Of a DNA stretch of 64,000 bases, positions 1 to 64,000 are shown piece after piece. The DNA comes from a virus, in IMG/VR virus record IMGVR_UViG_3300042893_001761, positions 1 to 64,000 of that record; one strand, written 5' to 3'. Positions within the stretch are counted from its first letter, which is position 1. Every line of letters starts with the position of its first letter. A program made the position numbers and the translations under genes. A model generated the notes under the pieces. It was not told where the DNA came from and did not search any database. It saw nothing but the letters and a program-made list of their open reading frames with translations.

Positions 1-743
1 TCGAACAAGCCTGCGCGGCTGCCGACCGCGAGTACATCCGCGTTCAGATTTCACCAGAAACCGACGAAGACGATCTTATCGGTGGCTTTCGTCTCCTCAA
101 CGGTGAGACTGTATTTGCCAAGGGTCCCGTGGTCAAGGCCATGGAACGTGGTGCAATCCTCCTCGTCGACGAAATCGACCGTTCCAGCAACAAAATCATG
201 TGTCTCCAAGGCGTCCTCGAAGGCAAGCCCATTCTGATCAAAAAGACTGGCGAAGTCATTCGTCCGGCTCCCGGCTTCAATGTGATTGCCACCGCAAATA
301 CCAAGGGCAAGGGTTCCGAGGATGGTCGGTTTGTGGCTGCTACAGTTATCGACGAAGCCTTCCTGGAACGCTTTGTATGCACCATCGAGCAGACGTACCC
401 ACCATTGGCAACCGAACGCAAAATCGTTGTGAAGCACATGGAAAAGTACAATGCCGTTGACGAAGAGTTTGCCGACCGTCTTGTGACCTGGTCGGAAGTC
501 ATTCGCAAAACGTTTGCGGATGGCGGTGTTGACGAAGTGATTTCCACTCGTCGCCTGTGCCATATTGCACACACCTTCTCAATCTTCCGCGACCGGCTCA
601 AGTCGATCAATATGTGTATCTCTCGGTTCGACGATGATACCAAAATCGCCTTTGCCGATCTTTACTCCAAGATTGATGCTTCGGTGAATCCAGCTCCAGC
701 AGCCACTCCAGTGGCAGCGGTACCGCCATTGAGCGACTTCTGA
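1..743 (+). CDS. AAA+ ATPase, MoxR/CobS type (5' end outside window)
   Basis: The frame is open from the left edge (first whole codon at base 3) to a TGA at 741-743, so only the C-terminal ~246 residues are seen. Walker B is GAILLVDEID (about residues 46-55 of the visible part), followed by a sensor-1-like VIATAN and an arginine-finger region DEAFLERF. The Walker A half lies upstream, outside the window. This layout fits the MoxR/CobS group of AAA+ ATPases, which remodel partner proteins and occur in many large phages. The partner is not visible here. The Ala/Pro-rich tail after residue ~225 looks disordered. Confidence 0.8.
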   Translation, partial: EQACAAADREYIRVQISPETDEDDLIGGFRLLNGETVFAKGPVVKAMERGAILLVDEIDRSSNKIMCLQGVLEGKPILIKKTGEVIRPAPGFNVIATANTKGKGSEDGRFVAATVIDEAFLERFVCTIEQTYPPLATERKIVVKHMEKYNAVDEEFADRLVTWSEVIRKTFADGGVDEVISTRRLCHIAHTFSIFRDRLKSINMCISRFDDDTKIAFADLYSKIDASVNPAPAATPVAAVPPLSDF

Positions 744-762
744 AAATAAATTCACTTTGTTG

Positions 763-790
763 TTTACAAACACAAGCAACAATATATGAT
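763..790 (+). promoter_or_regulatory. early-type promoter
   Basis: TTTACA at 763-768, 16-base spacer, TATGAT at 785-790. Same architecture as the other early promoters of this window. It serves the small gene at 864. Confidence 0.7.
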
Positions 791-794
791 TCTC

Positions 795-824
795 TTATGG
801 TTGAATTGGTCCCTTCAATCATAA
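795..824 (+). promoter_or_regulatory. 5' leader hairpin
   Basis: An 11-bp inverted repeat (795-805 with 814-824, one G-U pair, 8-base loop) directly follows the -10 box and so lies at the 5' end of the mRNA for the gene at 864. There is no T run. It may stabilise the transcript or control translation. Confidence 0.5.
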
Positions 825-863
825 GCAACTAAAACAATAGGACCAAACTGAAAGATAGATAAT

Positions 864-1094
864 ATGAATAGCAATACATCCACCCAGAAAGCTCGCCTGT
901 TTAAACTTCTTGCCAAAGGCACAGAGGTTACCATTGCCGAAGCCTCAAAGCGCCTCAGCATCGCGAACCCATCTGCGGTCGTAGCTCAACTTCGTGACGA
1001 TGGTCTCCCCATCTACACGAACCGCCGTAAGAATGCCCAAGGTCAAACGGTTTATAAGTACCGTCTCGACACCAAGGCTCTTGCCAGCGTCTAA
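864..1094 (+). CDS. small winged-helix-like DNA-binding protein
   Basis: 76 residues. The middle (TIAEASKRLSI then SAVVAQLRDDGLPI) reads as a helix-turn-helix, followed by a short beta wing ending KYRLD, as in small winged-helix proteins of T4-like phages. It has its own promoter at 763 and a strong terminator at 1110, so it is a monocistronic early unit. It could be a transcription factor; its target is unknown. The 89-residue protein at 21357 has a comparable layout. Confidence 0.6.
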   Translation: MNSNTSTQKARLFKLLAKGTEVTIAEASKRLSIANPSAVVAQLRDDGLPIYTNRRKNAQGQTVYKYRLDTKALASV

Positions 1095-1109
1095 TAAGTG
1101 AACTACAAA

Positions 1110-1146
1110 GGCTGCAGGACTCAACACCCTGCAGCCCTTTTCCTTT
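1110..1146 (+). terminator. rho-independent terminator
   Basis: Perfect 9-bp GC-rich stem (GGCTGCAGG 1110-1118 with CCTGCAGCC 1128-1136), 9-base loop, then a T-rich tract. It closes the unit started at 763. Confidence 0.85.
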
Positions 1147-1149
1147 TCC

Positions 1150-1476
1150 ATGGAACAACAAATCGAGCAACAGTCTCCCCTCGAAGGTCGCAAATATGAT
1201 TCGGACAAGCCGGAATACGGTTTGATTCCACCGTTTGCGCTTGAGGAACTGGCGCAGGTTCTTACCATCGGAGCCAAGAAATATGCCCGAGAAAATTGGA
1301 GACATGTACCAGAATCCGAACGTCGGTATTTTGATGCACTCCAACGCCATCTCTGGGCATGGAAACGTGGTGAGCGTTTTGATCCTGAAACGGGCCGACA
1401 TCACCTGGGACACGCAGCCGCGTGCCTCTTTTTCCTTTACGAACATGATACGGGACACGCAGCCACAGCTTTTTAA
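1150..1476 (+). CDS. dATP/dGTP diphosphohydrolase-like protein (DUF5664 type)
   Basis: 108 residues. It carries the family signatures RKYDSDKPEYGLIPP, IGAKKYARENW, ALQRHLWAWKRGE and the metal-binding style HHLGHAAACLFFL. Related phage proteins are described as dATP/dGTP pyrophosphohydrolases of the all-alpha NTP-PPase group that adjust the dNTP pool, including in phages with modified purines. No purine-modification synthetase is seen in this window, so general pool control is the safer reading. The start follows the terminator at 1110 closely and the stop is 3 bases from the clamp gene. Confidence 0.65.
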   Translation: MEQQIEQQSPLEGRKYDSDKPEYGLIPPFALEELAQVLTIGAKKYARENWRHVPESERRYFDALQRHLWAWKRGERFDPETGRHHLGHAAACLFFLYEHDTGHAATAF

Positions 1477-1479
1477 GTT

Positions 1480-2148
1480 ATGAAACTATCAGAAAATACA
1501 ATCAAGCTCCTTAAAAACTTTGCCGGAATTAATCCGAATATGGTATTCAAGGCTGGCAGTTCTATTGCTACAATCGCGGAAGCCAAGAACATCATGGCAT
1601 CCGCCACAGTCGCCGAAACCTTTCCTCAGGAATTTGGTATCTATGACCTGAATGAATTCCTTTCCACACTCACTCTTGTAGACGATCCAGAGTTGTCATT
1701 CAGCGACGATTCGATTACAATTAAGGATGGAAAGACTTCCATTCGGTACTTCTATGCTTCCATGGACCTTCTTACGGCTCCGTCCAAGCAGGTAACCATG
1801 CCGAATCCAGAAGTCACCTTCATTCTTTCCGAAGACACCCTCAACAAGATTCGTAAGGCGTCAGCAGTCCTCGGACACGCCAACATTGAAATCAAGGGCG
1901 AAAATGGCAAAATTATTGTAAATCTTACCGATGCAAAGAATGCCTCTGCGAATAAATACTCCATCGTGGTTGATGAGAACAATGCTTGCAAAGAGGTTTT
2001 CTCATTCATCATGGTCATCTCCAACCTGAAAATGGTTTCTGGTGACTACACGGTAGAGATTAGTTCTAAATTGATCTCTCATCTAAAGCATACCACACTC
2101 CCGGTGGAGTATTGGATTGCTCTGGAAAAAACTTCGACGTTCGCTTAA
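1480..2148 (+). CDS. 45: DNA polymerase sliding clamp (T4 gp45-like)
   Basis: 222 residues, close to T4 gp45. The N-terminal LSENTIKLLKNFAGINPNM and the later segment YDLNEFLSTLTLVDDPELSF match the gp45 family. The trimeric ring tethers the polymerase and, in T4, also activates late transcription by binding DsbA/gp33/gp55-type factors. It heads the order clamp, small protein, DsbA-like, loader large subunit, loader small subunit, RegA and polymerase, which mirrors T4. Its dual role fits the TATAAATA late promoters of this genome. Confidence 0.92.
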   Translation: MKLSENTIKLLKNFAGINPNMVFKAGSSIATIAEAKNIMASATVAETFPQEFGIYDLNEFLSTLTLVDDPELSFSDDSITIKDGKTSIRYFYASMDLLTAPSKQVTMPNPEVTFILSEDTLNKIRKASAVLGHANIEIKGENGKIIVNLTDAKNASANKYSIVVDENNACKEVFSFIMVISNLKMVSGDYTVEISSKLISHLKHTTLPVEYWIALEKTSTFA

Positions 2149-2173
2149 GGAGTCGATAACCTAGGAAACATAT

Positions 2174-2410
2174 ATGGACAACAGCAAAGTAATACCAGAA
2201 CAACAACAACCAGCAGCCGCTCCGCAACTTGGTCTTAATGACCTTGCCGCAGTGGTTCAAATGATCGACATCGTCTCCCGTCGTGGAGCCTTTGAAGGTC
2301 CAGAACTCACCGCAATCGGTGCACTCCGCAGTCGCTTTGAAGCCTTTGTAAAGGCAAGCACTCCGAAGCCAACTGAAGAGCCAAAGCAAGAAGCTCCGGC
2401 TCAAGCGTAA
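2174..2410 (+). CDS. conserved small protein between clamp and loader genes
   Basis: 78 residues. The core LGLNDLAAVVQMIDIVSRRGAFEGPELTAIGALRSRFEAFV is two predicted helices, flanked by Gln/Pro/Ala-rich tails. Similar short proteins with a SRRGAF-type segment are familiar from T4-like cyanophages; no function is known to me. It is co-transcribed with the clamp and followed by a terminator. Confidence 0.6.
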   Translation: MDNSKVIPEQQQPAAAPQLGLNDLAAVVQMIDIVSRRGAFEGPELTAIGALRSRFEAFVKASTPKPTEEPKQEAPAQA

Positions 2411-2434
2411 TTGTTCTAACTCCGTACGGACTTT

Positions 2435-2470
2435 TGGTGGGCAGTCATTAAAGAACCCACCACTTTTTTA
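2435..2470 (+). terminator. rho-independent terminator
   Basis: TGGTGGG (2435-2441) pairs with CCCACCA (2456-2462), followed by six T. It lies just before the start codon at 2473, so it may attenuate rather than stop transcription into the loader genes. Confidence 0.8.
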
Positions 2471-2472
2471 TT

Positions 2473-2733
2473 ATGAGCAACATTCCCACTTCGGCTGAAG
2501 ACCGCAAAGCCATCCTCACCGCCCTTGATCAAATCTCTGAAGCTATGTCGGAGATGCAAACACAAAAGGAACAGATTCGTGAGATTCTAAAAGCACTGGA
2601 AGACAAATACAAACTTCCGACCAAGACGTTCCGTAAGGTCGCAATGATGTACCACAAACAGAATGTGGTTGAGTTTGAAAATGAAACTTCGGAGATTAAA
2701 GAGGTTTACAAGACCATTGTCACTGGTGTATAA
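2473..2733 (+). CDS. dsbA: DsbA-like double-stranded DNA-binding late-transcription factor
   Basis: 86 residues. The C-terminal half FRKVAMMYHKQNVVEFENETSEIKEVYKTI aligns by eye with the end of T4 DsbA (FNRLLALYHKDN...FEAETEEVVELYDTV). The N-terminal half is a predicted coiled helix. In T4 this protein binds DNA and contributes to late transcription. Its place directly before the clamp-loader gene is consistent, and this genome carries T4-like TATAAATA late promoters. Confidence 0.7.
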   Translation: MSNIPTSAEDRKAILTALDQISEAMSEMQTQKEQIREILKALEDKYKLPTKTFRKVAMMYHKQNVVEFENETSEIKEVYKTIVTGV

Positions 2734-2742
2734 TAGACCCCT

Positions 2743-3696
2743 ATGTTAACAAACTCTAATGAATTTTTGTGGGTTGAAAAGTACCGTCCTCAAATACTTG
2801 ATGACTGTATCCTTCCAGAGGGTCTTCTAAAGACCTTTAAGAGCATTGTTGAGTCTGGTGAGATGCAGAACATGCTGCTCACTGGTACCGCTGGTCTTGG
2901 TAAAACAACAGTTGCACGCGCAATGTGCAACATGCTTGATCTTGACTATATGATCATTAACGGCTCGGAAGAATCTGGTATTGATGTTCTCCGTACCAAG
3001 ATTCGCCAGTTTGCCTCATCGGTATCTCTGCACTCCAGAGGACCCAAGGTTATTATCCTAGATGAAGCAGATTACCTGAATCCATCTTCCACGCAGCCCG
3101 CGCTTCGCGGCTTCATTGAGGAATTCAGCAACAACTGTCGGTTCATTCTTACGTGTAACTTTAAGAATCGCGTCATTGAACCACTTCATTCCCGATGCGC
3201 CGTAATTGAATTCAATACTTCCAAGAAACAAATGGCATCACTTGCCAATGCTTTTCTGAAGCGTCTTGAATTCATCCTTAAATCGGAAGGTATTCAGTAT
3301 GAGCAAGCCGTCGTTGCCGAACTCATTCTCCGCTTTGCTCCCGACTGGCGCCGAGTGCTCAATGAGTGCCAACGCTATTCGGTTTCTGGAAAGATTGACA
3401 AGGGTATCCTTGCAAACCTTTCGGATGCAAACATTACTCTGTTAATCAAGGCTCTTAAGGACAAGGACTTCAAGGCTGGTCGTGCGTGGGTGGTCAATAA
3501 CATTGATTCCGAACCTGCGGCAATCTTCCGCAAGATTTACGACAATATGACCGAGCATGCCAATCCCGACAGCATACCCAACATCGTGGTCATTCTTGCC
3601 AATTATCAATACAAAGACGCATTCGTTGCCGACCATGAGTTAAATCTTGTGGCGTGCATTACCGAACTTATGGCGTGTGCGGAATGGAAGCAATAA
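2743..3696 (+). CDS. 44: clamp loader large subunit, AAA+ (T4 gp44-like)
   Basis: 317 residues, the usual gp44 size. It opens with LWVEKYRPQILDDCILP, typical of clamp-loader ATPases. Walker A is GTAGLGKTT (~48-56), Walker B VIILDEADYL (~102-111) and the SRC arginine-finger motif is in LHSRCAVIEF (~148). With the small subunit encoded next it loads the clamp onto primer-template. The stop at 3696 abuts the small subunit start (ATG at 3698). Confidence 0.95.
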   Translation: MLTNSNEFLWVEKYRPQILDDCILPEGLLKTFKSIVESGEMQNMLLTGTAGLGKTTVARAMCNMLDLDYMIINGSEESGIDVLRTKIRQFASSVSLHSRGPKVIILDEADYLNPSSTQPALRGFIEEFSNNCRFILTCNFKNRVIEPLHSRCAVIEFNTSKKQMASLANAFLKRLEFILKSEGIQYEQAVVAELILRFAPDWRRVLNECQRYSVSGKIDKGILANLSDANITLLIKALKDKDFKAGRAWVVNNIDSEPAAIFRKIYDNMTEHANPDSIPNIVVILANYQYKDAFVADHELNLVACITELMACAEWKQ

Positions 3697-3697
3697 C

Positions 3698-4093
3698 ATG
3701 AATCCGTTTGAATACCTTAATTCCATCAACATGACCAAGACCAATATCATGGTCGACGATATTGCCGAAAAGCAATACCTTCCGTTTATGGTGAATCGAG
3801 GTCTTTCATACTTTGCGGATACCGTGGGCTTTGCCAATGAGATGAACCAAAATCATCACTTGGACAAGAGGCTCCAATACGAATATCTTATAAATATAGT
3901 TAGTAGGAATAAACGATTCAGCAAATGGCTCAAACCAACTGAATCGGAAGACCTCTTGATTGTTAAAGAACATTATGGATATAGTAATGAAAAGGCTAGA
4001 TCCGCTTTGACAATTTTGAGTTCCGAACAACTAAACGAACTTAAACAAAGACTATTTAAAGGTGGACGCTCAACAACCAAATCAAAGCATTGA
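3698..4093 (+). CDS. 62: clamp loader small subunit (T4 gp62-like)
   Basis: 131 residues from ATG 3698, chosen because it starts directly after the large-subunit stop and begins MNPFEYLNSINMTKTNIM, the family N-terminus. Other family segments are KQYLPFMVNRGLSYF and NKRFSKWLK. An upstream in-frame ATG inside the large-subunit gene would add unrelated residues. It forms the clamp loader with the preceding product. Its end overlaps the RegA gene by 32 bases if RegA starts at GTG 4062. Confidence 0.9.
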   Translation: MNPFEYLNSINMTKTNIMVDDIAEKQYLPFMVNRGLSYFADTVGFANEMNQNHHLDKRLQYEYLINIVSRNKRFSKWLKPTESEDLLIVKEHYGYSNEKARSALTILSSEQLNELKQRLFKGGRSTTKSKH

Positions 4094-4526
4094 TCCTATC
4101 CAAGGGACCGTCGTGGACGAAACCCCTGTGGCATGGACTCCTGCAATGATGCTTGAGATAACCTTGAATGAGCCGGATGATTTCCTTAAGGTTCGTGAGA
4201 CACTCACCCGTATTGGTGTTGCTTCTCGGAAGTCTTCCAACAAGCTATACCAATCATGCCATATCCTACACAAGCAGGGTCGGTATTTCATTGTGCATTT
4301 TAAAGAACTGTTTCTTCTTGATGGCAAGCCGTCCAATCTAAATGTAAATGATTTACAAAGACGGAATACCATTGCCACCCTTCTTTCGGATTGGGGTCTG
4401 GTTTCAATCGTAAATTCGGAACAGTCCAAGGATAAGGCACCACTCAGACAGATTAAGATCATTCCGTACCGAGATAAAGCTAATTGGGAATTGCTCCCAA
4501 AGTACAATATCGGCAACACGAAGTGA
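4062..4526 (+). CDS. regA: RegA translational repressor
   Basis: 154 residues from GTG 4062; T4 RegA has 122. The conserved part starts at MLEITLNEPDDFLKVRETLTR and ends WELLPKYNIGN, both close to T4. RegA binds start regions of early mRNAs and turns them off. The ~28 extra N-terminal residues are real only if GTG 4062, which has a purine-rich RBS, is used; ATG 4146 or 4149 would give a T4-like length but lacks a clear RBS. The position between loader and polymerase genes is as in T4. Confidence 0.9.
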   Translation: MDAQQPNQSIDPIQGTVVDETPVAWTPAMMLEITLNEPDDFLKVRETLTRIGVASRKSSNKLYQSCHILHKQGRYFIVHFKELFLLDGKPSNLNVNDLQRRNTIATLLSDWGLVSIVNSEQSKDKAPLRQIKIIPYRDKANWELLPKYNIGNTK

Positions 4527-4534
4527 TATAAATA
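4527..4534 (+). promoter_or_regulatory. T4-type late promoter box
   Basis: TATAAATA overlapping the end of regA, upstream of the small heat-shock gene (start 4624). The ~90-base leader between them holds a 6-bp hairpin (4540-4557). Confidence 0.45.
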
Positions 4535-4623
4535 AATTTGATGGCAATTACGCCATCGACCGATAATGCCCAACTGGGGTTGTCGGAGATTACATAACCT
4601 TGCATAACTGGAGGTAAAATAGC

Positions 4624-5043
4624 ATGTCAGGAAATACATACACGTTCCCACGGTCGGCCTTTGTAGGCTTCGACCATCTCTTCAACGAGCTCAACAGAGT
4701 CTCCTTAAGAGAGGATACATACCCACCGCACAATGTCGTCTATCTTGATGACGATAATTTCTTGGTGGAAATTGCCGTTGCAGGATTCTCTAAGGAGGAC
4801 CTCGACATTCAGCTAAAGGATTCGATCCTTACTGTCAGCGGCGAAATGGAAGACACCCGCGTCTATAATCACAAGGGTATTTCAACCCGTAAGTTCACCA
4901 GAACTTTTACGCTGTCGGAATACGTTCGGGTAAAAGGTGCCGACCTTAAGAATGGAATTCTTTCAATTCCGCTCACCAAGGTTGTTCCAGAATCCGAACG
5001 CCCAAAGAAGATTGAGATTGGCTCGACCTTTATTCAGGACTAA
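4624..5043 (+). CDS. Hsp20-type small heat-shock protein
   Basis: 139 residues with an alpha-crystallin domain: FLVEIAVAGFSKEDLDIQLKDSILTVSGE (about 43-72) and ILSIPLTKVVPE near the end, the I-x-I/V-like tail region. A clear GGAGGT RBS precedes the ATG. Such chaperones are common in T4-like cyanophages, where a scaffold or protein-folding role in infection is assumed. It is followed by a terminator, so it may form its own unit under the TATAAATA box at 4527. Confidence 0.88.
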   Translation: MSGNTYTFPRSAFVGFDHLFNELNRVSLREDTYPPHNVVYLDDDNFLVEIAVAGFSKEDLDIQLKDSILTVSGEMEDTRVYNHKGISTRKFTRTFTLSEYVRVKGADLKNGILSIPLTKVVPESERPKKIEIGSTFIQD

Positions 5044-5067
5044 TTAACTCTTAGTTGATCCTTGTGC

Positions 5068-5099
5068 GAGTGGTGGCTTTACAGTCACCACTCTTTTTT
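5068..5099 (+). terminator. rho-independent terminator
   Basis: GAGTGGTG (5068-5075) pairs with CACCACTC (5086-5093), then six T. Confidence 0.88.
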
Positions 5100-5100
5100 A

Positions 5101-5128
5101 TTTACAAACCCGCACAACATGATAGGAT
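5101..5128 (+). promoter_or_regulatory. early-type promoter of the polymerase gene
   Basis: TTTACA 5101-5106, 16-base spacer, TAGGAT 5123-5128, six bases before ATG 5135. Confidence 0.75.
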
Positions 5129-5134
5129 TGTAAT

Positions 5135-7660
5135 ATGAAATTCTATACTAATGTGAGCAGATGGGGTTCGCATATCCTTTACCGAGGTTATAATAACGGT
5201 AAGCGCGTAACCGAACGTGTGAAGTTCAAGCCCACCATGTATCTCCCTTCAAAGCATGAGAAAACCATCTGGACTGCGCTGGATGGAACTCCGGTTGAGC
5301 CTATGAAGTTTGATTCGATGAAAGATGCTAAAGAATTCATGGCTCCTTACGAGAACCTTGAATCCTTTAAGATCTATGGAAATACTCGCTATGTTGCTCA
5401 ATTTATTCAAGAGCGTTTTCCGGATGAAATCCACTTCGATCGCAATGTCATTAATGTTTCCACGCTTGACATCGAGGTAATGTCGAATGACGGCTTTCCA
5501 AAGCCCGAAGATGCGCTGCACGAAATTATTACCATTACGGTTAAAAATAGCATTGATGACGTATATTACGTATGGGGTACAAAACCGTATGATGCTGATA
5601 AAAAGCTAATTCATTCTCAAGTCGAATATCGTCAATTCGTCGATGAGCGAACGATGATGTTAGATTTTGTAACCTGGTTCGCCATGCCAAAAAACAATCC
5701 TGACATTATCACGGGGTGGAATAGCCGCGGCTTCGATATTCCATATATCGTGAATCGAATCATTTCAATATGTGGTCAGGGGACCGTAAATCTACTTTCG
5801 CCTTTTGGCAAAGTAGAACCTAAAGAGACCGTGATTAAAGGTCGTCCGGTGAAAATCTACGAGATTACTGGAATCTCTCAATTGGACTACATGGATCTGT
5901 TTAAGAAGTTTACAACTCATACGTATGGCAATCAAGAATCCTATAAGTTGGGACATATTGCGCACGTTGTTCTCGGAGATGGAAAACTGTCCTACGAAGA
6001 ATATGGTTCCCTGCATAACCTTTACGAGGAGAACTATCAAACTTTCGTGGATTACAACATCAAAGACGTTGAGATTGTGGATCGCCTTGAAGACAAACTA
6101 GGTCTCATTACTTTAGTTCTCACTCTCGCCTACATCGGCGGTGTAAATTATAACGATACGCTTGGAACTACGGCAATCTGGGATTCGATTATCTATCGAG
6201 ATCTTGCTCGTAAGGCAATTGCGATCCCACCATCCGTTAAAAACTTTAAGGCTGATTACCCGGGCGGTTATGTGAAAGAACCAAAGGTGGGACTTCACAA
6301 TTGGGTATGTTCATTCGACTTAAATTCTCTGTATCCGAATCTCATCATTCAATACAACATGTCACCCGAGACGATCACGTCTGAGACGACTCCAGGTATT
6401 TCACCCGATGTAATCCTGAATGATGTGCCGTTTGAACCTCATATGCCCGGAACCATCATGGCTGCAAATGGCGTTCATTTTCGTACGGACAAAGTCGGTG
6501 TAATCCCTCGAATCATTACTGAGATCTATGACAAGCGTGTTATCCTAAAGAAAGCCATGCTTCAGGAAAAGAAACGGCTCGAGACTATCGACAAGGGTAA
6601 CAAGGTTGAGTATTTTAGATGCGAACGAGAAATCTCTCGCCTCGAGAATCAACAGATTGCAGTTAAAATTCTTCTTAACTCACTCTACGGCGCCCTGGGC
6701 AATCAGTACTTTCGGTATTTCGATATGCGAATTGCCGAGGCGACAACTCTATCGGGCCAATTAGCAATCCGCTGGGCTGAAAAGGAAGTAAATCGTTTCC
6801 TAAATAAGACTCTTAAATCGAAAGACAAAGATTACGTTATCGCTATCGATACTGACTCATTGTATGTTTCAATGGATCCAATCGTTCAAAGCTTTGCTCC
6901 TAAAAATCCTGTTAAGTTCCTGGACGAATTTTGCGCAAAGGCTGTCGAGCCTATGCTAACTACATCCTACGATTTGTTGTCGAAAACGATGTTCTGTCCA
7001 ACAAATCGTATGGGAATGAAACGCGAGGCAATTGCGGATCGTGGTATTTGGACAGCAAAGAAACGCTATATCCTGAATGTTCACAATAATGAAGGTGTTC
7101 AATACGCCAAACCTAAGATTAAGATCATGGGAATCGAAGCAGTAAAATCTTCGACTCCGGCAGTATGTCGTGATGGGTTAAAGAAAATGTTCGAGGTCAT
7201 TATGACAAAATCTGAAGCTGAAGCTCAACTTGAAATTGTTAAAATCCGCGAAAACTTTATTTCATTACCTCCAGAAGAGATTGCATTCCCCCGTGGAGCA
7301 TCGGATGTTTCGGGGTATTCGAACAGAGCGGAAGGCGGAATTTACAAGAAAGGAACTCCGATCCATGTTCGCGGATGCTTGCTTTTTAACGATCAGATCG
7401 TGAAGCGCAGCCTTCAAAAAAAGCATCAGCTAATTCGTAGCGGTGATAAGATCAAATTCATCTATCTCAAAACTCCAAACCCGATGCAAGAAAATGTAAT
7501 TTCTTTCGTAGATGGTCTCCCAAAAGAATTAGGTCTCAATAGATATATTGATCACGATCTTCAATTTCAAAAAACCTTCCTTGATCCTTTATCCATCATC
7601 TTTGATTCTATTGGATGGACCATGGAAAAAACCTCGAATCTTGAAGAATTCTTCACTTAA
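5135..7660 (+). CDS. 43: family B DNA polymerase (T4 gp43-like)
   Basis: 841 residues, slightly shorter than T4 gp43. Exonuclease motifs: Exo I DIEVMS (~111), Exo II NPDIITGWNSRGFDIPY (~188) and Exo III YNIKDVEIVD (~308). Polymerase motifs: A, DLNSLYPNLI (~396); B, KILLNSLYGALGN (~511); C, AIDTDSLYVS (~570). The C-terminus keeps the DPLSIIFDSIGW-type clamp-contacting end of gp43 relatives. It is the replicative enzyme with proofreading and has its own promoter at 5101. Confidence 0.97.
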   Translation: MKFYTNVSRWGSHILYRGYNNGKRVTERVKFKPTMYLPSKHEKTIWTALDGTPVEPMKFDSMKDAKEFMAPYENLESFKIYGNTRYVAQFIQERFPDEIHFDRNVINVSTLDIEVMSNDGFPKPEDALHEIITITVKNSIDDVYYVWGTKPYDADKKLIHSQVEYRQFVDERTMMLDFVTWFAMPKNNPDIITGWNSRGFDIPYIVNRIISICGQGTVNLLSPFGKVEPKETVIKGRPVKIYEITGISQLDYMDLFKKFTTHTYGNQESYKLGHIAHVVLGDGKLSYEEYGSLHNLYEENYQTFVDYNIKDVEIVDRLEDKLGLITLVLTLAYIGGVNYNDTLGTTAIWDSIIYRDLARKAIAIPPSVKNFKADYPGGYVKEPKVGLHNWVCSFDLNSLYPNLIIQYNMSPETITSETTPGISPDVILNDVPFEPHMPGTIMAANGVHFRTDKVGVIPRIITEIYDKRVILKKAMLQEKKRLETIDKGNKVEYFRCEREISRLENQQIAVKILLNSLYGALGNQYFRYFDMRIAEATTLSGQLAIRWAEKEVNRFLNKTLKSKDKDYVIAIDTDSLYVSMDPIVQSFAPKNPVKFLDEFCAKAVEPMLTTSYDLLSKTMFCPTNRMGMKREAIADRGIWTAKKRYILNVHNNEGVQYAKPKIKIMGIEAVKSSTPAVCRDGLKKMFEVIMTKSEAEAQLEIVKIRENFISLPPEEIAFPRGASDVSGYSNRAEGGIYKKGTPIHVRGCLLFNDQIVKRSLQKKHQLIRSGDKIKFIYLKTPNPMQENVISFVDGLPKELGLNRYIDHDLQFQKTFLDPLSIIFDSIGWTMEKTSNLEEFFT

Positions 7661-7663
7661 GTG

Positions 7664-7692
7664 TTTACAATAAACGTCAGCTAAATTATTAT
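7664..7692 (+). promoter_or_regulatory. early-type promoter
   Basis: TTTACA 7664-7669, 17-base spacer, TATTAT 7687-7692, just before ATG 7699. Confidence 0.55.
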
Positions 7693-7698
7693 TAACTT

Positions 7699-8103
7699 AT
7701 GAAAACTAATTGGGTACACGATATCGAATATATGCATCGGAAATTTGGAGTAAATCCAATCGTACGCGAATTCGACAAAGAAAAGCTTAAAGCTTTCCTA
7801 GAGTTTCGCATTAAATTCTTGCAAGAAGAACTCGATGAAATGAAAAAGGCAGACAACGCCGATGATGTGGTTGATGCGCTCATTGATCTTTGCGTTGTTG
7901 CAATCGGTACGCTTGACGCCTTTGACGTTGATTCTGAAAAAGCCTGGGCTGCAGTATATGAAGCCAACATCACTAAACAAGTAGGAGTGAAAGAGTCTCG
8001 GCCAAATCCATTAGGTCTTCCAGACTTAATCAAGCCTCAAGGTTGGACTGCGCCATCTCATGCAGATAATGTAGGATTGCTTGGACCCATTTTCACAGAT
8101 TGA
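7699..8103 (+). CDS. mazG: MazG/HisE-like nucleotide pyrophosphohydrolase
   Basis: 134 residues. The metal-binding helices are visible as FLQEELDEMKKA (EELxE type) and VVDALIDLCVVAIG, with EKAWAAVYEANITK after them, as in all-alpha NTP pyrophosphatases annotated MazG-like or phosphoribosyl-ATP pyrophosphohydrolase-like. Such enzymes hydrolyse (d)NTPs or alarmones. The stop TGA overlaps the TTG start of the next gene. Confidence 0.78.
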   Translation: MKTNWVHDIEYMHRKFGVNPIVREFDKEKLKAFLEFRIKFLQEELDEMKKADNADDVVDALIDLCVVAIGTLDAFDVDSEKAWAAVYEANITKQVGVKESRPNPLGLPDLIKPQGWTAPSHADNVGLLGPIFTD

Positions 8104-9050
8104 ACTATTCACTTACAGTATTTAATTCCGTCTTTGACAATAAGACGGATAAGTTAGTAGTCTGTAAATCTTGGGCCGACTTCGAAAAGTTGCTTTTTAC
8201 GCTTTCAAGATTGCCCGGCTATAAGGCTAAAAAGGGCGAGACGAAGAAATCATCTTCTCTCATTTCCCCTGCCGTCTATGCCAAAGGTGGAACAAGATCT
8301 AATGCCAATGTAACGTCCTGGGGTGGCTGGGCTGCATTAGACGTAGATGAATATGAATGCTCTTTTGCAGATGCAGTGAAGGTATATTCTCAGTACAACC
8401 ATATTTGTTATTCGACTGCGTCATCTCGCCCAGACAAAAAGAAGTTTCGAATCGTCTTCCAATTGAACAAGGAAGTACCTCCGGATAAGATTCGTCATTT
8501 TTGGTATGCTCTGAATAAGCATTTTAATTCTATGGCGGATGAGCAGACCAAGGATCTGAGCCGGATGTATTACGTGCCCGCTCAGTACCCCCATGCTGAT
8601 AATTTCATTATGGCTCGGTCTGGCGAGGTCATGGATCCAGATCAGATTATGGCGCTGCATCCGTTCAGCGAAAAACCATCTCGGAGTTTCATTGATAAGC
8701 TTCCGCCTAATATTCAGAAAGAAATTCTGAATTATCGAAAAGGAGAGATGAACAATACTGCGGTGAGTTGGTCATCCTACACAGATTGTCCTTTCGTGAA
8801 TAAAAAGTTGATCAACGAGTATAAGGCAATCTCATCGATTGATGGCTCTGGAAGATACCGCATGATCTACAAAATCATGTCGAGTATTGCGTGCAATGCA
8901 GTAAAGCGAAAATACCCGATCACTGCATCGCAGATTGCGGAAATGATCCGTAGTCTTGATAGCGATACCTCTAGGCTTTATCAGAAACGGCCGTTAAACG
9001 CGGAAGCTGAACGTGCCATTGAGTTTGCCTACAAGAGTGTAATGCTTTGA
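8100..9050 (+). CDS. archaeo-eukaryotic primase (prim-pol)-like protein
   Basis: 316 residues. SWGGWAALDVDEYE (~73-86) gives the acidic D-x-D, CYSTASSRPDKKKFRIVFQL (~102) the strand with Ser/Arg found in prim-pol cores, and DLSRMYYVPAQYP (~155) the third motif. T4 itself uses a TOPRIM primase (gp61), so this could be the replication primase of this phage or an accessory prim-pol. Start: TTG 8100 overlaps the MazG stop. ATG alternatives lie well inside. Confidence 0.6.
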   Translation: MNYSLTVFNSVFDNKTDKLVVCKSWADFEKLLFTLSRLPGYKAKKGETKKSSSLISPAVYAKGGTRSNANVTSWGGWAALDVDEYECSFADAVKVYSQYNHICYSTASSRPDKKKFRIVFQLNKEVPPDKIRHFWYALNKHFNSMADEQTKDLSRMYYVPAQYPHADNFIMARSGEVMDPDQIMALHPFSEKPSRSFIDKLPPNIQKEILNYRKGEMNNTAVSWSSYTDCPFVNKKLINEYKAISSIDGSGRYRMIYKIMSSIACNAVKRKYPITASQIAEMIRSLDSDTSRLYQKRPLNAEAERAIEFAYKSVML

Positions 9051-9104
9051 TAGGCAACCATTTAAGAAGCATTGATAATCAATAACTTAGGACATTCTTA
9101 TTGT

Positions 9105-9132
9105 TTTACTTTCTGAGAGATTGATGTAGGAT
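9105..9132 (+). promoter_or_regulatory. early promoter cassette
   Basis: TTTACT 9105-9110, 16 bases, TAGGAT 9127-9132. It is preceded by the conserved cassette sequence AATCAATAACTTAGGAC from 9077. Confidence 0.75.
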
Positions 9133-9138
9133 ATCAGT

Positions 9139-9570
9139 GTGAATCATACAATCAAAAGCAAAAAGCTTCACCTTCTGGGTCTAAATCTTTTTGGAAAAGT
9201 GGCAAATCTCTCAACTCGGCAACTACGAACTGATTACGATGTGAGAATTCAGAATCGACATACGAGCAAAACCTTTGGCGATTGCATGACGGTCAATCCA
9301 AACTCAAAGGGAACTGTTGAGTGCATCACAGACACAGCTAAACTCATTTTTATCGATTATGACGATTCGAGGTATATTCGCGTCTACGAGTGCACCAATA
9401 AATCAAAATATGATATGGAATACGTGGGCGGCGAGGATCGCGAAGGGCTCAAGCGAGTGTCGGTATGTTACAATATTGCGGACATGAAACTCCTCCATGA
9501 AATCGACGAACCTAGTCTTTTGTCAGAAATGCAAGCTTTAAGTTCAGCCCGCAAATATCAAAAACTATGA
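9139..9570 (+). CDS. hypothetical protein
   Basis: 143 residues from GTG 9139, the first start after the promoter. Mostly beta-strand-like segments (KLIFIDYDDSRYIRVYEC), with no motif I recognise. It overlaps the next gene by 4 bases (ATGA), so the two are probably translationally coupled. Confidence 0.65.
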   Translation: MNHTIKSKKLHLLGLNLFGKVANLSTRQLRTDYDVRIQNRHTSKTFGDCMTVNPNSKGTVECITDTAKLIFIDYDDSRYIRVYECTNKSKYDMEYVGGEDREGLKRVSVCYNIADMKLLHEIDEPSLLSEMQALSSARKYQKL

Positions 9571-10076
9571 AATTCACTAAATATAATTTTAATGCAAAGG
9601 AAATTGATCTGTCAAAGGTAAAAGAACGAGCAAAGAAAGAAGCTGAAAAAATTTTTAAAAACCCAAAGACTGCCAGGGGTCGCACTCTAAGTAAAATCAT
9701 AGAAGATTGCATGTGGGGACAATGTCCAGAGATTTGGTTAATGTTGCAAGGTTATCATGATGATATTCGCGACTATCACGATTTAGTTGATCCCAAAGGA
9801 AGACCGATTGAAGTCAAAGCTACTGAAAACCTTCCGTACGGTAAAGATGGAATGACTGGTATTGATTTTGTTAAACGCCGATACGCAGAAAAGATGCAAC
9901 AAGGGTGGGGTGATTGCGCAACGCGTATGTATATATTCACCTATGTGAAAAGTACGCTTGAATACACCTTTGAAGGCATTTATGATTGGGATAAACAAAC
10001 TAAAGACTTTATCCGCTCCGATCCAAAATTAATTACTGCAAATTGTGATTTACAAACTACTATAACTAGTGTATGA
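9567..10076 (+). CDS. putative PD-(D/E)xK-fold nuclease-like protein
   Basis: 169 residues. The segment DYHDLVDPKGRPIEVKAT (about 70-87) has the D...E-V-K spacing of a restriction-endonuclease-like active site, preceded by ECMW-type conserved aromatic/acidic residues (EDCMWGQCPEIW). A lysine-rich helix forms the N-terminus. This supports a nuclease fold but not a target. An early promoter for the next gene lies within its 3' end. Confidence 0.5.
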   Translation: MKFTKYNFNAKEIDLSKVKERAKKEAEKIFKNPKTARGRTLSKIIEDCMWGQCPEIWLMLQGYHDDIRDYHDLVDPKGRPIEVKATENLPYGKDGMTGIDFVKRRYAEKMQQGWGDCATRMYIFTYVKSTLEYTFEGIYDWDKQTKDFIRSDPKLITANCDLQTTITSV

Positions 10077-10077
10077 T
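10049..10077 (+). promoter_or_regulatory. early-type promoter inside gene end
   Basis: TTTACA 10049-10054, 17-base spacer, TATGAT 10072-10077. It supports a downstream start at ATG 10090 and a promoter for the base-modification cassette. Confidence 0.6.
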
Positions 10078-10089
10078 TATCTCTTTATT

Positions 10090-10452
10090 ATGAAAGAATC
10101 CATCAAAGTCCTCCAAGAGTGTGCAGATCTGCAACTCAAAAAGTCCAATGATTACCAGAATGCGAATAGCACTATTCGGCAGGCTGATTATTACCCCCGC
10201 GGGGCTGCGTCAATCCTTGACGTCATGAACACAAAAGTACTGCGCATGCGTAGTGTTCTTGAGGCAATGGAATTTGATCCTAGCTATGCTCCTAACTTCG
10301 AGTCTCTCCAAGATTCTGCAAAAGATCTAATCAACTATTCGTCTTTCTTTGTTTCATTCTGCCGCGGCGGCATTGACGGACAATCCAAAGACCGCGACTT
10401 CCTTAACCGCAAAATTTCTTCTACTCGCAATGATGACACTACCCAGAGTTAA
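10090..10452 (+). CDS. DUF1599-like nucleotide-modification-associated protein
   Basis: 120 residues from ATG 10090, chosen because the upstream ATG 10069 overlaps the promoter -10 region. It reads QLKKSNDYQNANS, then RQADYYPRGAASILDVMNTKVLRMRSVLEA, then ESLQDSAKDLINYSSFFV: the K-x-x-DY / K-x-x-R / ES..D...DL.NY pattern of DUF1599, a family repeatedly found beside thymidylate synthase homologues in modified-DNA phages. It overlaps the next gene and is best seen as part of the modification cassette. Confidence 0.6.
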   Translation: MKESIKVLQECADLQLKKSNDYQNANSTIRQADYYPRGAASILDVMNTKVLRMRSVLEAMEFDPSYAPNFESLQDSAKDLINYSSFFVSFCRGGIDGQSKDRDFLNRKISSTRNDDTTQS

Positions 10453-11107
10453 TGATGTTCGTCAGCATTTTAAAGATGCTCTAGCGAACGGTGTCTATGT
10501 GACAGACAAGAGCGGCGTTAAAACCCTCGAGTTGTGTGGCGCATCATTTTTTGCAGATGAAGAATCCATCTTTGGCAAACTTAATTACGAGTACATCAAT
10601 GCTGAACTTCAATGGTATGATTCTCAGTCTCTGAACGTCAATGATATTCCTGGCGGTGCTCCTAAGATCTGGAAACAAGTCGCAACAAAAGATGGCCGGA
10701 TTAACTCAAACTACGGTTGGTGCATCTACTCAGAAACCAATCATAAACAATTTAATTCTGCGCGAAATGAGCTTATCGCAAATCCAAATAGTCGCAGAGC
10801 TATAATGATTTACACTCGGCCAGAGATGCACCGGCATTATTGCGAAGATGGTTGTTCCGATTTCATGTGCACGAATGCTGTGCAGTATCTTATTCGGGGC
10901 AATAAACTTCATGCCATCGTCCAAATGCGAAGTAATGATGTTGTTTTCGGTTACAAGAATGATCGTGCATGGCAATACATTGTACAAACCCGCCTTCTGC
11001 AAGATCTAAACACACTCGGAGAAAATAATTATGAAATGGGAGACCTTATCTGGCACGTCGGCTCGCTCCACGTCTATGAACGGCACTTCGCACTTATTAA
11101 TGGATAA
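10433..11107 (+). CDS. thymidylate synthase homologue, probable dUMP/dCMP hydroxymethylase
   Basis: 224 residues from ATG 10433 (ATG 10430 adds one Met). The catalytic-cysteine region is GCSDFMCTNAVQYLIRGNKL (~137-156), followed by VQMRSNDVVFGYKNDRAWQYIVQ, equivalent to the RS-x-D and N regions of ThyA, and WHVGSLHVYERHF near the end. The phage also has a ThyX (20527) able to make dTMP, which suggests this homologue makes 5-hydroxymethyl-pyrimidine monophosphate for DNA modification. It overlaps the deaminase gene. Confidence 0.75.
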   Translation: MTLPRVNDVRQHFKDALANGVYVTDKSGVKTLELCGASFFADEESIFGKLNYEYINAELQWYDSQSLNVNDIPGGAPKIWKQVATKDGRINSNYGWCIYSETNHKQFNSARNELIANPNSRRAIMIYTRPEMHRHYCEDGCSDFMCTNAVQYLIRGNKLHAIVQMRSNDVVFGYKNDRAWQYIVQTRLLQDLNTLGENNYEMGDLIWHVGSLHVYERHFALING

Positions 11108-11546
11108 TAAGTGGAAAGGTCGTTACCTTAAATTGGCACGCGAGATTGCTGGATGGTCGAAAGATCCTTCCACTAAAATCGGCTGTGTGATTATTGGGCC
11201 AAAGGGGCAGGTACTAGCTCAGGGGTATAATGGTTTCCCACGCGGAATCCAAGATACGCCGGATCGGTATGCTGATCGTCCGACGAAGTACAAATACGTG
11301 GTCCATGCGGAAATGAATGCCATATATAACGCAAGTTATAGTGGCGTCTCGCTCGATGGATCCATTTTGTTTGTGCATGGATTGCCAGTTTGCTCTGAAT
11401 GTGCAAAAGGCATCATCCAAGTTGGAATTAAAAACATTGTTATGCCATACCAGGAAATACCTGCAACGTGGCAAGACTCGTGGAATCTAACTCAGCAGAT
11501 GTTCGCTGAAGCAGGTATTACCTGGGAATTTGTCAAATTCGAATAA
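11100..11546 (+). CDS. dCMP deaminase
   Basis: 148 residues from ATG 11100, which overlaps the stop of the previous gene (ATGGATAA). Zinc motifs are HAEMNAIYN (~62) and LPVCSECAKGI (~88), the HAE and PxxC(x)2C signature of cytidine/deoxycytidylate deaminases; KDPSTKIGCVIIGP is also typical. It supplies dUMP for the neighbouring synthase homologue and ThyX. Confidence 0.93.
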   Translation: MDNKWKGRYLKLAREIAGWSKDPSTKIGCVIIGPKGQVLAQGYNGFPRGIQDTPDRYADRPTKYKYVVHAEMNAIYNASYSGVSLDGSILFVHGLPVCSECAKGIIQVGIKNIVMPYQEIPATWQDSWNLTQQMFAEAGITWEFVKFE

Positions 11547-11549
11547 TTT

Positions 11550-12710
11550 ATGGGACTCTCAACTACACACTATTACGATGAATTCCTTCGCTATTATCAA
11601 TTAGCAAAGGATCAACAGGAAAAATGCAACGTTTCATCCAAGCCTCCTTATGGGATGTTAACCCATGCTGAGTCGAAAATGGGTGATGCTTTGCTTGAAA
11701 ATGTTGAGCTCTACGATGTGGTTGAACGTAAATTTGCTGGATTCTCACAGATCGTGAATGATTGCTTTTATGGTTGGAATGCAGATCATCCCTATTGGAT
11801 GAAGATGTCATCAGGAAACCATACTGCCCAACGTAAGACTGTGGCGACAAGCTGGAATGGAAAGAAGTTCTCTCTTGCAGAATGGATGTACGTATTCATT
11901 CTTCACCGCGTAACAGGTTCTGCCATCAATTATGCGACGAAACCATCCGGTTACCATAATACATTATTGTTTAAACTCCATGCGGCTTCTTCAATTTCAG
12001 AGATGACGGAAATCGTAAAGGCCGAGAAGTCTCCGTTTTACACTTCAGTTGGATACCAGTTTCCTGCATTTCCAAAACCACCAGCAGGTTATAAACGTGG
12101 CGGCGATTACTACCTCTGCGAATTTGCCCCACGTTTGGCCACTGAACTTGCAGATTTCTTAGTTGCAGGAAACAAGAAAACGCTTCGCGAAATTGGCGAA
12201 TTCATGTTGAGCTGGAATCAAGCAAACGGAATGCGCAGGTTCGCTTTCCAATATGCAGCAGTTGTTGCTGACGTTGCTGATTGGTTTCCGCAATATGTTC
12301 ATCGAGATACTCCATTCTATTACGGTACCAATGCCATTGAGTGCATTTCTTATCTCGCGACGCCGACGAAAAAAATGAAGACTGAGGCTTTCCTCGATCT
12401 TGTCATGGAGAAGATTCAATCTGATACTGGAGCATTCCCATATAACGCAGAAGACGTGTGCTGTGACTTTATTCGTTGGGTTGAGAATTACGTTCGTCCA
12501 GGTGCGGCATACGGCCATCTGAACAGAGATAATCTTTGGTCATCACATCAGATTCACGATCACCCGTACGGCCGCCAGAAACCAATGCTCGAGCTGGGTC
12601 TCATTAAGTCATTTAACGATCTTGACGTGCATCCATCAGATGATTATGTCATTAGCCGTGCCGGAGTCACTGTAGAAAAATATAAAGAGCTCTGCAAAAC
12701 CTTAAAATAA
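11550..12710 (+). CDS. amino acid:DNA transferase / thymine pyrophosphorylase-like protein
   Basis: 386 residues, mostly helical. FSLAEWMYVFILHRVTGSAINY (~108-129) and FAFQYAAVVADVADWFP followed by DTPFYYGTNAIECISYL (~230-270) resemble the helical family described as alpha-glutamyl/putrescinyl thymine pyrophosphorylases or amino acid:DNA transferases. Those enzymes replace the activated 5-hydroxymethyl group of DNA uracil with an amine. The assignment rests on recall of the family pattern and on context between deaminase and PLP genes; a database search is needed to settle it. Confidence 0.5.
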   Translation: MGLSTTHYYDEFLRYYQLAKDQQEKCNVSSKPPYGMLTHAESKMGDALLENVELYDVVERKFAGFSQIVNDCFYGWNADHPYWMKMSSGNHTAQRKTVATSWNGKKFSLAEWMYVFILHRVTGSAINYATKPSGYHNTLLFKLHAASSISEMTEIVKAEKSPFYTSVGYQFPAFPKPPAGYKRGGDYYLCEFAPRLATELADFLVAGNKKTLREIGEFMLSWNQANGMRRFAFQYAAVVADVADWFPQYVHRDTPFYYGTNAIECISYLATPTKKMKTEAFLDLVMEKIQSDTGAFPYNAEDVCCDFIRWVENYVRPGAAYGHLNRDNLWSSHQIHDHPYGRQKPMLELGLIKSFNDLDVHPSDDYVISRAGVTVEKYKELCKTLK

Positions 12711-12711
12711 T

Positions 12712-13602
12712 ATGTCGCACGATACTCATGTCATAGACGGTTTAAATAAAGATGTTGGATTAATGTCCTGGAAAGAAGCCAAGGATTATTACCTTTCCCT
12801 TTGCGAAGGGTGGACTCCGTATAATCCGGATCCAGTCATTATTGAACACGAGGGTGTTCAAGTGGTTCGAGACGACCTCATCGTAGGAACGAAAACAAGA
12901 GCTGGAGATTTGCTTGTTGCAAAAATCAAATCGGATCATATCGTATATTCTCAGCCTCGAGTTGGACTCGCGGGAGTGTCGATTTGCGATACGGCAAACC
13001 GAATTAATAAAAAGGTTACTCTTTTTATGCCGTCTTCCAAAAGGATTTCAGTGCATCAGGCATGTTGCATTGAACGTGGAGCAACTGCGATCTTTGAACG
13101 TATTGCGGCAATGCCAAATTTAAATCGCCTTGCTGAAAAGTGGGCAAAAGACAATAATGCATTTTTTGTTCCATTAGGTCTAAGGCATGAGTATGCAACG
13201 GCCGGGATCATTCATGCTGCATCTAAATTGCCAGAACCGGATGAAGTCTATGTTGCTATTTCTACTGGCGTATTGACCCGAGCTCTTCAAATTGCCTGGC
13301 CCAATGCTAAATTTACATGTATTGCCGTAGCTCGTAATCTTAAAGAAGGTGAACTGGGTCGTGCCACCGTGATTAGCGAACCTCTAGATTTTCAAACTCC
13401 TGAAAAGCCAGAAAACGTACCGCCATTTCCAACAGTGGTCACGTATGATGCCAAAGTTTGGAAGTATATTCCAAAAAATACGGGCAAAAAGATTTTAATG
13501 TGGAATGTTGGAACCGATCCGGTTTTAAAAGATGCATCAATTATAGATAGAACGGATTCTTATAGAAAATGGAAGAAAGATGAACAATTGACAGAATTAT
13601 GA
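12712..13602 (+). CDS. PLP-dependent enzyme, fold type II (threonine synthase/ACC deaminase-like)
   Basis: 296 residues. DDLIVGTKTRAGDLLVA (~49) could hold the PLP lysine, AGVSICDTANRINKKVTLFMP the substrate loop, and YVAISTGVLTRALQIAW the glycine/serine phosphate-binding turn; all are looser than in housekeeping relatives. PLP enzymes act on amino acids tethered to thymine in hypermodified phage DNA, which fits its place two bases after the transferase-like gene. Reaction and substrate are inferred. Confidence 0.6.
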   Translation: MSHDTHVIDGLNKDVGLMSWKEAKDYYLSLCEGWTPYNPDPVIIEHEGVQVVRDDLIVGTKTRAGDLLVAKIKSDHIVYSQPRVGLAGVSICDTANRINKKVTLFMPSSKRISVHQACCIERGATAIFERIAAMPNLNRLAEKWAKDNNAFFVPLGLRHEYATAGIIHAASKLPEPDEVYVAISTGVLTRALQIAWPNAKFTCIAVARNLKEGELGRATVISEPLDFQTPEKPENVPPFPTVVTYDAKVWKYIPKNTGKKILMWNVGTDPVLKDASIIDRTDSYRKWKKDEQLTEL

Positions 13603-14597
13603 AAGTTTTAATTACAACTCCAATGGCTCCAATCTCGGAGCGTATTTCGTCTCACCGCGCGGCGCAGGCTGCAATCTATGCTGATCAATTAAGGCACTCT
13701 GGCCACGACGTTACTGTCAATTATGGCGGTAAGATCGAAGATTACAATGACTTTGAATGTATTGCCGTTTATCATGGTAATGATTGGGGCGGTACGGTGA
13801 ATTTGTTTGGCGGTGTAAAGCAGTATGGATCGATCGATCAGATTGTCCGTCTATCTAAATTCACTGGTAAAGTTTTTTCTCTCGTGATTGATTTCCCGAA
13901 ATACTCTGAGATGATTAAACCCCGGGTTGATAAGGAACCAGCATCACACCCGGATTGGAAGAGTGTCGACTGGACTAACTTGGCACAGATTGAAACATTT
14001 GCAACAGTTATCAATCCGAATAATCAATTCCTGAGTACTAAACTCGCATTTGGCGATTCTCACGCAATTTCTATGTATCGGCCCGGATGGAAAGTTAATT
14101 CGGTTCCCTTCAAGACCTTGCACGGTGCACTTAATATGGGTCTTGAATCATTTGTTCCGGATAATACGTTGGCATATTCTGAATTTGAAGTTTATTTTGG
14201 CAACATCGATATTCGCCACCATTTACTTCGCCAGCCGGATCCAATTAAAGCTACGAAGGCTCTTGTTGCGGAATACGTAAAGCAATGCCAAGATCTGTCT
14301 GAGAAAGGTAATGCAAAGGTTACAATCTGGGAACCGCTTCCAATCGAAAACGAATCTCGTAAACTACCAAAGACTGGGTATTATAAAGACGCTCCATTTT
14401 ACGGGAGCTGGAATGAGCGCAACGAAATTCGAAAGCTCTTTGTTAGGGAGCTGGAGGAAAACGTTAAAGGAAACGTTTGTGTATTTAAATGGGTTTCAAC
14501 GCTAATGAATCACAAAGAGGAACTGGACTTTGCCTATATGGAAAAGCCACAATCTGTTCATTTATCCAGAGAATTTTATCCTCACTGGAATCATTAA
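13599..14597 (+). CDS. SGNH/GDS-motif protein of the modification cassette
   Basis: 332 residues. TKLAFGDSHAISMYRP (~148) contains a GDS block like SGNH hydrolases, and SVHLSREFY near the C-terminus could supply the partner histidine. The N-terminus is MKVLITTPMAP then ISSHRAAQAAIYADQL. Gene start overlaps the PLP stop (ATGA), so it belongs to the same operon. It may add or trim a group on the modified base. The function is unproven. Confidence 0.5.
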   Translation: MKVLITTPMAPISERISSHRAAQAAIYADQLRHSGHDVTVNYGGKIEDYNDFECIAVYHGNDWGGTVNLFGGVKQYGSIDQIVRLSKFTGKVFSLVIDFPKYSEMIKPRVDKEPASHPDWKSVDWTNLAQIETFATVINPNNQFLSTKLAFGDSHAISMYRPGWKVNSVPFKTLHGALNMGLESFVPDNTLAYSEFEVYFGNIDIRHHLLRQPDPIKATKALVAEYVKQCQDLSEKGNAKVTIWEPLPIENESRKLPKTGYYKDAPFYGSWNERNEIRKLFVRELEENVKGNVCVFKWVSTLMNHKEELDFAYMEKPQSVHLSREFYPHWNH

Positions 14598-14601
14598 AAG
14601 A

Positions 14602-14630
14602 TGTACAGGATCAATCAACTATAGTATATT
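14602..14630 (+). promoter_or_regulatory. possible promoter of uvsX
   Basis: TGTACA 14602-14607, 17 bases, TATATT 14625-14630, close to ATG 14637. Weaker match than the other early promoters. Confidence 0.35.
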
Positions 14631-14636
14631 TCTATT

Positions 14637-15686
14637 ATGTCATCATTACTCGCTAAACTAAAAAAGAATTCCCGCATTGATAGTTCGTCTACCTTGGATG
14701 AATCCAAGTTTTTCAATCAAGGCGACAACAGTGTTCCGACCGATGTTCCTATGATCAATGTTGCCCTTTCGGGTGACCTCGACAAGGGTCTCACTTCCGG
14801 TCTTACCGTCCTTGCCGGTCCATCTAAACACTTCAAGACCTCATTCGCCCTCATCATGGTTGCGGCGTATATGAGAAAGCATCCTGATTCAATCGTACTA
14901 TTCTATGATTCTGAATTTGGTTCGCCTCAGGCTTACTTCAAGACCTTTGGCATTGATACCAGCCGCGTGCTCCACTGTCCCATCATGAATGTTGAAGACC
15001 TTAAATTCGACATCATGAAACAGCTTGATGGAATTGAGAAAAGCGACAAGGTCATCATCATGATTGACTCGGTCGGTAACCTTGCTTCCAAGAAGGAAGT
15101 TGAGGATGCCATGAATGAGAAATCGGTTGCCGATATGACTCGTGCCAAGGCTTTCAAGAGCCTGTTCCGTATGGTAACCCCACATCTTTCGATGAAGGAC
15201 ATTCCGATTGTTGCCATCGGTCACACCTACAAGACGCAGGACATGTATCCCAAGGATGTTCTTTCTGGCGGTACCGGTCTCTATTACTCGGCAAACACGG
15301 TCTGGATTCTCGGACGCCAACAAGACAAGGATGATGACGGTCTCCAAGGTTACCACTTTGTGATTAATGTTGACAAGTCTCGCTTTGTAAAAGAAAAGTC
15401 CAAGGTTCCGATTTCTGTTTCTTTTGCCAACGGCGTTGAGAAATACTCTGGTCTCCTTGAGGTTTCTCTTGATGGTGGCTTTGTCACTAAACCGACCCAG
15501 GGTTGGTACCAAAAGAAAGGCGACACCGCCAAGTACCGTGAGAAGGATACCTACACGAAGGAATTCTGGAAAGACATTCTTGACTCGAAAGAATTTAAGG
15601 ATTACATCCGTACCCGCTATACCCTAGGCGGCGAAGGTCAGAGTGGTCTCACCTCAATTGTGGATGATGAAGCCGATGAATCCTAA
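14637..15686 (+). CDS. uvsX: UvsX recombinase (RecA family)
   Basis: 349 residues. Walker A is the UvsX-type GPSKHFKTSFAL (~61), Walker B VIIMIDSVGNL (~138), and VAIGHTYKTQDMYPK (~195) followed by SGGTGLYYSANTVWIL is typical of UvsX. It forms filaments on ssDNA for strand exchange and recombination-primed replication. The acidic C-terminus overlaps the next start codon. Confidence 0.95.
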   Translation: MSSLLAKLKKNSRIDSSSTLDESKFFNQGDNSVPTDVPMINVALSGDLDKGLTSGLTVLAGPSKHFKTSFALIMVAAYMRKHPDSIVLFYDSEFGSPQAYFKTFGIDTSRVLHCPIMNVEDLKFDIMKQLDGIEKSDKVIIMIDSVGNLASKKEVEDAMNEKSVADMTRAKAFKSLFRMVTPHLSMKDIPIVAIGHTYKTQDMYPKDVLSGGTGLYYSANTVWILGRQQDKDDDGLQGYHFVINVDKSRFVKEKSKVPISVSFANGVEKYSGLLEVSLDGGFVTKPTQGWYQKKGDTAKYREKDTYTKEFWKDILDSKEFKDYIRTRYTLGGEGQSGLTSIVDDEADES

Positions 15687-16029
15687 AATTACAGATAAGG
15701 ATTTCTCATTCGTTGAAAAGCCAACTTCCGAAATGTATTCGGTTAAGTTGAAGAGTGGCCCATGGTCGGGTGTCATTGTTACCTACGGGAAGGTTTCCCT
15801 TAAGGTAAGCGAAGACAAAGAATCGGCCACTCTCTCTTTTCAATTCAAAGTAGACGAAGCTCCAGATGTTCATGATATTGATGAACTGGAAATGTCTGCC
15901 GATTTCAACAATCACCTTGGTGACATTCTAAGTCACATCATTCAAAATGCCTTCGACACGGGCCAGTATAAATTAGGGTCTAATGACAAACAATCTACAA
16001 ACGACGATTCTTCAGAAGTTAGTGAATGA
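15676..16029 (+). CDS. hypothetical protein between uvsX and helicase (T4 gene 40 position)
   Basis: 117 residues from ATG 15676, overlapping the uvsX stop by 11 bases. Beta-rich: SVKLKSGPWSGVIVTYGKVSLKV and SATLSFQFKVDEAP. Acidic Ser/Asp tail. It occupies the position of T4 gene 40, but I see no sequence that proves homology. It overlaps the helicase gene by 47 bases, so expression is probably coupled. Confidence 0.6.
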   Translation: MNPKITDKDFSFVEKPTSEMYSVKLKSGPWSGVIVTYGKVSLKVSEDKESATLSFQFKVDEAPDVHDIDELEMSADFNNHLGDILSHIIQNAFDTGQYKLGSNDKQSTNDDSSEVSE

Positions 16030-17377
16030 TGAAGGGTATTGCCGCAAGGTACTACCGTTCATTAAACGCGAATACTTTGAGGGGTCGCATAAGTCCGTCT
16101 ATAAACTCATCGTTGATTTCATTGAGAAGTACAATAAGTTGCCGACTCAGACGACACTCAACATTGATCTAGTAAACAAAAATACCGACATCAGTGAGGA
16201 GCAGTATGACAACACTGTTAAACTTATTGATTCACTCAAGGAGAACCCAGTTGTCCAGGATCAATGGTTGCTGGAACATACCGAAAAATGGTGTAAGGAC
16301 CGTGCGGTATTTCTGGCAATTATGGAATCTATTTCCATTATTGACGGCAAGAAAAAGGAAACCTCTCAAGATGCAATTCCCGATATTCTACAAAAGGCAT
16401 TGGGAATTAATTTTGATAATTCTGTTGGTCACGACTACATTGGTAATGCCGACGACCGCTTTGATTTCTATCATAAGGTTGAAGACCGTACTCCATTTGA
16501 TCTGGAGATGTTCAATACCATTACAAAGAATGGTGTTCCTCGGAAGACTCTCAATATCTGTCTTGCGGGTACGGGCGTGGGTAAATCTCTATTCATGTGT
16601 CATGTGGCTTCTTCGTTCCTTACTCAGGGCAGAAATGTGCTTTACATTACACTTGAAATGTCGGAGGAACGCATTGCCGAACGTATTGACGCCAATCTAA
16701 TGAATGTTCCGATTGATCAGTTGGCAAATATGCCAAAGGATCTTTATGAATCTAAAATCCAGAAGATTGCCGCAAAGACAAAGGGTACCCTTATTGTAAA
16801 AGAATATCCGACCGCTTCCGCTCATGCAGGACACTTTCGTGCTCTCCTGAATGAACTGAAACTTAAGAAGGACTTTAAGGCTGATGCCATCTTTATTGAC
16901 TACCTCAATATCTGCGCATCATCTCGTATGAAGGGTGTCGGCGGTTCCGTAAATACATATTCATTCATTAAGGCGATTGCCGAAGAAATCCGTGGGCTTG
17001 CCGTGGAGTTTGAAGTTCCCATCTTCTCTGCGACTCAGACGACCCGCTCGGGTTTCGGTAACAGCGATGTTGAACTCACCGACACTTCGGAGTCGTTCGG
17101 TCTTCCTGCTACGGCAGATTTAATGTTTGCATTAATCTCAACCGAGGAACTGGAGAAAATGAATCAGCTCCTCGTGAAACAGCTAAAGAATCGTTACAAC
17201 GACCCAACTAAAAACAAGAAATTCATCATCGGTGTCGACCGTGCCAAGATGCGGTTGTACGATGTTGAAAACAAAGCACAAACTCTCACTAAAGAACCAA
17301 CCTTCCGCCAAGCCAGCCCTTCGGTACCATCATTCGGTGTGACTCCGAAACGTGACTTCAGTGGATTCAAAATGTAA
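15983..17377 (+). CDS. 41: replicative DnaB-type helicase (T4 gp41-like)
   Basis: 464 residues. The N-terminal helical domain (VLPFIKREYFEGSHKSVYKLI) is as in gp41. The RecA core has Walker A GTGVGKSL (~194), Walker B DAIFIDYLNI (~300) and VPIFSATQTTRSG (~350). It unwinds DNA at the fork and works with primase, which in T4 is gp61. Upstream overlap with the small gene suggests one operon with uvsX. Confidence 0.95.
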   Translation: MTNNLQTTILQKLVNDEGYCRKVLPFIKREYFEGSHKSVYKLIVDFIEKYNKLPTQTTLNIDLVNKNTDISEEQYDNTVKLIDSLKENPVVQDQWLLEHTEKWCKDRAVFLAIMESISIIDGKKKETSQDAIPDILQKALGINFDNSVGHDYIGNADDRFDFYHKVEDRTPFDLEMFNTITKNGVPRKTLNICLAGTGVGKSLFMCHVASSFLTQGRNVLYITLEMSEERIAERIDANLMNVPIDQLANMPKDLYESKIQKIAAKTKGTLIVKEYPTASAHAGHFRALLNELKLKKDFKADAIFIDYLNICASSRMKGVGGSVNTYSFIKAIAEEIRGLAVEFEVPIFSATQTTRSGFGNSDVELTDTSESFGLPATADLMFALISTEELEKMNQLLVKQLKNRYNDPTKNKKFIIGVDRAKMRLYDVENKAQTLTKEPTFRQASPSVPSFGVTPKRDFSGFKM

Positions 17378-17381
17378 TACT

Positions 17382-17618
17382 ATGGAAACACAAACAGAAT
17401 TCAAAGACATTGAACCCAGTTTCAATCCGATTAGCTTTAGCCCTCTTTCAGTGGGCACTCAGATTACCGATGCCGTTCTCACCTTTAATGTGGAGAACAA
17501 AGAAATACTTAGAATTGAGCGAAATGGCAATGTAATTGCTCCCGATCTTGAATCGGCTTCTGAAGCTGGTAGGGTCTTCGTGCAAACAGTTAGAGACCAA
17601 CTTAATTTCAAACTGTAA
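17382..17618 (+). CDS. conserved small phage protein
   Basis: 78 residues from ATG 17382, four bases after the helicase stop. The C-terminal half ILRIERNGNVIAPDLESASEAGRVFVQTVRD is a pattern shared by many short tailed-phage proteins (ILRI..G.V.AP..E.A.EA.R.F). Function unknown. Confidence 0.65.
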   Translation: METQTEFKDIEPSFNPISFSPLSVGTQITDAVLTFNVENKEILRIERNGNVIAPDLESASEAGRVFVQTVRDQLNFKL

Positions 17619-17629
17619 GCATTTTGTTG

Positions 17630-17657
17630 TTTACTTTGCGGTACAACAATGTAATAT
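17630..17657 (+). promoter_or_regulatory. early-type promoter
   Basis: TTGTTGTTTACTTT context with TTTACT 17630-17635, 16 bases, TAATAT 17652-17657, before ATG 17670. Confidence 0.6.
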
Positions 17658-17669
17658 AGGAACTACAAT

Positions 17670-18248
17670 ATGGGAATGTTCGATACAATTCAATGGGGCG
17701 ACAACTTACCTTTCTCGGAAGAGATGAAGGAGTTTGGTCTCGATAAAAACAACTGGTCCTTTCAGACCAAGGATCTTCACTGCTGCTTGGGCAACTATGT
17801 TGTTCAAGACGGTAATTTCTTTCTTGAAAAATACAAGAGTGTGAAATGGGTCGAAGGTGATACCAACTCCAAAAATTGGTTCGACCGTATTGGTTGCCTC
17901 AAACGTACGGAACCATATCTTGAACTTCAAAAAATTACTGAAACTATTTACATGTATGACTACCGTCATGATGTGCTTGGTCTTTGGGATTGTTCTATTG
18001 AATTTAAAGTTGTACTCATTGACGGTAAGGTTCAATCTACCGAACTTTTTGAATTCAAAAAAGTGCCAAGTGCCGACAGAAAAGAGCAGGAACGCAAATG
18101 GCATGCAGACCGAGAATATGAGAATTCTCGTTGGTACAACCGCTTTATTTTCCACACATCGCCCTACCGCTGGGTTCGCCGTAAATTATCCATTACCCTT
18201 TACAAAACAGGTTCTTTCCTTCACACAATTTCCTATAAACTGCCATGA
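17670..18248 (+). CDS. hypothetical protein
   Basis: 192 residues beginning MGMFDTIQWGDNLPF, a start seen in unrelated phage proteins described only as hypothetical (MGMFDTI...). A Trp/Tyr-rich middle and a basic C-terminal third (RWVRRKLSITLYKT). No catalytic motif seen. It overlaps the next gene by 4 bases. Confidence 0.65.
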   Translation: MGMFDTIQWGDNLPFSEEMKEFGLDKNNWSFQTKDLHCCLGNYVVQDGNFFLEKYKSVKWVEGDTNSKNWFDRIGCLKRTEPYLELQKITETIYMYDYRHDVLGLWDCSIEFKVVLIDGKVQSTELFEFKKVPSADRKEQERKWHADREYENSRWYNRFIFHTSPYRWVRRKLSITLYKTGSFLHTISYKLP

Positions 18249-18520
18249 ACCATACTGACAAACGCACCAACTCGTATTCATATCGTCGGAAACTGAAAAA
18301 GTTAACCGAAGCGATTAAGTCTTACCGAGGACTTAGAAAGATTCCGGGACAGCCTCCAAAGCTAAAGTCCTCGGCATCTGCCCGCGAGCTTGCCGACTAT
18401 AAGGACAAGAATCAATTCCGCGTTGATCGCTCAACAATTCGTTATTTCCTCCTTGCCATGGAAGGCAGCAATACCGACCGCCGCTCAGCCAAGACCGAAG
18501 AAACTCCAGCCGTCGCCTAA
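18245..18520 (+). CDS. small basic hypothetical protein
   Basis: 91 residues, strongly Lys/Arg-rich in its first half (YRRKLKKLTEAIKSYRGLRK), suggesting nucleic-acid or anionic-partner binding. It is coupled by ATGA overlap to the gene before and one base from the next. Confidence 0.55.
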   Translation: MNHTDKRTNSYSYRRKLKKLTEAIKSYRGLRKIPGQPPKLKSSASARELADYKDKNQFRVDRSTIRYFLLAMEGSNTDRRSAKTEETPAVA

Positions 18521-18521
18521 C

Positions 18522-18710
18522 ATGAAAGAATTCCTTATTGCTCTTGTAATTGCATTTGCAATTGCATTCATTATATTTTATCCAATTGCCATCATCTGGT
18601 CGCTCAATCTTCTATTCGGTCTTACCATCCCGTTTACATTTAGCACCTGGTGTGCCACAATGGTTATTTCCGGAGTATTTGCCGCAAGAGTTACCGTGAA
18701 GAAAGATTAA
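18522..18710 (+). CDS. small membrane protein
   Basis: 62 residues with two predicted transmembrane helices (FLIALVIAFAIAFIIFYPIA and a second around WCATMVISGVFAA) and a basic end. Start ATG 18522 fits the preceding stop. Role unknown; host-membrane takeover or exclusion are possibilities. Confidence 0.6.
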   Translation: MKEFLIALVIAFAIAFIIFYPIAIIWSLNLLFGLTIPFTFSTWCATMVISGVFAARVTVKKD

Positions 18711-18714
18711 ACAC

Positions 18715-19425
18715 ATGAGAATCCTCTGCATATCAGATACCCACGGGCTACACAAAGCCCTGGGTGATTTACCAGAAGCCGATGTTATTGTACATGCCGG
18801 GGATTTCTGTAACCGCGGTTCCATGGAGGAATCCCTTCGGGCCCTCGGCTGGTTCAATGCACTTCCCTACAAGCATCGCGTCATTATTGCGGGCAACCAT
18901 GATATTTTTATGGACCCGGGTCATCTCGACTATCCCAGTAGTGAAAGTGCCATTAAGGCAATGCTTCCCGTCTCGGAAGGTTTCCATTATCTAAATGATT
19001 CTGGTGCCACAATTGAAGGAGTTAAGTTCTGGGGTTCTCCGGTACAACCAGAGTTCTTTGGCTGGGCATTCAACCGCAGACGTGGTGATGCTATCCAGAA
19101 ACACTGGGACCTTATTCCAAAGGATATTCAGGTGCTCGTCACTCACGGACCCGCATATGGTTTTGTGGATGAATGCCCCAATTACAAAATGCCTTGGGTG
19201 AATGAAAAAGTCGGATGCAGCAATCTGTTACAAACAATTCAAAAACTACCAAATCTTAAAGCTCATGTTTGCGGTCATATTCACGCTGCGTACGGTTACG
19301 CTTATTCTCCAGAGGATGTATTACACATTAATGCTTCAATCTGCAACGAACAGTATGTACCTATTAATAAGCCGATTGCCTTCGATCTAACCGAACACAT
19401 TGCACAGGTCTACACTTATGTTTAA
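18715..19425 (+). CDS. calcineurin-like metallophosphoesterase
   Basis: 236 residues. Metal motifs are complete: CISDTHG (~4), VHAGDFCNRGS (~25), AGNHDIF (~59), VTHGPAYG (~142) and CGHIHAAYG (~181). This is the five-motif set of metallophosphoesterases; the closest type by eye is the UPF0046/MPPED-like group. Substrate unknown. A second, unrelated-length phosphoesterase is at 61304. Confidence 0.88.
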   Translation: MRILCISDTHGLHKALGDLPEADVIVHAGDFCNRGSMEESLRALGWFNALPYKHRVIIAGNHDIFMDPGHLDYPSSESAIKAMLPVSEGFHYLNDSGATIEGVKFWGSPVQPEFFGWAFNRRRGDAIQKHWDLIPKDIQVLVTHGPAYGFVDECPNYKMPWVNEKVGCSNLLQTIQKLPNLKAHVCGHIHAAYGYAYSPEDVLHINASICNEQYVPINKPIAFDLTEHIAQVYTYV

Positions 19426-20101
19426 TGATAATCCTTACAAACACTGCGTCATGGTTCATACCGTTGACGAATACAAAGCGATGCCGCGGCAATCCAGAGA
19501 ACTGGTTGTGTGGTATTGGCCATTTCCTCTTTACATTAAACCCTATGCACTCAGTGCCGGAAAGGACCTTGTGGGCGAGTGGGAAAAATTTGATGCGTAT
19601 GTTAAAAAAGAATATCCGGTGCAATACTTCTTTCGCGATACCGTTGCTGGATTCTTTTGGGACATTGAAACAAGTTGCAAAAGAATTAAACGGAAGATAA
19701 AGCCCTATATTCAACACCCTCGCGCCGAAATGCGCGATAAGGTTTTCACTCGGGAGTATCGCGATCTTGATTGCATCATTGTAGAATTCTGTCTGCAATG
19801 CGTCATCGAGTATGTCGACCGTGAGAAGTGCTTTGACCAAATTCTATTTGATTATTCGGAGAAACTTGAAACCTTCGCCGCTCAATTAAAGGAGTGTTAT
19901 GCTTATGCGACCAAAGGTAGGCAAGAAATTCTGAATGAAATTAAAAAAGCGTGGGAAGATGTTCCTCTTATGATGAACGATCTTGCTCAGAATAAGATGG
20001 ACCGGTATAATAAAGTCACTGAATTAGAAGAGAAGTTGGTTGAAGCCGACACTCAGGTATGTGAATGGGTTGTTAAAAACCGCAGACTCCTTTGGACCTA
20101 A
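19418..20101 (+). CDS. hypothetical helical protein
   Basis: 227 residues from ATG 19418, which overlaps the previous gene. The N-terminus is Tyr/Trp-rich; the last ~90 residues are predicted coiled helix (KLETFAAQLKECYAY, VTELEEKLVEADTQ). No family recognised. Confidence 0.6.
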   Translation: MFNDNPYKHCVMVHTVDEYKAMPRQSRELVVWYWPFPLYIKPYALSAGKDLVGEWEKFDAYVKKEYPVQYFFRDTVAGFFWDIETSCKRIKRKIKPYIQHPRAEMRDKVFTREYRDLDCIIVEFCLQCVIEYVDREKCFDQILFDYSEKLETFAAQLKECYAYATKGRQEILNEIKKAWEDVPLMMNDLAQNKMDRYNKVTELEEKLVEADTQVCEWVVKNRRLLWT

Positions 20102-20102
20102 T

Positions 20103-20546
20103 ATGCTTGCCGACGACGATAACGAACAGGAAAAAAACAAACCAGACTATTCCGAGCACAAGACCGACGTTCATACTAATGAACGCGTCTTGGAGTTTGC
20201 TCACGACATTATCCATTCTGCGCAACTGCAAAATAAGGACATTAAGGTGTCCATTGATTTTGATACGGCAATTAATTCAGGTCAAACACTTATTGCTGCC
20301 AAAGCAAAAATCGATTCTGATTTTGGTACTATAATGGTATTCCCTAATTTTGGAAAAAAGACTTCTTGCGCCTACATTCTGAACAGAGGTATGGTTAACC
20401 GTATGCTCAAGGAGGGTTTTTCCGAAGAGTTTATCCAACGGAATGGTGGCATTTACAGTGATGAATTTGAATTCACTCAGAAGAATGTAAAAATGCTTGG
20501 GTACTATCTCACACATAAAATCAATCATGATAACCAAAAAAGTTAA
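20103..20546 (+). CDS. hypothetical protein
   Basis: 147 residues from ATG 20103, one base after the preceding stop. An acidic N-terminal 25 residues is followed by a globular part with alternating strands. No motif recognised. It overlaps the ThyX gene by 20 bases. Confidence 0.55.
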   Translation: MLADDDNEQEKNKPDYSEHKTDVHTNERVLEFAHDIIHSAQLQNKDIKVSIDFDTAINSGQTLIAAKAKIDSDFGTIMVFPNFGKKTSCAYILNRGMVNRMLKEGFSEEFIQRNGGIYSDEFEFTQKNVKMLGYYLTHKINHDNQKS

Positions 20547-21219
20547 ACTAATCAGCCACTCCAAGATGGCAGATGGAATGAAACCCATCGGAATTGAAAA
20601 TTTCAGTATGGATCTTCAGGATCTTATTGCATTTTGTGCAAGAGTATCAAATCCAAAGAACCAGTTTAATACCGAAACTTCCGACAAACTCATTCGGTAT
20701 CTTATTCGCAACAAGCATTGGTCTCCTTTGGAGATGGTGTCTGCCTGCGTCGAAGTCAATACGACCCGAGATATTGCCCGCCAGATTCTCCGCCATCGCT
20801 CATTCTCCTTCCAGGAGTTTAGCCAACGCTATGCCGACCCCGTGAAGGAGTTGGACTTCGTAACGCGTGAAGCACGTCTCCAGGATGATAAGAACCGTCA
20901 GAATTCCTTGGATACCGCAGATGATGCCACAAAATTGTGGTGGGAAATCAAACAGCAAGAAGTAATTGATTTAGCATCAACAACTTATAAAGCTGCACTG
21001 GAACGTGGTATCGCTAAAGAGCAAGCTCGTTCTATTCTACCAGAAGGTAACACGGTCTCCCGTCTTTACATCTCCGGAACGCTCCGTAGCTTCATCCATT
21101 ACATTGAGGTACGTTCGGGCAATGGTACTCAGAAGGAGCACATGGAAGTGGCTCAGAATATGGCTGTCGCTTTGGCTCCCATCTTTCCGATGATTACCGA
21201 ATTTTCCGTAAATACTTAA
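20527..21219 (+). CDS. thyX: flavin-dependent thymidylate synthase ThyX
   Basis: 230 residues from ATG 20527. The ThyX signature RHRSFSFQEFSQRY (~88-101) is complete, with EQARSILPEG (~160) and RSGNGTQKEHMEVAQ (~195). It makes dTMP from dUMP using FAD, NADPH and methylene-THF. Its presence beside a ThyA homologue (10433) argues that the latter has a different product. Confidence 0.95.
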   Translation: MITKKVKLISHSKMADGMKPIGIENFSMDLQDLIAFCARVSNPKNQFNTETSDKLIRYLIRNKHWSPLEMVSACVEVNTTRDIARQILRHRSFSFQEFSQRYADPVKELDFVTREARLQDDKNRQNSLDTADDATKLWWEIKQQEVIDLASTTYKAALERGIAKEQARSILPEGNTVSRLYISGTLRSFIHYIEVRSGNGTQKEHMEVAQNMAVALAPIFPMITEFSVNT

Positions 21220-21236
21220 AGATCAATCACTTAGTT

Positions 21237-21296
21237 TTTACGCAATCAATTTCAGCATTTTATTATTTACTTTGAACCATTTTTGTTTATTGTTAT
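21237..21296 (+). promoter_or_regulatory. promoter region with two possible -35 boxes
   Basis: A cassette-like GATCAATCACTTAG at 21221 is followed by TTTACG (21237) and by TTTACT (21266-21271); candidate -10 elements are TATTAT 21261-21266 and TGTTAT 21291-21296. It drives the gene at 21357. The exact start is unclear. Confidence 0.45.
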
Positions 21297-21356
21297 TGGT
21301 ATCGATTGAGAAACAACAAACACTCATCAAATAACAATAAACACAAAACGCAATAT

Positions 21357-21626
21357 ATGAATACGAATAACACCGCTAGTTCCAATACTACCGCTACCAC
21401 CAACACTCCTCGCCGCGGAGTCAAGAAGCCGGAGGCTATGTCTTTGGTCACGAAGTTTAACTTTCCAGCCACGCCGTTCACCCTTAAGGAAGCCGTTAAT
21501 GCTATTGGTATCAACCACTGGTACGTCTCGGAGTACGTAAAGAAAAACGCCACCGTTGTCGGTGATGCGCCTAAGGCCAAGGGTTCCCGTGGTCCGGCTG
21601 CCAAGTTGTATCAGATCAGCAAGTAA
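21357..21626 (+). CDS. small DNA-binding-like protein
   Basis: 89 residues from ATG 21357. A Thr/Asn-rich, probably disordered first 18 residues precede a helix-turn-helix-like TLKEAVNAIGINHWYVSEYVKKN and a basic tail GSRGPAAKLYQI. The layout is like the winged-helix protein at 864. It may bind DNA or regulate early genes. Confidence 0.5.
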   Translation: MNTNNTASSNTTATTNTPRRGVKKPEAMSLVTKFNFPATPFTLKEAVNAIGINHWYVSEYVKKNATVVGDAPKAKGSRGPAAKLYQISK

Positions 21627-21656
21627 TTGCTTCGAGATTTTTGTTCATTAAATCGG

Positions 21657-21682
21657 CTGGCTACTAAGCAATTGGTAGCCAG
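21657..21682 (+). terminator. terminator-like hairpin
   Basis: CTGGCTAC (21657-21664) pairs with GTAGCCAG (21675-21682), 10-base loop. Only a weak T tract follows, so termination may be partial. Confidence 0.5.
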
Positions 21683-21775
21683 TCATTTAGTTTATATTGG
21701 TTATCAACGACTTATGAAAGTTCAAAGTATTTTGTCGGGTTATTACTAATCAACAACTTAGGACAATCTATTTGA

Positions 21776-21803
21776 TTTACTTTTAGTCGGAATGTTGTAG
21801 GAT
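21776..21803 (+). promoter_or_regulatory. early promoter cassette
   Basis: AATCAACAACTTAGGACAAT at 21748, then TTTACT 21776-21781, 16 bases, TAGGAT 21798-21803. Confidence 0.8.
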
Positions 21804-21812
21804 TGTACCATA

Positions 21813-22166
21813 ATGAATAACACACCTATCAAAAAGCTTACTTTGAAATGCACCGTGACCGGCGAGCTGGTTACCTACCGCGGCTGGGATTACATCTCCA
21901 TGCGTATCGAAAAGGCTGGTTCGCTAGAGCTGCTTGAAAAGACCTTCAGGTCTAAAAAAGGCAAACGCATAGGTTCTGCTAGCGCATCGACTAAGCCGGT
22001 GAAGGTGAAACAGACGAAGGAGCAGTCGGTTGCTTCCTTTAACAAGCCAAAAGGTGAATCTAGCCCGGCGGCGCTAACGACCAGCTATGAAGCCTGTCTC
22101 GTCGATGGAAAGTACATCCTTTCTAAAAACGGTGAGGAATACGCTCAGATTGTCACTAAACCTTGA
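21813..22166 (+). CDS. hypothetical protein
   Basis: 117 residues. The N-terminal half KLTLKCTVTGELVTYRGWDYISMRIEKAG is beta-rich, with a basic, probably disordered Lys/Ser centre and a short C-terminal strand pair. Monocistronic behind a promoter cassette. Function unknown. Confidence 0.6.
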   Translation: MNNTPIKKLTLKCTVTGELVTYRGWDYISMRIEKAGSLELLEKTFRSKKGKRIGSASASTKPVKVKQTKEQSVASFNKPKGESSPAALTTSYEACLVDGKYILSKNGEEYAQIVTKP

Positions 22167-22216
22167 AGTATTTTTAACCCCTATTGATCATCAATCACTT
22201 AGGCAAATCGTTTTGA

Positions 22217-22244
22217 TTTACTTTTACCCAGAATTTAGTACTAT
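22217..22244 (+). promoter_or_regulatory. early promoter cassette
   Basis: ATCAATCACTTAGGCAAATC upstream, TTTACT 22217-22222, 16 bases, TACTAT 22239-22244, before ATG 22251. Confidence 0.7.
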
Positions 22245-22250
22245 TATCTT

Positions 22251-22454
22251 ATGAAATTAACCAAGAAACTTCCAAACGGAAAATTCCAAGTCAACAAAGC
22301 TGCGGTTATCGCTAAGCTCCGCAAATCCCTCAAGGCTAAGCATGAGGCTCTCGCCCTTGGAGTTATCCAGGTCGGTGATCGTGAACGCGATTCGGTCATC
22401 TCTGAGATGACAAAGTACAATGTCGACAACTTTATCAACACCAACGAGGAATAA
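22251..22454 (+). CDS. small hypothetical protein
   Basis: 67 residues. The first half is basic (LTKKLPNGKFQVNKAAVIAK), with an acidic end. One or two helices predicted. First gene behind the cassette at 22217. Confidence 0.55.
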   Translation: MKLTKKLPNGKFQVNKAAVIAKLRKSLKAKHEALALGVIQVGDRERDSVISEMTKYNVDNFINTNEE

Positions 22455-22460
22455 GATTTT

Positions 22461-23084
22461 ATGAAAATTACTCCCTTGCAAAAGAAAATTGCAGATTTAA
22501 AGGTTCTAAAACAAAAAGTTAATAAACTAGTTCCCAAAATAGATGGTAAGAAATTCAAAAAAATACAAATTTTAGAATGTATTGTCGTACCTTACTATAA
22601 GGGTTCGCAATTCGCTGATCTGCTTGACCCTGAACAGTACGATGAGACATATCTTGTTGAAAAAATGATTCGCCGGTATAACCCGAATTTAAAAAAAACT
22701 AATGGTAAGCATTCGGATGACATTTGCAAGGTGACACGAACAAAGAGCGATACTAAAACGTCAAGTTTTAGTAAGAATCATATGAAAGGGTTCCCAAATT
22801 CGCATCAAGGTCACATTACAGGTGTTCGTTCACGTTCCGGAAAATTAAAAGACGGTGCTCTTCGTGTTGTAATAACCGATCCATTTTCCTTGACACCTCA
22901 TTATTTCTACCTTCCAAAAAAAGTTTGGCGAAAGTGGAAGATTCAGGGTGGCGGAAAAAATAGTAGTGGTCAGCAGCCCGAGGGTTCAATTTCATACACA
23001 TACAATCGCAAAACTGGCCTTATTCGTAAATTGGAACCATACCGCGTCAACTCTTTCATGGAATTGGCTAATAAAACAGATTAA
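22461..23084 (+). CDS. hypothetical basic protein
   Basis: 207 residues, Lys-rich throughout. The middle has His/Ser segments (SFSKNHMKGFPNSHQGHITG) and PHYFYLPKKVWRKWKIQGGG. Base composition is more A-rich than neighbours, suggesting separate acquisition. No known motif. Confidence 0.55.
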   Translation: MKITPLQKKIADLKVLKQKVNKLVPKIDGKKFKKIQILECIVVPYYKGSQFADLLDPEQYDETYLVEKMIRRYNPNLKKTNGKHSDDICKVTRTKSDTKTSSFSKNHMKGFPNSHQGHITGVRSRSGKLKDGALRVVITDPFSLTPHYFYLPKKVWRKWKIQGGGKNSSGQQPEGSISYTYNRKTGLIRKLEPYRVNSFMELANKTD

Positions 23085-23104
23085 TACCCTATAAGGCACC
23101 TTCT

Positions 23105-23425
23105 ATGAAAATTAAACAAACACGCGAATTCTATCCTTCCCATCGCACGGGTACTCTCACTAACGTCTCGATCGACGAAGTGAACAAAATACTCGGATTT
23201 TCCGCTACCGAGTCGCTCGATGCTGGAGACGGTAAGGTGACGGTCGAATGGCGGTTTAAAGCGACAGTTCCTTGCGACATTCCAATGGCGGGTCCTCGTG
23301 ATATGCCGTGCGCTATCTGGGACTATAAGGGTAGTCTTTCGTTTAATCAATTGAGCGTCTGGATGCCACCCGAAGTTGGCACGCGCCTTTTCGGAGCAAA
23401 TTACACAAGCGAAACTCAATACTAA
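23105..23425 (+). CDS. hypothetical protein
   Basis: 106 residues, beta-rich. VEWRFKATVPCDIPM and CAIWDYKGS are the most conserved-looking stretches. Unknown function. Two bases separate it from the next start. Confidence 0.55.
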   Translation: MKIKQTREFYPSHRTGTLTNVSIDEVNKILGFSATESLDAGDGKVTVEWRFKATVPCDIPMAGPRDMPCAIWDYKGSLSFNQLSVWMPPEVGTRLFGANYTSETQY

Positions 23426-23426
23426 A

Positions 23427-23693
23427 ATGATTACCGCAACTGAAACTTATAGCCACGTGGGCTGGTCGTACCAACCATGGATCTGCCATGACGATGGTGA
23501 CTGCACTAAACTCTGGCACGATTTCGTTCATGAAAACGGTACTACCGTCTTTTGTGACTTTTCCCCATACGAGAAGATGACTCCCGAGGATATTCGTATC
23601 TGGATCGATCTTTGCATGCCCGATCGAATTGGTTGTAGTCCGCTCGACTCGCAAAGTCTGTTTGGCCTTTGGCGTAAAGAACACGGAATATGA
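23427..23693 (+). CDS. hypothetical protein
   Basis: 88 residues from ATG 23427. Trp/Cys/Asp-rich (HVGWSYQPWICHDDGDCTKLWHDF). No recognised domain. It overlaps the next gene by 4 bases. Confidence 0.55.
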   Translation: MITATETYSHVGWSYQPWICHDDGDCTKLWHDFVHENGTTVFCDFSPYEKMTPEDIRIWIDLCMPDRIGCSPLDSQSLFGLWRKEHGI

Positions 23694-24208
23694 GACTCCC
23701 CCTCTGCATCCTACTCCTTATTGGTTCGCTACGGGCCAACGACTGTGTACCGCTCACCTATCAGACTCTTTCGGGCCTTATGGATGCACCGGTATCCTAT
23801 AAGGAATGGGTGCAGAAATTAGTTCCGGATAGGCGAACGGCTCCCACATTCTTTGCTTCGATAGAAGCATGGAACAAACGGATGCCAACTGCCAAACTCC
23901 AGTGCATCTATGTGGTCTCAAAGGGGCTCGATGTCATTGACTGCAATGTGGACTTCGGTATGCCTTATTTCTGGATCGGTCTAATACCCGACGAGCTTGC
24001 TGCAAGAGTACCCGGAAATGTGAATAGGGATATGGTTCATGCCGCCATCGTCATAGTCACCTCGGAGGAGGACTACATCATATTCCATACAGTGGACCAA
24101 GGGGTCTATCACACCGAACGCATTACCGCCAAGGAATTCTTTAGTCGAACGTATGCCGTATTCCGCGTCAATTCCAAGTCTCCCATCAACTGGAAACCAT
24201 TACCATGA
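23690..24208 (+). CDS. exported papain-like Cys-His protein
   Basis: 172 residues. Residues 1-16 form a signal peptide (LPLCILLLIG core, SLRA cleavage-like). The mature part starts with C19 at the head of a helix (NDCVPLTYQTL). A histidine follows in DMVHAAIVIV (~117) and an Asp in HTVDQG (~135), the Cys-His-Asp order of papain-like peptidases and amidases. It could act in the periplasm on peptidoglycan or protein. It is coupled by ATGA to the zinc peptidase gene. Confidence 0.5.
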   Translation: MRLPLCILLLIGSLRANDCVPLTYQTLSGLMDAPVSYKEWVQKLVPDRRTAPTFFASIEAWNKRMPTAKLQCIYVVSKGLDVIDCNVDFGMPYFWIGLIPDELAARVPGNVNRDMVHAAIVIVTSEEDYIIFHTVDQGVYHTERITAKEFFSRTYAVFRVNSKSPINWKPLP

Positions 24209-24684
24209 ATGAAATCATCGTCTCCGGCGGTACCAAGCTACAAAAGAAGCTGGTCAAAGAAGCCGCCAACAATTACCTCAAGGACCTCATCCCAGCGTAC
24301 TCAGTCATGCTACTGATCAAACTGCGTAAGGGTCTCTTTAAGAAGGATGGGCTGAAAGCAGATTGTATCTGGGAGGATGACAGGGATAAGCCGCGAGAAT
24401 TCAATATCACAATTGATTCCAGCATGAAAATGCACGGCGTCCTACGGGCACTGGCTCACGAGTGCGTCCACGTCAAACAGTTTGTGAAACGAGAAATGTG
24501 CGATACCGACAATTGCTTTATCGTTAAGTGGAAGGGAAAAGAATACCACGTCAATGTCGGTAGTTATTGGGAACTACCGTGGGAAATTGATGCGTATGGG
24601 CGCGAGGTGGGTCTCTACGAAATGTTTGTGACCGACAAGCGGTACAACAAGAAACCGTGGTACTCTAAGGACCCAGACTATTGA
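24205..24684 (+). CDS. zinc metallopeptidase-like protein (HExxH)
   Basis: 159 residues. ALAHECVHVKQF (~82-93) is an HExxH helix, and the downstream PWEIDAYGREVGL (~126) offers a third acidic ligand, as in SprT-like or gluzincin small peptidases of phages. No signal peptide. Translationally coupled to the secreted Cys-His protein before it. The substrate is unknown. Confidence 0.7.
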   Translation: MNEIIVSGGTKLQKKLVKEAANNYLKDLIPAYSVMLLIKLRKGLFKKDGLKADCIWEDDRDKPREFNITIDSSMKMHGVLRALAHECVHVKQFVKREMCDTDNCFIVKWKGKEYHVNVGSYWELPWEIDAYGREVGLYEMFVTDKRYNKKPWYSKDPDY

Positions 24685-24686
24685 CC

Positions 24687-24694
24687 TATAAATA
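24687..24694 (+). promoter_or_regulatory. T4-type late promoter
   Basis: TATAAATA nine bases before ATG 24703. First of a series of such boxes through the head region. Confidence 0.7.
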
Positions 24695-24702
24695 TAGGTA
24701 CT

Positions 24703-25611
24703 ATGGCTAAAGACCTAAAAATTACCGGAAAAGATATAGCTGAAATCCTTAAAAAGAAAAAATTTAAAGTTAAGGACGTAACCAGTACAAAAATAACCGT
24801 AATGGTAAACGGTGATAGAATTGCAAAATTAGAAGATATTGCAACGACACTTTCTAATTTAGGAGCAAAAGTAAATAAAAATCTAAGTGGCTCATCGATT
24901 GGTGGTGTGATAGTCGGAGATGTAAAAATCTACGTTAAAGCCGACGGTAGAACAGGCGGGCTTGATGTCGAACTGGATGCAATTAATAAATTAACCACTG
25001 CTGTATTGAACGCCGTTACGGCGAATGGCGGTCCAATCACTGTTAAATTAAAAAACAGAATTGTTAAAGGAGTCTGTAAGGTCGCTAAAACAAATGGAAC
25101 ACCAAAAAGTGATTTCCATTTAGCTGACTCAAATGGTAGACCTCTTGTGCATATTTCACATAAAAAAGGTTCGACCCCAAGAGACTTTCAACAATGGGGC
25201 GGAGTTACGGAAGACAGAATTGCTGCTCATCCAGAGGTTAAACAATTTGCTGTAAAATGCAAGGCATTATACGGTGAACAAATGCCTAACGGTGAATCCG
25301 CGTATATGCCGATAAAAGATAAAAATCTAAAAATGATGTCGGTATTCGGCGTCAATTATGATACGGGCGGTATTAATGAAAATAAAGTAGATGTTTTATT
25401 ACAAGGCGACCCGGGTCTTGAACAATTATCCAATGGTGTTTTTAGATTAACTGCAACCGGACATGTTCATTATCATGGCGATATACCGTCTGGCGGATTT
25501 GATCCTGTACTTGCAATGATTTATAAAGGCGATAGAAGCCAATTTGATATTAAAGGAGCCAGAGTTTCGATTTACCCCTCTGGCGGCAGAACATTTAAAA
25601 CTCAGCTTTAA
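24703..25611 (+). CDS. late hypothetical protein, possibly nuclease-like
   Basis: 302 residues under a late promoter. The N-terminal ~75 residues are Lys-rich; the centre reads KSDFHLADSNGRPLVHISHKKG then DFQQWGGVTEDRI and HPEVKQF. The D...S-x-K spacing recalls a degenerate PD-(D/E)xK active site. The end is beta-rich and glycine-rich. Similar proteins occur beside head genes of T4-like marine phages as far as I recall, without assigned function. Faces the minus-strand trio tail to tail, overlapping by 4 bases. Confidence 0.5.
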   Translation: MAKDLKITGKDIAEILKKKKFKVKDVTSTKITVMVNGDRIAKLEDIATTLSNLGAKVNKNLSGSSIGGVIVGDVKIYVKADGRTGGLDVELDAINKLTTAVLNAVTANGGPITVKLKNRIVKGVCKVAKTNGTPKSDFHLADSNGRPLVHISHKKGSTPRDFQQWGGVTEDRIAAHPEVKQFAVKCKALYGEQMPNGESAYMPIKDKNLKMMSVFGVNYDTGGINENKVDVLLQGDPGLEQLSNGVFRLTATGHVHYHGDIPSGGFDPVLAMIYKGDRSQFDIKGARVSIYPSGGRTFKTQL

Positions 25612-26228
25612 CCAATACCCATTCCCTTACGGACATCGTGGTACATGGCGTCCTTATGATCAGCCGACATTTTTGAGGGTGCTCCTGCATGGAAGGCTTT
25701 CTTGTTACCCTCGGCAGCATGAGCGCGCATCTTGCTTGCTGAAATACCACTCACACCTTCTGCATCCGGATCACGTTGTCCGGCAGAATGTACAGTAATG
25801 GATTTAAAATTGTAACCCTTGTGTCCACCAGCCGATGGCTTTCCATTGTACTTGTGGAGTAAACCGTGCATCTCCTTGGCGCGGTCGGAACCGACAATCA
25901 CGTGTAGATGCTTTACACCTTTGTCGGATAGATGAGCCGCGTGATGCAGAATCGTTGGGCTTTCCTTACTGGAAGCAACAACATTAGTACCCGGGAAAGC
26001 GTGCTTGGCGTGCTTTACTTTCTGTGCGCCTGTGAGCGGATTCTTCTTTGCGTCCTGCGAGTGAGACACCACAACGGTGTGTCCGGCATTATGCTTCTTT
26101 GCAATTTCGTGGACCTTATTCACCACAGTCTCGTGTCCGTTGGTAATAGGATTCATACGACCGAATGCCAATACATGGTGCGAATCGGCTGCTGCGGCTT
26201 CAGTGACAAATTGTTTGAATGATAGCAT
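25608..26228 (-). CDS. nucleotidyltransferase (adenylyltransferase fold) with capsid-targeting leader
   Basis: 206 residues. LAFGRMNPITNGHETVV (~20-36) is the (H/T)xGH nucleotide-binding motif of NMNAT/PPAT-like transferases, and GISASKMRAHA (~165) the matching ISxxxxR. Residues 1-11, MLSFKQFVTEA, resemble the T4 internal-protein leader MKTYQEFIAEA that directs proteins into the prohead and is cut after xE. So an NAD-type or other nucleotidyltransferase may be packaged in the virion. Last gene of a three-gene minus-strand late operon. Confidence 0.75.
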   Translation of the reverse strand: MLSFKQFVTEAAAADSHHVLAFGRMNPITNGHETVVNKVHEIAKKHNAGHTVVVSHSQDAKKNPLTGAQKVKHAKHAFPGTNVVASSKESPTILHHAAHLSDKGVKHLHVIVGSDRAKEMHGLLHKYNGKPSAGGHKGYNFKSITVHSAGQRDPDAEGVSGISASKMRAHAAEGNKKAFHAGAPSKMSADHKDAMYHDVRKGMGIG

Positions 26229-26230
26229 AA

Positions 26231-26854
26231 TTATTGTGCTCCGTGATACGCCTTAATACTTCCGTTGTGCTGCACGTGCCATGCGTGAATTTTTGTATTA
26301 GGATGCTTTTTACCCAAAGCTAAAGAGTGATCTAAATTCTTAGTGTCGTCGTCGTACACATGCACACTCTTAAATTTATGTTGAGCGATATGATGGTCGA
26401 TTACACGTGCTTTCCTTTCTGCAACGCTACCTGGAGTCTTGTCATTACCTGCTCGGTTTACGTGAATATCATGAATCGGTAGACCGTGCTTTTTAAATTT
26501 AGCAAGGTACTTTTCCTTATCATTCATATCGCCTCTGGCGGTATTGATAATGATCTTATGCTGCGGAGAGTTCCTAATGTTATTATGAATCGCCTTTACC
26601 TTGGCCAACATCTTATGGATGGGATGCGATTCATCATGAAACTTTTTAGAATCTTGAAATTCGCTATAATCGTAGTGGTGACCAGGAGACAATTTATGAG
26701 TATTGTATTCCGAATTGCTTAGGGATGTAACGTGCTTATTTCCGTGCATCACGTGCACCTTTGCATTTGTCTTGAATAGAGTTTCGTCCACATCAAATGA
26801 ATGAAGTGTTCCGTGTTCACCTGCTTCGGCTAAAAACTCAAGGAATGATTTCAT
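26231..26854 (-). CDS. HAD-superfamily phosphatase with capsid-targeting leader
   Basis: 207 residues. HAD motif I is SFDVDETLF (~18-26), motif II IIINTARGD (~102), and motif IV-like VHVYDDDTKNLDH (~166), where the DD pair fits. The polynucleotide phosphatase/acid phosphatase branch is likely. It starts MKSFLEFLAEAGE, a very good match to the T4 capsid-targeting leader with an LAE cleavage site. It lies between the nucleotidyltransferase and ligase-like genes; stop/start overlap of 4 bases with the ligase-like gene. Confidence 0.78.
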   Translation of the reverse strand: MKSFLEFLAEAGEHGTLHSFDVDETLFKTNAKVHVMHGNKHVTSLSNSEYNTHKLSPGHHYDYSEFQDSKKFHDESHPIHKMLAKVKAIHNNIRNSPQHKIIINTARGDMNDKEKYLAKFKKHGLPIHDIHVNRAGNDKTPGSVAERKARVIDHHIAQHKFKSVHVYDDDTKNLDHSLALGKKHPNTKIHAWHVQHNGSIKAYHGAQ

Positions 26855-28074
26855 CCTCTTACTTTGGCAAAGTTTGCTTTTGCAAATTCGGCACGATTCA
26901 CCAGTTTGGTCGGATGAGTCTTACCCTTGAATTTGTGATTCACGACAAAACCTTCGGGCTTCGACTTGGCACCATCGATATGATGCTCCAGACCGCCTTC
27001 ATGGGTCTCAAGGTTCTTTACAAGGGTATTCTTTGCGGCAGCCAGATGACTGTGCATTGAAAGAAGATTATTGTAGTGTCCAGCGTGTTTCGACACGTGG
27101 GAGACATGTTCGGCGCCGGTTGCGTGGTGTCTTGCAACTGCAGCCGGAGTCTTTACCTTTGATGCCAGTTTGGCATGATGACCCATAAGATGCTTTTGGA
27201 AGCCCTGTGCATTTGGCGTCTCGCCGGTACGGACGGTCTGATTAATGTACGTTGAAAGATGTCCTGCCTCGCCCTGGTGCCGCGCGGTTGCTTTGTACAT
27301 TGAGGCGCCGTGCTTGTCGTGAATTGCCTTGGCTGCTCCCATATGTTTATGGAACGCACTTTGATCCGATTTACCGTATTCAACTTTACTTGTATCGTGT
27401 TCGGCAGTCTTGAGATGAACGTCGGGATGCTGTTTAAAATTGTGGGTGTCGGGATGCGGGCTCACCGACATATGCTCGACGCCCGGCTTATTCGGATGCG
27501 GATGATACTGTTGGTGCACTACGATACCGACATGAGATTTCTTTACCTTTTTTTCTTCATCTCCGCGTGCCGTGTAGGTAATAGTGTTGGGAGTGAATGA
27601 GACTGCTTCATGCAGTTTATGATCTTCACGGGTGTGCATGAGGTCGCCTTGATAGACGCCTTGTTTTGGAGCAACCTTTGGAAGATGCTTCAGAGCATGT
27701 TTCAACTTACCGACCAAGCCCGGAGCATGACCATGATGCTTTTCAATGTCGGAATCAGAATAGTTTAATTTTGGATTCTTATTGAAAGCCGACTTGGTCG
27801 CAACAAAGAATTTCTTGGTGACTGGATGATGTCCGAAGACCAATGACGGAGAACCGTCATACTTCATGGTAAGGTCGGAACTATGTTTCTTCGCCTTCAT
27901 ATGCTCGTGCGCATGCATGAGAGCCGCGTGTGCATGTTCAAATCCCTGTGAGCCGTGCATTAACGGTCGGTCTTCCGGATGATGAATATGAGTCAGCTGA
28001 TTGGGATTCGTTGCTTCCGACAACATATCGATGTACGTATCGGCAACAGATTGGAGTGAAAGTAGTTCAAACAT
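26851..28074 (-). CDS. RNA/DNA ligase-like nucleotidyltransferase, probably virion-packaged
   Basis: 407 residues from the ATG at 28074, chosen because a late promoter (TATAAATA on the minus strand, 28090-28083) lies 8 bases upstream; a longer frame to 28263 would overlap the divergent gene. Motif I LTMKYDGSPSLVFG (K-x-D-G, lysine ~75) and a late EGFVVNHKF...KLVN segment match motifs I, IV and V of covalent nucleotidyltransferases (ligases/capping enzymes). Very His-rich in the middle. The N-terminus ends in IDMLSEATNP, a possible prohead-protease site. Confidence 0.65.
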   Translation of the reverse strand: MFELLSLQSVADTYIDMLSEATNPNQLTHIHHPEDRPLMHGSQGFEHAHAALMHAHEHMKAKKHSSDLTMKYDGSPSLVFGHHPVTKKFFVATKSAFNKNPKLNYSDSDIEKHHGHAPGLVGKLKHALKHLPKVAPKQGVYQGDLMHTREDHKLHEAVSFTPNTITYTARGDEEKKVKKSHVGIVVHQQYHPHPNKPGVEHMSVSPHPDTHNFKQHPDVHLKTAEHDTSKVEYGKSDQSAFHKHMGAAKAIHDKHGASMYKATARHQGEAGHLSTYINQTVRTGETPNAQGFQKHLMGHHAKLASKVKTPAAVARHHATGAEHVSHVSKHAGHYNNLLSMHSHLAAAKNTLVKNLETHEGGLEHHIDGAKSKPEGFVVNHKFKGKTHPTKLVNRAEFAKANFAKVRG

Positions 28075-28082
28075 GGATGTTC

Positions 28083-28090
28083 TATTTATA
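28083..28090 (-). promoter_or_regulatory. T4-type late promoter (minus strand)
   Basis: TATTTATA on the + strand reads TATAAATA on the minus strand, 8 bases from the start at 28074. The adjoining plus-strand ATAATAAATA (28087-28096) probably serves the divergent gene at 28105. Confidence 0.7.
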
Positions 28091-28104
28091 ATAAATAACC
28101 ATTT

Positions 28105-28812
28105 ATGAAACTTACTCTCGTGACTCCCACATGCAACCGTCAAGAAGCATTTAAACTCTGTGAAAGATTTATGGCTCGACAGACGGTGCCTTACCATCAA
28201 TGGATTGTCTTGGACGATAGCACAATGCCCGTCAATTGCACACTCGGTCAGCAGCATATCCATACGCCCGAGACCAAGGGAAAACAGAGTTTGGTGTTAA
28301 AGTTAAGGAATCTATTTGAGCATCAGGAAATGATTACGGGAGATGCCGTGGTCATTATCGAGGACGATGACTGGTATTCCAAGGACTATCTTGAAAAAAC
28401 AATAGGCTGGTTTAATTCGGGCACCTACGATCTAGTCGGAGAGGGTCGCGCTCTTTATTACAATGTGCTTAAAAGAACGTGGTCGATCCATAGCAATATG
28501 ACCCATTGCAGTCTCTGTCAGAGCTCGTTTAATCGCAATCTATTCCACGAGATGCCCAATATCTTAAAAGATACGTGCCCATTTGTTGATGTTCGCCTCT
28601 GGAACATAAAGAAGGCAAGTAAAAAGATCCATGAACCCAAAGATTTCGAGAGAACTCTTATCGGAATCAAAGGTATGTATGGAGTCAGTGGTGGTTACGG
28701 TAACGGACACAATCGTATCGACGGTACCCGAGACCCAGCACTTGAATTCCTCAGAAAGAATATCGGAGCCGAAGAAACCGAATTGTACCGCGGCTTTTAC
28801 GAAAACAAATAA
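28105..28812 (+). CDS. glycosyltransferase, GT-A fold
   Basis: 235 residues. It begins LTLVTPTCNRQEAF and has VIIEDDDWYSKDYLE (~84-98), the DxD metal site of family 2-like glycosyltransferases. HSNMTHCSLCQSSF and SGGYGNGHN are also present. It probably moves a sugar from a nucleotide-sugar to a protein, lipid or modified DNA base. The acceptor is unknown. Divergent from the late minus-strand operon, with an ATAATAAATA box before it. Confidence 0.75.
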   Translation: MKLTLVTPTCNRQEAFKLCERFMARQTVPYHQWIVLDDSTMPVNCTLGQQHIHTPETKGKQSLVLKLRNLFEHQEMITGDAVVIIEDDDWYSKDYLEKTIGWFNSGTYDLVGEGRALYYNVLKRTWSIHSNMTHCSLCQSSFNRNLFHEMPNILKDTCPFVDVRLWNIKKASKKIHEPKDFERTLIGIKGMYGVSGGYGNGHNRIDGTRDPALEFLRKNIGAEETELYRGFYENK

Positions 28813-28860
28813 CCCCGAGATTGCTCCCGGGGTCAATGTTGTTAAGATTTACCTAAACGA

Positions 28861-29166
28861 TTAGTACTGTTTTGGAGCTGGTGTCGAAGGAGCAATAATG
28901 TCGGAGGTGCCTTTTACGACGCCGCCAATAAGATCGAGACCGCCGCCAACAACTCTACCCGCGCCAGAAACAACTTTGCCGGTGGCTTCAGAAGCGACTC
29001 CAAGAGTCTTGGAAGCATCCGACGCGCCATTGCCGACGATATTGCCTACGCCGCCGATAGCAGCAGAACCAATACCCTTTGTGGATTGGTACGCCGAATC
29101 AACAGTTCCGCAACCGGTGAGGAGAGCAGTAATAACTGCAAGGATAAGAAGTGTAGTGTATTTCAT
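28861..29166 (-). CDS. small outer-membrane-type lipoprotein
   Basis: 101 residues. Signal peptide with lipobox LLTGC (Cys ~19). The mature part is Gly/Ser/Val-rich with repeated GSG/GGV turns and no catalytic motif. Late box TATAAATA on the minus strand at 29181-29174, 7 bases before the start. Possible roles are superinfection exclusion or an outer-membrane spanin-like partner; neither is shown by the sequence. Confidence 0.7.
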   Translation of the reverse strand: MKYTTLLILAVITALLTGCGTVDSAYQSTKGIGSAAIGGVGNIVGNGASDASKTLGVASEATGKVVSGAGRVVGGGLDLIGGVVKGTSDIIAPSTPAPKQY

Positions 29167-29173
29167 GCAGGTA

Positions 29174-29181
29174 TATTTATA
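29174..29181 (-). promoter_or_regulatory. T4-type late promoter (minus strand)
   Basis: Minus-strand TATAAATA just upstream of the lipoprotein start at 29166. Confidence 0.6.
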
Positions 29182-29202
29182 AAACCGAAAGCATTGACAA
29201 TG

Positions 29203-29210
29203 TATAAATA
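29203..29210 (+). promoter_or_regulatory. T4-type late promoter
   Basis: TATAAATA. The ~60-base leader to ATG 29272 contains a 7-bp hairpin (GGTAACA with TGTTACC, about 29227-29250). Confidence 0.6.
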
Positions 29211-29271
29211 GTATTCTACATAAACGGGTAACAGTAATTCCATTGTTACCTATGGGAAACTCGAAACTATC

Positions 29272-29724
29272 ATGTTAAGCTTTAAAGACTTTACTCCAGT
29301 ACAGTATACCGGCGGCGAATCAGAACAGCAGGACCTTAACGCAATGAAGCGTAAGCGCCGTCCTATGGATGAAGAGAATGATGCTCTTGATACCCGTAGA
29401 CAGGCCGACATCAAGAAAGATCACGAGAACCTAAAGAGCAAATCCACCGATGAAGTCCATAAGATTCATCAGGGAACACTAGGTAGGGTTCATTCAAAAT
29501 ACACTCCAGCTGAGGTTGGTGGTAAAAGAGCAATGATCGGTGATATTCTTCGCTACCGCCACGGCGATAGACATGTTGCAAAACACTTTGGTCTCGAAGA
29601 AGAAACGGATAACGTAAGTGTTGGAAGAAGCCGCGAGCTAGCGATTATTAAAACTCTCCACGGTTTAGCGGATAAGGATCGTGAAAAAAAGCGGAACCGT
29701 CTGAAAAAGAAGCCTTCTAAGTAA
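29272..29724 (+). CDS. late basic protein, head-associated candidate
   Basis: 150 residues, highly charged (many Lys/Arg/His and Glu/Asp). It starts MLSFKDFTPVQY, resembling the first half of the capsid-targeting leader seen in nearby genes, but without an obvious LxE site. The C-terminus is very basic (KKRNRLKKKPSK). A DNA-associated internal head protein is plausible. First gene of a late operon running to about 32 kb. Confidence 0.55.
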   Translation: MLSFKDFTPVQYTGGESEQQDLNAMKRKRRPMDEENDALDTRRQADIKKDHENLKSKSTDEVHKIHQGTLGRVHSKYTPAEVGGKRAMIGDILRYRHGDRHVAKHFGLEEETDNVSVGRSRELAIIKTLHGLADKDREKKRNRLKKKPSK

Positions 29725-29726
29725 TA

Positions 29727-30632
29727 ATGAAGTCCTTTATACAATTTGTAAGTGAGTCGGTGACAAAGGAAGTTGTTTTTACCTTTGGCAAATTTAATCC
29801 GCCCACGATCGAGAGTGAAGACCTCATTGAGAATGTAGCAAAGATTGCGAACGGTAAAACATATCGCATCTATACTTCTCATGTCGATGACCAAAAGAAC
29901 AATCCGCTCAAGCTTGAAGAAAAGGTGAAGTGGATGCGCAAAATGTCTCCGAAATATGCTCGGAACATTATGAGCGATGATGTTGATGGTCCTCTTGCCA
30001 TCTGCACAAAACTGTTTGAACAAGGATTTACTGGTGCCACCATGGTTGCTCCTGCCGACAGAGTGGTTGAGTACCAAGCACTCCTCGATAGCTATAATGG
30101 TTTTGCATTTACCTTTAAAGGTGGCGTCAAGGTTGTTGCGGCAACAGAATGCAACAATATCCTTTCGGAATCAAAATTACGTGCTGCTGCGATTGCAAAT
30201 GACCTTGAGACCTTTTCAAAGGGGCTTCCAGCCGACTTTGCGGAATGCGAAGATTATTTTAATGCCGTCCGTAATGGGCTTGGCCTCAAGGAATCACGCA
30301 ACTTCCGTAAACACATCCAGCTGGAATCCGTTGGCGACCGTAGAGAAGCATATGTGTCTGGAGAACTCTTTGAAATTGGCGACGATGTTGTCATTAAGGA
30401 ATCCGAAGAGGTTGGCAAGATTACTCACTGTGGATCCAATTATCTTATTGTCGAACTCACGGATGGCAAGAAGGTCCGTAAATGGCTGAATGCCGTGGAG
30501 CTTGTCGAGAAAAAGGTCATCATTCAGGAAGACCAGAAATTAGAAGAAAAAGCATTTCCAATCTATCAACCAAAAATTAGAATACCATCGAGTCAAGGTA
30601 TTCCATTAAGCAAATTCCGTAAACAATCATGA
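29727..30632 (+). CDS. nucleotidyltransferase-fold protein with altered active site and leader
   Basis: 301 residues. It starts MKSFIQFVSESV (capsid-targeting-like, VSE site). VVFTFGKFNPPTIESEDLI (~15) aligns with the GRxNPxTxGH motif of the nucleotidyltransferase at 25608, but GH is replaced by ES; the later ILSESKLRAAA (~151) keeps an ISxxxxR-like element. A C-terminal SH3/KOW-like part (GDDVVIKESEEVGKITHCG) is added. It is probably a divergent or non-catalytic paralogue adapted as a virion protein. Confidence 0.6.
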   Translation: MKSFIQFVSESVTKEVVFTFGKFNPPTIESEDLIENVAKIANGKTYRIYTSHVDDQKNNPLKLEEKVKWMRKMSPKYARNIMSDDVDGPLAICTKLFEQGFTGATMVAPADRVVEYQALLDSYNGFAFTFKGGVKVVAATECNNILSESKLRAAAIANDLETFSKGLPADFAECEDYFNAVRNGLGLKESRNFRKHIQLESVGDRREAYVSGELFEIGDDVVIKESEEVGKITHCGSNYLIVELTDGKKVRKWLNAVELVEKKVIIQEDQKLEEKAFPIYQPKIRIPSSQGIPLSKFRKQS

Positions 30633-32020
30633 AAAGCATCAAACAAATCCGCGAATCTAACTTAGAAGAAGCCTCAAAGAAAAAGAGCTCAGACATGGCA
30701 CGCGTCAATGCAGGTGCAATGTCCAAATCAGAATTTGATTCTAAATGGAAGAAGCCAGCCAAGAAAAAGAGTTTAGCTGGTCCGGGTGGGCTCTACAAGA
30801 ATCTTGTAAAAGAAGGTTCAGCCGAAGATATGGCCAAGCATCACGCAGCAGCTCAAGCAGCAAAGGCTGCCGGTGACAATGATGCGTTCCATAAACACAT
30901 GGATGCTAAGTTTGAAGTTGCCAAAAACCGGGATGCAGAAAATGCAAAGAAGCCCGTCACTCGTATGGAAGAGGACCTTGAAAATGCGTGCTGGAAGGGT
31001 TATGAAGCAATCGGAATGAAGATGAAGAATGGCAGAAAGGTTCCAAACTGCGTACCAAAAGAAGGTGTTAAAGAAGGCACCGAGGAAAGTCTTGATGAAT
31101 CGGCACACGGAGTCAAGGCTGCTAAGTTCTCTCAGAAAGCCAAACTGAACCCGTCAATCTCAACGCACGTCCGCGCTTCCGATGCACACGCAAAAGCTGC
31201 ATCGGCGTATGAAAAGAAGATTGCGGCCCATATTAAATCGGGTGGTGAAGCAAGCGAATTGAAGCCACTTGAGGCTATGGCAAAAAGCCATAATCGTTCG
31301 TCAACACTTCACAAGTTTATGGCACATCGCCTTGTGAAACAGGGGCTCAAGGAAGCCGTGGAAATGGCAGCCGAAGCAGCCGATGAGAAACTAAACCTTA
31401 AAATCACAAAACATTCACAGATGGCAGTGAATGCCGGTAAACGTGGTGATACTGCTGCTCAGAAATTCCATTTAGATATGGTAAGCAAGCTGAAGGCTGG
31501 CGAAGGTTCAGTAAATGAGGAAGCCGAGCATGACGACGATCAAGAGGAAATCATTATGGCCAAGGGACAGCTCCTTAAGATTGCCGATATGGCCAAGGAC
31601 CTTGCCGATTCAATGGATGATGAGGATGAACTGGAAGCCTGGATCCAAGCAAAAATTACAAGTGCGCGTGATCAAATGGATGACGTTCATTCATATGTTG
31701 AGTACACTCAGGACCTCTACGACGACCAACCGGAAGCAGAGAAGGAATATGCCACCGAGCAGGTAAATGAGGATGTTGCTTCTAATAACGATGCAAAGGA
31801 ACTTGCCCATATGCAGATGCTTGTCCGTCTTGGTCTCCTTGACCGCCTTAAACTAAATACTGTTACACGTGCGATTAAGAAACTGGATAACAAAATTCCG
31901 GTTACAACAACTGCTGAAAAAGACGTTCTCTTTGAATTGCTCCAGAACCTTATTGGAGCCATTAGTTCAGATGAAAGCATCTTCAGAAAAGTCAAATATA
32001 ACGTTGCCAATAAATCATAA
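30629..32020 (+). CDS. late head-associated protein
   Basis: 463 residues, charged, Ala/Lys/Glu-rich. The segment NACWKGYEAIGMKMKNGRKVPNCVP (~112-136) is a short motif I recall from internal or scaffold-like proteins of T4-like marine phages. The start MKSIKQIRESNLEEASKKK contains two possible prohead-protease sites (IRE, LEE). Long predicted helices elsewhere. Role in prohead core or internal protein is inferred. Overlaps both neighbours by a few bases. Confidence 0.55.
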   Translation: MKSIKQIRESNLEEASKKKSSDMARVNAGAMSKSEFDSKWKKPAKKKSLAGPGGLYKNLVKEGSAEDMAKHHAAAQAAKAAGDNDAFHKHMDAKFEVAKNRDAENAKKPVTRMEEDLENACWKGYEAIGMKMKNGRKVPNCVPKEGVKEGTEESLDESAHGVKAAKFSQKAKLNPSISTHVRASDAHAKAASAYEKKIAAHIKSGGEASELKPLEAMAKSHNRSSTLHKFMAHRLVKQGLKEAVEMAAEAADEKLNLKITKHSQMAVNAGKRGDTAAQKFHLDMVSKLKAGEGSVNEEAEHDDDQEEIIMAKGQLLKIADMAKDLADSMDDEDELEAWIQAKITSARDQMDDVHSYVEYTQDLYDDQPEAEKEYATEQVNEDVASNNDAKELAHMQMLVRLGLLDRLKLNTVTRAIKKLDNKIPVTTTAEKDVLFELLQNLIGAISSDESIFRKVKYNVANKS

Positions 32021-32310
32021 TGACTAAAACAGTAGAAACCCAACAACGACTTGATCGGATTGAGTCGAAGATCGACAAGCTTGCCGAGGCAATTATTTCA
32101 TTGGCCCGTGCCGAAGAAAAACTGATTCAACTCGAAAATGACAAGAAGTTCCTTATGGAGAAAATGCTCAAATTTGAGGAACGCCTACTCCAGGTAGAAA
32201 GAAACACCAGCGAGACGGCATCAGGTCTATCCTTTATTAACCGATTCTTCTGGATCGGAATGTCGGCAATCGGTGCAACCGTCATCGGTATGTGGTTTGC
32301 TCGCAAATAA
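32020..32310 (+). CDS. coiled-coil protein with C-terminal membrane helix (XhlA-like)
   Basis: 96 residues. Residues 1-68 form a heptad-like coiled coil (LDRIESKIDKLAEAIISL, then LEERLLQVERNTSETA-type repeats) and residues ~73-92 a single membrane helix ending ARK. This is the layout of XhlA-like hemolysin/holin-associated proteins. A lysis or membrane-tether function is possible. The start overlaps the preceding stop (TAATGA). Confidence 0.6.
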   Translation: MTKTVETQQRLDRIESKIDKLAEAIISLARAEEKLIQLENDKKFLMEKMLKFEERLLQVERNTSETASGLSFINRFFWIGMSAIGATVIGMWFARK

Positions 32311-32312
32311 AA

Positions 32313-32320
32313 TATAAATA
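32313..32320 (+). promoter_or_regulatory. T4-type late promoter
   Basis: TATAAATA nine bases before ATG 32330. Confidence 0.7.
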
Positions 32321-32329
32321 TAGTTTCCC

Positions 32330-32767
32330 ATGGCTCAACTTCCAAACACCATTTTATCCGTCGCAGAATCCTACAAACAGATGATTGTTCTTGATGAACA
32401 ATTTGATACCATTGAGGAAATGGTAATGGACCTTGCCGAAAAGAACAACGTAGATCCTGAAGTCATCTGGGAAGATTTTGAATCGGTAGATGATACCGAA
32501 CTCTTCGAGGCTGCAATCGACGCCAAAGGCCATAAAAGTTCTACTGGTGGTCTCACTCAAAAAGGTCGTGACGCATACAATAGAGAGACTGGCAGCAATC
32601 TAAAGGCGCCCGTCACAACAAAGCCGAGCAAGCTAAAACCGGGTAGCAAAGCTGCAGGTCGCCGTAAGAGTTTTTGCGCCAGAATGAGCGGCGTCAAAGG
32701 TCCCATGAAGGATAAAAAAGGTAGACCCACACGTAAGGCTCTTGCCCTACGCAAATGGAATTGCTAA
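32330..32767 (+). CDS. DUF6321-type basic protein
   Basis: 145 residues. An acidic first half (EEMVMDLAEKNNVDPEVIWED) leads into GGLTQKGRDAYNRETGSNLKAPV and then SFCARMSGVKGPMKDKKGRPTRKALALRKWNC, a block found in phages, marine viruses and annotated DUF6321. The C-terminal part is strongly basic and likely binds nucleic acid. Function not established. Late expressed. Confidence 0.75.
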   Translation: MAQLPNTILSVAESYKQMIVLDEQFDTIEEMVMDLAEKNNVDPEVIWEDFESVDDTELFEAAIDAKGHKSSTGGLTQKGRDAYNRETGSNLKAPVTTKPSKLKPGSKAAGRRKSFCARMSGVKGPMKDKKGRPTRKALALRKWNC

Positions 32768-32797
32768 TAGACTCTCCAACAATCAATAGTTAAAAAT

Positions 32798-34399
32798 ATG
32801 TCAACAATCACTCAGATTATCGCCGATGCCTATCGCAAGATGGTAAATCCTCCACAAGCAGTTGCCCGTCCAAAGTGGGTACCAGCTTCCATTACCGAAG
32901 AAAGTGTACCAGCATTTGTTCAAGCCGTAACCGAAGCCCGTAAGGCCAATAAGTCCATTGTTAAATTTGATGGTAAGAGATACGGTATCACTGTTAAAGA
33001 AGAAACCAATAAAGAAGACGACAACAAGTCCAAAAAGATTCAGGACATGGATACAGAAAATGCATTAAAGCAAGCATCCGATGAGGTTCCTTCCGAAGTC
33101 AAGGAAGAGGATGCAGAAGAGATCAAGATGGACAATCACGATGAAAAAGAAAAGGATGCAGAAGAAATGCAGAGAATTTCTGCTTCCGAAGCACCAGGCG
33201 ACAAACGTGCAGAAATGGCCGAAAAGCTTGTCGGAAATCAACACAAGCTTGATGTGAATAAGAACGGTAAAATTGATGGTGAAGACCTCAAGAAACTTCG
33301 CGGCGAAGAAAAGGAAGAAGATTCCGAAGAAGAACATCCAGAACCCGATGCAGACAACATGGGTGGTCCAAGCGACCATGACGCCGATAACAAGGGCGAA
33401 GATGAAAACGAAGATGAGAAGCCAAAAATGACGGGTGAACAAACCATTGCTTCCGTTGCTGCAACATACGCTGCAATGGTCAATGAGAATGAATCTATTA
33501 ATGAAGCTGCCAACACACATTCCATTTGGCACCTTCATGGCCGTCATGCTGATGCTGCTTCTGGTGGTTATATGGCCGATGACGACCGTGCACACAGTAA
33601 AAAGAAAGCTATTGAAAAGCACGTTGAAAAGAAACACGGAGCCGAACATAAAGCTGATATGATGGCTCATAGCAGACTTCATAATGCAGTGTCTTATGCA
33701 CAAAACCCTTCACGCAAGGTAATCGATAATAAACTTTCTAAGATGCGTTCTCTTCGAAATAAACACGGTATTCCTCATCATGGATTTCCGCAAGATTCGC
33801 ATGATATGAATCACTGGCATAGTTTTAATGAATCCACTAATTTTTCAGATACCGAAATGGTTAATGAAAATGTTGCAGGAGATCCTCATGCACATAACCT
33901 CACGAACAAAGCAAATGAGTTAACCGCCCTGGCTCATTCGTCCGGGTCGGACACGCATCATGAGGATGCTCAGCATGCTCACCATCTAGCAGCAGAACAC
34001 TACCGCGTGTACGCTCACCAACACCACGATCCGATGGTTCGAGGCGCAGCTAATATCCATCATGAATTCCATCGGAGTATGTACAACCATCATATGCTTC
34101 ATCTTGTTTCGGCGGATCAAGACAGAGAGGCAAGCGATGCAGCAGCAAAACACTACGGAAAGAAATCAGTTGAGGAAGGTACCGCGGCTGATGCAGAAGC
34201 GGGTCCGGAAGTCATGGATCCTGCAACACAGAAGATGAAAGATGATGCTGATGATGAAACCGAAATTAAAGATGGAGTTCCAGGCGCAGCTCAGGACGGC
34301 GGCGATAAGGTAACCCCGGCCGATAAACCAGCTCCAGCCAATTCATCTGCTGCTCTTCCAAAGGTTCCAGTTATTACTGCTCCCGTAACCACAAAATAA
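32798..34399 (+). CDS. large acidic/His-rich late protein, prohead core-like
   Basis: 533 residues. The N-terminal domain starts STITQIIADAYRKM; a long Glu/Asp/Lys-rich stretch (~70-225) and two His-rich modules (about 245-350 and 365-460: IWHLHGRHADAASGG, HHEDAQHAHHLAAEHY) follow, ending in a Pro/Ala tail. KHKLDVNKNGKIDGEDLKKL (~147) reads like an EF-hand/dockerin loop (DVNKNGKIDGED). Low complexity and charge suggest scaffold or internal head protein. No enzyme motif. Confidence 0.55.
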   Translation: MSTITQIIADAYRKMVNPPQAVARPKWVPASITEESVPAFVQAVTEARKANKSIVKFDGKRYGITVKEETNKEDDNKSKKIQDMDTENALKQASDEVPSEVKEEDAEEIKMDNHDEKEKDAEEMQRISASEAPGDKRAEMAEKLVGNQHKLDVNKNGKIDGEDLKKLRGEEKEEDSEEEHPEPDADNMGGPSDHDADNKGEDENEDEKPKMTGEQTIASVAATYAAMVNENESINEAANTHSIWHLHGRHADAASGGYMADDDRAHSKKKAIEKHVEKKHGAEHKADMMAHSRLHNAVSYAQNPSRKVIDNKLSKMRSLRNKHGIPHHGFPQDSHDMNHWHSFNESTNFSDTEMVNENVAGDPHAHNLTNKANELTALAHSSGSDTHHEDAQHAHHLAAEHYRVYAHQHHDPMVRGAANIHHEFHRSMYNHHMLHLVSADQDREASDAAAKHYGKKSVEEGTAADAEAGPEVMDPATQKMKDDADDETEIKDGVPGAAQDGGDKVTPADKPAPANSSAALPKVPVITAPVTTK

Positions 34400-34404
34400 A
34401 AGAT

Positions 34405-34812
34405 ATGAAAAACGTGATTGAATCAATTAAAGATTGTTGGAAAGGTATTACTAATCTTTTCAAGGATGAACCAGCATCCTATTATTACAAGCTGGATGAA
34501 AAGAATGAACCGGTGAAAGTTTGCACCCCAGGGGATTCAGATTGCCCTAACAAATGTGGGTGCAAACAGACATCGGATTTTACATACGACGAAGAATTCA
34601 AGTGTGACGATGCTCCAGTAGTTCTTGACGAAGCGTTGGATCCAGTACCCGAAGCTCCAGCACCCAGTGTCAAATCTGTATCAAAAGCCGACCTCACAAA
34701 AATGTCCAAACTTGAACTTCAGGTTATGGCACAAAATGCAGGAGTCATTCTAACAGGTAAGGAAAAGAAATCTCAGTTGGTCTCAAAACTGGCAAAACAT
34801 CTTGATCTTTAA
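34405..34812 (+). CDS. late protein with C-terminal SAP/HeH-like domain
   Basis: 135 residues. A Cys-rich middle (VCTPGDSDCPNKCGCKQT) may bind metal or form disulfides; the last ~35 residues, LTKMSKLELQVMAQNAGVILTGKEKKSQLVSKL, have the helix-extended-helix pattern of SAP/HeH DNA-binding motifs. Starts five bases after the gene before. Role unknown. Confidence 0.55.
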   Translation: MKNVIESIKDCWKGITNLFKDEPASYYYKLDEKNEPVKVCTPGDSDCPNKCGCKQTSDFTYDEEFKCDDAPVVLDEALDPVPEAPAPSVKSVSKADLTKMSKLELQVMAQNAGVILTGKEKKSQLVSKLAKHLDL

Positions 34813-34828
34813 AACACGCCTTTTATCG

Positions 34829-34837
34829 TGATAAATA
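34829..34837 (+). promoter_or_regulatory. T4-type late promoter variant
   Basis: TGATAAATA seven bases before ATG 34844. Confidence 0.55.
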
Positions 34838-34843
34838 ACCACG

Positions 34844-35212
34844 ATGAAAGTATTTGAAGAACTAAATGAAGAGAATTTTTTGTTGTTCGCGGCAAAGAAT
34901 TATGACAACCCACAATGTCTCGACGTTGATGAGTTTTATGATGACCTATCAAGGTTCAAGTATATCAAGAGACTGTTGAGAAAATATCAGCAGTCGGGTA
35001 TCGTTCAGGAAAGACTCGTTCTCAACCACATCATTGTTCTCTATAATGTCTTCGGAATCGAAGCCGCAAACCGGATGATCTTTTACAAGATCGAAAAGGA
35101 GTTATGGCCCGTTCTAAAGACATTTCTTGTTTATCTCAACTATCTTCCTGAAGCGGATAAGGTAGAAATACCAATGGACGATTATGTAATTTCAATCCTC
35201 AGAAAAATCTAA
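34844..35212 (+). CDS. conserved T4-like phage protein (DUF7207-like)
   Basis: 122 residues, all helical: EFYDDLSRFKYIKRLLRKYQQSG, ERLVLNHIIVLYNVFGIEAANRMIFYKIEKELWPVLKTFLVYLNYLP. I recognise this as a conserved T4-like cyanophage/pelagiphage late protein of unknown function. Late promoter-like box upstream. Confidence 0.7.
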   Translation: MKVFEELNEENFLLFAAKNYDNPQCLDVDEFYDDLSRFKYIKRLLRKYQQSGIVQERLVLNHIIVLYNVFGIEAANRMIFYKIEKELWPVLKTFLVYLNYLPEADKVEIPMDDYVISILRKI

Positions 35213-35213
35213 C

Positions 35214-35564
35214 ATGGAAACAAAACTTCTACAATCACTAGTTCAACAGTACAACGAAATCGCCGAGGGTTACAACCTTGATAAGAACAATCGCGTTGAA
35301 CACGATGCCGCATCTGCCGAGTTTGCAAAGCACTATGTTGCCGGACATAAGGGTGATCATTCCACTTCGGCTCCGACTCCGAAACATGAAAAGGACGCCG
35401 AACACTTTCATTCAACATATAGCGTAAATCATGTGCGCACTGGATTTGGTGGTTCTGGTACAAGTGTATACCAACATAAAACTACCGGCGATAAGTTTGA
35501 AGTAAATCGCACGGCGTCCGGTAAAGGTTTCCACGGAACGAACCACAACATTAAAAAGCTGTGA
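35214..35564 (+). CDS. hypothetical late protein
   Basis: 116 residues; helical N-terminus, His-rich centre (HKGDHSTSAPTPKHEKDAEHF), beta-like end. In an operon with its neighbours (1-base spacing before, 4-base overlap after). Confidence 0.55.
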   Translation: METKLLQSLVQQYNEIAEGYNLDKNNRVEHDAASAEFAKHYVAGHKGDHSTSAPTPKHEKDAEHFHSTYSVNHVRTGFGGSGTSVYQHKTTGDKFEVNRTASGKGFHGTNHNIKKL

Positions 35565-35866
35565 GCAACATTAAAGAAGACGAAGGCGGAGTTGCTGCAA
35601 ATGTAACGGGAGATAGTTCCACCATGGCAATGCCACCGACATCGGGTGGGCTTATGCGCCGCAAATACAAAGCGTTCAATGTTGATTCAAAACTGTTCAA
35701 TAAATTTGAAAAGGGTAAGGTTAAGTTTGAACACTGGTCAAAGTACCTTGATATGCAAAACGAAGGTCATACCAGCATTTATGAATACGCCAAGAAGAAT
35801 CCCAACCATGTGATTGTTCTTCGTAATTCGGATAACGGAGCTCTGAGAGCAATCCGCCGCCGCTAA
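35561..35866 (+). CDS. conserved T4-like phage protein
   Basis: 101 residues from GTG 35561. A flexible start is followed by FNVDSKLFNKFEKGKVKFEHWSKYLDMQ and VIVLRNSDNGALRAIRRR, segments I recall from a short conserved protein of T4-like marine phages. Function unknown. Confidence 0.65.
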   Translation: MSNIKEDEGGVAANVTGDSSTMAMPPTSGGLMRRKYKAFNVDSKLFNKFEKGKVKFEHWSKYLDMQNEGHTSIYEYAKKNPNHVIVLRNSDNGALRAIRRR

Positions 35867-35935
35867 AAAGCAAAAATAGTTTGTGGTCCAAGGTGTGTTA
35901 TGATATACATAACCTACCTTAAACGTATTTTGATG

Positions 35936-35964
35936 TTTACAAATAGGGGTAGGCAATATACTAT
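35936..35964 (+). promoter_or_regulatory. early-type promoter of nrdB
   Basis: TTTACA 35936-35941 with TATACT/TACTAT at 35957-35964. A short dyad GTTATG/CATAAC (35897-35913) lies upstream. Confidence 0.6.
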
Positions 35965-36013
35965 TGTACCAACATTCAAATTAATTAACCCAACAACAAA
36001 ACTTTAACGACTT

Positions 36014-36985
36014 ATGATTTTTGAAGAACAAATCTCCCGGAAACCCGACTACTATCCTTGGACGCAGGACTACATTGAGGCAATGCAAAATGGTTTTTGG
36101 ACCCATAGAGAATTCAATTTTCAAAGTGATATTCAGGATTACAGAGTCACCCTGACTCCTCAGGAACGTGAGATTATTGTTCGTGCCCTTTCTACCATCG
36201 GACAGCTTGAGATTTCAGTCAAGAAGTTCTGGGCCAAGGTGGGTGAAAATCTTCCGCATCCTACAATCACCGACCTCGGTTATGTAATGGCCAATTCCGA
36301 GGTTGTTCACGGTGATGCGTATGAACGCCTCCTGGATGTTTTAGGTATTGATGATTCGTTTGATCGTATTCTTCAAGAGGACATTATTCGCGGTCGTGTT
36401 ACCTACCTTCGTAAGTACCTCCAGCCATTTACTCCCGACAAGAAAAAGCAGTTTGTTTATTCGCTGATTCTGTTCACACTGTTCGTTGAGAACATTGCTC
36501 TTTTTAGTCAATTCTACACTATTAGCTACTTTGGTCGTTTCCGCAATCTCCTTAAGGATACCAATAAGCAAGTGGAGTACACTTCCCGAGAGGAGAATCT
36601 CCATGCCATGATTGGTATCAAGCTCATCAATACCATCCGCGACGAACACCCCGAACTCTTTGATGCCGAACTGAAAGAGAAGATTATTTCCGAATCCCTC
36701 CTTGCCATTGAATACGAGTGCAAGATCATTGATTGGATTATGAATGGTTATAGCGTTGAAAGTCTCAACACACCCATTCTCCGCGAGTTCATTAAGAACC
36801 GTATGAATGAATCTCTTGTCCAGATTGGCTTTGAAAAGCTGTTTGATGTCAATAAGGAAATGGTCAAGAAGACACTTTGGTTTGATGAACAGATTCTCGG
36901 TAACAATATGACCGACTTCTTCCATTCACGTCCTATTGAATACTCCAAGAAGGGGCAGAGCTTCAATCAATCTGATCTATTTTAA
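36014..36985 (+). CDS. nrdB: class I ribonucleotide reductase small subunit
   Basis: 323 residues. Iron-ligand segments typical of the R2 fold are seen: SNSEVVHGDAYERLL-type helix (~93), FTLFVENIALFSQFY (~155), SREENLHAMIGIKL (~193) and LAIEYECKIIDWIM (~228). With NrdA it makes deoxyribonucleotides. Slightly shorter than bacterial R2. It is followed two bases later by nrdA and preceded by an early-type promoter. Confidence 0.92.
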   Translation: MIFEEQISRKPDYYPWTQDYIEAMQNGFWTHREFNFQSDIQDYRVTLTPQEREIIVRALSTIGQLEISVKKFWAKVGENLPHPTITDLGYVMANSEVVHGDAYERLLDVLGIDDSFDRILQEDIIRGRVTYLRKYLQPFTPDKKKQFVYSLILFTLFVENIALFSQFYTISYFGRFRNLLKDTNKQVEYTSREENLHAMIGIKLINTIRDEHPELFDAELKEKIISESLLAIEYECKIIDWIMNGYSVESLNTPILREFIKNRMNESLVQIGFEKLFDVNKEMVKKTLWFDEQILGNNMTDFFHSRPIEYSKKGQSFNQSDLF

Positions 36986-36987
36986 TT

Positions 36988-38646
36988 ATGAGTTCCACGC
37001 AAGAAAAATACTATTGGCTAAACACGCACTCGCGTCAGTTCCTTGAAAGAGGATACCTGAAGGAAGGAATGACTCCGGAAAAGCGTATTCGTCAGATTGC
37101 CGACCGTGCAGAGAAACTGTTGGATATTGAAGGTTTTGCCGATAAGTTCGAGGACTATATGGCACGTGGATTCTATTCACTTTCCACTCCGGTATGGACC
37201 AACTATGGTAATGACCGCGGTCTTCCAGTCTCCTGCTTCAATTCCCATATTGGCGACAAGATGGAAGTCATCCTGAATAAGGCCGCAGAAGTTGGTATTA
37301 TGTCGAAGCATGGCGGAGGTACCTCGGGTTACTTCGGAGACCTTCGTGCTCGCGGTACTCCCATCTCTGTCGGCGGTGAATCTTCGGGTCCCGTTCATTT
37401 CATGGAACTGTTTGATACCATTGCCGAAGTCATCTCACAGGGTTCCGCCCGTCGTGGTTCCTTTGCTGCGTATCTACCAATCGAGCATCCAGATGTGGCA
37501 GAATTCCTTCAGATTCGTTCGGACGGTCATGCCATTCAGAATATGTCAATTGGTATTACCATTACAGACAAGTGGATGGAGTCCATGATTGCCGGTGATA
37601 AGGATAAACGTGAGACATGGACGAATGTCATTAAGAAACGCTTTGAGACTGGTTATCCCTACATCTTCTTTACGGATACCGTCAATAAAGGAGCTCCTGC
37701 AATTTACAAAGAAAAGAAGCGCAAGATTAATTCAAGCAATCTTTGTTCCGAAATCTGTCTTTCATCCAATGAGGATGAGTCATTCGTCTGCGTCCTTTCC
37801 TCTCTGAATCTCCTACATTGGGAAGAAATTAAGGAGACCGATGCCGTTGAGACAATGATCTACTTCCTTGATTCCGTGAACCAAGAGTTCGTGGACAAGA
37901 CTGCAGACATGAAGTTTATGGAGGCTCCGCACCAGTTTGCAAAGAATCAACGCGCATTGGGTCTTGGTGTTCTTGGCTGGCACTCATTGCTCCAGTCCAA
38001 GTCCATCGGTTTTGAATCCATTGAAGCCAAACTGCTCAATACGGGCATCTGGCGCGTCATTCGTGAACGTGCCGATAAAGCCACTCTGGAGCTTGGTGCA
38101 AAGTTTGGTGAGCCGGAACTCTTGAAGGGTACCGGTCGCCGTAATGTCACCACCCTTGCTGTGGCTCCGACCACTTCATCCAGCTTCATTTTGGGTCAGG
38201 TTTCTCCGTCAATTGAGCCATTGAATTCTAATTACTTCGTAAAGAAATTGGCCAAGGGTTCCTTTACCTATAAGAATCCATATCTCAAGGACGTGCTCAA
38301 GAAGCACGATAGAAACGATGAGGATACATGGAAGTCAATCCTGACCCATGGTGGTTCGGTACTTCATCTGAAGTTCCTCACGAATGAGGAAAGAGAAGTC
38401 TTCAAGACATTCGGTGAGATTTCTCAAAAGGAAATTATTATCCAAGCCTCTGCTCGCCAGAAATACATTGATCAAGGTCAGTCCTTGAACCTTATGGTCC
38501 ATCCAAAGACCTCTCCGAAGGAAGTAAATCAGCTTATGATCTACGCCTGGGAGAACAAGATTAAGACACTCTATTACCAACGTGGAACGCACCCGGCTCA
38601 GGAGCTTGGTCGTAACCTACTTAACTGCGCGTCCTGCGAAGCCTAA
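36988..38646 (+). CDS. nrdA: class I ribonucleotide reductase large subunit
   Basis: 552 residues, short because the N-terminal ATP cone is missing. Key parts are PVSCFNSHIGD (first redox Cys), KHGGGTSGYFGDLRARGTPI, the active-site NSSNLCSEICLSS (N-x-C-x-E), and a C-terminal NCASCEA with CxxC for re-reduction. Loss of the ATP cone suggests loss of dATP feedback inhibition, which suits massive phage DNA synthesis. The stop overlaps the next ATG. Confidence 0.95.
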   Translation: MSSTQEKYYWLNTHSRQFLERGYLKEGMTPEKRIRQIADRAEKLLDIEGFADKFEDYMARGFYSLSTPVWTNYGNDRGLPVSCFNSHIGDKMEVILNKAAEVGIMSKHGGGTSGYFGDLRARGTPISVGGESSGPVHFMELFDTIAEVISQGSARRGSFAAYLPIEHPDVAEFLQIRSDGHAIQNMSIGITITDKWMESMIAGDKDKRETWTNVIKKRFETGYPYIFFTDTVNKGAPAIYKEKKRKINSSNLCSEICLSSNEDESFVCVLSSLNLLHWEEIKETDAVETMIYFLDSVNQEFVDKTADMKFMEAPHQFAKNQRALGLGVLGWHSLLQSKSIGFESIEAKLLNTGIWRVIRERADKATLELGAKFGEPELLKGTGRRNVTTLAVAPTTSSSFILGQVSPSIEPLNSNYFVKKLAKGSFTYKNPYLKDVLKKHDRNDEDTWKSILTHGGSVLHLKFLTNEEREVFKTFGEISQKEIIIQASARQKYIDQGQSLNLMVHPKTSPKEVNQLMIYAWENKIKTLYYQRGTHPAQELGRNLLNCASCEA

Positions 38647-38828
38647 TGCCTAAAGTACAAATTAATTGCTATTGCTGCGGTTGCACCTCCACCATTTCAT
38701 TCATAGAGGAGATTATCGATCCTGATGTGGATGAAGGTGAGGAGGATACTTCGGTAGAGAACTATCCCGAGTATTGCCCAATGTGCGGCAATCATTGCAG
38801 CGAAGAAGGCGACATCGACGAGGAATGA
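38646..38828 (+). CDS. small zinc-ribbon-like protein
   Basis: 60 residues with Cys clusters at the start (CYCCGC) and in CPMCGNHC, an acidic centre and tail. It probably binds zinc. Coupled to nrdA by overlap; may be a redox or regulatory accessory. Unknown family. Confidence 0.6.
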   Translation: MPKVQINCYCCGCTSTISFIEEIIDPDVDEGEEDTSVENYPEYCPMCGNHCSEEGDIDEE

Positions 38829-38834
38829 TAAATA
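38827..38834 (+). promoter_or_regulatory. T4-type late promoter variant
   Basis: GATAAATA (TGATAAATA context) seven bases before ATG 38842. Confidence 0.5.
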
Positions 38835-38841
38835 AGCCATT

Positions 38842-39276
38842 ATGTGGCTTCATCATGACTCTCCGTTTGAACCAATTGAATTAGACCCAAAAAAAATTTA
38901 CGGGTTCGTCTATTTAATAGAGAACCTCGTGAATGGTCGTAAGTACGTCGGAAAGAAACTCTTTTTCTTTAAGGGCTTTAAAACGGTCAAGAAGAAAAAG
39001 AAGCGCATCCTTGTTGAGTCGGACTGGAAGACCTATTATGGTTCCAGCAATGCACTTCAAAAGGATTTAGATGAAATAGGCAAAATAAATTTCCGTAGGA
39101 TTATTCTGCACCTATGCACCAGCAAGAGCGAGTGTTCCTATTTAGAAATGAAGGAACAGGTGGAAAGAAATGCCATTCTCTCCGACGAGTACTACAATGA
39201 CCAGATTCGTGTAAGAGTGACTCGTGTTCAACTCACAAAGTACCGTAAGTCCTTATTGGTTAATACAGTTGAATAG
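38842..39276 (+). CDS. GIY-YIG-type endonuclease-like protein
   Basis: 144 residues. GFVYLIENLVNGRKYVGKK (~21-39) is the GIY...YVG strand pair, followed by WKTYYGSSNAL (~75) and the catalytic-region Glu in LEMKEQ (~110). Such small nucleases occur in T4-like phages as repair or homing-type enzymes. It sits under a late-type box and is not embedded in another gene. Confidence 0.72.
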   Translation: MWLHHDSPFEPIELDPKKIYGFVYLIENLVNGRKYVGKKLFFFKGFKTVKKKKKRILVESDWKTYYGSSNALQKDLDEIGKINFRRIILHLCTSKSECSYLEMKEQVERNAILSDEYYNDQIRVRVTRVQLTKYRKSLLVNTVE

Positions 39277-39304
39277 AGATTCATTATAACGGTTACAGGT
39301 TAAA

Positions 39305-39362
39305 TGTAAACCATCAAATAGATGAATTTTATGGTTTACAAGGAGCCGTAATATGGTATGAT
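39305..39362 (+). promoter_or_regulatory. early-type promoter with inverted -35 boxes
   Basis: TTTACA 39335-39340, 16 bases, TATGAT 39357-39362. The -35 box is half of a perfect 10-bp inverted repeat: TGTAAACCAT (39305-39314) and ATGGTTTACA (39331-39340). Confidence 0.75.
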
Positions 39363-39371
39363 TGATTCATA

Positions 39372-40217
39372 ATGATACTCATCGACTATTCCGGCATTGC
39401 CATTTCCAACATCTTTGCACAAAAAGTTACCGTCTCCGAGGATATGGTACGCCACATGATCCTAAACTCTTTGCGGATGTACAACCTTAAATACCGCAAG
39501 GAATACGGTACAATGGTTCTTGCGTGTGACGGTGGTTCATGGCGCAAGGAAATCTTTCCGCAATACAAAGCCAGCCGTAAGACCAGCCGTGACGCCAGTG
39601 GGCTTGATTGGAATGAATTCTTCCGCATCCTGAGTGTGGTTCGTGACGAGGTCAAGGAACACCTTCCCTACAAAGTGGTTCATATCCAGAATATCGAAGC
39701 CGATGACATCATTGGTACCTTAACCGAAAATCATTGGTACCTCGAGCGCGGGCCCGTCATGATCATTTCTGCCGACAAGGATTTTATTCAGCTCCAGCGG
39801 TACCCCAATGTTCGTCAATTCTCCCCTATGACGAAAGCCTTTGTGAAGGAAAACAAGCCTTTTAATTATCTTTACGAGCATATTATGCGTGGAGACAGTG
39901 GCGATGGTATTCCCAATGTCCTTTCTCCCGACAATACGTTTGTCGATAAGATTCGTCAGAAGCCTATTTCTACCAAGAAAATCGAGCAATGGATTGCTTC
40001 TTATGATAACCTTGATAAGGTAATGGACGAAGCGACCTACCGTAACTTCCAGCGTAACCAAGCTCTTATTGACCTAAACAAAGTACCTCGGGACAAGAAG
40101 GCGCTTATTATAAATACCTTTGAATCGGTGAAACCCAATTCAAACGTCCTAAACTATCTTATATCAAAACGATGCACTCAACTTATTGAATGTGCAGAGG
40201 AATTTAATTCACTATGA
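39372..40217 (+). CDS. rnh: 5'-3' exonuclease / RNase H (T4 rnh-like)
   Basis: 281 residues. FEN-type nuclease: LIDYSGIAISN start, LACDGGSWRKEIFPQYKASRK (~52-72), IEADDIIGTL (~114) and ISADKDFIQLQ (~136), then GDSGDGIPNVLSP (~178). It removes RNA primers from lagging-strand fragments. The overlap of 4 bases with the next gene repeats the arrangement of T4-like marine phages. Confidence 0.93.
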   Translation: MILIDYSGIAISNIFAQKVTVSEDMVRHMILNSLRMYNLKYRKEYGTMVLACDGGSWRKEIFPQYKASRKTSRDASGLDWNEFFRILSVVRDEVKEHLPYKVVHIQNIEADDIIGTLTENHWYLERGPVMIISADKDFIQLQRYPNVRQFSPMTKAFVKENKPFNYLYEHIMRGDSGDGIPNVLSPDNTFVDKIRQKPISTKKIEQWIASYDNLDKVMDEATYRNFQRNQALIDLNKVPRDKKALIINTFESVKPNSNVLNYLISKRCTQLIECAEEFNSL

Positions 40218-40645
40218 AACTAGAAATCTACGAAATCCTTGAAAAGGCTGCCGCTGCTCCAACGAGAGTGGAGAAAATTAATGTCCTCAAAAAGTATGAC
40301 TCACTTGGTCTCAGGGATATTCTCCGTGCCGCCTATGATGATTTCATTGAATTTAATCTTCCTCCAGGAGTCCCCGAATACAAATCAAATGTATCAAAGG
40401 AAGGTCTCACTCCGACATCACTTCTCCGCCAGACCAAGATGATGACCTACTTTGTAAAGAAGGGTCAGGGAGACAAATTAATGCCGGTCAAGCGTGAACG
40501 TATATTTCTTCAAGTGCTTGAAGGTATCCATCCAAAGGATGCAGAGATTCTGCTTGCCGTAAAGGATAAGAAGTTTGCGGGCAAATACAAAGGTCTCACT
40601 AAGGCTTTGGTCCAAGAAGTTTGGCCAAAACTCATTGAGCTCTAA
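40214..40645 (+). CDS. DUF6433-type conserved protein
   Basis: 143 residues. DDFIEFNLPPGVPEY, YFVKKGQGDKLMPVKRERIFLQVLEGIHPKDAEILLAVKDKK and YKGLTKALVQEVWPKLI are features I recall for DUF6433 proteins next to the RNase H gene of T4-like phages. Function unknown; the context suggests replication or repair. Confidence 0.75.
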   Translation: MKLEIYEILEKAAAAPTRVEKINVLKKYDSLGLRDILRAAYDDFIEFNLPPGVPEYKSNVSKEGLTPTSLLRQTKMMTYFVKKGQGDKLMPVKRERIFLQVLEGIHPKDAEILLAVKDKKFAGKYKGLTKALVQEVWPKLIEL

Positions 40646-40681
40646 CACTTTCTTGAAAGGCGCAATTGCGTCTTCTATATC

Positions 40682-40888
40682 ATGTCGGGTAGTAAACAAA
40701 CCAAAAAACACATGATCGCTTCACAACTGGAAAGACTCAAGCAAGATTATACTGATCTAGACTATTATATCCAGAGATTGCAAAAAGAAGGAAATACCCT
40801 ATCCATTACCGGTATGCAAAAGAAGCAACAGTTTATCAAGGAAGTAATTGAATCTCTCCAATCAGAAGAGATTATGCAAGCGGCATAA
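40682..40888 (+). CDS. small coiled-coil protein
   Basis: 68 residues, fully helical, heptad-like (ASQLERLKQDYTDLDYYIQRL). A weak hairpin in the preceding spacer (GGCGCAATTGCGTC at 40659). Unknown function. Confidence 0.5.
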   Translation: MSGSKQTKKHMIASQLERLKQDYTDLDYYIQRLQKEGNTLSITGMQKKQQFIKEVIESLQSEEIMQAA

Positions 40889-40895
40889 TTAATGG

Positions 40896-40923
40896 TTTAC
40901 ATTTGACCGTATCCGTATAGGAT
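40896..40923 (+). promoter_or_regulatory. early-type promoter
   Basis: TTTACA 40896-40901, 16 bases, TAGGAT 40918-40923, before ATG 40936. Confidence 0.72.
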
Positions 40924-40935
40924 ATACACTACATT

Positions 40936-41511
40936 ATGAATATCTTTGTTTTAGACCGTGACCCTGTCATTGCGGCTCAGCTGCAATGCGATAAGCACGT
41001 CGTCAAAATGATTGTCGAATCGGCGCAGATGCTCTGCACTGCACATCGTTTGCTCGATGGTACAATGCGCGAGACCAAGAAATATGTTGCCGGTTCTCTT
41101 CCCGCTCGTTGGCGCAAGGGTAAGGAATGGCTGCTTCCGAATGCAGAAAAAGACGCCAAGTTCTACAAAGCCGTTCATATGCACCATCCGTGCACAATAT
41201 GGACCATGGAAAGTATTGCCAACTACGAATGGCATCACCAGCACTTCGATGCTCTGTGCACCGAATACACTCATCGTTACGGCAAGGTCCACAATACGGA
41301 AAAACTGTTACTCGAAGACCTTATTGACCCACCAACTTCCATTCCCAGCGGTCCCATGACGCAGTTTAAACTTGCCATGAAATCCTTTCCTCAATGTATG
41401 CACCCCGATGATCCCGTGCGTTCATACCGTGAGTTCTATCAGACCAAGCAGGATCGGTTTAAAATGACCTGGTCAAACCGCAATGTTCCAGAATGGTTCA
41501 TTGTTACCTAA
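40936..41511 (+). CDS. pyrimidine-dimer-glycosylase-like conserved protein
   Basis: 191 residues. It starts MNIFVLDRDPVIAAQLQCDKHVVKMIVESAQMLCTAHRLLDG, a pattern shared by T4-like phage proteins annotated as pyrimidine dimer DNA glycosylase-like. The remainder has PCTIWTMESIANYEWHHQHF and WSNRNVPEWF. True glycosylase activity is not shown, as the T4 DenV catalytic N-terminal Thr is not evident. Confidence 0.65.
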   Translation: MNIFVLDRDPVIAAQLQCDKHVVKMIVESAQMLCTAHRLLDGTMRETKKYVAGSLPARWRKGKEWLLPNAEKDAKFYKAVHMHHPCTIWTMESIANYEWHHQHFDALCTEYTHRYGKVHNTEKLLLEDLIDPPTSIPSGPMTQFKLAMKSFPQCMHPDDPVRSYREFYQTKQDRFKMTWSNRNVPEWFIVT

Positions 41512-41512
41512 T

Positions 41513-41773
41513 ATGCCAAACTACGACTATCACTGTAAAGAATGTGGACACGAGTTCACCCAAATGACTCCTATTGATGACCGCGATAAGCCCACGACCG
41601 CCGAATGCCCATCCTGCCATAAGATTGGTGCCGTGTCCCGCGGAGTCACCGCAGTGAAAGTGAGCTATTCTGGTTTTAAGGATATGTACAACCGTGCCGG
41701 AAATGGCTGGAAGGAAATACAACAGAGAATTAAGAAGGGTTCGGGTCGCAAGAATTCCATCAAAACAAAATAA
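41513..41773 (+). CDS. FmdB-type zinc-ribbon protein
   Basis: 86 residues from ATG 41513. MPNYDYHCKECGHEFTQMTPIDDRDKP and AECPSCHKIGA give the CxxC...CxxC ribbon of the FmdB/CxxC_CxxC_SSSS regulatory family. Small, basic tail. Role unknown in phages. Confidence 0.8.
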   Translation: MPNYDYHCKECGHEFTQMTPIDDRDKPTTAECPSCHKIGAVSRGVTAVKVSYSGFKDMYNRAGNGWKEIQQRIKKGSGRKNSIKTK

Positions 41774-41777
41774 TCTC

Positions 41778-42500
41778 ATGGCCAAACTGAAAAACAAACA
41801 GAAAAACAAACAACCGTCAACGGTAATTCCTTTGATTTCCTACAACAATCTAAGGGTTGTTGAACCGTTGACTCTGACTCAAAAGAAAGTGTTTGCTGCG
41901 TACAAGAAAAAGAATCATCTATGCCTTTCTGGTGCAGCGGGTACGGGTAAGACCTTTGTGGCAATGTACCTTGCACTTGAGGAGGTAATGAAGGGTGAAT
42001 CTCCCTACGAGAAAATCATTATTGTTCGTTCGGTTGTTCCGACACGTGACATTGGTTTCCTTCCGGGCGACCGTTCCGAAAAGGAAGCAACATATCTTAC
42101 ACCCTACATTAGTATCCTTGCGGAACTGTTTGGTGATAAACTGGCATGGAATAAACTGGTGGCCAAGGGTACCGTGGAATTCCTCACAACCTCATTTATT
42201 CGTGGTATCACTCTGCGCAAGTCTATTGTGATTGTGGATGAAATGCAGAACCTCACATTCCATGAACTTGATTCGATCATTACTCGATTGGGTGAGGACT
42301 GCCGATTCATTATGTGCGGCGACTATTACCAATCCGACCTTGAGAAATCCAAGGACAAGAGCGGTATCGTCGACTTTATGAAAATCATTTCTCAGATGAA
42401 ATACTTCCATCAGTCCGAGTTCGGCTGGCAGGACATCGTGCGATCCGGAATCGTACGAGACTATATCATGACAAAAGAACTCCTTCGCAAAGAAAAATAA
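41778..42500 (+). CDS. phoH: PhoH-like ATPase
   Basis: 240 residues from ATG 41778. Walker A GAAGTGKTFVAMYLAL (~53), Walker B SIVIVDEMQNLT (~150), then RLGEDCRFIMCGDYYQSDL. PhoH proteins are RNA helicase-like ATPases common in marine phages. It lies among nuclease and repair genes. Confidence 0.9.
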   Translation: MAKLKNKQKNKQPSTVIPLISYNNLRVVEPLTLTQKKVFAAYKKKNHLCLSGAAGTGKTFVAMYLALEEVMKGESPYEKIIIVRSVVPTRDIGFLPGDRSEKEATYLTPYISILAELFGDKLAWNKLVAKGTVEFLTTSFIRGITLRKSIVIVDEMQNLTFHELDSIITRLGEDCRFIMCGDYYQSDLEKSKDKSGIVDFMKIISQMKYFHQSEFGWQDIVRSGIVRDYIMTKELLRKEK

Positions 42501-42505
42501 GCAAT

Positions 42506-42688
42506 ATGTACAGCAAAGGCAAATCTGACGAATCGGACAAATTCGATCGTAATTTTCGTCGCCAGAACAAAAAGAAAAATGCTCGTCCTACTCATACGAA
42601 TGAGGACGAAGAGGACTTCCGTTTGAGCGGTCCCATTGATGCCGAAGAGGTTTTCAAGAGCTACGAAGAATACGAAGATACTAAATGA
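42506..42688 (+). CDS. small charged hypothetical protein
   Basis: 60 residues; basic first half, acidic second half (EDEEDFRLSG, EEVFKSYEEYED). Probably disordered. Four-base overlap with the nuclease gene. Confidence 0.5.
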   Translation: MYSKGKSDESDKFDRNFRRQNKKKNARPTHTNEDEEDFRLSGPIDAEEVFKSYEEYEDTK

Positions 42689-43365
42689 TTTTTACGCATA
42701 AACCCATTGATCTAGGATATAAAGACCTAGTATGTGAGACCCTAGAAACAGGGCGCACATACATGACGCCGAAAGGTACCAAGTACCCATCCGTCACTAC
42801 GGTCCTTGGGATACTGAGTAAGAATGACATTCTTGCATGGCGCAAACGTGTCGGTGAAGAAGAAGCCAATCGTATCTCTCGTAGGGCTGCTGTTCGCGGT
42901 GAAGATGTCCATAAAATGGCAGAACGTTATCTCAATAATGAGACATTGGACCCAAAGAAATATATGCCGCATCTATGGCATACCTTTGGTACGATTAAAC
43001 CCATCCTCGAGAAGAGAGTCAATAACATAGTACTTCAAGAGTGCCCTCTGTATTCCGATCATCTGGGTCTTGCAGGAAGAGTTGATCTTATTGCAGAGTT
43101 TGATAGTGTGCTGTCGATTATTGACATTAAAACATCCAAGAGAGTGAAGGAGAAGGAAGACATCCACAGTTACTTCATGCAGGAAACATCCTACGCAATT
43201 ATGTTCGAGGAGCGCACTGGGATTCCTATTACCAACATTGTGACCATTATGGCCATTGATGAGAACGAACCACGGGTATTTAAGGAACACCGTGATAACT
43301 GGGTAAAACCTCTCCGCGAAACAATTGCAGAATACACTCGGATGAGAATCTTCGGACGGGTATAA
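42685..43365 (+). CDS. PD-(D/E)xK exonuclease (RecB/MGME1-like)
   Basis: 226 residues. RRAAVRGEDVHKMAERYL (~72), GLAGRVDLIAEFDSVLSIIDIKTSKR (~132-157) with D...D-I-K catalytic spacing, and HSYFMQETSYAIMFEE (QxxxY-like, ~166). It matches the RecB-type nuclease of T4-like marine phages. Likely acts in DNA processing or repair. Confidence 0.85.
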   Translation: MIFTHKPIDLGYKDLVCETLETGRTYMTPKGTKYPSVTTVLGILSKNDILAWRKRVGEEEANRISRRAAVRGEDVHKMAERYLNNETLDPKKYMPHLWHTFGTIKPILEKRVNNIVLQECPLYSDHLGLAGRVDLIAEFDSVLSIIDIKTSKRVKEKEDIHSYFMQETSYAIMFEERTGIPITNIVTIMAIDENEPRVFKEHRDNWVKPLRETIAEYTRMRIFGRV

Positions 43366-43368
43366 ATA
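43361..43368 (+). promoter_or_regulatory. T4-type late promoter
   Basis: TATAAATA overlapping the stop of the nuclease gene, 9 bases before ATG 43377. Confidence 0.65.
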
Positions 43369-43376
43369 AAACAATT

Positions 43377-43985
43377 ATGATGAATGAACCTAAACTTGGT
43401 AATCCATTGCTCGATATGCTAAATGTTGAAAAGAAGCAAACCACTTCTTTTACTGATAAAGCCATTGCACATTTACATGAGTATTATCTTGTGGGTGAAA
43501 TCGAAGAAGCCTCGAAATACACCGAATGGTTCAACCAGATGCGGCACTGTCCCGCGAACGACTTCATCAAGATTTACATCAACTCCTGCGGCGGCGACCT
43601 CTGGTCGGCAATTCAATTCATGCGTGTCATTCGTGAGTGTAAGGCTCCCGTAATGGTCTCCGTTGAAGGCGCCTGTATGTCGGCAGCCACAATTGTTTTT
43701 CTTATGGCAGATGAATTTGAAATCTCGGCTCACTCAATGTTTATGTTTCACAACTATTCCGGTGGGACAATCGGTAAGGGCGGAGAGATGATCGACCAGA
43801 TTAAACACGAACGTAAGTGGTCGGAGAGTCTCCTTAATGAAATCTATTCCAATTTCTTGAATCCCGATGAAATTCAAGCAATTTTGGACAATAAGGATAT
43901 TTGGATGGGTGGAGAGGAAGTGGTCAACCGTCTCAATAAACGGAAGAAAGCCCTTCAAAATAAGCGAAAAAAGACTGCAAAATAA
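43377..43985 (+). CDS. clpP: ClpP-like serine protease
   Basis: 202 residues. INSCGGDLWSAIQFMRVIRECKAPVMVSVEGACMSAATIVFLMADEFEI gives the oxyanion glycines and the nucleophile serine in CMSAA (~101); HSMFMFHNYSGG holds the catalytic His (~122). No unfoldase gene is nearby. Late expression would suit turnover of host or scaffold proteins. ATG 43380 is an alternative start. Confidence 0.88.
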   Translation: MMNEPKLGNPLLDMLNVEKKQTTSFTDKAIAHLHEYYLVGEIEEASKYTEWFNQMRHCPANDFIKIYINSCGGDLWSAIQFMRVIRECKAPVMVSVEGACMSAATIVFLMADEFEISAHSMFMFHNYSGGTIGKGGEMIDQIKHERKWSESLLNEIYSNFLNPDEIQAILDNKDIWMGGEEVVNRLNKRKKALQNKRKKTAK

Positions 43986-44015
43986 GCACTATTTTTAGCT
44001 AATGTTGAGGGTCAA

Positions 44016-44065
44016 TCACTTAGGTAATTCTAAGTGATTTACTTTTTGAAGGTTTGTTGTAGGAT
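44016..44065 (+). promoter_or_regulatory. early promoter cassette with 8-bp dyad
   Basis: TCACTTAG (44016-44023) and CTAAGTGA (44030-44037) form a perfect dyad. It runs directly into TTTACT 44038-44043, 16 bases, TAGGAT 44060-44065. Confidence 0.82.
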
Positions 44066-44071
44066 GGTAGC

Positions 44072-44317
44072 ATGTTAAACAACCCAACCTTCAAAAAGTA
44101 TGAATCAACTGTTACCGACATGGAACAGTTCGGCGTCACGAACATTGATGTTTGGTACGAAAGAGCCACGGAATACCGTGTCTCGGCTCAGGACCTTGTG
44201 ATGTCCCTTCTCTCTGATGTTCAACATCTTATGGGTGACTCCGAAAACGAACTTCGGGTCCGTTACATGATCAACCGTGCTAAATGGGTGACCATGAACA
44301 AGTTGGACAACAAGTGA
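44072..44317 (+). CDS. hypothetical protein
   Basis: 81 residues, helical (ERATEYRVSAQDLVMSLLSDVQHL). Single gene between two promoter cassettes. Unknown. Confidence 0.6.
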   Translation: MLNNPTFKKYESTVTDMEQFGVTNIDVWYERATEYRVSAQDLVMSLLSDVQHLMGDSENELRVRYMINRAKWVTMNKLDNK

Positions 44318-44318
44318 T

Positions 44319-44374
44319 AATCAACAACTTAGGACAATCTAATTGATTTACTTTTAGCCAATTTAGTGTAGGAT
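44319..44374 (+). promoter_or_regulatory. early promoter cassette copy A
   Basis: AATCAACAACTTAGGACAAT start, TTTACT 44347-44352, 16 bases, TAGGAT 44369-44374. Near-identical over ~65 bases to copies at 44562 and 44998. Confidence 0.85.
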
Positions 44375-44383
44375 TACATCATA

Positions 44384-44554
44384 ATGAAAAACACGACCAA
44401 ACTTAACCTCACATTCCGTACCGTTACAATCGGCGAGCACTTTATTTCCAGCGGCGCCATCTTTAAGAAGAAGTCGACCAGAACCGCAGCACTTGTCAGC
44501 ACTGGTAGAGTTTTCTATTTTGGTCAATATGATAGCTGCATTGTTGGATGGTAA
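44384..44554 (+). CDS. small hypothetical protein
   Basis: 56 residues, start ATG at the end of the cassette, stop TAA 44552. Beta-rich: LNLTFRTVTIGEHFISSGAIFKKKSTRTAALV, a pattern (vGE.F...g..y.KkS.rta) seen in small phage proteins. Function unknown. Confidence 0.6.
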   Translation: MKNTTKLNLTFRTVTIGEHFISSGAIFKKKSTRTAALVSTGRVFYFGQYDSCIVGW

Positions 44555-44561
44555 CATTACT

Positions 44562-44617
44562 AATCAACAACTTAGGACAATCTAATTGATTTACTTTTAG
44601 CCAATTTAGTGTAGGAT
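44562..44617 (+). promoter_or_regulatory. early promoter cassette copy B
   Basis: Identical to copy A from AATCAACAAC to the start codon; TTTACT 44590-44595, TAGGAT 44612-44617. Confidence 0.85.
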
Positions 44618-44626
44618 TACATCATA

Positions 44627-44965
44627 ATGAAACCTGAAAAACAAAGAATAGCCATTGCGGAAGCGTGTGGATGGAAGATGCACGATCACCCCGACTGCCT
44701 AGCCAAGAAAGAAGGCTGGGTTTCCCGTGCTTGGGAAACTTGGGTTATGAATCCTAGTGGGCTTTTAGTGTTCAAGCATGACATCCCCAACTACCTCAAC
44801 GACCTCAATGCTATGCACAAGGCGGAGAATTTAGTTCTTAGAAGCGCGCAACAGCGCAGGGATTACGCTGATGCCCTAGACGATGGGAATGGCGGTCATT
44901 TCGCAACCTCCGCGCAACGCGCCGAGGCTTTTCTCCGCACGATTGGCAAATGGGAAGAAAGCTAA
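44627..44965 (+). CDS. phage ABA-sandwich-like small protein
   Basis: 112 residues. IAEACGWKMHDHPDCL and the FKHDIPNYLNDLNAM segment resemble the phage ABA-sandwich domain proteins (short, accessory-region proteins with pxYl.D..a). GC content of the 3' half is higher than neighbours, as in recently acquired genes. Confidence 0.6.
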   Translation: MKPEKQRIAIAEACGWKMHDHPDCLAKKEGWVSRAWETWVMNPSGLLVFKHDIPNYLNDLNAMHKAENLVLRSAQQRRDYADALDDGNGGHFATSAQRAEAFLRTIGKWEES

Positions 44966-44997
44966 TGAAACCAAAACAAAAAAACATTGACATTACT

Positions 44998-45053
44998 AAT
45001 CAACAACTTAGGACAATCTAATTGATTTACTTTTAGCCAATTTAGTGTAGGAT
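44998..45053 (+). promoter_or_regulatory. early promoter cassette copy C
   Basis: One mismatch relative to copies A and B (TATATCAT for TACATCAT); TTTACT 45026-45031, TAGGAT 45048-45053. Confidence 0.85.
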
Positions 45054-45062
45054 TATATCATA

Positions 45063-45227
45063 ATGACCAACGACGAATTTCAAGAACTAGTGGATAAGCT
45101 TTTCAATAAGCACGCAAAGCGCCTCGGTGGGGATCATTGGTGTAAGGGCGATCTTGGATTGGATGAATACTTTGTCCTTGATTTCGCCAAGGAATTGAAG
45201 GAGATTCTCGAAAAGGAAAAGAAGTAA
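45063..45227 (+). CDS. small hypothetical protein
   Basis: 54 residues, ATG at the end of cassette C. Helical, Lys/Glu-rich (EFQELVDKLFNKHAKRL, FAKELKEILEKEKK). Unknown. Confidence 0.55.
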   Translation: MTNDEFQELVDKLFNKHAKRLGGDHWCKGDLGLDEYFVLDFAKELKEILEKEKK

Positions 45228-45256
45228 CAAACAATCGAAAATCATAAATTCTACAA

Positions 45257-45442
45257 ATGAAACACAACACCGATTTAAGAAATGCGGAATTTGAATTGAC
45301 TTGGAACGAAACAAATCTTCGTTATCTGTTGACCGACGTAAACCCAAGCCAAGAAAAAATCGAAGCTACGAAAAAAAGAATTGACCAAGTGAAGGCAAAA
45401 ATTCAAAGTTTGAAAAATGAAACCAAATCAAAAAAACATTGA
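45257..45442 (+). CDS. small coiled-coil protein
   Basis: 61 residues; helical hairpin-like (AEFELTWNETNLRYLL, KIEATKKRIDQVKAKIQSLKNE). Overlaps the next small gene by 26 bases. Confidence 0.5.
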   Translation: MKHNTDLRNAEFELTWNETNLRYLLTDVNPSQEKIEATKKRIDQVKAKIQSLKNETKSKKH

Positions 45443-45578
45443 CATTGCAGAGTGGATCGAACTTGACTCAATGAAAAGAGACATCCGAAATGTGTTCGCT
45501 TCATTTCTCAAAACCGACGAAATTTCAGCCGACGACATAAATGCGATCCATAACATTTTGTTTAAAAAGAAAAAATAA
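45417..45578 (+). CDS. small hypothetical protein
   Basis: 53 residues, ATG 45417 to TAA 45576. It starts MKPNQKNIDIAEWIELD; its first ~30 bases recur at 44965 in front of cassette C, where the frame is cut short. Unknown function. Confidence 0.5.
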   Translation: MKPNQKNIDIAEWIELDSMKRDIRNVFASFLKTDEISADDINAIHNILFKKKK

Positions 45579-45616
45579 GTCTCGACATTTATAAAAACTC
45601 TGCTACTTTCTTAAAT

Positions 45617-45811
45617 ATGAAAATCTCCGAATTAATTAACGAACTCAATGCTGTTAAGGCCAAACATGGAGACGTCGAAGCAGTAGTCTACAATTCTGAG
45701 TATGCTAACTATGATACAATTGCGCGTACCCATCCTGTTTATCCAGGTTATCCAGGTCTTAAAAAAGATGAAAACGCGCCCGCTTGGGGTGTTTGTTTTA
45801 CCACTTACTAA
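45617..45811 (+). CDS. small hypothetical protein
   Basis: 64 residues. It starts MKISELINELNAVKAKHGDVEAVVYNSEY, a common small-phage-protein pattern (selI..L....Gd..V.i.), with no assigned role. Confidence 0.55.
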   Translation: MKISELINELNAVKAKHGDVEAVVYNSEYANYDTIARTHPVYPGYPGLKKDENAPAWGVCFTTY

Positions 45812-45812
45812 A

Positions 45813-46037
45813 ATGTCCAACGACAAAATCATTCAAAGTCTTATTCGGTCTGGTATCCTACCCGACCCTAACTTCGTCCCACGTGAGACCAAGGTCAACC
45901 GCTTTGGTATCATGATCTGGGACCACAAAACCGCTGGCCACTGCCAAGTGCTCAATGGTGAATCCTACTCTAACGCTCGCAAATACAATGTCCCACGAAA
46001 AGGCTTCTCTTCAGTTGTTAAATCAATTACAGGTTAA
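45813..46037 (+). CDS. small hypothetical protein
   Basis: 74 residues from ATG 45813. Contains IRSGILPDPNFVPRETKVNRFGIMIWDHKTAGHCQVL and a basic end. It overlaps the HNH gene by 50 bases. Confidence 0.5.
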   Translation: MSNDKIIQSLIRSGILPDPNFVPRETKVNRFGIMIWDHKTAGHCQVLNGESYSNARKYNVPRKGFSSVVKSITG

Positions 46038-46671
46038 TGTATTGACGCCCGTTGATGCAACCGCACGGACCACCTTGGTGCTTGACGGTTCGTACCAAGC
46101 CTATGCCTTCTTTACTGCGCGTGCGTGCATGCGTCATATGATGAATGGTAGGGCTCACGGTATTGACGCCAGTGGTAACACAATTCCATGGGACGGTCGT
46201 GAAGACAATGACGGCTATTCTTGGTCGAAGAACACCATAGAACTATTTTCTAATCAGCCCTGTTTACGTTCGGCTCCCGACCGTATCAGCGGTGAAGAAA
46301 AGCAATGGGCAATTCCGACCATCGTCGTCTGCACTACTCACTTCGGACATACTGTTCGTCGTGGTCAGCAAACCTCACTTCGGAGTCTTTACAGCATCTA
46401 TAAGGGCACCTGTCAGTACTGCCTCAAAAAGATACCTTTCTGCGTTGCCACCAAGGATCACGTGCATCCCAAGTCGAAGGGTGGTACCAATGACGGGTTC
46501 AACCTTGTTCTTGCCTGCCGCGACTGTAATGCTGCCAAGGACAACATTTTTCCATACTTCGACATCAATGGCAAGGAAGTGGTTCCAAAGAACCGTATCC
46601 GAATCGGTGTTCAAATTCCCGAGGATATGGGTATCCGCGAGGAATGGAAGCCATATCTTTATCTACAATGA
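45988..46671 (+). CDS. HNH endonuclease
   Basis: 227 residues from ATG 45988. The HNH fold is visible as YKGTCQYCLKKIPFCVATKDHVHPKSKGGTNDGFNLVLACRDCNAAKDN: two CxxC zinc pairs around H and N. The N-terminal ~110 residues are unrelated and may bind DNA. It may be a free-standing homing-type nuclease or a functional phage nuclease. Confidence 0.85.
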   Translation: MSHEKASLQLLNQLQVNVLTPVDATARTTLVLDGSYQAYAFFTARACMRHMMNGRAHGIDASGNTIPWDGREDNDGYSWSKNTIELFSNQPCLRSAPDRISGEEKQWAIPTIVVCTTHFGHTVRRGQQTSLRSLYSIYKGTCQYCLKKIPFCVATKDHVHPKSKGGTNDGFNLVLACRDCNAAKDNIFPYFDINGKEVVPKNRIRIGVQIPEDMGIREEWKPYLYLQ

Positions 46672-46988
46672 GTTCGTTAATTGACAATCTAGCCAAGCAT
46701 CTTCCAAAGCCACCGCCGGCAGAATTTAAGGTTTCTTATCGTGCTCAATCGTATCCGTATTATAAAGATCTGGATCGTCCATACGATGTACGAAAGATTG
46801 CGATACCCCGGACCATGACGGGGTTGTTGTCACCGGCAATGAGCAATCCATATCTTGATAAACCTACGGAGCTAACTGTGGTATCGTCTGTAGTTACACC
46901 CAATGTGATCGTCGGGGCGGTGTGGCATGATGAGGAAGAAGGCGTCTTGAAGGTTTGGACGATCAATGGATGGCTTCAATTACTTTAA
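46668..46988 (+). CDS. hypothetical protein
   Basis: 106 residues from ATG 46668, overlapping the HNH stop by 4. A Pro-rich N-terminal third and a beta-rich end (VVTPNVIVGAVWHDEEEGVLKVWTINGWLQL). Unknown. Last protein gene before the RNA region. Confidence 0.55.
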   Translation: MSSLIDNLAKHLPKPPPAEFKVSYRAQSYPYYKDLDRPYDVRKIAIPRTMTGLLSPAMSNPYLDKPTELTVVSSVVTPNVIVGAVWHDEEEGVLKVWTINGWLQLL

Positions 46989-47006
46989 AAATAAGTGCTT
47001 TTGTTG

Positions 47007-47047
47007 TTTACTTTTGATGGAAATAGGGTATGATTGTCTTATAAATA
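47007..47047 (+). promoter_or_regulatory. promoter of the RNA region (early box plus late-like box)
   Basis: TTGTTGTTTACTTTT with TTTACT 47007-47012, 16 bases, TATGAT 47029-47034. A TATAAATA box at 47040-47047 follows directly, so the tRNA region may be read both early and late. Confidence 0.7.
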
Positions 47048-47224
47048 AATCAACAAACACTTCAAATGCTTTCAGTACAGATTAAATCAAATACAGAACA
47101 ATATCCACATAGCTGTGGCTTGTTCTGGTCCGTACGCGGAACAGGTTACAGGGGTTAAAAATAAGGTCGATCTAAAATCGAAATTATCTTTAACCTCTGG
47201 GCCATAAAGCTCAGAGGTTTTTTT
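47048..47224 (+). ncRNA. leader RNA with hairpins and terminator (possible attenuator)
   Basis: Between the promoter and a rho-independent terminator there is no ordinary gene. A long hairpin joins CAGAACAA (47094-47101) with TTGTTCTG, with an inner CCACA/TGTGG pair; a 5-bp hairpin TCGAT/ATCGA follows at 47167. A 30-codon frame (47066-47158, MLSVQIKSNTEQ...) spans the large hairpin and could be a leader peptide. The arrangement would allow read-through control into the tRNA genes. Confidence 0.45.
47192..47224 (+). terminator. rho-independent terminator
   Basis: AACCTCTG (47192-47199) pairs with CAGAGGTT (47212-47219) and is followed by T7. Confidence 0.85.
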
Positions 47225-47457
47225 ATCACTTTCAATTTCACTGCCAGACTCCGGCTTTAAGGAGTCCAAACGACCGACAAAGGGTATCCAAACCAGCAAA
47301 GGCTGAGAGGGGTAAAATTAGTTCTTTTTTCAAATAAAAACAGACGAGCCCCGGACGTCTTTAAATAACAGCCGGGCAATTTTTCCTACCTGCACTGAAT
47401 GTCGGGTTCATCCGTGAAAGCAGCAATGCTTCTAGGTGCATGGTGGGATGTTAGTTT
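47225..47457 (+). ncRNA. structured spacer before first tRNA
   Basis: No gene. Hairpins: GACTCC/GGAGTC near 47248 and AGACG/CGTCT at 47342-47360; the loop of the latter (GCCCCGG) can pair with GCCGGGC at 47370, a possible pseudoknot. Contains the recurring GTTCTTTT motif at 47320. Confidence 0.3.
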
Positions 47458-47532
47458 GCCCTTGTAGCTCAATGGTAGAGCACTTGTTTTGTAAACAAGC
47501 GGTTGCGGGTTCAAATCCCATCGGGGGCTCCA
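47458..47532 (+). tRNA. tRNA-Thr(UGU)
   Basis: Acceptor GCCCTTG/CGGGGGC, anticodon loop TTTGTAA, T-loop TTCAAAT, encoded CCA. Confidence 0.92.
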
Positions 47533-47536
47533 TTTT

Positions 47537-47608
47537 CAGTAAGTTCTTCCACAGAAGAACTCCAAACCTGTTGAGTCTGGGGAAGGTTACAACCCAATGT
47601 AACTACTG
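47537..47608 (+). ncRNA. degenerate tRNA-like element
   Basis: CAGTA/TACTG ends; an 8-bp D-arm-like hairpin (47542-47561); a 7-base loop CTGTTGA in anticodon position (stem with one mismatch); and a 5-bp T-arm-like hairpin with loop AACCCAAT. The 3' end is GTTA instead of NCCA. Conserved tRNA bases are missing. Confidence 0.4.
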
Positions 47609-47617
47609 TTATTTTAC

Positions 47618-47707
47618 GGAAGGGTGGCTGAGTGGTTTAAGGCGCTAGTCTTGAAAACTTGAGTCGCCTAAAAACGACCGTGGGTTCGAATCCCACCCCT
47701 TCCTCCA
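47618..47707 (+). tRNA. tRNA-Ser(UGA)
   Basis: Acceptor GGAAGGG/CCCTTCC, anticodon loop CTTGAAA, long variable arm, T-loop TTCGAAT, encoded CCA. Confidence 0.93.
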
Positions 47708-47712
47708 ATTTA

Positions 47713-47802
47713 GGAAATATGGCCGAGTGGTTTAAGGCAAGACTTTGCTAAAGTCTCGGGTCCTCAAAAGCCCCGAAGGTTCGAATCCTTCTATTTCCGC
47801 CA
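47713..47802 (+). tRNA. tRNA-Ser(GCU)
   Basis: Acceptor GGAAATA/TATTTCC, anticodon loop TTGCTAA, long variable arm, encoded CCA. Confidence 0.93.
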
Positions 47803-47807
47803 TTTTC

Positions 47808-47884
47808 GGTCTAGTAGCTCAGTTGGTTAGAGCAATGTGTTGATAACGCATAGGTCGTTGGTTCGAATCCGACCTGGACCACCA
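47808..47884 (+). tRNA. tRNA-Ile(GAU)
   Basis: Acceptor GGTCTAG/CTGGACC, anticodon loop TTGATAA, T-loop TTCGAAT, encoded CCA. Confidence 0.93.
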
Positions 47885-47889
47885 TTTTT

Positions 47890-47964
47890 GCGGTATAGGT
47901 GTTAATGGATACACGTGAGTTTTCCAAACTTGAGTTCTGGGATCGTTACCCGGATACCGCTCCA
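47890..47964 (+). tRNA. tRNA-Gly(UCC) with unusual T-loop
   Basis: Acceptor GCGGTAT/ATACCGC, anticodon loop TTTCCAA, encoded CCA. The T-loop is ATCGTTA rather than TTCRANY; same variant as in tRNA-Phe at 48868. Confidence 0.75.
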
Positions 47965-47967
47965 TTT

Positions 47968-48044
47968 TATTGATGAGAGACAGAACCACTTAAATGTTCG
48001 GGAACCTGTTGGTTGGCTCGACTCTATTCTTTCATCAATATCCA
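47968..48044 (+). ncRNA. CCA-ended stem-closed RNA
   Basis: Exactly tRNA-sized and spaced, but the ends form a continuous 13-bp stem (47968-47980 with 48028-48040, one G-U) followed by T and CCA. No D- or T-arm fits. The inner part has only a 4-bp GAAC/GTTC hairpin and a TTGGCTCGACTC stretch. Confidence 0.4.
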
Positions 48045-48055
48045 TTTTGCAAACG

Positions 48056-48093
48056 CCACGTCATTGGCGAAATTGAGGTTGACTCAAATGACA
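48056..48093 (+). ncRNA. stem-closed RNA fragment
   Basis: A 6-bp closing stem GTCATT/AATGAC near 48060 and 48087 with an inner hairpin TTGAG/CTCAA, or alternatively CGCCA/TGGCG. Followed by CAATTTT, like the tRNA spacers. Confidence 0.25.
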
Positions 48094-48186
48094 ATTTTAA
48101 TGATCTTAAACGTAAACAAAAACGTTATGTTAGAAGCACTGTACACGCTCGACTAACAAAGTGACAGATGGAGAGACATCACCAAT
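48094..48186 (+). ncRNA. CCA-ended structured segment
   Basis: Ends ATCACCA before the ATTTT spacer. Hairpins AACGT/ACGTT (48109), TGTTAG/CTAACA (48128-48158) and GATG/CATC (48168). No cloverleaf found. Confidence 0.25.
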
Positions 48187-48190
48187 TTTT

Positions 48191-48299
48191 GGACCGAAAC
48201 TGATCTTAACACTCACGGGTGTTAATACGTTGAACATTCAACATGACGCTAAAGCATGGAACAGAATGTCGATAGGTTTGATTCCTATACGGTCCACTA
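48191..48299 (+). ncRNA. expanded tRNA-like RNA
   Basis: GGACCG/CGGTCC ends, A discriminator then CTA in place of CCA. A canonical T-arm (ATAGG TTTGATT CCTAT, 48272-48288) abuts the acceptor. About 74 bases lie where a tRNA has ~41, holding hairpins TTAACAC/GTGTTAA and GTTGA/TCAAC. Confidence 0.4.
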
Positions 48300-48306
48300 T
48301 TTTTTT

Positions 48307-48392
48307 GGGCGCGTCGCATAGCGGCTATTGCAGGACACTGTAAATGTCCCCTCTTCGGATAACCCTTGGTTCGAGTCCAAGCGTGCCCACCA
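48307..48392 (+). tRNA. tRNA-Tyr(GUA)
   Basis: Acceptor GGGCGCG/CGTGCCC, anticodon loop CTGTAAA, extra arm, T-loop TTCGAGT, encoded CCA. Confidence 0.93.
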
Positions 48393-48398
48393 TTTTAT

Positions 48399-48471
48399 GT
48401 AGTGTGGTAGCCGAGTTCAATGAACGCGGTGATTGGTAATATGGGTGAATGTAACCCGTCACACTGCTCCA
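48399..48471 (+). ncRNA. CCA-ended tRNA-like element
   Basis: 7-bp acceptor-like stem GTAGTGT/ACACTGC, T, CCA, 73 bases. Inside, hairpins GCCG-GTTC/GAAC-CGGT and GGGT GAATGTA ACCC. No anticodon arm could be assigned. Confidence 0.4.
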
Positions 48472-48475
48472 TTTT

Positions 48476-48570
48476 GAGTAGAAATCCAGTTGTTCGTAAA
48501 ACAGGAGTCGGTGTTATCATTCAGTATGTTGAACAACAGGTAACCGTGCTCGGAACAATCGGTACTACTC
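48476..48570 (+). ncRNA. stem-closed RNA
   Basis: GAGTAG/CTACTC ends. The interior is dominated by a long-range stem GTTGTTC/GAACAAC (about 48489 and 48530). No CCA; followed by ATTTTT. Confidence 0.35.
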
Positions 48571-48578
48571 ATTTTTAT

Positions 48579-48653
48579 AGACCCGTAGTGAAACGTATAT
48601 CACGCAAAGCTACGAACTTTGTATTGAAGGTTAGATTCCTTCCGGGTCTACCA
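48579..48653 (+). tRNA. tRNA-Arg(ACG)
   Basis: Acceptor AGACCCG/CGGGTCT, D-stem GTGA/TCAC, anticodon loop CTACGAA, T-loop TTAGATT, encoded CCA. The D-loop AACGTATA lacks the usual GG. Confidence 0.82.
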
Positions 48654-48657
48654 TTTT

Positions 48658-48737
48658 AGGTCGAAAGAACGCGTCTGTAGGATTCGATGAAACGGTTGGC
48701 TAATAACCAACAGCCACTTTTCTTGGCTCGACCTTTA
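48658..48737 (+). ncRNA. tRNA-like element with abnormal T-loop
   Basis: AGGTCG/CGACCT ends; an anticodon-arm-like hairpin GTTGG CTAATAA CCAAC and a T-arm-like AGCCA CTTTTCT TGGCT directly before the acceptor. The 3' end reads TTTA before ATTTT, with TTA where CCA is expected. Confidence 0.4.
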
Positions 48738-48738
48738 A

Positions 48739-48859
48739 TTTTGATAGTGTATGTTTTCGTCTATAAAAACTTACGGCATATGGAAGACGTGTAACTGGGT
48801 TCGAAGTCCGGCCAAGCACTTGTAGGGTGTTTGAGCAAGCCAACCATACACTATCAAAA
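48739..48859 (+). ncRNA. large stem-closed RNA
   Basis: Perfect 15-bp closing stem (48739-48753 with 48845-48859). Inside: CGTCT/AGACG, and a T-arm-like CTGGG TTCGAAG TCCGG at 48796, followed by a third hairpin. 121 bases, no frame of note. Confidence 0.5.
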
Positions 48860-48867
48860 CTATTTAC

Positions 48868-48943
48868 GGGAGTTTGGTGAAGCAGGTGCTCACGTGCCGC
48901 TGAAGACGGCAAGAATCTGGATCGTTACCAGAAGCTCCCACCA
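48868..48943 (+). tRNA. tRNA-Phe(GAA) with unusual T-loop
   Basis: Acceptor GGGAGTT/AGCTCCC, D-stem GTGA/TCAC, anticodon loop CTGAAGA, T-arm TCTGG ATCGTTA CCAGA, encoded CCA. Confidence 0.82.
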
Positions 48944-48948
48944 TTTTT

Positions 48949-49048
48949 GCATATCGGGACGGTAAGGCGTCAGTGAAAACTCTACCGCATCAGGGTAGCG
49001 ATTAACGGATAATTACAGAAGTAACTAATGTTTTATCTTAGCAAAAAT
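48949..49048 (+). ncRNA. structured spacer
   Basis: No gene. Hairpin CTACC GCATCAG GGTAG (48982-48998) and weaker pairings. It leads into the stem-closed RNA at 49049. Confidence 0.2.
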
Positions 49049-49159
49049 TTATTCGGTTAACGGTAGAAGTCCGTGTTGTCGTACACACTTAACGACGTAG
49101 GACGGCGTAGTGAGCCGCGCGGGTCGATAAGACCTTCGATTGAAGTTCCGACCGAATAA
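49049..49159 (+). ncRNA. multi-hairpin stem-closed RNA
   Basis: Closing stem TTATTCGGT/ACCGAATAA (9 bp). Inner hairpins in a row: ACGG/CCGT, GTCGT/ACGAC, CGGC/GCCG, GGTC/GACC, CTTC/GAAG. Five arms do not fit a tRNA. Confidence 0.45.
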
Positions 49160-49168
49160 TTAATTTAT

Positions 49169-49244
49169 AGTAGCGAGGTCGATTGGTTAAGGCAAGAGTT
49201 TCATAAGCTCTTTTATGTGGGTTCAATTCCCACCGCTACTACCA
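49169..49244 (+). tRNA. tRNA-Met(CAU)
   Basis: Acceptor AGTAGCG/CGCTACT, anticodon loop TTCATAA, T-loop TTCAATT, encoded CCA. Could also be an Ile2 tRNA if the wobble C is modified. Confidence 0.9.
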
Positions 49245-49250
49245 TTTTAG

Positions 49251-49327
49251 GCGCCAGTGTTGTTGAAAGGCTAAACTTCTGTTTGCAAAACAGACACATG
49301 CAGGTTCGAGTCCTGTCTGGCGCTCCA
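49251..49327 (+). tRNA. tRNA-Cys(GCA)
   Basis: Acceptor GCGCCAG/CTGGCGC, anticodon loop TTGCAAA, T-loop TTCGAGT, encoded CCA. Confidence 0.92.
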
Positions 49328-49332
49328 TTTAC

Positions 49333-49410
49333 GGCGATCATAGCTCAATTGGCCAGAGCACGAGATTGTGATTTTCGGGGTTACGGGTTCAAGCCCCGTT
49401 GATCGCCCCA
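49333..49410 (+). tRNA. tRNA-His(GUG) with encoded G-1
   Basis: Anticodon loop TTGTGAT. G at 49333 pairs with C73 at 49407, the His identity pair, followed by a 7-bp acceptor and encoded CCA. Confidence 0.92.
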
Positions 49411-49419
49411 TTTATTTTT

Positions 49420-49494
49420 ACGGACGTGGTACATTAGTAGTGCAGCAGTCTCCAAAACTGCCTTATGAGGGTGCGATTCCCTCCGTCCGTGCCA
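49420..49494 (+). tRNA. tRNA-Trp(CCA)
   Basis: Acceptor ACGGACG/CGTCCGT, anticodon loop CTCCAAA, G discriminator, encoded CCA. Confidence 0.92.
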
Positions 49495-49496
49495 AT

Positions 49497-49675
49497 TTGC
49501 GATAGAGGGATCTTAGTCTCCACGCTTGTAGTGACCTGATAAGCGGTCACAATCGCATTCAATTTGCGGCGGCGTGGAAGGACACGCAGCCTTCCGAGTC
49601 CACGGCAGCAAGGGACCCCGCTAAGTCGCGGATATTTGGCGCTGTCAGCTGGTATCGAGTCCAGCCCGCAATCCA
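49497..49675 (+). ncRNA. large CCA-ended multi-hairpin RNA
   Basis: TTGCG/CGCAA ends, then T and CCA, 179 bases. A T-arm-like hairpin GCTGG TATCGAGT CCAGC sits just before the 3' strand. Inner stems: CCACGC/GCGTGG enclosing GTGACC/GGTCAC and CGCA/TGCG; GGAAGG/CCTTCC; CCGC/GCGG. Looks like a tRNA-ended ornate RNA. Confidence 0.45.
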
Positions 49676-49677
49676 AT

Positions 49678-49744
49678 TTTGATAGTTAGCACACCCTTAA
49701 TGAGGACAGCTTTAATAGTCTTGGGTACGGAATCAACTATCAAA
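49678..49744 (+). ncRNA. stem-closed RNA
   Basis: Perfect 10-bp closing stem TTTGATAGTT/AACTATCAAA with an inner ACCC/GGGT hairpin carrying AGGAC/GTCTT. 67 bases. Confidence 0.42.
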
Positions 49745-49749
49745 TTAAT

Positions 49750-49937
49750 TTCTTCTGTGTTTATGCAGACCGTTACATTCGCCGGCGCTAAGGTAAAGCT
49801 CCATGTTGCTAAGAAACTGGGCAATCTTATACCTGTGTAAAAGGTTGCGTTCCTTTAGGGGGTTTAAGAGTGTAACGCATACAAGTGCATTCATCTTCTG
49901 GAAATGTTCTGGAAGACTTGTATGGCAGAAGGATCCA
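49750..49937 (+). ncRNA. large CCA-ended multi-hairpin RNA
   Basis: TTCTTCTG/CAGAAGGA ends (8 bp, one G-U), T, CCA, 188 bases. Inner stems GCGTT/AACGC and an 8-bp perfect ATACAAGT/ACTTGTAT enclosing CTTC/GAAG. Confidence 0.45.
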
Positions 49938-49939
49938 AT

Positions 49940-50149
49940 TTTGAATAGCAGCTCGGAATGTAGAAGATTGTTTCCATCTTCGGTACGAGCACGGGGTCTA
50001 ACCGTCAGCGGAAAAACATGGAAGTAACGAAAAGCCTCTGAGTTCATAACAGTACGTTTATTGGGAAACATTAAACGTGTTGGAGCTTATGCGTAAATAA
50101 GAAACTCGCTGGAGTGTAGTCATATAAAGCAAAGCTACATCTATTCAAA
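49940..50149 (+). ncRNA. large stem-closed RNA
   Basis: TTTGAATAG/CTATTCAAA closing stem (9 bp), 210 bases. Inner hairpins GAAGAT/ATCTTC inside GCTCG/CGAGC, ACGTTTA/TAAACGT, and TGTAG/CTACA. Confidence 0.45.
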
Positions 50150-50160
50150 TAATTTAACAT

Positions 50161-50206
50161 ACACAGTAGTCCTCTCGATTTATATCAATGACAATAATGG
50201 CTGTGT
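50161..50206 (+). ncRNA. short hairpin RNA segment
   Basis: ACACAG/CTGTGT stem, 34-base loop, before tRNA-Asp. Confidence 0.25.
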
Positions 50207-50215
50207 GAAACTTTA

Positions 50216-50293
50216 GGGGTGGTAGCTCAGCTGGTTTAGAGCGTCTGCCTGTCACGCAGAAGGTCGCGGGTTCGAGTCCCGTCCATCCCGCCA
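50216..50293 (+). tRNA. tRNA-Asp(GUC)
   Basis: Acceptor GGGGTGG/CCATCCC, anticodon loop CTGTCAC, T-loop TTCGAGT, encoded CCA. Confidence 0.93.
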
Positions 50294-50298
50294 TTTTG

Positions 50299-50405
50299 AT
50301 TCCGATTAATTACCGGAATTAAACGTCCGATACGTTAAAGTCGATAGCAAAGAGGTACAGTTGACTCAGGAACCTCTCGTGGTGCAAACCCATCGGTCGG
50401 ACGTT
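50299..50405 (+). ncRNA. hairpin plus stem-closed RNA
   Basis: A 6-bp hairpin ATTCCG/CGGAAT (50299-50319), then an element closed by a perfect 9-bp AACGTCCGA/TCGGACGTT (50322-50405) with an inner AGAGGT/ACCTCT arm. Followed by AATTATTTT. Confidence 0.42.
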
Positions 50406-50415
50406 AATTATTTTC

Positions 50416-50493
50416 GGTGCTGAAGCCACAGTGGACGGGCATCCGGTTCTTACCCGGAATAGCGTGAGGGTTCAACTCCCTCCGGCACCACCA
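50416..50493 (+). tRNA. tRNA-Lys(CUU)
   Basis: Acceptor GGTGCTG/CGGCACC, anticodon loop TTCTTAC, T-loop TTCAACT, encoded CCA. Confidence 0.9.
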
Positions 50494-50500
50494 ATTTCAT

Positions 50501-50578
50501 CCGAGCGTAGCGTAACTTGGCTATCGCGTCTGCTTTGGGAGCAGAAGACTGTGGGTTCAAATCCCGCCGCTCGGACCA
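50501..50578 (+). tRNA. tRNA-Pro(UGG)
   Basis: Acceptor CCGAGCG/CGCTCGG, anticodon loop TTTGGGA, T-loop TTCAAAT, encoded CCA. Confidence 0.93.
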
Positions 50579-50582
50579 CTTT

Positions 50583-50657
50583 TGGCATATAGCTCAATGG
50601 CAGAGCATCGCACTGTTAATGCGAGGGTTGTAGGTTCGAGTCCTACTTTGCCAGCCA
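50583..50657 (+). tRNA. tRNA-Asn(GUU)
   Basis: Acceptor TGGCATA/TTTGCCA (one mismatch), anticodon loop CTGTTAA, encoded CCA. Confidence 0.9.
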
Positions 50658-50664
50658 ATTTCGA

Positions 50665-50741
50665 GGACTTGTAGCTTAGCGTCCTAAAGCAAGGGACTCA
50701 TAATCCCTAGATCGTGGGTTAAAATCCCACCGGGTCCACCA
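50665..50741 (+). tRNA. tRNA-Met/Ile2(CAU)
   Basis: Acceptor GGACTTG/CGGGTCC, anticodon loop CTCATAA, encoded CCA. Second of three CAU tRNAs. Confidence 0.9.
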
Positions 50742-50745
50742 CTTT

Positions 50746-50819
50746 TCCCCGATTGTGTAATGGTAGCACAGGTGACTTTGACTCACCTAGTCTAGGTTCG
50801 AACCCTAGTTGGGGAGCCA
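50746..50819 (+). tRNA. tRNA-Gln(UUG)
   Basis: Acceptor TCCCCGA/TTGGGGA, anticodon loop CTTTGAC, G discriminator, encoded CCA. Confidence 0.93.
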
Positions 50820-50830
50820 TTTTATGTTAT

Positions 50831-50908
50831 GCCCTCGTGGTGGAATTGGTAGACACAACAGACTTAAAATCTGTTCAACTGTGGGTTCGACTCCCATCGT
50901 GGGTACCA
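50831..50908 (+). tRNA. tRNA-Leu(UAA), short variable arm
   Basis: Acceptor GCCCTCG/CGTGGGT with one T-T mismatch, Leu-type D-loop, anticodon loop CTTAAAA, encoded CCA. Variable region only ~6 bases instead of a long class II arm. Confidence 0.87.
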
Positions 50909-50919
50909 TATAACTTTTT

Positions 50920-50996
50920 GCTCGGATGGTGAAATTGGTAAACACACTACTTTGAGGGAGTAGCTGCTGAGAGTTCGAATCTCTCTCCGAGCACCA
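50920..50996 (+). tRNA. tRNA-Leu(GAG), short variable arm
   Basis: Acceptor GCTCGGA/TCCGAGC, anticodon loop TTGAGGG, T-loop TTCGAAT, encoded CCA; no long variable arm. Confidence 0.87.
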
Positions 50997-51004
50997 CTTT
51001 TTTA

Positions 51005-51081
51005 GCCTCGGTGACGGAATTGGCATACGTGTTAGATTTAGAATCTAAATTTTGTGGGTTCGACTCCCACCTGAGGCACCA
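51005..51081 (+). tRNA. tRNA-Leu(UAG), short variable arm
   Basis: Acceptor GCCTCGG/CTGAGGC, anticodon loop TTTAGAA, T-loop TTCGACT, encoded CCA; no long variable arm. Confidence 0.87.
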
Positions 51082-51106
51082 TTTATCATGTATACATATA
51101 CCAAAC

Positions 51107-51182
51107 GCTTCCATAGCTCAGCTGGTAGAGCACGTTCTTGGTAAGGACGAGGTCATCAGTTCAACCCTGATTGGAAGCTCCA
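51107..51182 (+). tRNA. tRNA-Thr(GGU)
   Basis: Acceptor GCTTCCA/TGGAAGC, anticodon loop TTGGTAA, T-loop TTCAACC, encoded CCA. Confidence 0.93.
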
Positions 51183-51194
51183 CTTAAACAATTT

Positions 51195-51269
51195 GCGGAA
51201 GTAGCTCAATGGTCGAGCACTTCGTTGCCAACGAAGATGTTGAGGGTTCGAGTCCCTTCTTCCGCTCCA
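51195..51269 (+). tRNA. tRNA-Gly(GCC)
   Basis: Acceptor GCGGAAG/CTTCCGC, anticodon loop TTGCCAA, T-loop TTCGAGT, encoded CCA. Confidence 0.94.
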
Positions 51270-51273
51270 CTCT

Positions 51274-51768
51274 ATGATTGCACATATTCTCGGAAACGGT
51301 CCTTCTCGAAAGGATTTTATCAATACGCCTCAGGGTGACATCTTTGGATGTAACCTGTCGGACCCTGCGTTGCCGCTCAAGGCGACCTTCATTATGGACA
51401 AGGTGGTGATCAACCACATCCATAACAATAAACTGAAGTTGAATTTTCCCGTCATCATCCCGAATGCAATTAAAAAGATTGCGACTCAATGCAATCCGGC
51501 TCCCGAGATTCGAGATGTAATGCATCATCAACTGAGGGCTGGTGAATCCACTGGGCATCGTGGAGTGTTCTGGTTAATGCAGAACGGTTACACGGAGATT
51601 CATATGTGGGGGTTTGATTCCATGAAGAAGGATAGTGTTGAATCTGATACCCACCAGAAAATTCCAGAGGGTAGCTTTTGCCCCACGAATTACAAACGCT
51701 GGAGAAAGTCCTGGGACACACTTCTAAAATCAGATTCCTCAAAAAAATGTAGAGTCATTATCCATTAA
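51274..51768 (+). CDS. glycosyltransferase-like (DUF115/GNGPS) protein within the tRNA array
   Basis: 164 residues. It starts IAHILGNGPSRKDF, the GNGPS nucleotide-sugar-type loop of DUF115/sialyltransferase-like phage proteins, and later has STGHRGVFWLMQNGYTEIHMWGFDSM. It begins five bases after tRNA-Gly, so it may be translated from the tRNA transcript. Acceptor and donor unknown. Confidence 0.65.
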   Translation: MIAHILGNGPSRKDFINTPQGDIFGCNLSDPALPLKATFIMDKVVINHIHNNKLKLNFPVIIPNAIKKIATQCNPAPEIRDVMHHQLRAGESTGHRGVFWLMQNGYTEIHMWGFDSMKKDSVESDTHQKIPEGSFCPTNYKRWRKSWDTLLKSDSSKKCRVIIH

Positions 51769-51824
51769 TTTGTGCGGTTGTTGACCATCAACAACTTAAA
51801 CACAGTCGAAGTTGCATTATTTGT

Positions 51825-51852
51825 TTTACTTTGACCGACATTGATGTATGAT
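51825..51852 (+). promoter_or_regulatory. early promoter cassette for the second tRNA block
   Basis: Preceded by ACCATCAACAACTTAAACAC at 51784; TTTACT 51825-51830, 16 bases, TATGAT 51847-51852. A short frame starting ATG 51859 runs into the tRNA and may be a leader. Confidence 0.7.
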
Positions 51853-51906
51853 TGTATTATGAAATTGAGCAACACTTCAAGTGTCTCGGTTTTAGTTCTT
51901 TTTAAT

Positions 51907-51981
51907 GCCTCGGTCGTTCAACGGATAGGACCACCGCCTTCTAAGCGGTTAATGGGGGTTCGATTCCCTCTCGGGGCACCA
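51907..51981 (+). tRNA. tRNA-Arg(UCU)
   Basis: Acceptor GCCTCGG/TCGGGGC, anticodon loop CTTCTAA, T-loop TTCGATT, encoded CCA. Confidence 0.93.
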
Positions 51982-52010
51982 CTTTTGTTCTTTTAAAACA
52001 CATTTTTATT

Positions 52011-52086
52011 GCCCCCGTCGTCTAGTGGCCTAGGACATCACCCTTTCACGGTGCATACAGGGATTCGAATTCCCTCGGGGGCACCA
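52011..52086 (+). tRNA. tRNA-Glu(UUC)
   Basis: Acceptor GCCCCCG/CGGGGGC, anticodon loop CTTTCAC, T-loop TTCGAAT, encoded CCA. Confidence 0.94.
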
Positions 52087-52094
52087 TTTTGTTG

Positions 52095-52122
52095 TTTACT
52101 TTTAAATGAATATGTGTATGAT
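52095..52122 (+). promoter_or_regulatory. early-type promoter inside tRNA array
   Basis: TTGTTGTTTACTTTT context, TTTACT 52095-52100, 16 bases, TATGAT 52117-52122, upstream of tRNA-Lys. Confidence 0.7.
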
Positions 52123-52157
52123 TGTACCATAATTAATTTCGTTCATTTACAATTTAC

Positions 52158-52234
52158 GCCTCCTTAGCTCAACGGTTCAGAGCTGCTGACTTTTAATCAG
52201 TGGGTTCCGAGTTCGAATCTCGGAGGAGGCACCA
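52158..52234 (+). tRNA. tRNA-Lys(UUU)
   Basis: Acceptor GCCTCCT/AGGAGGC, anticodon loop CTTTTAA, T-loop TTCGAAT, encoded CCA. Confidence 0.94.
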
Positions 52235-52239
52235 ATTTG

Positions 52240-52315
52240 AAAAAATGGCAAACGGTAATCAGTACGGAGCCTGTGGTATAAATCCACCGTCGTCGGGCAA
52301 CGATAAAGTCCACCA
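52240..52315 (+). ncRNA. CCA-ended unassigned element
   Basis: tRNA-spaced and ends GTCCACCA before ATTTTTGTTCTTT. Hairpins GTGG TATAAAT CCAC and TCGT/ACGA; no 5' partner for the 3' end was found. Possibly a decayed tRNA. Confidence 0.25.
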
Positions 52316-52337
52316 ATTTTTGTTCTTTAAAAACTTT

Positions 52338-52458
52338 TAGAATCGTATCAGAGGTTACAAAAATGCCGCTCTTTCGGCCTAATTGGACTTCGCAGGGTGC
52401 GACGGATGGCAAGACCCAAAGACTCTTGAAATCTTCACGGCCTATACGATTCTATCTA
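52338..52458 (+). ncRNA. stem-closed RNA with CTA tail
   Basis: 11-bp perfect closing stem TAGAATCGTAT/ATACGATTCTA (52338-52348, 52444-52454), then T-CTA in the place of N-CCA. Inner hairpins GCCG/CGGC and TCGCA/TGCGA. Confidence 0.45.
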
Positions 52459-52462
52459 ATTT

Positions 52463-52533
52463 TCAGTGAGGATACTATCCAAGCAGGTATATGTAAAGTG
52501 AAGATAAATTGCTGCAACTTCACCACTGATTCA
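52463..52533 (+). ncRNA. stem-closed RNA with TCA tail
   Basis: TCAGTG/CACTGA ends (6 bp), inner GTGAAG/CTTCAC hairpin, then T-TCA before ATTT. Confidence 0.38.
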
Positions 52534-52536
52534 ATT

Positions 52537-52638
52537 TCAAGTAGATACCCGTTTAATGAAAATAATCGCCTAATATGTCTAGGGCTGATTGGCTACGGTG
52601 CGGAAATTGACAAATACACCGAACATCTACTTGATTCA
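52537..52638 (+). ncRNA. stem-closed RNA with TCA tail
   Basis: Perfect 10-bp TCAAGTAGAT/ATCTACTTGA closing stem, inner CCTA/TAGG and CGGTG/CACCG hairpins, then T-TCA before TTTTT. Confidence 0.45.
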
Positions 52639-52642
52639 TTTT

Positions 52643-52715
52643 TGTCCAGCCTTTCTAGCTAGAAGGTGGTGGCCCATAATCATATTATGTGAAAAACGGT
52701 TCGACTCCGTGGACA
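52643..52715 (+). ncRNA. tRNA-like element, CAU-type loop
   Basis: TGTCCA/TGGACA ends, canonical T-arm ACGG TTCGACT CCGT, an anticodon-like CATA ATCATAT TATG and a strong CCTT...AAGG arm in D position. No CCA encoded. Degenerate tRNA or mimic. Confidence 0.4.
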
Positions 52716-52759
52716 TTTTTTCTTGACTTTCTTTATAAATTCCCTTCACTATTACTTTT

Positions 52760-52933
52760 ATGAAACTAATATTAACTTTGTTGTTCTTCGCTGGTTGGTT
52801 ATTCACCTTCTGGAAAGTCATCGTGGACCGCCCAGGCTTTATGCGGAGCTGGAACAAATATTCTATCTCTTTGCTTGTTGGTAATGTTGTTTGCTTTTTC
52901 GGAACTTTACTAACGGCATTCTTTAAATCTTGA
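52760..52933 (+). CDS. small membrane protein
   Basis: 57 residues, ATG 52760 to TGA 52931. Two hydrophobic helices (LILTLLFFAGWLFTFW and ISLLVGNVVCFFGTLLTAFF) around a short polar loop. It lies inside the RNA region after a TTTATAAATT box. Function unknown; a membrane or lysis-related role is possible. Confidence 0.5.
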   Translation: MKLILTLLFFAGWLFTFWKVIVDRPGFMRSWNKYSISLLVGNVVCFFGTLLTAFFKS

Positions 52934-52979
52934 CTTTTTATATAAAGCCACGAATAGAGGCTCACTCGTTACAATTCGG

Positions 52980-53287
52980 TTTTGTTCTTTCTAAAAACTT
53001 TCCAAGGCTTGATCTCCTTGGACTCTCATTCTGCAACTGGTTTCACGAACCTATTGTCACCACGGTCTGCAACAGTTGTAGAATCTCGATAATAGTGGAA
53101 TAGGCACTGGTCGGGACTGTATGCTGACGTTGCCGGAATGAGAGAAATTTTGTCGGTGCACTTAAACTGCCCGACACCCTGGAGAGGAAGCATTGTCACT
53201 CTTTAAACCAATGCCTTGGCTGGATACAAGTTCTACCAGCAGGTTACGGGACAGACCGGTGCGTGGCATTAATCCACGGTCCCACTA
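52980..53287 (+). ncRNA. series of stem-closed RNAs
   Basis: No gene. In order: hairpin CCAAGG/CCTTGG (52992-53011); element closed by CTCTCATTC/GAATGAGAG (53023-53144); hairpins TGTCGG/CCGACA (53151-53176), GCATTG/CAATGC (53190-53214), GCTGG/CCAGC (53219); and element GGGAC/GTCCC (53248-53283) with inner CGTGG/CCACG followed by A-CTA. Confidence 0.38.
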
Positions 53288-53560
53288 ATTTTTGTTCTTT
53301 TTTAATTTTTGTGGCGGAATAAGCCTTTCTAATGGGGCTAACGCATGGGTGGTGTGAAGAACATCACTCAGTTCTACAATGTGTAAGTAGGTAAGGTACT
53401 ACGCTGAAAACTTGGGTCGGCCAACCTAAGCAACCAGAGGTATAGTCTTGTAAGCATGAAATACAATGACAAGCGGACTATTAAGGTGCGACGGCACCAT
53501 ATGACTGAATAACTGAAAACACTAGGACGATGGAGGTAATCATTAATCCTCCCAAATTCA
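53288..53560 (+). ncRNA. hairpin-rich segment without gene
   Basis: Eight consecutive hairpins of 4-7 bp, e.g. GTGGTG/CATCAC, CTTGGGT/ACCTAAG, TAGTC/GACTA with inner CTTGT/ACAAG, GGTGC/GCACC and GGAGG/CCTCC. Starts with the GTTCTTTT motif and ends AATTCATTTT before tRNA-Met. Confidence 0.3.
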
Positions 53561-53566
53561 TTTTCC

Positions 53567-53640
53567 TGCCGGGTAGAGTAACGGTAACTCGTCGCGCTCA
53601 TAACGCGGAGCTGATGGTTCAATTCCATCCCCAGCATCCA
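53567..53640 (+). tRNA. tRNA-Met(CAU)
   Basis: Acceptor TGCCGGG/CCCAGCA with one C-A mismatch, D-stem GAGT/ACTC, anticodon loop CTCATAA, T-loop TTCAATT, encoded CCA. Third CAU tRNA. Confidence 0.87.
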
Positions 53641-53661
53641 ATTTCGTTCTTTTAAATTTAT

Positions 53662-54032
53662 GGGCCTGTACTGGATTCGACTCAGTAATAGACTTATAGT
53701 AAGCAAGCAAGGTTCTCCGGATACCTTTTAAAAACTGGTAAAAAGTTAAACGGCATTAATAAAGCCCTCAGCAATTTCTTCGGTTTCGCCGAAGAAATGC
53801 CACTCGCAGCCTAAAAACTGTGATCGAGTAGATAACACAGATTCTCGCTAAGTGTTACACTCGTCATAAAAAGCGAGACCGTCTTGAAGTGGTGTACAAG
53901 ATGTGTATCCTCACCAAAACAATCATGATACAGTATTACGGTATCATGGCGACAGTTAAGTAGTACTAAGCTTGTAGAAAATTATCGGAAAAATTATTGA
54001 ACACAGGGGTTCAACTCCCCTCAGGTCCACCA
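53662..54032 (+). ncRNA. ssrA: tmRNA (transfer-messenger RNA)
   Basis: 371 bases. The tRNA-like ends pair GGGCCTG with CAGGTCC, followed by A and encoded CCA; the 5' side reads TGGATTCGACTC, as in tmRNAs, and the 3' T-arm is GGGG TTCAACT CCCC. The tag frame ends CTC GCA GCC TAA (Leu-Ala-Ala stop, 53803-53814). With GCC as resume codon after TAAA the tag is ALSNFFGFAEEMPLAA. An 8-bp hairpin TTCTTCGG/CCGAAGAA lies within the tag codons. It would rescue stalled ribosomes and tag proteins for proteolysis. Single-piece form. Confidence 0.9.
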
Positions 54033-54035
54033 TTT

Positions 54036-54113
54036 TCACTAATAGCTCAACGGAGAGCAGTTTGCCATGCCGGCAAAAAGGAGGAACACGGCTTCCAGTT
54101 CCATAGTGAACCA
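54036..54113 (+). ncRNA. degenerate tRNA-like element (Ala-like anticodon)
   Basis: TTCACTA/TAGTGAA ends and encoded CCA; canonical D-arm AGCTC AACGGA GAGC; anticodon arm TTTGC CATGCCG GCAAA lacks U33; T-arm GGAAC/GTTCC has a 10-base loop. The intact Ala(UGC) gene is at 55470. Confidence 0.5.
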
Positions 54114-54117
54114 TTTT

Positions 54118-54194
54118 GCTCGTTTAGCTCAGTTGGTTAGAGCATCTCGCTTACACCGAGAGGGTCGTAGGTTCGAGTCCTACAATGAGCACCA
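54118..54194 (+). tRNA. tRNA-Val(UAC)
   Basis: Acceptor GCTCGTT/AATGAGC, anticodon loop CTTACAC, T-loop TTCGAGT, encoded CCA. Confidence 0.94.
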
Positions 54195-54226
54195 CTTCTA
54201 AATGTTACAAAATAATAAATAGATAG

Positions 54227-54463
54227 ATGGAGATAGCACCGATACAACCAATGGCAATGAATCCGTCCATGAAGACGGTTGCCAATGCGTATGCGAGAAA
54301 CTCTCCATTGACGCCAAACTCTCTTGCATATAGCATGGATGCGTGGACCGATGCTGAAAAGGCGTGGAATTTGAAAAAAGAACTAATTGCGGCCATTGAC
54401 TGTGGAAACTTTCAAATGGCTCTTTACATTTTAGATAGACTTATTGAATTGCAGAAAAAGTGA
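54227..54463 (+). CDS. small hypothetical protein within the RNA region
   Basis: 78 residues. A flexible Met/Pro-rich start is followed by a helical pair (TDAEKAWNLKKELIAAIDCGNFQMALYILDRLIELQ). An AATAAATA box lies just upstream (54212-54219), late-like. Unknown. Confidence 0.55.
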   Translation: MEIAPIQPMAMNPSMKTVANAYARNSPLTPNSLAYSMDAWTDAEKAWNLKKELIAAIDCGNFQMALYILDRLIELQKK

Positions 54464-54472
54464 ACTTTGTTG

Positions 54473-54500
54473 TTTACTTTTGACGGCGTTGAGATATAGT
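54473..54500 (+). promoter_or_regulatory. early-type promoter
   Basis: TTGTTGTTTACTTTT context, TTTACT 54473-54478, 16 bases, TATAGT 54495-54500. Confidence 0.7.
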
Positions 54501-54504
54501 TCTA

Positions 54505-54672
54505 TCATAGTTCTTTTACAGTCATTCTCAAAAGATTCCAGGTACTGAACCTCACGCGGATATTATGCGTATCCGCGGTCTTTAAATAAAGTCCATCGGC
54601 TAAGTAGCGAATCGGATGTGATCTATTATTGATCGAATATGAGGCTATGGAATACGGCAAAGTAAAGCATAA
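54505..54672 (+). ncRNA. hairpin-rich leader of expanded tRNA-like RNA
   Basis: No gene. Perfect 7-bp hairpin GCGGATA/TATCCGC (about 54556-54576), CTTT/AAAG and GATC/GATC hairpins; GTTCTTTT motif near the start. Confidence 0.3.
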
Positions 54673-54767
54673 ACCGCGTTCGTCTAAAGGATAAGATTTC
54701 AGTGTTACAGGTCAAGTACACCCTGAACGAAACTGAAGATGTAGGTTCGAGCCCTACACGCGGTCCA
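54673..54767 (+). ncRNA. tRNA-like RNA with expanded anticodon loop
   Basis: ACCGCGT/ACGCGGT plus CCA, D-arm GTCTAAAGGATAAGAT and canonical T-arm GTAGG TTCGAGC CCTAC. The anticodon stem TTCAG/CTGAA encloses ~31 bases instead of 7, including a CAGG/CCTG hairpin. It could be a tRNA with an insertion. Confidence 0.45.
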
Positions 54768-54781
54768 CTTTGGATAGGAAA

Positions 54782-54789
54782 TATAAATA
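54782..54789 (+). promoter_or_regulatory. T4-type late promoter
   Basis: TATAAATA seven bases before ATG 54797. Confidence 0.65.
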
Positions 54790-54796
54790 ATAACGT

Positions 54797-55462
54797 ATGA
54801 ATAAACTAATCAAACTCACACTCATCTCGGTTCTTGCTGTTGCGTCTGCCTTTGCTGGCGGCACGGTTTCGGTTGGATACCAAGAAAAAGGAATTGACTT
54901 CGGCAAAGTCACTGATACGAAGGGTTCGGCTGTTACCGCAGTCGACTACTCAATCGGCAGTTTCAATGTTGGAGCATCGGCAGATACCCATCTCAATGGT
55001 ATTGATTCTGTCGATTTCTACCAGTTCAAATTCCTTGGCGGTTATACATTCGTCTCAACTCTTGCCGACGTAAAAGTTGGTACCGAGTATGCAATGAAGA
55101 ATCGTCCGGGTAAGGATTCAAATGGACACTTCCGTCCATTCGTTACCGTTGGTAAGGGTCCAGTGACCGTTACCGGACGCTATGATGTTGAATCCGACCT
55201 CTCCAATGTTGAAGCTAAGTTTGCACAAACTGCCAAGTTTGCTGGCGACTTCGGTCTCACGGGTACAGTATTTGCTGGTTATACCGACGCAAATGATGTT
55301 TTCCCACGCACCGTCAAGGAAATCAAATACACCAATGCCTACTACGGCGGTTCACTTGATGCTTCATGGAAGGTCCTATCAGCCGGTTTTGTTGTCCTCC
55401 AGGACGGCAATCTCGATAAGACCACGGTTGGTCTCCGTTCGGCTGTTACCCTCAAGTTCTAA
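54797..55462 (+). CDS. secreted beta-barrel outer-membrane-like protein
   Basis: 221 residues. Signal peptide MNKLIKLTLISVLAVASAFA, then alternating strands typical of a small barrel (GTVSVGYQEKGIDF, AKFAGDFGLTGTVFAGY) ending in TVGLRSAVTLKF, with a terminal Phe as in outer-membrane proteins. Late promoter directly upstream. It may alter the host envelope late in infection, e.g. block reinfection. Codon use is like phage structural genes. Confidence 0.72.
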   Translation: MNKLIKLTLISVLAVASAFAGGTVSVGYQEKGIDFGKVTDTKGSAVTAVDYSIGSFNVGASADTHLNGIDSVDFYQFKFLGGYTFVSTLADVKVGTEYAMKNRPGKDSNGHFRPFVTVGKGPVTVTGRYDVESDLSNVEAKFAQTAKFAGDFGLTGTVFAGYTDANDVFPRTVKEIKYTNAYYGGSLDASWKVLSAGFVVLQDGNLDKTTVGLRSAVTLKF

Positions 55463-55469
55463 TTAATTC

Positions 55470-55545
55470 GGGCTAGTATCTCAGTTGGTAGAGAGGCTGC
55501 TTTGCAAGCAGACGGTCGCAGGTTCGATCCCTGTCTGGTCCACCA
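55470..55545 (+). tRNA. tRNA-Ala(UGC)
   Basis: Acceptor GGGCTAG/CTGGTCC, anticodon loop TTTGCAA, T-loop TTCGATC, encoded CCA. Confidence 0.9.
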
Positions 55546-55550
55546 CTTAA

Positions 55551-55590
55551 AGGACCCAATGAAAAAATAAATTCATTGGGTCCTTTTTTG
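55551..55590 (+). terminator. rho-independent terminator of the tRNA region
   Basis: A 13-bp perfect stem (55551-55563 with 55572-55584) followed by TTTTTT. Confidence 0.92.
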
Positions 55591-55619
55591 TTTACAAATT
55601 TGGATAAGTAATATAGTAT
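55591..55619 (+). promoter_or_regulatory. early-type promoter
   Basis: TTTACA 55591-55596 and TATAGT/TAGTAT 55612-55619, just before ATG 55626. Confidence 0.6.
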
Positions 55620-55625
55620 TCTTTT

Positions 55626-56123
55626 ATGGCTAAAACTAAATACATTTTTGTTGATCTTGATGAAACTCTGATTCATTGCGACCCATGGAATGATGAGCCG
55701 CGTGAAGGTTCCAAGGTCATTAAAATTGACCATAATGATACCTATAGAGCGGTGCTCCGCCCCGGAGCACTCGACCTATTAAAGGTACTCAGAGAAATTG
55801 CACCCTGTTACATTCTTACCGCTGCAACGCAGGAATATGCGGAAAGCTGGAATGAAGTATTTAAATTAGGGTTTAAGAATTCACAAATCTATCATCGGGA
55901 CGACATTCATATCCGCGGAGGAATTGAGCTGTCTGGATTTCCAAATGCACAATCATACCTTATTGATAACCTTCCTAGGAGAGACAATATGAGCAAGATT
56001 GAATTTCTTAACCTCATTGATCCGATTCCAAAGTATTTTAACATCAAGCCGTATTACGGTTATGAAGCTCAGGACCTCACTCCAGAAATGATCCAAGAAA
56101 TTGTGGATTTTATCAATGATTAA
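55626..56123 (+). CDS. HAD phosphatase, FCP/SCP (NLI-interacting) type
   Basis: 165 residues. KYIFVDLDETLIHCDPW (~5-21) is the DLDETL motif of CTD-type phosphatases, followed by VLRPGALDLLKVLRE (~42) and CYILTAATQEYAESW (motif II, ~62). Substrate unknown; DNA 3'-phosphatase or protein phosphatase are options. First gene of an early operon of small genes. Confidence 0.8.
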   Translation: MAKTKYIFVDLDETLIHCDPWNDEPREGSKVIKIDHNDTYRAVLRPGALDLLKVLREIAPCYILTAATQEYAESWNEVFKLGFKNSQIYHRDDIHIRGGIELSGFPNAQSYLIDNLPRRDNMSKIEFLNLIDPIPKYFNIKPYYGYEAQDLTPEMIQEIVDFIND

Positions 56124-56253
56124 AAGCATTCTCATTATTGGAGGTCTTATTGCGCTTTGTGCCGTAGTGGTGCTAATTGTCTTTATATCAGTTCTAAATG
56201 AAAAAAACAAAAAAATTGAAAAAGAACTTAGAGAGGACGGCTACTATGACTGA
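56116..56253 (+). CDS. small membrane protein
   Basis: 45 residues, ATG 56116 overlapping the previous stop. One hydrophobic helix (SILIIGGLIALCAVVVLIVF) and a charged tail (EKNKKIEKELREDG). Unknown. Confidence 0.5.
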   Translation: MIKSILIIGGLIALCAVVVLIVFISVLNEKNKKIEKELREDGYYD

Positions 56254-56461
56254 GACTCGTGCCGACAATACCCTAATCTATAAAACTAGTACCGTTGAAC
56301 CGTTGACGTTCCGGGAAAAGAAAGAGCCGATCTATAAGTGCGATGTTTTCGGAGACGAATGGCTCGTAGTCTGTTTTGTCTATGAAAAAAAGCATGTACC
56401 GAATTGGTTCCGTAGACAATGCCAACGATTCTTTCTCGGTACAAAATGGACGAAGTTATGA
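56246..56461 (+). CDS. small hypothetical protein
   Basis: 71 residues from ATG 56246, overlapping the previous gene by 8 bases. Beta-rich, ends basic (WFRRQCQRFFLGTKWTKL). Unknown. Confidence 0.5.
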   Translation: MTETRADNTLIYKTSTVEPLTFREKKEPIYKCDVFGDEWLVVCFVYEKKHVPNWFRRQCQRFFLGTKWTKL

Positions 56462-56685
56462 AAAAGAAGGTTTTCCAGATGGAGCTTGAGGTTGAGGTAT
56501 TCGATCACATTGTGGCAAATGACCTTCAGTACCATTATACGTTAATGTCGGAGGACGTCCGAAAGCTCCGTAAGAAAGCAGAGAAATCAGGAAAACCGGT
56601 TTATATCCAAGAACTTAAATACCTTGAAAACTTATTGCCCGCAATACGCAGGGTCGGGGCTTTTTACGGTAAGAAACTAAAATGA
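56458..56685 (+). CDS. small hypothetical protein
   Basis: 75 residues from ATG 56458, overlapping the previous stop (ATGA). Helical, with SEDVRKLRKKAEKSGKPVYIQELKYLENLLPAI. Unknown; in-frame ATG 56446 is an alternative start. Confidence 0.5.
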   Translation: MKKKVFQMELEVEVFDHIVANDLQYHYTLMSEDVRKLRKKAEKSGKPVYIQELKYLENLLPAIRRVGAFYGKKLK

Positions 56686-56831
56686 ACACAAATGGCAAAG
56701 GATCAAAGCCGCGACCATTCTCTGTATCGCGAGACGAGTTCAATTCAACCTGGGACGACATCTTCAAGAAGATTCCCAAGGAGCACAAGGAAGTAGTCAA
56801 GAAAAACAAACCTTCTAAGAAGTATAAATAA
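56682..56831 (+). CDS. conserved small phage protein
   Basis: 49 residues, ATG 56682 overlapping the preceding stop. RPFSVSRDEFNSTWDDIFKK matches a widespread short phage protein (R+P.SV....F...WD.IF.K). Basic tail. Function unknown. Confidence 0.6.
   Translation: MNTNGKGSKPRPFSVSRDEFNSTWDDIFKKIPKEHKEVVKKNKPSKKYK
56823..56830 (+). promoter_or_regulatory. T4-type late promoter
   Basis: TATAAATA overlapping the preceding stop codon, ~66 bases before ATG 56897; the leader ends in an AAAGGAT RBS region. Confidence 0.5.
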
Positions 56832-56896
56832 TTTTTCAAGGGGAACGTCTGTCTCCTTGAATTTACACACACAGACACAAAGAAAAGGATAACATC

Positions 56897-57133
56897 ATGT
56901 CAAATAACAACAGTGGTAAAAACGCCTACGAGATTCGTCTCGAGGTTCTTCAACTCGCAATGGGTCAGGCCGACTCTGCTTATTATAACGAAGTCGAGCG
57001 CACGCGTGCGGCCCGTCCAGACGATAAAGGTGAGTATGAACTCCCAGAGGATAAGCGAGTTCGCGATGCTCTGAAGATTGCAAAGAAACTGTATGCCTTC
57101 GTTGAAGGTGACCAGACGGAATCTGAAGAATAA
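56897..57133 (+). CDS. conserved T4-like small protein
   Basis: 78 residues. KNAYEIRLEVLQLAMGQADSAYYNEVERTR is a segment I recall from short proteins of T4-like marine phages; acidic tail. Probably late expressed. Function unknown. Confidence 0.6.
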   Translation: MSNNNSGKNAYEIRLEVLQLAMGQADSAYYNEVERTRAARPDDKGEYELPEDKRVRDALKIAKKLYAFVEGDQTESEE

Positions 57134-57153
57134 TTCTGTAATTCTTTAAACCA

Positions 57154-57182
57154 TTGATGGCCAGTATTTTATTGGCCATCAA
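57154..57182 (+). terminator. strong hairpin without T tract
   Basis: Perfect 10-bp stem TTGATGGCCA/TGGCCATCAA with a 9-base loop. The following TTACAT lacks a T run, so it may be a processing or stability element instead of a full terminator. Confidence 0.55.
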
Positions 57183-57193
57183 TTACATAAACT

Positions 57194-57781
57194 ATGGAAC
57201 ATATTGCAAAATCGGAAACAGGAACTGTAAGAGGACCGCGCTGGATTGAATGGCTCGGCCATTTCAAGGACACGCCGTGCAAAGGCATGGAGCTTGGAAC
57301 CTTCCAGGGTTCTTCTGCCGAATGGTTTTTGGATAACATCTGCACCCATAAAGATTCTTTTCTGTATTGCGTCGATACCTTTAAAGGTAGTGACGAACAT
57401 CATCTCCATGGAATTGATGTATCGAGGAATTATGAGATTGCAGAGGAACGTTTAGCCCGTTTCACCAATAAGGCATTCATCGAGAACATGTCTCACAAAC
57501 AGATGTTATCTGAGACGAGTGTGGGTTCCGGTACCTTTGACTTCCTTTATGTCGATGCCGACCATTCGGCGCGTGGTTGTCTCCGTGATGCCGTCATTGG
57601 TTTCGAGCTGCTCAAGGTCGGCGGTATCATGATTTTTGACGACTATCAATGGACGGCATTGCCAAAGGAGATTGACCGCCCCAAGATGGCAGTTGATGCT
57701 TTCATCAATTGCTATGCCAAGGAAATGGAACTTCTTCCGGGTCGTGGTTACCAGGTCGCTCTCAAGAAGATTAAAGAATGA
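57194..57781 (+). CDS. class I SAM-dependent methyltransferase
   Basis: 195 residues. GMELGTFQGSSAEWFL (~31) is motif I, YCVDTFKG the ribose-binding acid, FDFLYVDADHSARGCLRDA (~116) and GGIMIFDDYQW (~143) the later motifs, as in Methyltransf_24-type sugar or small-molecule methylases. Paired with a glycosyltransferase gene by a 4-base overlap, suggesting glycan or modified-base methylation. Confidence 0.82.
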   Translation: MEHIAKSETGTVRGPRWIEWLGHFKDTPCKGMELGTFQGSSAEWFLDNICTHKDSFLYCVDTFKGSDEHHLHGIDVSRNYEIAEERLARFTNKAFIENMSHKQMLSETSVGSGTFDFLYVDADHSARGCLRDAVIGFELLKVGGIMIFDDYQWTALPKEIDRPKMAVDAFINCYAKEMELLPGRGYQVALKKIKE

Positions 57782-58533
57782 AGATTCAGGTTCATATCCT
57801 TACCTACAATGAGGAGGATATTCTGCCCTACACGTTAAGGCATTACTCCCAATTTGCGACTCGAATCATAGTTCATGACTCCTTTAGCACGGATAGAACG
57901 AGAGAAATCTGTAAGGAGTATGGTGCCGAGGTACGTGATTGGGATACGGGCGGCGTGCTCAATGACGATCTAAGCCGTGAACTCAAAGGCACAGCATGGA
58001 TTGGAACCGATGCCGATTGGGTCATTACTGCGGATGCCGATGAACTGATCTACTTTCCGAATGGTGTTACCAAGACATTGGAGGAATACGACCGCAACAA
58101 TGTTCATATCGTCCAACCGTATGGCTACGAAATGTATTCGGAAAACTTTCCCACGGGCTCGGGTCAGATTTATGATGAGGTAATCCATGGAGCCAGAGAT
58201 GACAGATGGTACTCCAAGCCGATTCTGTTTGCGCCAAAGCGAATCACCAAGCTGGAGTTTGCTCCTGGCGCCCATCAGTGCCATGTGACTCCTAAGTTGG
58301 GTGAACGGTATCTAATAGATAATAAGAACCATAGGTTCACGGTACCAACGTGCTGGTTGCTTCATTGCAAACACCTCGGACCCATAGCTCGGGTGGGAAA
58401 GAAGTACGATGTCCAACGCACTCGCCTTGCTGAAATCAATGTAAAACAGAAGTGGGGTAACTTTGATCCTGGTGAAAAACACGCCCGCGACAAGAGGGCC
58501 AACATAATCAACAAGTTAGAGAAGATTTTCTGA
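57778..58533 (+). CDS. glycosyltransferase, family 2-like
   Basis: 251 residues. It starts IQVHILTYNEEDILPYTLRHYSQ and has IIVHDSFSTDRT (~29) and WVITADADELIYF (~81), the DxD site. Typical GT-A enzyme adding sugars; the end is basic. Overlaps the methyltransferase stop. Confidence 0.83.
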   Translation: MKIQVHILTYNEEDILPYTLRHYSQFATRIIVHDSFSTDRTREICKEYGAEVRDWDTGGVLNDDLSRELKGTAWIGTDADWVITADADELIYFPNGVTKTLEEYDRNNVHIVQPYGYEMYSENFPTGSGQIYDEVIHGARDDRWYSKPILFAPKRITKLEFAPGAHQCHVTPKLGERYLIDNKNHRFTVPTCWLLHCKHLGPIARVGKKYDVQRTRLAEINVKQKWGNFDPGEKHARDKRANIINKLEKIF

Positions 58534-58603
58534 TACTCTTGGTTTTTGGGCATATTAATATTGCCCATATTGACTATCAACAACTTAGACCATATCTTTG
58601 TGG

Positions 58604-58631
58604 TTTACTTTTTGATGGAATGTTGTAGGAT
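58604..58631 (+). promoter_or_regulatory. early promoter cassette
   Basis: TATCAACAACTTAGACCAT upstream, dyad half-sites ACCATA/TGTGGT with TCTT between, TTTACT 58604-58609, 16 bases, TAGGAT 58626-58631. Confidence 0.82.
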
Positions 58632-58637
58632 GTATGC

Positions 58638-58997
58638 ATGATCAAATTTAACATTGTCATTTCCACTCAGGTTCACGAGAACTACGGAGCCCATGACTGG
58701 GACGGCAAAGGCCAGTGCCCGCAGTACTGGAAAGCCAAGGGTGGTTATGAGTACCGCCATCCGATTGCTCTAGACCTCACCGAGGTCCAGGATCGGTCAA
58801 AGGTCAGTTCCTTTGTGGAAGAGCTTCGTATTGCGGTAACCCGCAACGATGACTCGTGGCAGGAGTACGTCATTGACTGGTACCTTCTTCCCGTGGGCGA
58901 ACTGACCCACGAGGAGAAGCAGCAGGTTGAGTGGCACGGTTCCGTCAAGGAGCCAACCAAGTCGCCCTATAAATTGCAGAATGCCTACGCGGCTTAA
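58638..58997 (+). CDS. conserved phage protein of unknown function
   Basis: 119 residues. It starts IKFNIVISTQVHENYGAHDWDGKG, a segment I know from unannotated phage proteins; further WQEYVIDWYLLPVGELT. No catalytic motif. Confidence 0.6.
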   Translation: MIKFNIVISTQVHENYGAHDWDGKGQCPQYWKAKGGYEYRHPIALDLTEVQDRSKVSSFVEELRIAVTRNDDSWQEYVIDWYLLPVGELTHEEKQQVEWHGSVKEPTKSPYKLQNAYAA

Positions 58998-59004
58998 TTT
59001 TAAC

Positions 59005-60096
59005 ATGAAACTTCTAACACTTTATTCACGCACCTCTACGGGTGCCACGCAGACCTGGACCATCGAAATTGACGGCGGTCGTTACCGCACCATCTATGGT
59101 CAGGTCGATGGTAAGAAAACCACGACCGAATGGTACTATGCCCAGCCCACCAATGTCGGCCGCGCAAATGAACGTAATGCGGAAATGCAGGCGCGCTTTG
59201 AGGCCGATGCAATCTTCCGTAAACGTGAGGAAACAGGTTACCATCTTGATATTAAAAACATCGACAAGCCCACGATGATCGATTGTATGCTGGCGCAGAA
59301 GTTTGAGGACCGTGAAGATGACCTTAAATACCCCGTCTTTTCACAGCCCAAGCTAGATGGCATTCGTTGCCTCTGCACTTCTACGACGATGTTTAGTCGT
59401 CAGGGCAAGATTTTTAAATCGGCTCCGCATATCCTTAAGGCTCTGGAGTCCTTCTTTCAAGAGTTTCCCGATGCCGTTTTGGACGGTGAGCTTTACTGCG
59501 ACAAGTTAAATAATGATTTTAATAAGATTGTGTCGCTGGTCCGTAAGACCAAGCCGACACAGGCTGATCTAGATGAATCTGCCAATGTGATTCAGTATTG
59601 GGTCTATGATGTCATCGATACCAATAAGACATTTAGCGACCGTCGTAAGTGGCTTTGCGGAAACCTTCCGGAAGACGATACCATTGTCCTCGTGGAAACT
59701 TCGGTCGCCTTCGACAAAAAGGACCTTGATACCGAATATGAAAGCTATATGAGCGACGGTTATGAGGGTCAGATGGTTCGCACGGATGGTCTCTATGAAC
59801 GCAAACGGTCAAAGACTCTGCTGAAGCGCAAAGAATTCCAGGACGCCGAATATGAAATCCTTGAAATCGGTGAGGGTACGGGTAACCGCACGGGCATGGC
59901 TGGATTCATGGTACTCAAAAATGATAAGGGTGAGAACTTCAATTCCAACATCAAGGGTTCTCACGAATTCCTTGCCGATCTATTCCAGAACAAGGATCGA
60001 TACATCGGTGAGAAAGCCACGTGCCAGTTCTTCCACCTCAGCCCATACGGTATTCCACGGTTTCCATACGTCACTTCTATCAGAAATTATGAGTGA
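59005..60096 (+). CDS. ATP-dependent DNA ligase with N-terminal WGR-like domain
   Basis: 363 residues from ATG 59005. An N-terminal WGR-like part (TWTIEIDGGRYRTIYGQVDGKK, ~13-34) precedes the ligase core: motif I VFSQPKLDGIRC (lysine ~115), motif III VLDGELYC (~163), motif IV DGYEGQMVR (~252) and motif V LLKRKEFQDAEYEI (~272), then an OB-type end. It seals nicks during replication and repair. Confidence 0.93.
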   Translation: MKLLTLYSRTSTGATQTWTIEIDGGRYRTIYGQVDGKKTTTEWYYAQPTNVGRANERNAEMQARFEADAIFRKREETGYHLDIKNIDKPTMIDCMLAQKFEDREDDLKYPVFSQPKLDGIRCLCTSTTMFSRQGKIFKSAPHILKALESFFQEFPDAVLDGELYCDKLNNDFNKIVSLVRKTKPTQADLDESANVIQYWVYDVIDTNKTFSDRRKWLCGNLPEDDTIVLVETSVAFDKKDLDTEYESYMSDGYEGQMVRTDGLYERKRSKTLLKRKEFQDAEYEILEIGEGTGNRTGMAGFMVLKNDKGENFNSNIKGSHEFLADLFQNKDRYIGEKATCQFFHLSPYGIPRFPYVTSIRNYE

Positions 60097-60133
60097 GTGT
60101 TGACTATCAATCACTTAGACCACATCTTTGTGG

Positions 60134-60161
60134 TTTACTTTTTGATGGAATGTTGTAGGAT
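60134..60161 (+). promoter_or_regulatory. early promoter cassette with perfect dyad
   Basis: AATCACTTAG, then ACCACA-TCTT-TGTGGT (perfect dyad, 60119-60134), TTTACT 60134-60139, 16 bases, TAGGAT 60156-60161. Confidence 0.82.
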
Positions 60162-60170
60162 TGTATCATA

Positions 60171-60356
60171 ATGAATAACATCGATCTGGCTTACAAATGC
60201 GGCGTGCTTGAAGGCACTATCAAATCTTTCAAGTATCGCTTTTCAATACCAGGCGTAGAAATTACGAACCATGGCCTCTTTGAAGAATTTCTTGAAAGAG
60301 AATTGGCTAGAGCCAATGAGTTGGCCAAGGAATACTCTAAAACCAATCCAAACTAA
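60171..60356 (+). CDS. small hypothetical protein
   Basis: 61 residues; a helical second half (LFEEFLERELARANELAKEYSK). First gene behind the cassette; unknown function. Confidence 0.55.
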   Translation: MNNIDLAYKCGVLEGTIKSFKYRFSIPGVEITNHGLFEEFLERELARANELAKEYSKTNPN

Positions 60357-60357
60357 T

Positions 60358-60744
60358 ATGAACCCACCCGATCAACCGAGCGAGACACACAAGCAACTTG
60401 CCGCCGATGTTTTCCGCATGGTTCACAACCGCGACCTGACCGCAGCCGCCCAACTCATCGCCGACTCCGAGGCGTGGGCGGTGGCTCAACTACGCAGTGA
60501 ACTCAACTACACCAAGGCGAGCGAGACGCTTTACCATGACGAAGGGACTGCCGCGCTTGCCGCCCTCACCGCCGAGCGCGAGCGGGTGCGCGTGCTAAGG
60601 GAGCACGGCGTCGAATCCCTTATGATCGCGCGATCTTGGCAAATGGTTTGGGGAGACAAGCTCTCGCCCGACTCGGTAGCGGTTTTCGCAAAACATGAGC
60701 AGGCGTTTCTTGCCGCCCTTGCCGCGACGGAGGAAATCAAATGA
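60358..60744 (+). CDS. hypothetical protein, GC-rich insert
   Basis: 128 residues from ATG 60358. It begins MNPPDQPSETHKQLAADVF; Ala-rich helices (AAQLIADSEAWAVAQLRSEL). Distinctly richer in GC than neighbouring genes. Shares its first residues with the next gene. Likely acquired recently. Unknown function. Confidence 0.6.
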   Translation: MNPPDQPSETHKQLAADVFRMVHNRDLTAAAQLIADSEAWAVAQLRSELNYTKASETLYHDEGTAALAALTAERERVRVLREHGVESLMIARSWQMVWGDKLSPDSVAVFAKHEQAFLAALAATEEIK

Positions 60745-61301
60745 ACCCACCCGACCAACCCACCGACACGCCACGCACGGATGCCATGCTCAATGGATGC
60801 GAGTGGGGCAACAGGCAGGACCAAGCGCATACCGCTCTATGTCGCACGCTTGAACGCGAACTCACCGCCGCGAAAGCGGAGTGCGAGGAGCTACTTAGCG
60901 TAAATGCAACGGGAGCCGAAAGGCTAAGGTTTGTGCTTGAAGAAAATTCCCGCCTTCGCGCCGAGGTGGAGCGGTATAAAGACGACTACCGGGACGCAGG
61001 AAAGCACATCAGCTTACAGGTAGCCCGCGCCGAACGTGCCGAGGCTGATCTAAAACATATGCAATCCTCAGCTTTAACTTGGGCACGGTTTGCTGCAGAT
61101 AAATCGGCTTGTGCCGACATAGCCGAACAATGCGCCCAGATAACGGAGCGTCTCTGGAAAGAGTTCATTACCCTAATGGAAATCACCGAGGAAAGCGATT
61201 CTGGAAACGAGTTTCGTCCCAACAAAATCAGCAGCTGTCGAGCAATGGACGGTAAGAGACTCAATGAGATTCTTGCTGAGGCTCGCCGAATTGTATTTTA
61301 A
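60741..61301 (+). CDS. coiled-coil hypothetical protein
   Basis: 186 residues. It starts MNPPDQPTDTPRTDAML, a pattern found in many accessory phage proteins, then a long coiled coil (LCRTLERELTAAKAECEELL, LEENSRLRAEVERYKDD). First two thirds GC-rich like the gene before; the end returns to local composition. Overlaps the previous stop by 4 bases. Confidence 0.6.
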   Translation: MNPPDQPTDTPRTDAMLNGCEWGNRQDQAHTALCRTLERELTAAKAECEELLSVNATGAERLRFVLEENSRLRAEVERYKDDYRDAGKHISLQVARAERAEADLKHMQSSALTWARFAADKSACADIAEQCAQITERLWKEFITLMEITEESDSGNEFRPNKISSCRAMDGKRLNEILAEARRIVF

Positions 61302-61303
61302 CT

Positions 61304-61855
61304 ATGAACACATTCTTCACAAGCGATACCCATTTTGGGCACGCAAACATCATTAAATACTGTAAACGTCCTTTTGCCTCGGTAGAAGAGATGGACAATA
61401 CACTCATTCATAATTGGAACGCTATTGTTCGTCCAGAAGATACCGTGTACCATCTCGGTGATTTTGCGGTGGGTGGCGGTCCTGCCGCTCCCTATCTCCG
61501 GCGTTTAAATGGTAAAATTCAATTCTGCTTGGGCAACCATGATAAACGGCTCATGCGGAGCTACCTAGATTCTGGATGGGAGTTTGATATACCACATCTT
61601 CGAGAAGTAACAGTTGACAAACAAGAAATCATTCTCTGTCACTATGCCATGAAGGTATGGAACGGCAGCCACAAAGGGCACTGGCAACTTTACGGACACT
61701 CGCACGGCACTCTTCCGGATGATCCTACCACTCTTAGCTGTGATGTTGGTGTAGATTGCTGGAACTACTTTCCAGTATCTATGGAGCAGCTTCGGGATAA
61801 GATGAAGACTAAAACTTATAAGCCCGTTGACCATCACGGTCCACACACAACATAA
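61304..61855 (+). CDS. calcineurin-like metallophosphoesterase
   Basis: 183 residues. FFTSDTHFGHANII (~4), VYHLGDFAVGG (~48), CLGNHDKRL (~73), ILCHYAMKVW (~104) and LYGHSHGTLPD (~122) complete the metal-site set of small phage phosphoesterases. Substrate unknown. Confidence 0.9.
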   Translation: MNTFFTSDTHFGHANIIKYCKRPFASVEEMDNTLIHNWNAIVRPEDTVYHLGDFAVGGGPAAPYLRRLNGKIQFCLGNHDKRLMRSYLDSGWEFDIPHLREVTVDKQEIILCHYAMKVWNGSHKGHWQLYGHSHGTLPDDPTTLSCDVGVDCWNYFPVSMEQLRDKMKTKTYKPVDHHGPHTT

Positions 61856-61859
61856 CTAT

Positions 61860-62225
61860 ATGAGCTACAAACTATTTCTGGATGACGAACGCCTTCCCTC
61901 TCAGGTAAAATGGGTACAATTACCCCTGGGACCTTATACCACGGTGCGAAGCTATAAAAAATTCGTTGAATGTATTGAACGGCTTGGTATACCTTCATTC
62001 GTGACCTTTGATCACGACCTGGGACAGGAACACTATGCCGCTGGCATTGCTGGTACCGAACCGACGTATGACTCCTATAAGGAGAAAACTGGATACGACT
62101 GCGCTAAATGGCTGGTGAACTACTGCTATGAAAAAGGCGTTGAGTTTCCCGACTATGAGGTTCATTCGATGAACATTATCGGTAAGCAGAACATCATTCA
62201 ATACATTGAAAACTCCAAGAAGTAA
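61860..62225 (+). CDS. cyclic-phosphate-processing receiver (cREC)-like domain protein
   Basis: 121 residues from ATG 61860. YKLFLDDERLPSQVKW (DDERxP) and FVTFDHDLGQEH (DHDLG, ~41) with TGYDCAKWLVNYC are the hallmarks of the cREC domain described in RNA repair and nucleotide signalling contexts. It may act on cyclic phosphate ends or metabolites. It follows the phosphoesterase gene by four bases. Confidence 0.7.
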   Translation: MSYKLFLDDERLPSQVKWVQLPLGPYTTVRSYKKFVECIERLGIPSFVTFDHDLGQEHYAAGIAGTEPTYDSYKEKTGYDCAKWLVNYCYEKGVEFPDYEVHSMNIIGKQNIIQYIENSKK

Positions 62226-62233
62226 CTTTGTTG

Positions 62234-62261
62234 TTTACTTTCAGCACTTTCAGCATATGAT
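62234..62261 (+). promoter_or_regulatory. early-type promoter
   Basis: TTGTTGTTTACTTT context, TTTACT 62234-62239, 16 bases, TATGAT 62256-62261, before ATG 62268. Confidence 0.75.
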
Positions 62262-62267
62262 TGTATT

Positions 62268-62534
62268 ATGAAAACCACTAAAAACCAGCAAAAAGCAATC
62301 GACCAAATGTATTCCGTTTCAGCAATGGACCATAAACTAAAAGTCAAATTCACTAAAAAGCAGCAGAAGGAAATCGCAAAGATCCGCAAGGTAATTGCTG
62401 CTCATCACGCGGAGCAAGATAAACTTGTTGATGGTTTCATTGAGTCCATGGGATTCTCGGGTAAAGAACCAGAAGATACCATCGTATGGGACTACATTTA
62501 CAACGATTCACATTGGATGGTTGAACTGGAATAA
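62268..62534 (+). CDS. small hypothetical protein
   Basis: 88 residues; a basic helical first half (KLKVKFTKKQQKEIAKIRKVIAAHH), acidic end. Unknown. Confidence 0.55.
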   Translation: MKTTKNQQKAIDQMYSVSAMDHKLKVKFTKKQQKEIAKIRKVIAAHHAEQDKLVDGFIESMGFSGKEPEDTIVWDYIYNDSHWMVELE

Positions 62535-62538
62535 TTTT

Positions 62539-62751
62539 ATGAAAGCAATACTGGAATTCAACCTGCCCGAAGATAACTATGAGCATATGCGAGCCGTTCA
62601 TTGCAATCAAGCTTGGGCGTCATTGTATGAAATTGATTCTATATGTCGCAATATATTGAAGCACGGTACCAGTGATTATAAAACTGTAGAACAACTAGCC
62701 CAATATATTCGCACCGAAGCAGGAAATGCTCTTCATCAGGTCGAAGAATAA
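62539..62751 (+). CDS. conserved small phage protein
   Basis: 70 residues from ATG 62539. AILEFNLPEDNYEHMRAVHCNQAWASLYEIDSICRNILKHG fits a common short phage family (FnLPe...e...a......al.e.d..lR...Kyg). Function unknown. Confidence 0.65.
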   Translation: MKAILEFNLPEDNYEHMRAVHCNQAWASLYEIDSICRNILKHGTSDYKTVEQLAQYIRTEAGNALHQVEE

Positions 62752-62755
62752 CTTT

Positions 62756-62956
62756 ATGACAATGCCTGAATTTATTAATGCGGTACTTATGTATTGGTTG
62801 GGGCTTGGAACTCTGGCATTTATCGTTCTACACGATTCGGTAAATCGGTTTCCTCAGAGACTCGTATTCTTTATCATTTGTGGTCCTATTCCATGGGGCT
62901 TCATATTTTTAAAGGTAGTCCTAACGCCTTTTTATCGCTGGATGACAAAAGAGTAA
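62756..62956 (+). CDS. small membrane protein
   Basis: 66 residues from ATG 62756 (62762 also possible); two hydrophobic helices (AVLMYWLGLGTLAFIVL, LVFFIICGPIPWGFIFL). Followed three bases later by another membrane protein. Confidence 0.55.
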   Translation: MTMPEFINAVLMYWLGLGTLAFIVLHDSVNRFPQRLVFFIICGPIPWGFIFLKVVLTPFYRWMTKE

Positions 62957-62959
62957 TTT

Positions 62960-63160
62960 ATGAAACTATTTCAACGCTCTATCGGTCATTATATTTTTTG
63001 GGTTAGCTTTATTTACTTTTGGGTAGGCATGTACAATCTGTTCATCGACAAATTCACCGATATATTTATTATTCAAATTGTCTGGTTGTTCATAACGGCT
63101 CTTCCCCTTTGGTTTAAACCTCTTGCTAAATTTTTAAATACCACCACATTATTCCAATGA
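62960..63160 (+). CDS. small membrane protein
   Basis: 66 residues, two aromatic-rich hydrophobic helices (YIFWVSFIYFWVGMYNLF, IIQIVWLFITALPLWF). Pairs with the gene before; overlaps the next by 4 bases. Unknown. Confidence 0.55.
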   Translation: MKLFQRSIGHYIFWVSFIYFWVGMYNLFIDKFTDIFIIQIVWLFITALPLWFKPLAKFLNTTTLFQ

Positions 63161-63759
63161 AAACAGAACTAGAACAAAAACTATTTGAGAAGTATCCAAA
63201 GATTTTCGCCGATCGTACCAAGCCAAAGACCGAGAGCTGTATGTTCTGGGGTCTTGAAGTGGGGGATGGTTGGTACGATCTTATTGATATTCTTTGCGAA
63301 GCTCTTACCCACACTTATACTACCAGCGTACCGGTGGATAAAGAAGATGGTGAGCGTCTTGGTATCACACCGTATATTAACAAGAAGGACGGAGAAGCTA
63401 TCTACTACTTTAAAGTAGGGCCACCTCAAGTGATCGCAACGCAAGTTAAAGAGAAGTTCGGCACACTTCGGTTTTATTACAGGTTTGAGCTTGACGAAAA
63501 AAATACCTCTCTAGTAGAAACTGAAAAGTATCCTGCTCTCGAAAAGGCTAATGAACGGTTTTATAATTACATTGAGGGTATCATTCACTTTGCTGAAACT
63601 GCTTCTGGTAAAACTTGTGAAGCGACGGGTCAACTTGGTGAACTGCATTCGCGTGGCGGATGGTTAAAGACGCTGAACAAACAATTCGCAAAGACCAATG
63701 TGACGACACAAAACTATATTCCTTACTCGGAGATTCCTAAAAATGAAGAAACCAATTAA
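63157..63759 (+). CDS. conserved phage protein of unknown function
   Basis: 200 residues. GWYDLIDILCEAL, PPQVIATQVKEKFGTLRFYY and AETASGKTCEATGQLGELH..GGW are the conserved blocks of a protein found in many tailed phages without function. The CE.tG block looks like a degenerate zinc or redox site. Confidence 0.7.
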   Translation: MKTELEQKLFEKYPKIFADRTKPKTESCMFWGLEVGDGWYDLIDILCEALTHTYTTSVPVDKEDGERLGITPYINKKDGEAIYYFKVGPPQVIATQVKEKFGTLRFYYRFELDEKNTSLVETEKYPALEKANERFYNYIEGIIHFAETASGKTCEATGQLGELHSRGGWLKTLNKQFAKTNVTTQNYIPYSEIPKNEETN

Positions 63760-64000
63760 ACAATTTAGACTCAATAAAGAATACCTGAGTTCGGTACCCG
63801 ATGAGAAGTACCTGGTTCTGAGCGATCTTGTTGGCAAAATTATTTTAAAAGGAGATTCGTATGCATGCAAGGACCATCCAGAATTTACAAAGCTGCGCAA
63901 TAAACTTTGTGAGCTGGGTTACATCTCCATTGAACCTACGTATTGGAACGGAGATAGAGTCCTGAAACCATTTAAACTTAACAAACTTTCTTTTAAGAAA
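63743..64000 (+). CDS. hypothetical protein (3' end outside window)
   Basis: 86 codons visible from ATG 63743, open to the window edge, overlapping the previous gene by 17 bases. KPIKQFRLNKEYLSSVPDEKYLVLSDLVGKIILKGDSYA is followed by helical and strand segments. Unknown. Confidence 0.55.
   Translation, partial: MKKPIKQFRLNKEYLSSVPDEKYLVLSDLVGKIILKGDSYACKDHPEFTKLRNKLCELGYISIEPTYWNGDRVLKPFKLNKLSFKK

Follow-up and report, generated by a model that had tools for sequence, protein, structure and literature searches.

T4-like phages keep their hmC-tailoring genes in the interval between the polymerase gene and uvsX (PMC6024577, PMC8056088). In T4 and CC31, the glucosylation module consists of gp42, a second glucosyltransferase, the beta-glucosyltransferase gene (bgt) and uvsX; on the maps, bgt stands directly before uvsX in CC31 and likewise in T4, with segA intervening. 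The arabinosyl-hmC phages represented by RB69 also exchange tailoring genes between polymerase and uvsX (PMC6024577). Non-sugar tailoring of 5hmC is known from the carbamoyltransferase phages found by MetaGPA (PMC8670742), and an amino acid on cytosine C5 is known from S-B43, in which CmoX and CmoY are associated with 5-carboxymethylcytosine-glycine (PMC12783734). The thymidine-hypermodification cluster of M6 contains gp51 (ADDT), gp52 (PLP enzyme), gp53 (radical SAM), gp54 (kinase), gp55 (HMUDK_hel) and gp58 (TS-like). Amino acid:DNA transferases install an amino acid on 5-hmU, and the kinase (PF18748) is part of the 5-hmU pathway.

Here, we analyzed a 66.5-kb IMG/VR record (IMGVR_UViG_3300042893_001761), whose positions 1-64,000 form the window, i.e., the whole 64,000-nucleotide stretch considered. 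It contains a six-gene run that is a DNA base-hypermodification cassette. The carriers of this cassette are uncultured T4-like viruses of bacteria, a widespread group, and no description of it was found in the open-access literature searched. We propose, with a probability of roughly 55%, that the cassette makes 5hmC and then decorates it with an amino-acid-derived group instead of glucose. A role in tailoring of 5hmC is very probable, an amino-acid-derived nature of the product is somewhat favored, and an acyl activation step is doubtful.

The cassette has in common with T4 and CC31 a gp42-type enzyme, the position between gp43 and uvsX, and a BGT-like N-terminal domain in the gene occupying the bgt slot. 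However, it has no glucosyl-donor domain; an SGNH domain, an orphan protein (x386) and a PLP enzyme are present instead, and ThyX is found rather than T4-type td. As in M6, a phrog_7093 PLP enzyme is encoded directly after the transferase gene (a candidate one here), and the cluster includes a TS-family gene. Compared to M6, the cassette is of dCMP type, lacks a kinase, HMUDK_hel, a radical SAM protein and any ADDT recognized by Pfam, and carries the SGNH chimera in addition. An Asp-type hydroxymethylase, a dCMP deaminase and a pyrophosphohydrolase are shared with the MetaGPA phages, whereas their carbamoyltransferase was not seen in the cassette, which has the SGNH protein, the PLP enzyme and x386 there. 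RB69 differs in its arabinose sugar chemistry, and none of its tailoring genes was found in the cassette. S-B43 places an amino acid on cytosine C5, as proposed here, but it carboxymethylates cytosine in DNA, employs an ATP amide ligase and does not start from 5hmC.

Gene order and nucleotide-pool genes

The sequence-only reading had listed six overlapping or abutting genes, and each of these was confirmed as a + strand ORF between 10090 and 14597, with starts read from the sequence (Table 1). Neighboring ORFs overlap by 23, 5 and 4 bp or are separated by 3 and 1 bp, so that the genes look translationally coupled; uvsX starts 39 bp downstream of the SGNH gene. Gene order in the region, 45-44-43-...-42-...-uvsX-41, matches the T4 and CC31 maps, and the x386, PLP and SGNH genes sit in the slot of bgt. 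Hundreds of IMG/VR contigs carry the cassette, and in the loci of relatives this triad is conserved in tight synteny with the gp42 gene. The x386, PLP and SGNH genes recur together on independent contigs; among 56 right-complete loci, the SGNH gene was present in 56 and the PLP gene in 54. This co-occurrence, together with low dN/dS against close relatives (approximately 0.03-0.11 for the three genes), indicates that they are not chance ORFs.

Table 1. Features of the cassette and its surroundings in the window
Feature	Position	Strand	Evidence
gp43-type DNA polymerase, upstream landmark	5135..7660	+	phrog_262, reported E 0, 1033.5 bits
MazG-like nucleotide pyrophosphohydrolase	7699..8103	+	phrog_671 E 1e-17; phrog_12019 MazG-like E 4e-9
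Nmad1/DUF1599-like small protein, possible nucleotide-pool enzyme	10090..10452	+	phrog_18404 'hydrolase' E 8e-12
T4 gp42-type dCMP hydroxymethylase (predicted)	10430..11107	+	PDB 1b49/6l18/6a9a E 3e-82 to 4e-80
dCMP deaminase, dCMP to dUMP for ThyX	11103..11546	+	PF00383 E 3e-18; phrog_174 E 2e-42
x386, orphan, candidate amino acid:DNA transferase-like protein	11550..12710	+	AF2, Foldseek
Fold-type II PLP enzyme, M6 gp52 family	12712..13602	+	phrog_7093 E 1.6e-35, residues 22-267
Chimera: BGT-N-like Rossmann (~1-113) and SGNH acyl-hydrolase/transferase (~146-332)	13599..14597	+	hhalign, AF2, Foldseek
UvsX recombinase, downstream landmark	14637..15686	+	phrog_97 E 4e-83
ThyX flavin-dependent thymidylate synthase	20527..21219	+	phrog_85 E 6e-69; PF02511 E 1e-42

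Under our proposal, the deaminase, the MazG-like enzyme, the Nmad1-like protein and ThyX would adjust the dCTP, dCMP and dTMP pools. The previous dCMP deaminase assignment holds, the Pfam match being above cut-off, and the protein shows the zinc motifs HAE and PVCSEC. The MazG-like protein is a candidate dCTP-pool enzyme, presumably an analogue of T4 gp56. The first gene of the run had been described as DUF1599-like; the PHROG match agrees with this description, whereas the match to DUF1599 itself (PF07659) is below the Pfam cut-off (E 0.019). The MazG-like protein matches the N-terminal half of the same phrog_18404, implying that MazG-like and Nmad1-like proteins are fused elsewhere. ThyX, also pointed out previously, can make dTMP as an alternative source; PF02511 was detected in 8 of the 10 large records of the group, the window included.

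Hydroxymethylase type and the modified base

The second gene of the run had been read as a ThyA homologue acting as a dUMP hydroxymethylase. Membership in the TS family is retained, with a Pfam call above cut-off, but the dUMP role is not: the closest TS-family structure is T4 gp42 (E 3e-82), and the next-best thymidylate synthase follows at 4e-12. In the alignment to T4, equivalents of the catalytic Cys148, Glu60 and Asp145 are present in SDFMCTN and AELQWY. dUMP-type enzymes have Asn at the position where dCMP hydroxymethylase has Asp. The residue equivalent to T4 Asp179 (Asn177 in TS) is Asp in the FGYKND motif (codon 10961-10963); Asp was found there in 57/57 relatives, and Asn, not Asp, in the M6 homologue. 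Asp179 has been reported as the key determinant of the choice between dCMP and dUMP (PMC6400193), and Asp at this site marks contigs of cytosine-modified phages, accompanied there by domains for dCMP deaminase and pyrophosphohydrolase (PMC8670742). The product is a gp42-type enzyme predicted to convert dCMP to 5-hydroxymethyl-dCMP, and we strongly infer that the modified base is cytosine, not thymine. The large related contigs (102-164 kb) each contain a single TS-family gene. The start of the gene in the window may be ATG at 10430 or at 10433.

Thymidine as the target, proposed in the sequence-only reading, would imply a pathway in the style of M6 and ViI, in which the ThyA homologue yields 5-hm-dUMP and the transferase and PLP enzyme act on 5-hmU. 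The M6 gp52-family PLP enzyme, presence of ThyX and a possibly ADDT-like x386 are consistent with this pathway. However, the hydroxymethylase is gp42-like with its Asp, the setting between gp43 and uvsX is of the cytosine type, and the SGNH protein bears a BGT-like N-terminal domain. In addition, the kinase, HMUDK_hel and ADDT were not matched in the records tested. The kinase (PF18748), previously noted as unseen, was detected in neither the 66.5-kb record nor 10 relatives, while it was detected in the M6 control; because the window covers only part of a genome and certain related contigs could be truncated, a kinase encoded elsewhere is conceivable. HMUDK_hel (PF18723) was detected in ViI and phiW-14 and not in the window or 8 relatives, and ADDT (PF18724) in M6, ViI and phiW-14 and not in 16 group records including the window. 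Absence of the kinase is expected if the target is cytosine, since this enzyme belongs to the 5-hmU pathway. We consider modification of thymidine highly improbable.

The SGNH chimera and possible ester products

The last gene of the run had been called SGNH-like, which is right for the C-terminal half of its product, whereas the N-terminal part is BGT-N-like. The 332-aa protein matched the T4 BGT alignment by hhalign with E 2.6e-7 over 107 columns, co-linear from residue 1, and its N-terminal part alone with E 5.9e-8; in controls, the best of 30 column shuffles gave 0.12 and the N-domain against a reversed profile gave 0.026. In an independent HMM search, the BGT profile picked out the SGNH gene of related contigs with E 7e-5 and 9e-5, although with single BGT relatives the signal varied, down to none. 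Generic Rossmann similarity was considered as the cause; the N-terminus of UDP-galactopyranose mutase reached only E 1e-4 over 44 columns, which places the BGT match above this background, though the two are not far apart. The N-terminal ~110 residues are most similar to the N-domain of T4 BGT, a similarity that is not overwhelming.

The UDP-glucose-binding C-terminal domain of BGT was not found in the SGNH protein, whose C-terminal part gave E 0.56 against BGT and has an SGNH fold. Foldseek aligned the protein with BGT along its whole length with probability 0.95, yet with TM ~0.3 and rmsd 15. Given the C-terminal part without BGT sequence similarity and the poor superposition, we rejected a glucosyltransferase assignment for the whole protein and restrict the claim to the N-domain. 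The AF2 model (pLDDT 89) matched GDSL/SGNH hydrolases with probability 1.00 (E 1e-5 to 1e-3). Gly152-Asp153-Ser154-His155, Asp204, His208 and His321 are invariant in 38/38 SGNH proteins; the catalytic Asn202 is conserved in 33 of 38, with Ser in the remaining 5, and Glu250 is, like Asp204, invariant elsewhere in the protein. The canonical DxxH acid of SGNH block V is not present in the window protein, which has QSVH at 318-321. Fusion of BGT-N with SGNH represents a new domain architecture.

Relatives of this chimera occur in cultured phages. The 795-aa protein of Aeromonas phages 44RR2.8t/31 and ORF225c of phage 25 are 35-31% identical to it, making part of our reading testable now. Like the cassette phages, 44RR has gp42 and no BGT, but the Aeromonas chimera genes lie away from uvsX and no x386 relative was found with them. 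In 44RR the chimera is fused to a further domain; HMUDK_hel was considered for this C-terminal half of the protein, where the weak matches (Pfam E 0.0036 and 0.0022, hhalign 0.01-0.03) are suggestive only.

These features could indicate plain O-acylation, with the chimera as terminal acyltransferase, a 5hmC ester as product, and x386 and the PLP enzyme supplying an acyl or aminoacyl donor or acting elsewhere. The SGNH gene lies in the bgt position beside uvsX, an SGNH domain replaces the donor domain next to a BGT-like acceptor domain, of the three triad genes this one is retained most consistently (56/56), and Aeromonas phages having gp42 and no BGT carry it without x386. Nevertheless, the near-constant presence of x386 and of an M6 gp52-type PLP enzyme would be left unexplained unless the donor were an unusual amino acid, and we regard this explanation as unlikely. 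Another possibility is that SGNH acts on a 5hmC-linked sugar from an unseen glycosyltransferase, with x386 and the PLP enzyme making an amino-sugar-like or unrelated group. The phage 25 homologue adjoins UDP-galactopyranose mutase (PF03275 E 5e-54) and a putative glycosyltransferase with weak similarity to BGT, neighbors that would suit a sugar substrate, and in 44RR a putative galactose transporter gene precedes the SGNH homologue. In contrast, the cassette has no sugar-nucleotide enzyme or BGT, and no separate BGT was matched in the window or related records, which makes a sugar ester improbable.

x386, the PLP enzyme and a possible route

x386 had no Pfam or PHROG match. At least 479 relatives were detected in IMG/VR and none among 50,697 isolated-phage records, so that x386 represents an orphan, putative enzyme family present in hundreds of environmental phage contigs and in no isolate record searched. 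The AF2 model is all-helical, of low confidence (pLDDT 65). By Foldseek, it matched BFVD entries A0A6J5L8T5 (named ADDT domain-containing; 62% identity, E 3e-28) and A0A6J5LCY1 (ADDT; 14% identity, probability 1.00), and its top PDB match was the Ogg2 DNA glycosylase 3knt, with probability 0.85 but E 0.29. Profile searches for solved relatives of x386 and the SGNH protein gave nothing significant. Membership in Pfam ADDT (PF18724) or HMUDK_hel is not claimed, as no match was found in 17 and then 37 members; hhalign gave only E 0.03 against the ADDT alignment and 0.03-0.1 across the ADDT and HMUDK_hel alignments. The earlier amino acid:DNA transferase-like call is therefore kept as far as the fold hints go, which weakly point to a DNA-glycosylase/amino acid:DNA transferase-type fold, and finds no backing in Pfam ADDT (0/37 members).

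The glycosylase match also fits a different explanation, that no post-replicative modification occurs, x386 being a base-excision-type enzyme and the PLP and SGNH proteins metabolic or structural accessories that travel along. A UDG-superfamily protein adjoins x386 in many relatives. Synteny with gp42, the M6-type PLP enzyme, the BGT-like domain and the bgt-slot position all argue against this explanation, and we give it very little weight.

The PLP enzyme had been linked to hypermodification in the sequence-only reading, and it is indeed a homologue of M6 gp52, from a known thymidine-hypermodification cluster. M6 gp52 falls in the same phrog_7093 (E 2e-159), as does another subtype of the cassette enzyme (E 3e-73). 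The Schiff-base Lys61 (12892-12894) is invariant in 27/27 sequences (26 from cassettes and M6 gp52), and the profile of the cassette enzyme matches cysteine synthases (E 2e-4). Its predicted role may be to tailor an amino-acid adduct.

Returning to the decoration of 5hmC with an amino-acid-derived group, gp42 would convert dCMP to 5hm-dCMP, the T4-like replisome would incorporate 5hmC into DNA, and x386, PLP and SGNH, the genes of the bgt slot, would tailor the hydroxymethyl group after replication. In the chemistry that we infer for the three enzymes, the BGT-N/SGNH protein would bind 5hmC in DNA in the manner of BGT and transfer an acyl group, x386 would attach an amino acid at the carbon of 5hmC, much as amino acid:DNA transferases do with 5-hmU, and the PLP enzyme would then modify this amino acid by decarboxylation or another conversion. 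In the most likely order, which is weakly supported, acylation would activate the hydroxyl, replacing the kinase, before x386 displaces the acyl group and the PLP enzyme finishes. Such a kinase-free route, in which the chimera esterifies 5hmC, x386 (as a new remote ADDT family) swaps in the amino acid and the PLP enzyme tailors it, is put forward tentatively, as a rather unlikely version of the proposal.

If this route were true, many uncultured T4-like phages would contain an aminoalkyl- or aminoacyl-cytosine known from no phage. If the proposal as a whole is right, amino-acid hypermodification of a hydroxymethylated base would not be restricted to thymine. T4-like phages would have merged the 5hmC platform with the PLP enzymes (perhaps also the transferases) used for thymidine hypermodification, and acyl/amino-acid chemistry would have taken the place of glucose at the bgt locus. 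The predicted new nucleoside would be relevant to evasion of restriction and Cas systems and to sequencing of environmental phages.

In relatives, a 338-aa neighbor (x338) was also observed. It has no Pfam match, aligns by hhalign with x386 (E 0.007 over 240 columns) and is a possible x386 paralogue.

The modified base

The six open reading frames that a sequence-only reading had assigned to a hypermodification cassette are all present, and the cassette was correctly recognized as such. Neighboring genes share 23, 5 and 4 bp or have gaps of 3 and 1 bp between them, and the last one ends 39 bp before the start of uvsX. A T4-type replication cluster is also present in the window, which belongs to an IMG/VR virus record of 66.5 kb.

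Positions of genes in the window (for cassette genes, likely starts as read from the sequence)
Gene	Start	End	Remark
gp45 clamp	1480		
gp44	2743		
gp43	5135		
MazG-like enzyme	7699	8103	
Primase	8100		cassette follows
Nmad1-like (DUF1599-like)	10090	10452	cassette
ThyA family (gp42)	10430	11107	cassette
Deaminase	11103		cassette
x386 (orphan protein)	11550	12710	cassette
PLP enzyme (fold type II)	12712	13602	cassette
SGNH chimera	13599	14597	cassette
UvsX	14637		after cassette
gp41-type helicase	15983		
ThyX	20527	21219	

The ThyA homolog matched T4 deoxycytidylate hydroxymethylase with an E-value of 3e-82 and the best thymidylate synthase with only 4e-12, and it retained the catalytic Cys, Glu and Asp145 when aligned to the T4 enzyme. 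The choice of dCMP over dUMP is set by T4 Asp179 (PMC6400193), and in the MetaGPA study, contigs with modified cytosine were marked by Asp at this position (PMC8670742). This Asp was present in the window (FGYKND) and in 57/57 relatives; the dUMP-type enzyme of M6, a phage with a thymidine-hypermodification cluster, has Asn there. Large related contigs (102-164 kb) each had a single TS-family gene, with Asp in every one whose motif was read. The modified base is most likely cytosine, and thymidine, the target proposed earlier, was not supported. A separate source of dTMP, also proposed, was supported by ThyX, which occurred in 8 of 10 large records searched in this group, such that dTMP could be obtained from dUMP supplied by the deaminase. 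The reported lack of a 5-hmU kinase in the window was borne out as well: PF18748 (5-hmU DNA kinase), PF18723 (HMUDK_hel) and PF18724 (amino acid:DNA transferase, ADDT) had no match in the records tested, and these searches detected the positive controls M6, ViI and phiW-14. Since these records may be fragments, the missing matches are suggestive only.

Both halves of phrog_18404, one MazG-like and one Nmad1-like, matched separate proteins in the window. This fusion suggests that the two proteins may act jointly on the nucleotide pool.

The bgt slot and the SGNH chimera

Gene order is 44-62-regA-43-imm.1-imm-42-bgt-segA-uvsX-40-41 in T4 and 43-hyp-42-glucosyltransferase-bgt-uvsX-40-41 in CC31. 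Whereas the beta-glucosyltransferase gene (bgt) precedes uvsX in both phages (with segA between them in T4), x386-PLP-SGNH is flanked by gp42/deaminase and uvsX in the window and occupies the bgt slot. The same interval between polymerase and uvsX holds the arabinosylation module of RB69 (PMC6024577, PMC8056088). A BGT profile found no independent BGT gene in phages of this group; two relatives gave its only matches, which were weak (E 7e-5 and 9e-5) and lay within their SGNH genes. Compared with close relatives, x386, PLP and SGNH had dN/dS values of 0.03-0.11, indicating purifying selection. The platform is the ordinary 5hmC system of T4, and the tailoring set appears new.

The SGNH-like assignment held for the C-terminal half, which in a confident AF2 model (pLDDT 89, 38 homologs) matched GDSL/SGNH acylhydrolases and O-acetyltransferases in Foldseek (probability 1.00). 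Gly152-Asp153-Ser154-His155, Asp204, His208 and His321 were invariant (38/38), and position 202 was Asn in 33/38. The DxxH acid usual for SGNH proteins is replaced by QSVH, implying that the catalytic acid is placed elsewhere or that a dyad is used. The assignment did not extend to the N-terminal 113 residues, which aligned co-linearly with the T4 BGT N-terminus (E 2.6e-7, 107 columns). This part alone gave E 5.9e-8, compared with 0.12 for the best of 30 column shuffles and up to 1e-4 for a generic Rossmann control. Asp98, conserved as Asp in 29/38, aligned with BGT Asp100, the reported catalytic base. In our reading, the protein couples a BGT-like acceptor domain to an acyl-transfer domain, which takes the place of the UDP-glucose domain.

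PLP enzyme, x386 and proposed chemistry

The PLP enzyme matched phrog_7093 (E 2e-35), which also includes M6 gp52 (E 2e-159); Lys61 and a C-terminal PFP...YDxKxW...WN(V/I)G block are common to both. As gp52 immediately follows the ADDT gp51 in M6, the PLP gene follows x386 in the window. Phages with x386 proteins 96-98% identical to each other have swapped two subtypes of the PLP gene, GTK and GGLK, which are 38% identical (loci L004-L008 and the window gene). The GGLK subtype also occurred in the reversed order sgnh-plp, at 15 loci. In addition, the PLP domain was found in Erythrobacter and Microcystis phages (L052-L054), fused to or beside proteins annotated as ParB-like or as DNA methyltransferases, which hints at a further modification system.

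The least certain part of the cassette is x386. It had no Pfam or PHROG match and no relatives in 50,697 isolated phage records; at least 479 relatives were present in IMG/VR. ADDTs have been proposed to have a DNA-glycosylase-like fold, and the Foldseek matches of the all-helical, low-confidence model of x386 (pLDDT 65) fit such a transferase. They include two UniProt entries that bear the name amino acid:DNA transferase (identity 62% and 14%) and a DNA glycosylase from PDB, 3knt (probability 0.85, E 0.29). Profile comparison with ADDT, the label given earlier, was borderline (E 0.03). We regard x386 as a candidate transferase and do not count it as a family member.

Very probably, 5hmC would be synthesized and then incorporated into DNA, where the three bgt-slot genes would tailor it. 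The group attached is probably amino-acid-derived, because x386 is nearly always found together with an M6-type PLP enzyme. More speculatively, acylation by the SGNH protein might be the activating step, in place of a kinase; the main alternative is that this protein itself produces the final ester.

Relatives of the cassette

SGNH was present in 56/56 and PLP in 54/56 of the loci whose right side, beyond x386, is complete; among those complete to the left, gp42, the deaminase and Nmad1 occurred within 6 kb in 42, 39 and 38 of 54, respectively. In many relatives the cassette is accompanied by x338, an orphan and possible x386 paralog, and a small UDG-superfamily protein, neither of which was found in the window cassette. 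In locus L021, for example, genes for the 338-aa orphan (11149-12165) and a 143-aa UDG-superfamily protein (9570-10001; PF03167, E 0.0015) flank x386.

The SGNH chimera also occurred, without x386, in Aeromonas phages. In 44RR, gp42 is present and BGT absent; in 44RR and 31 the chimera is fused to a domain weakly matching HMUDK_hel (L051:8001-10388), and in phage 25 it adjoins UDP-galactopyranose mutase and a putative glycosyltransferase (L217:2776-6047). As these phages are cultured, their arrangements are open to testing.

Finally, 29 tRNA genes and one tmRNA gene were located at 47458-55545 of the phage fragment; the tmRNA gene (53662-54032; Rfam RF00023, 105.6 bits) encodes the tag GINKALSNFFGFAEEMPLAA.
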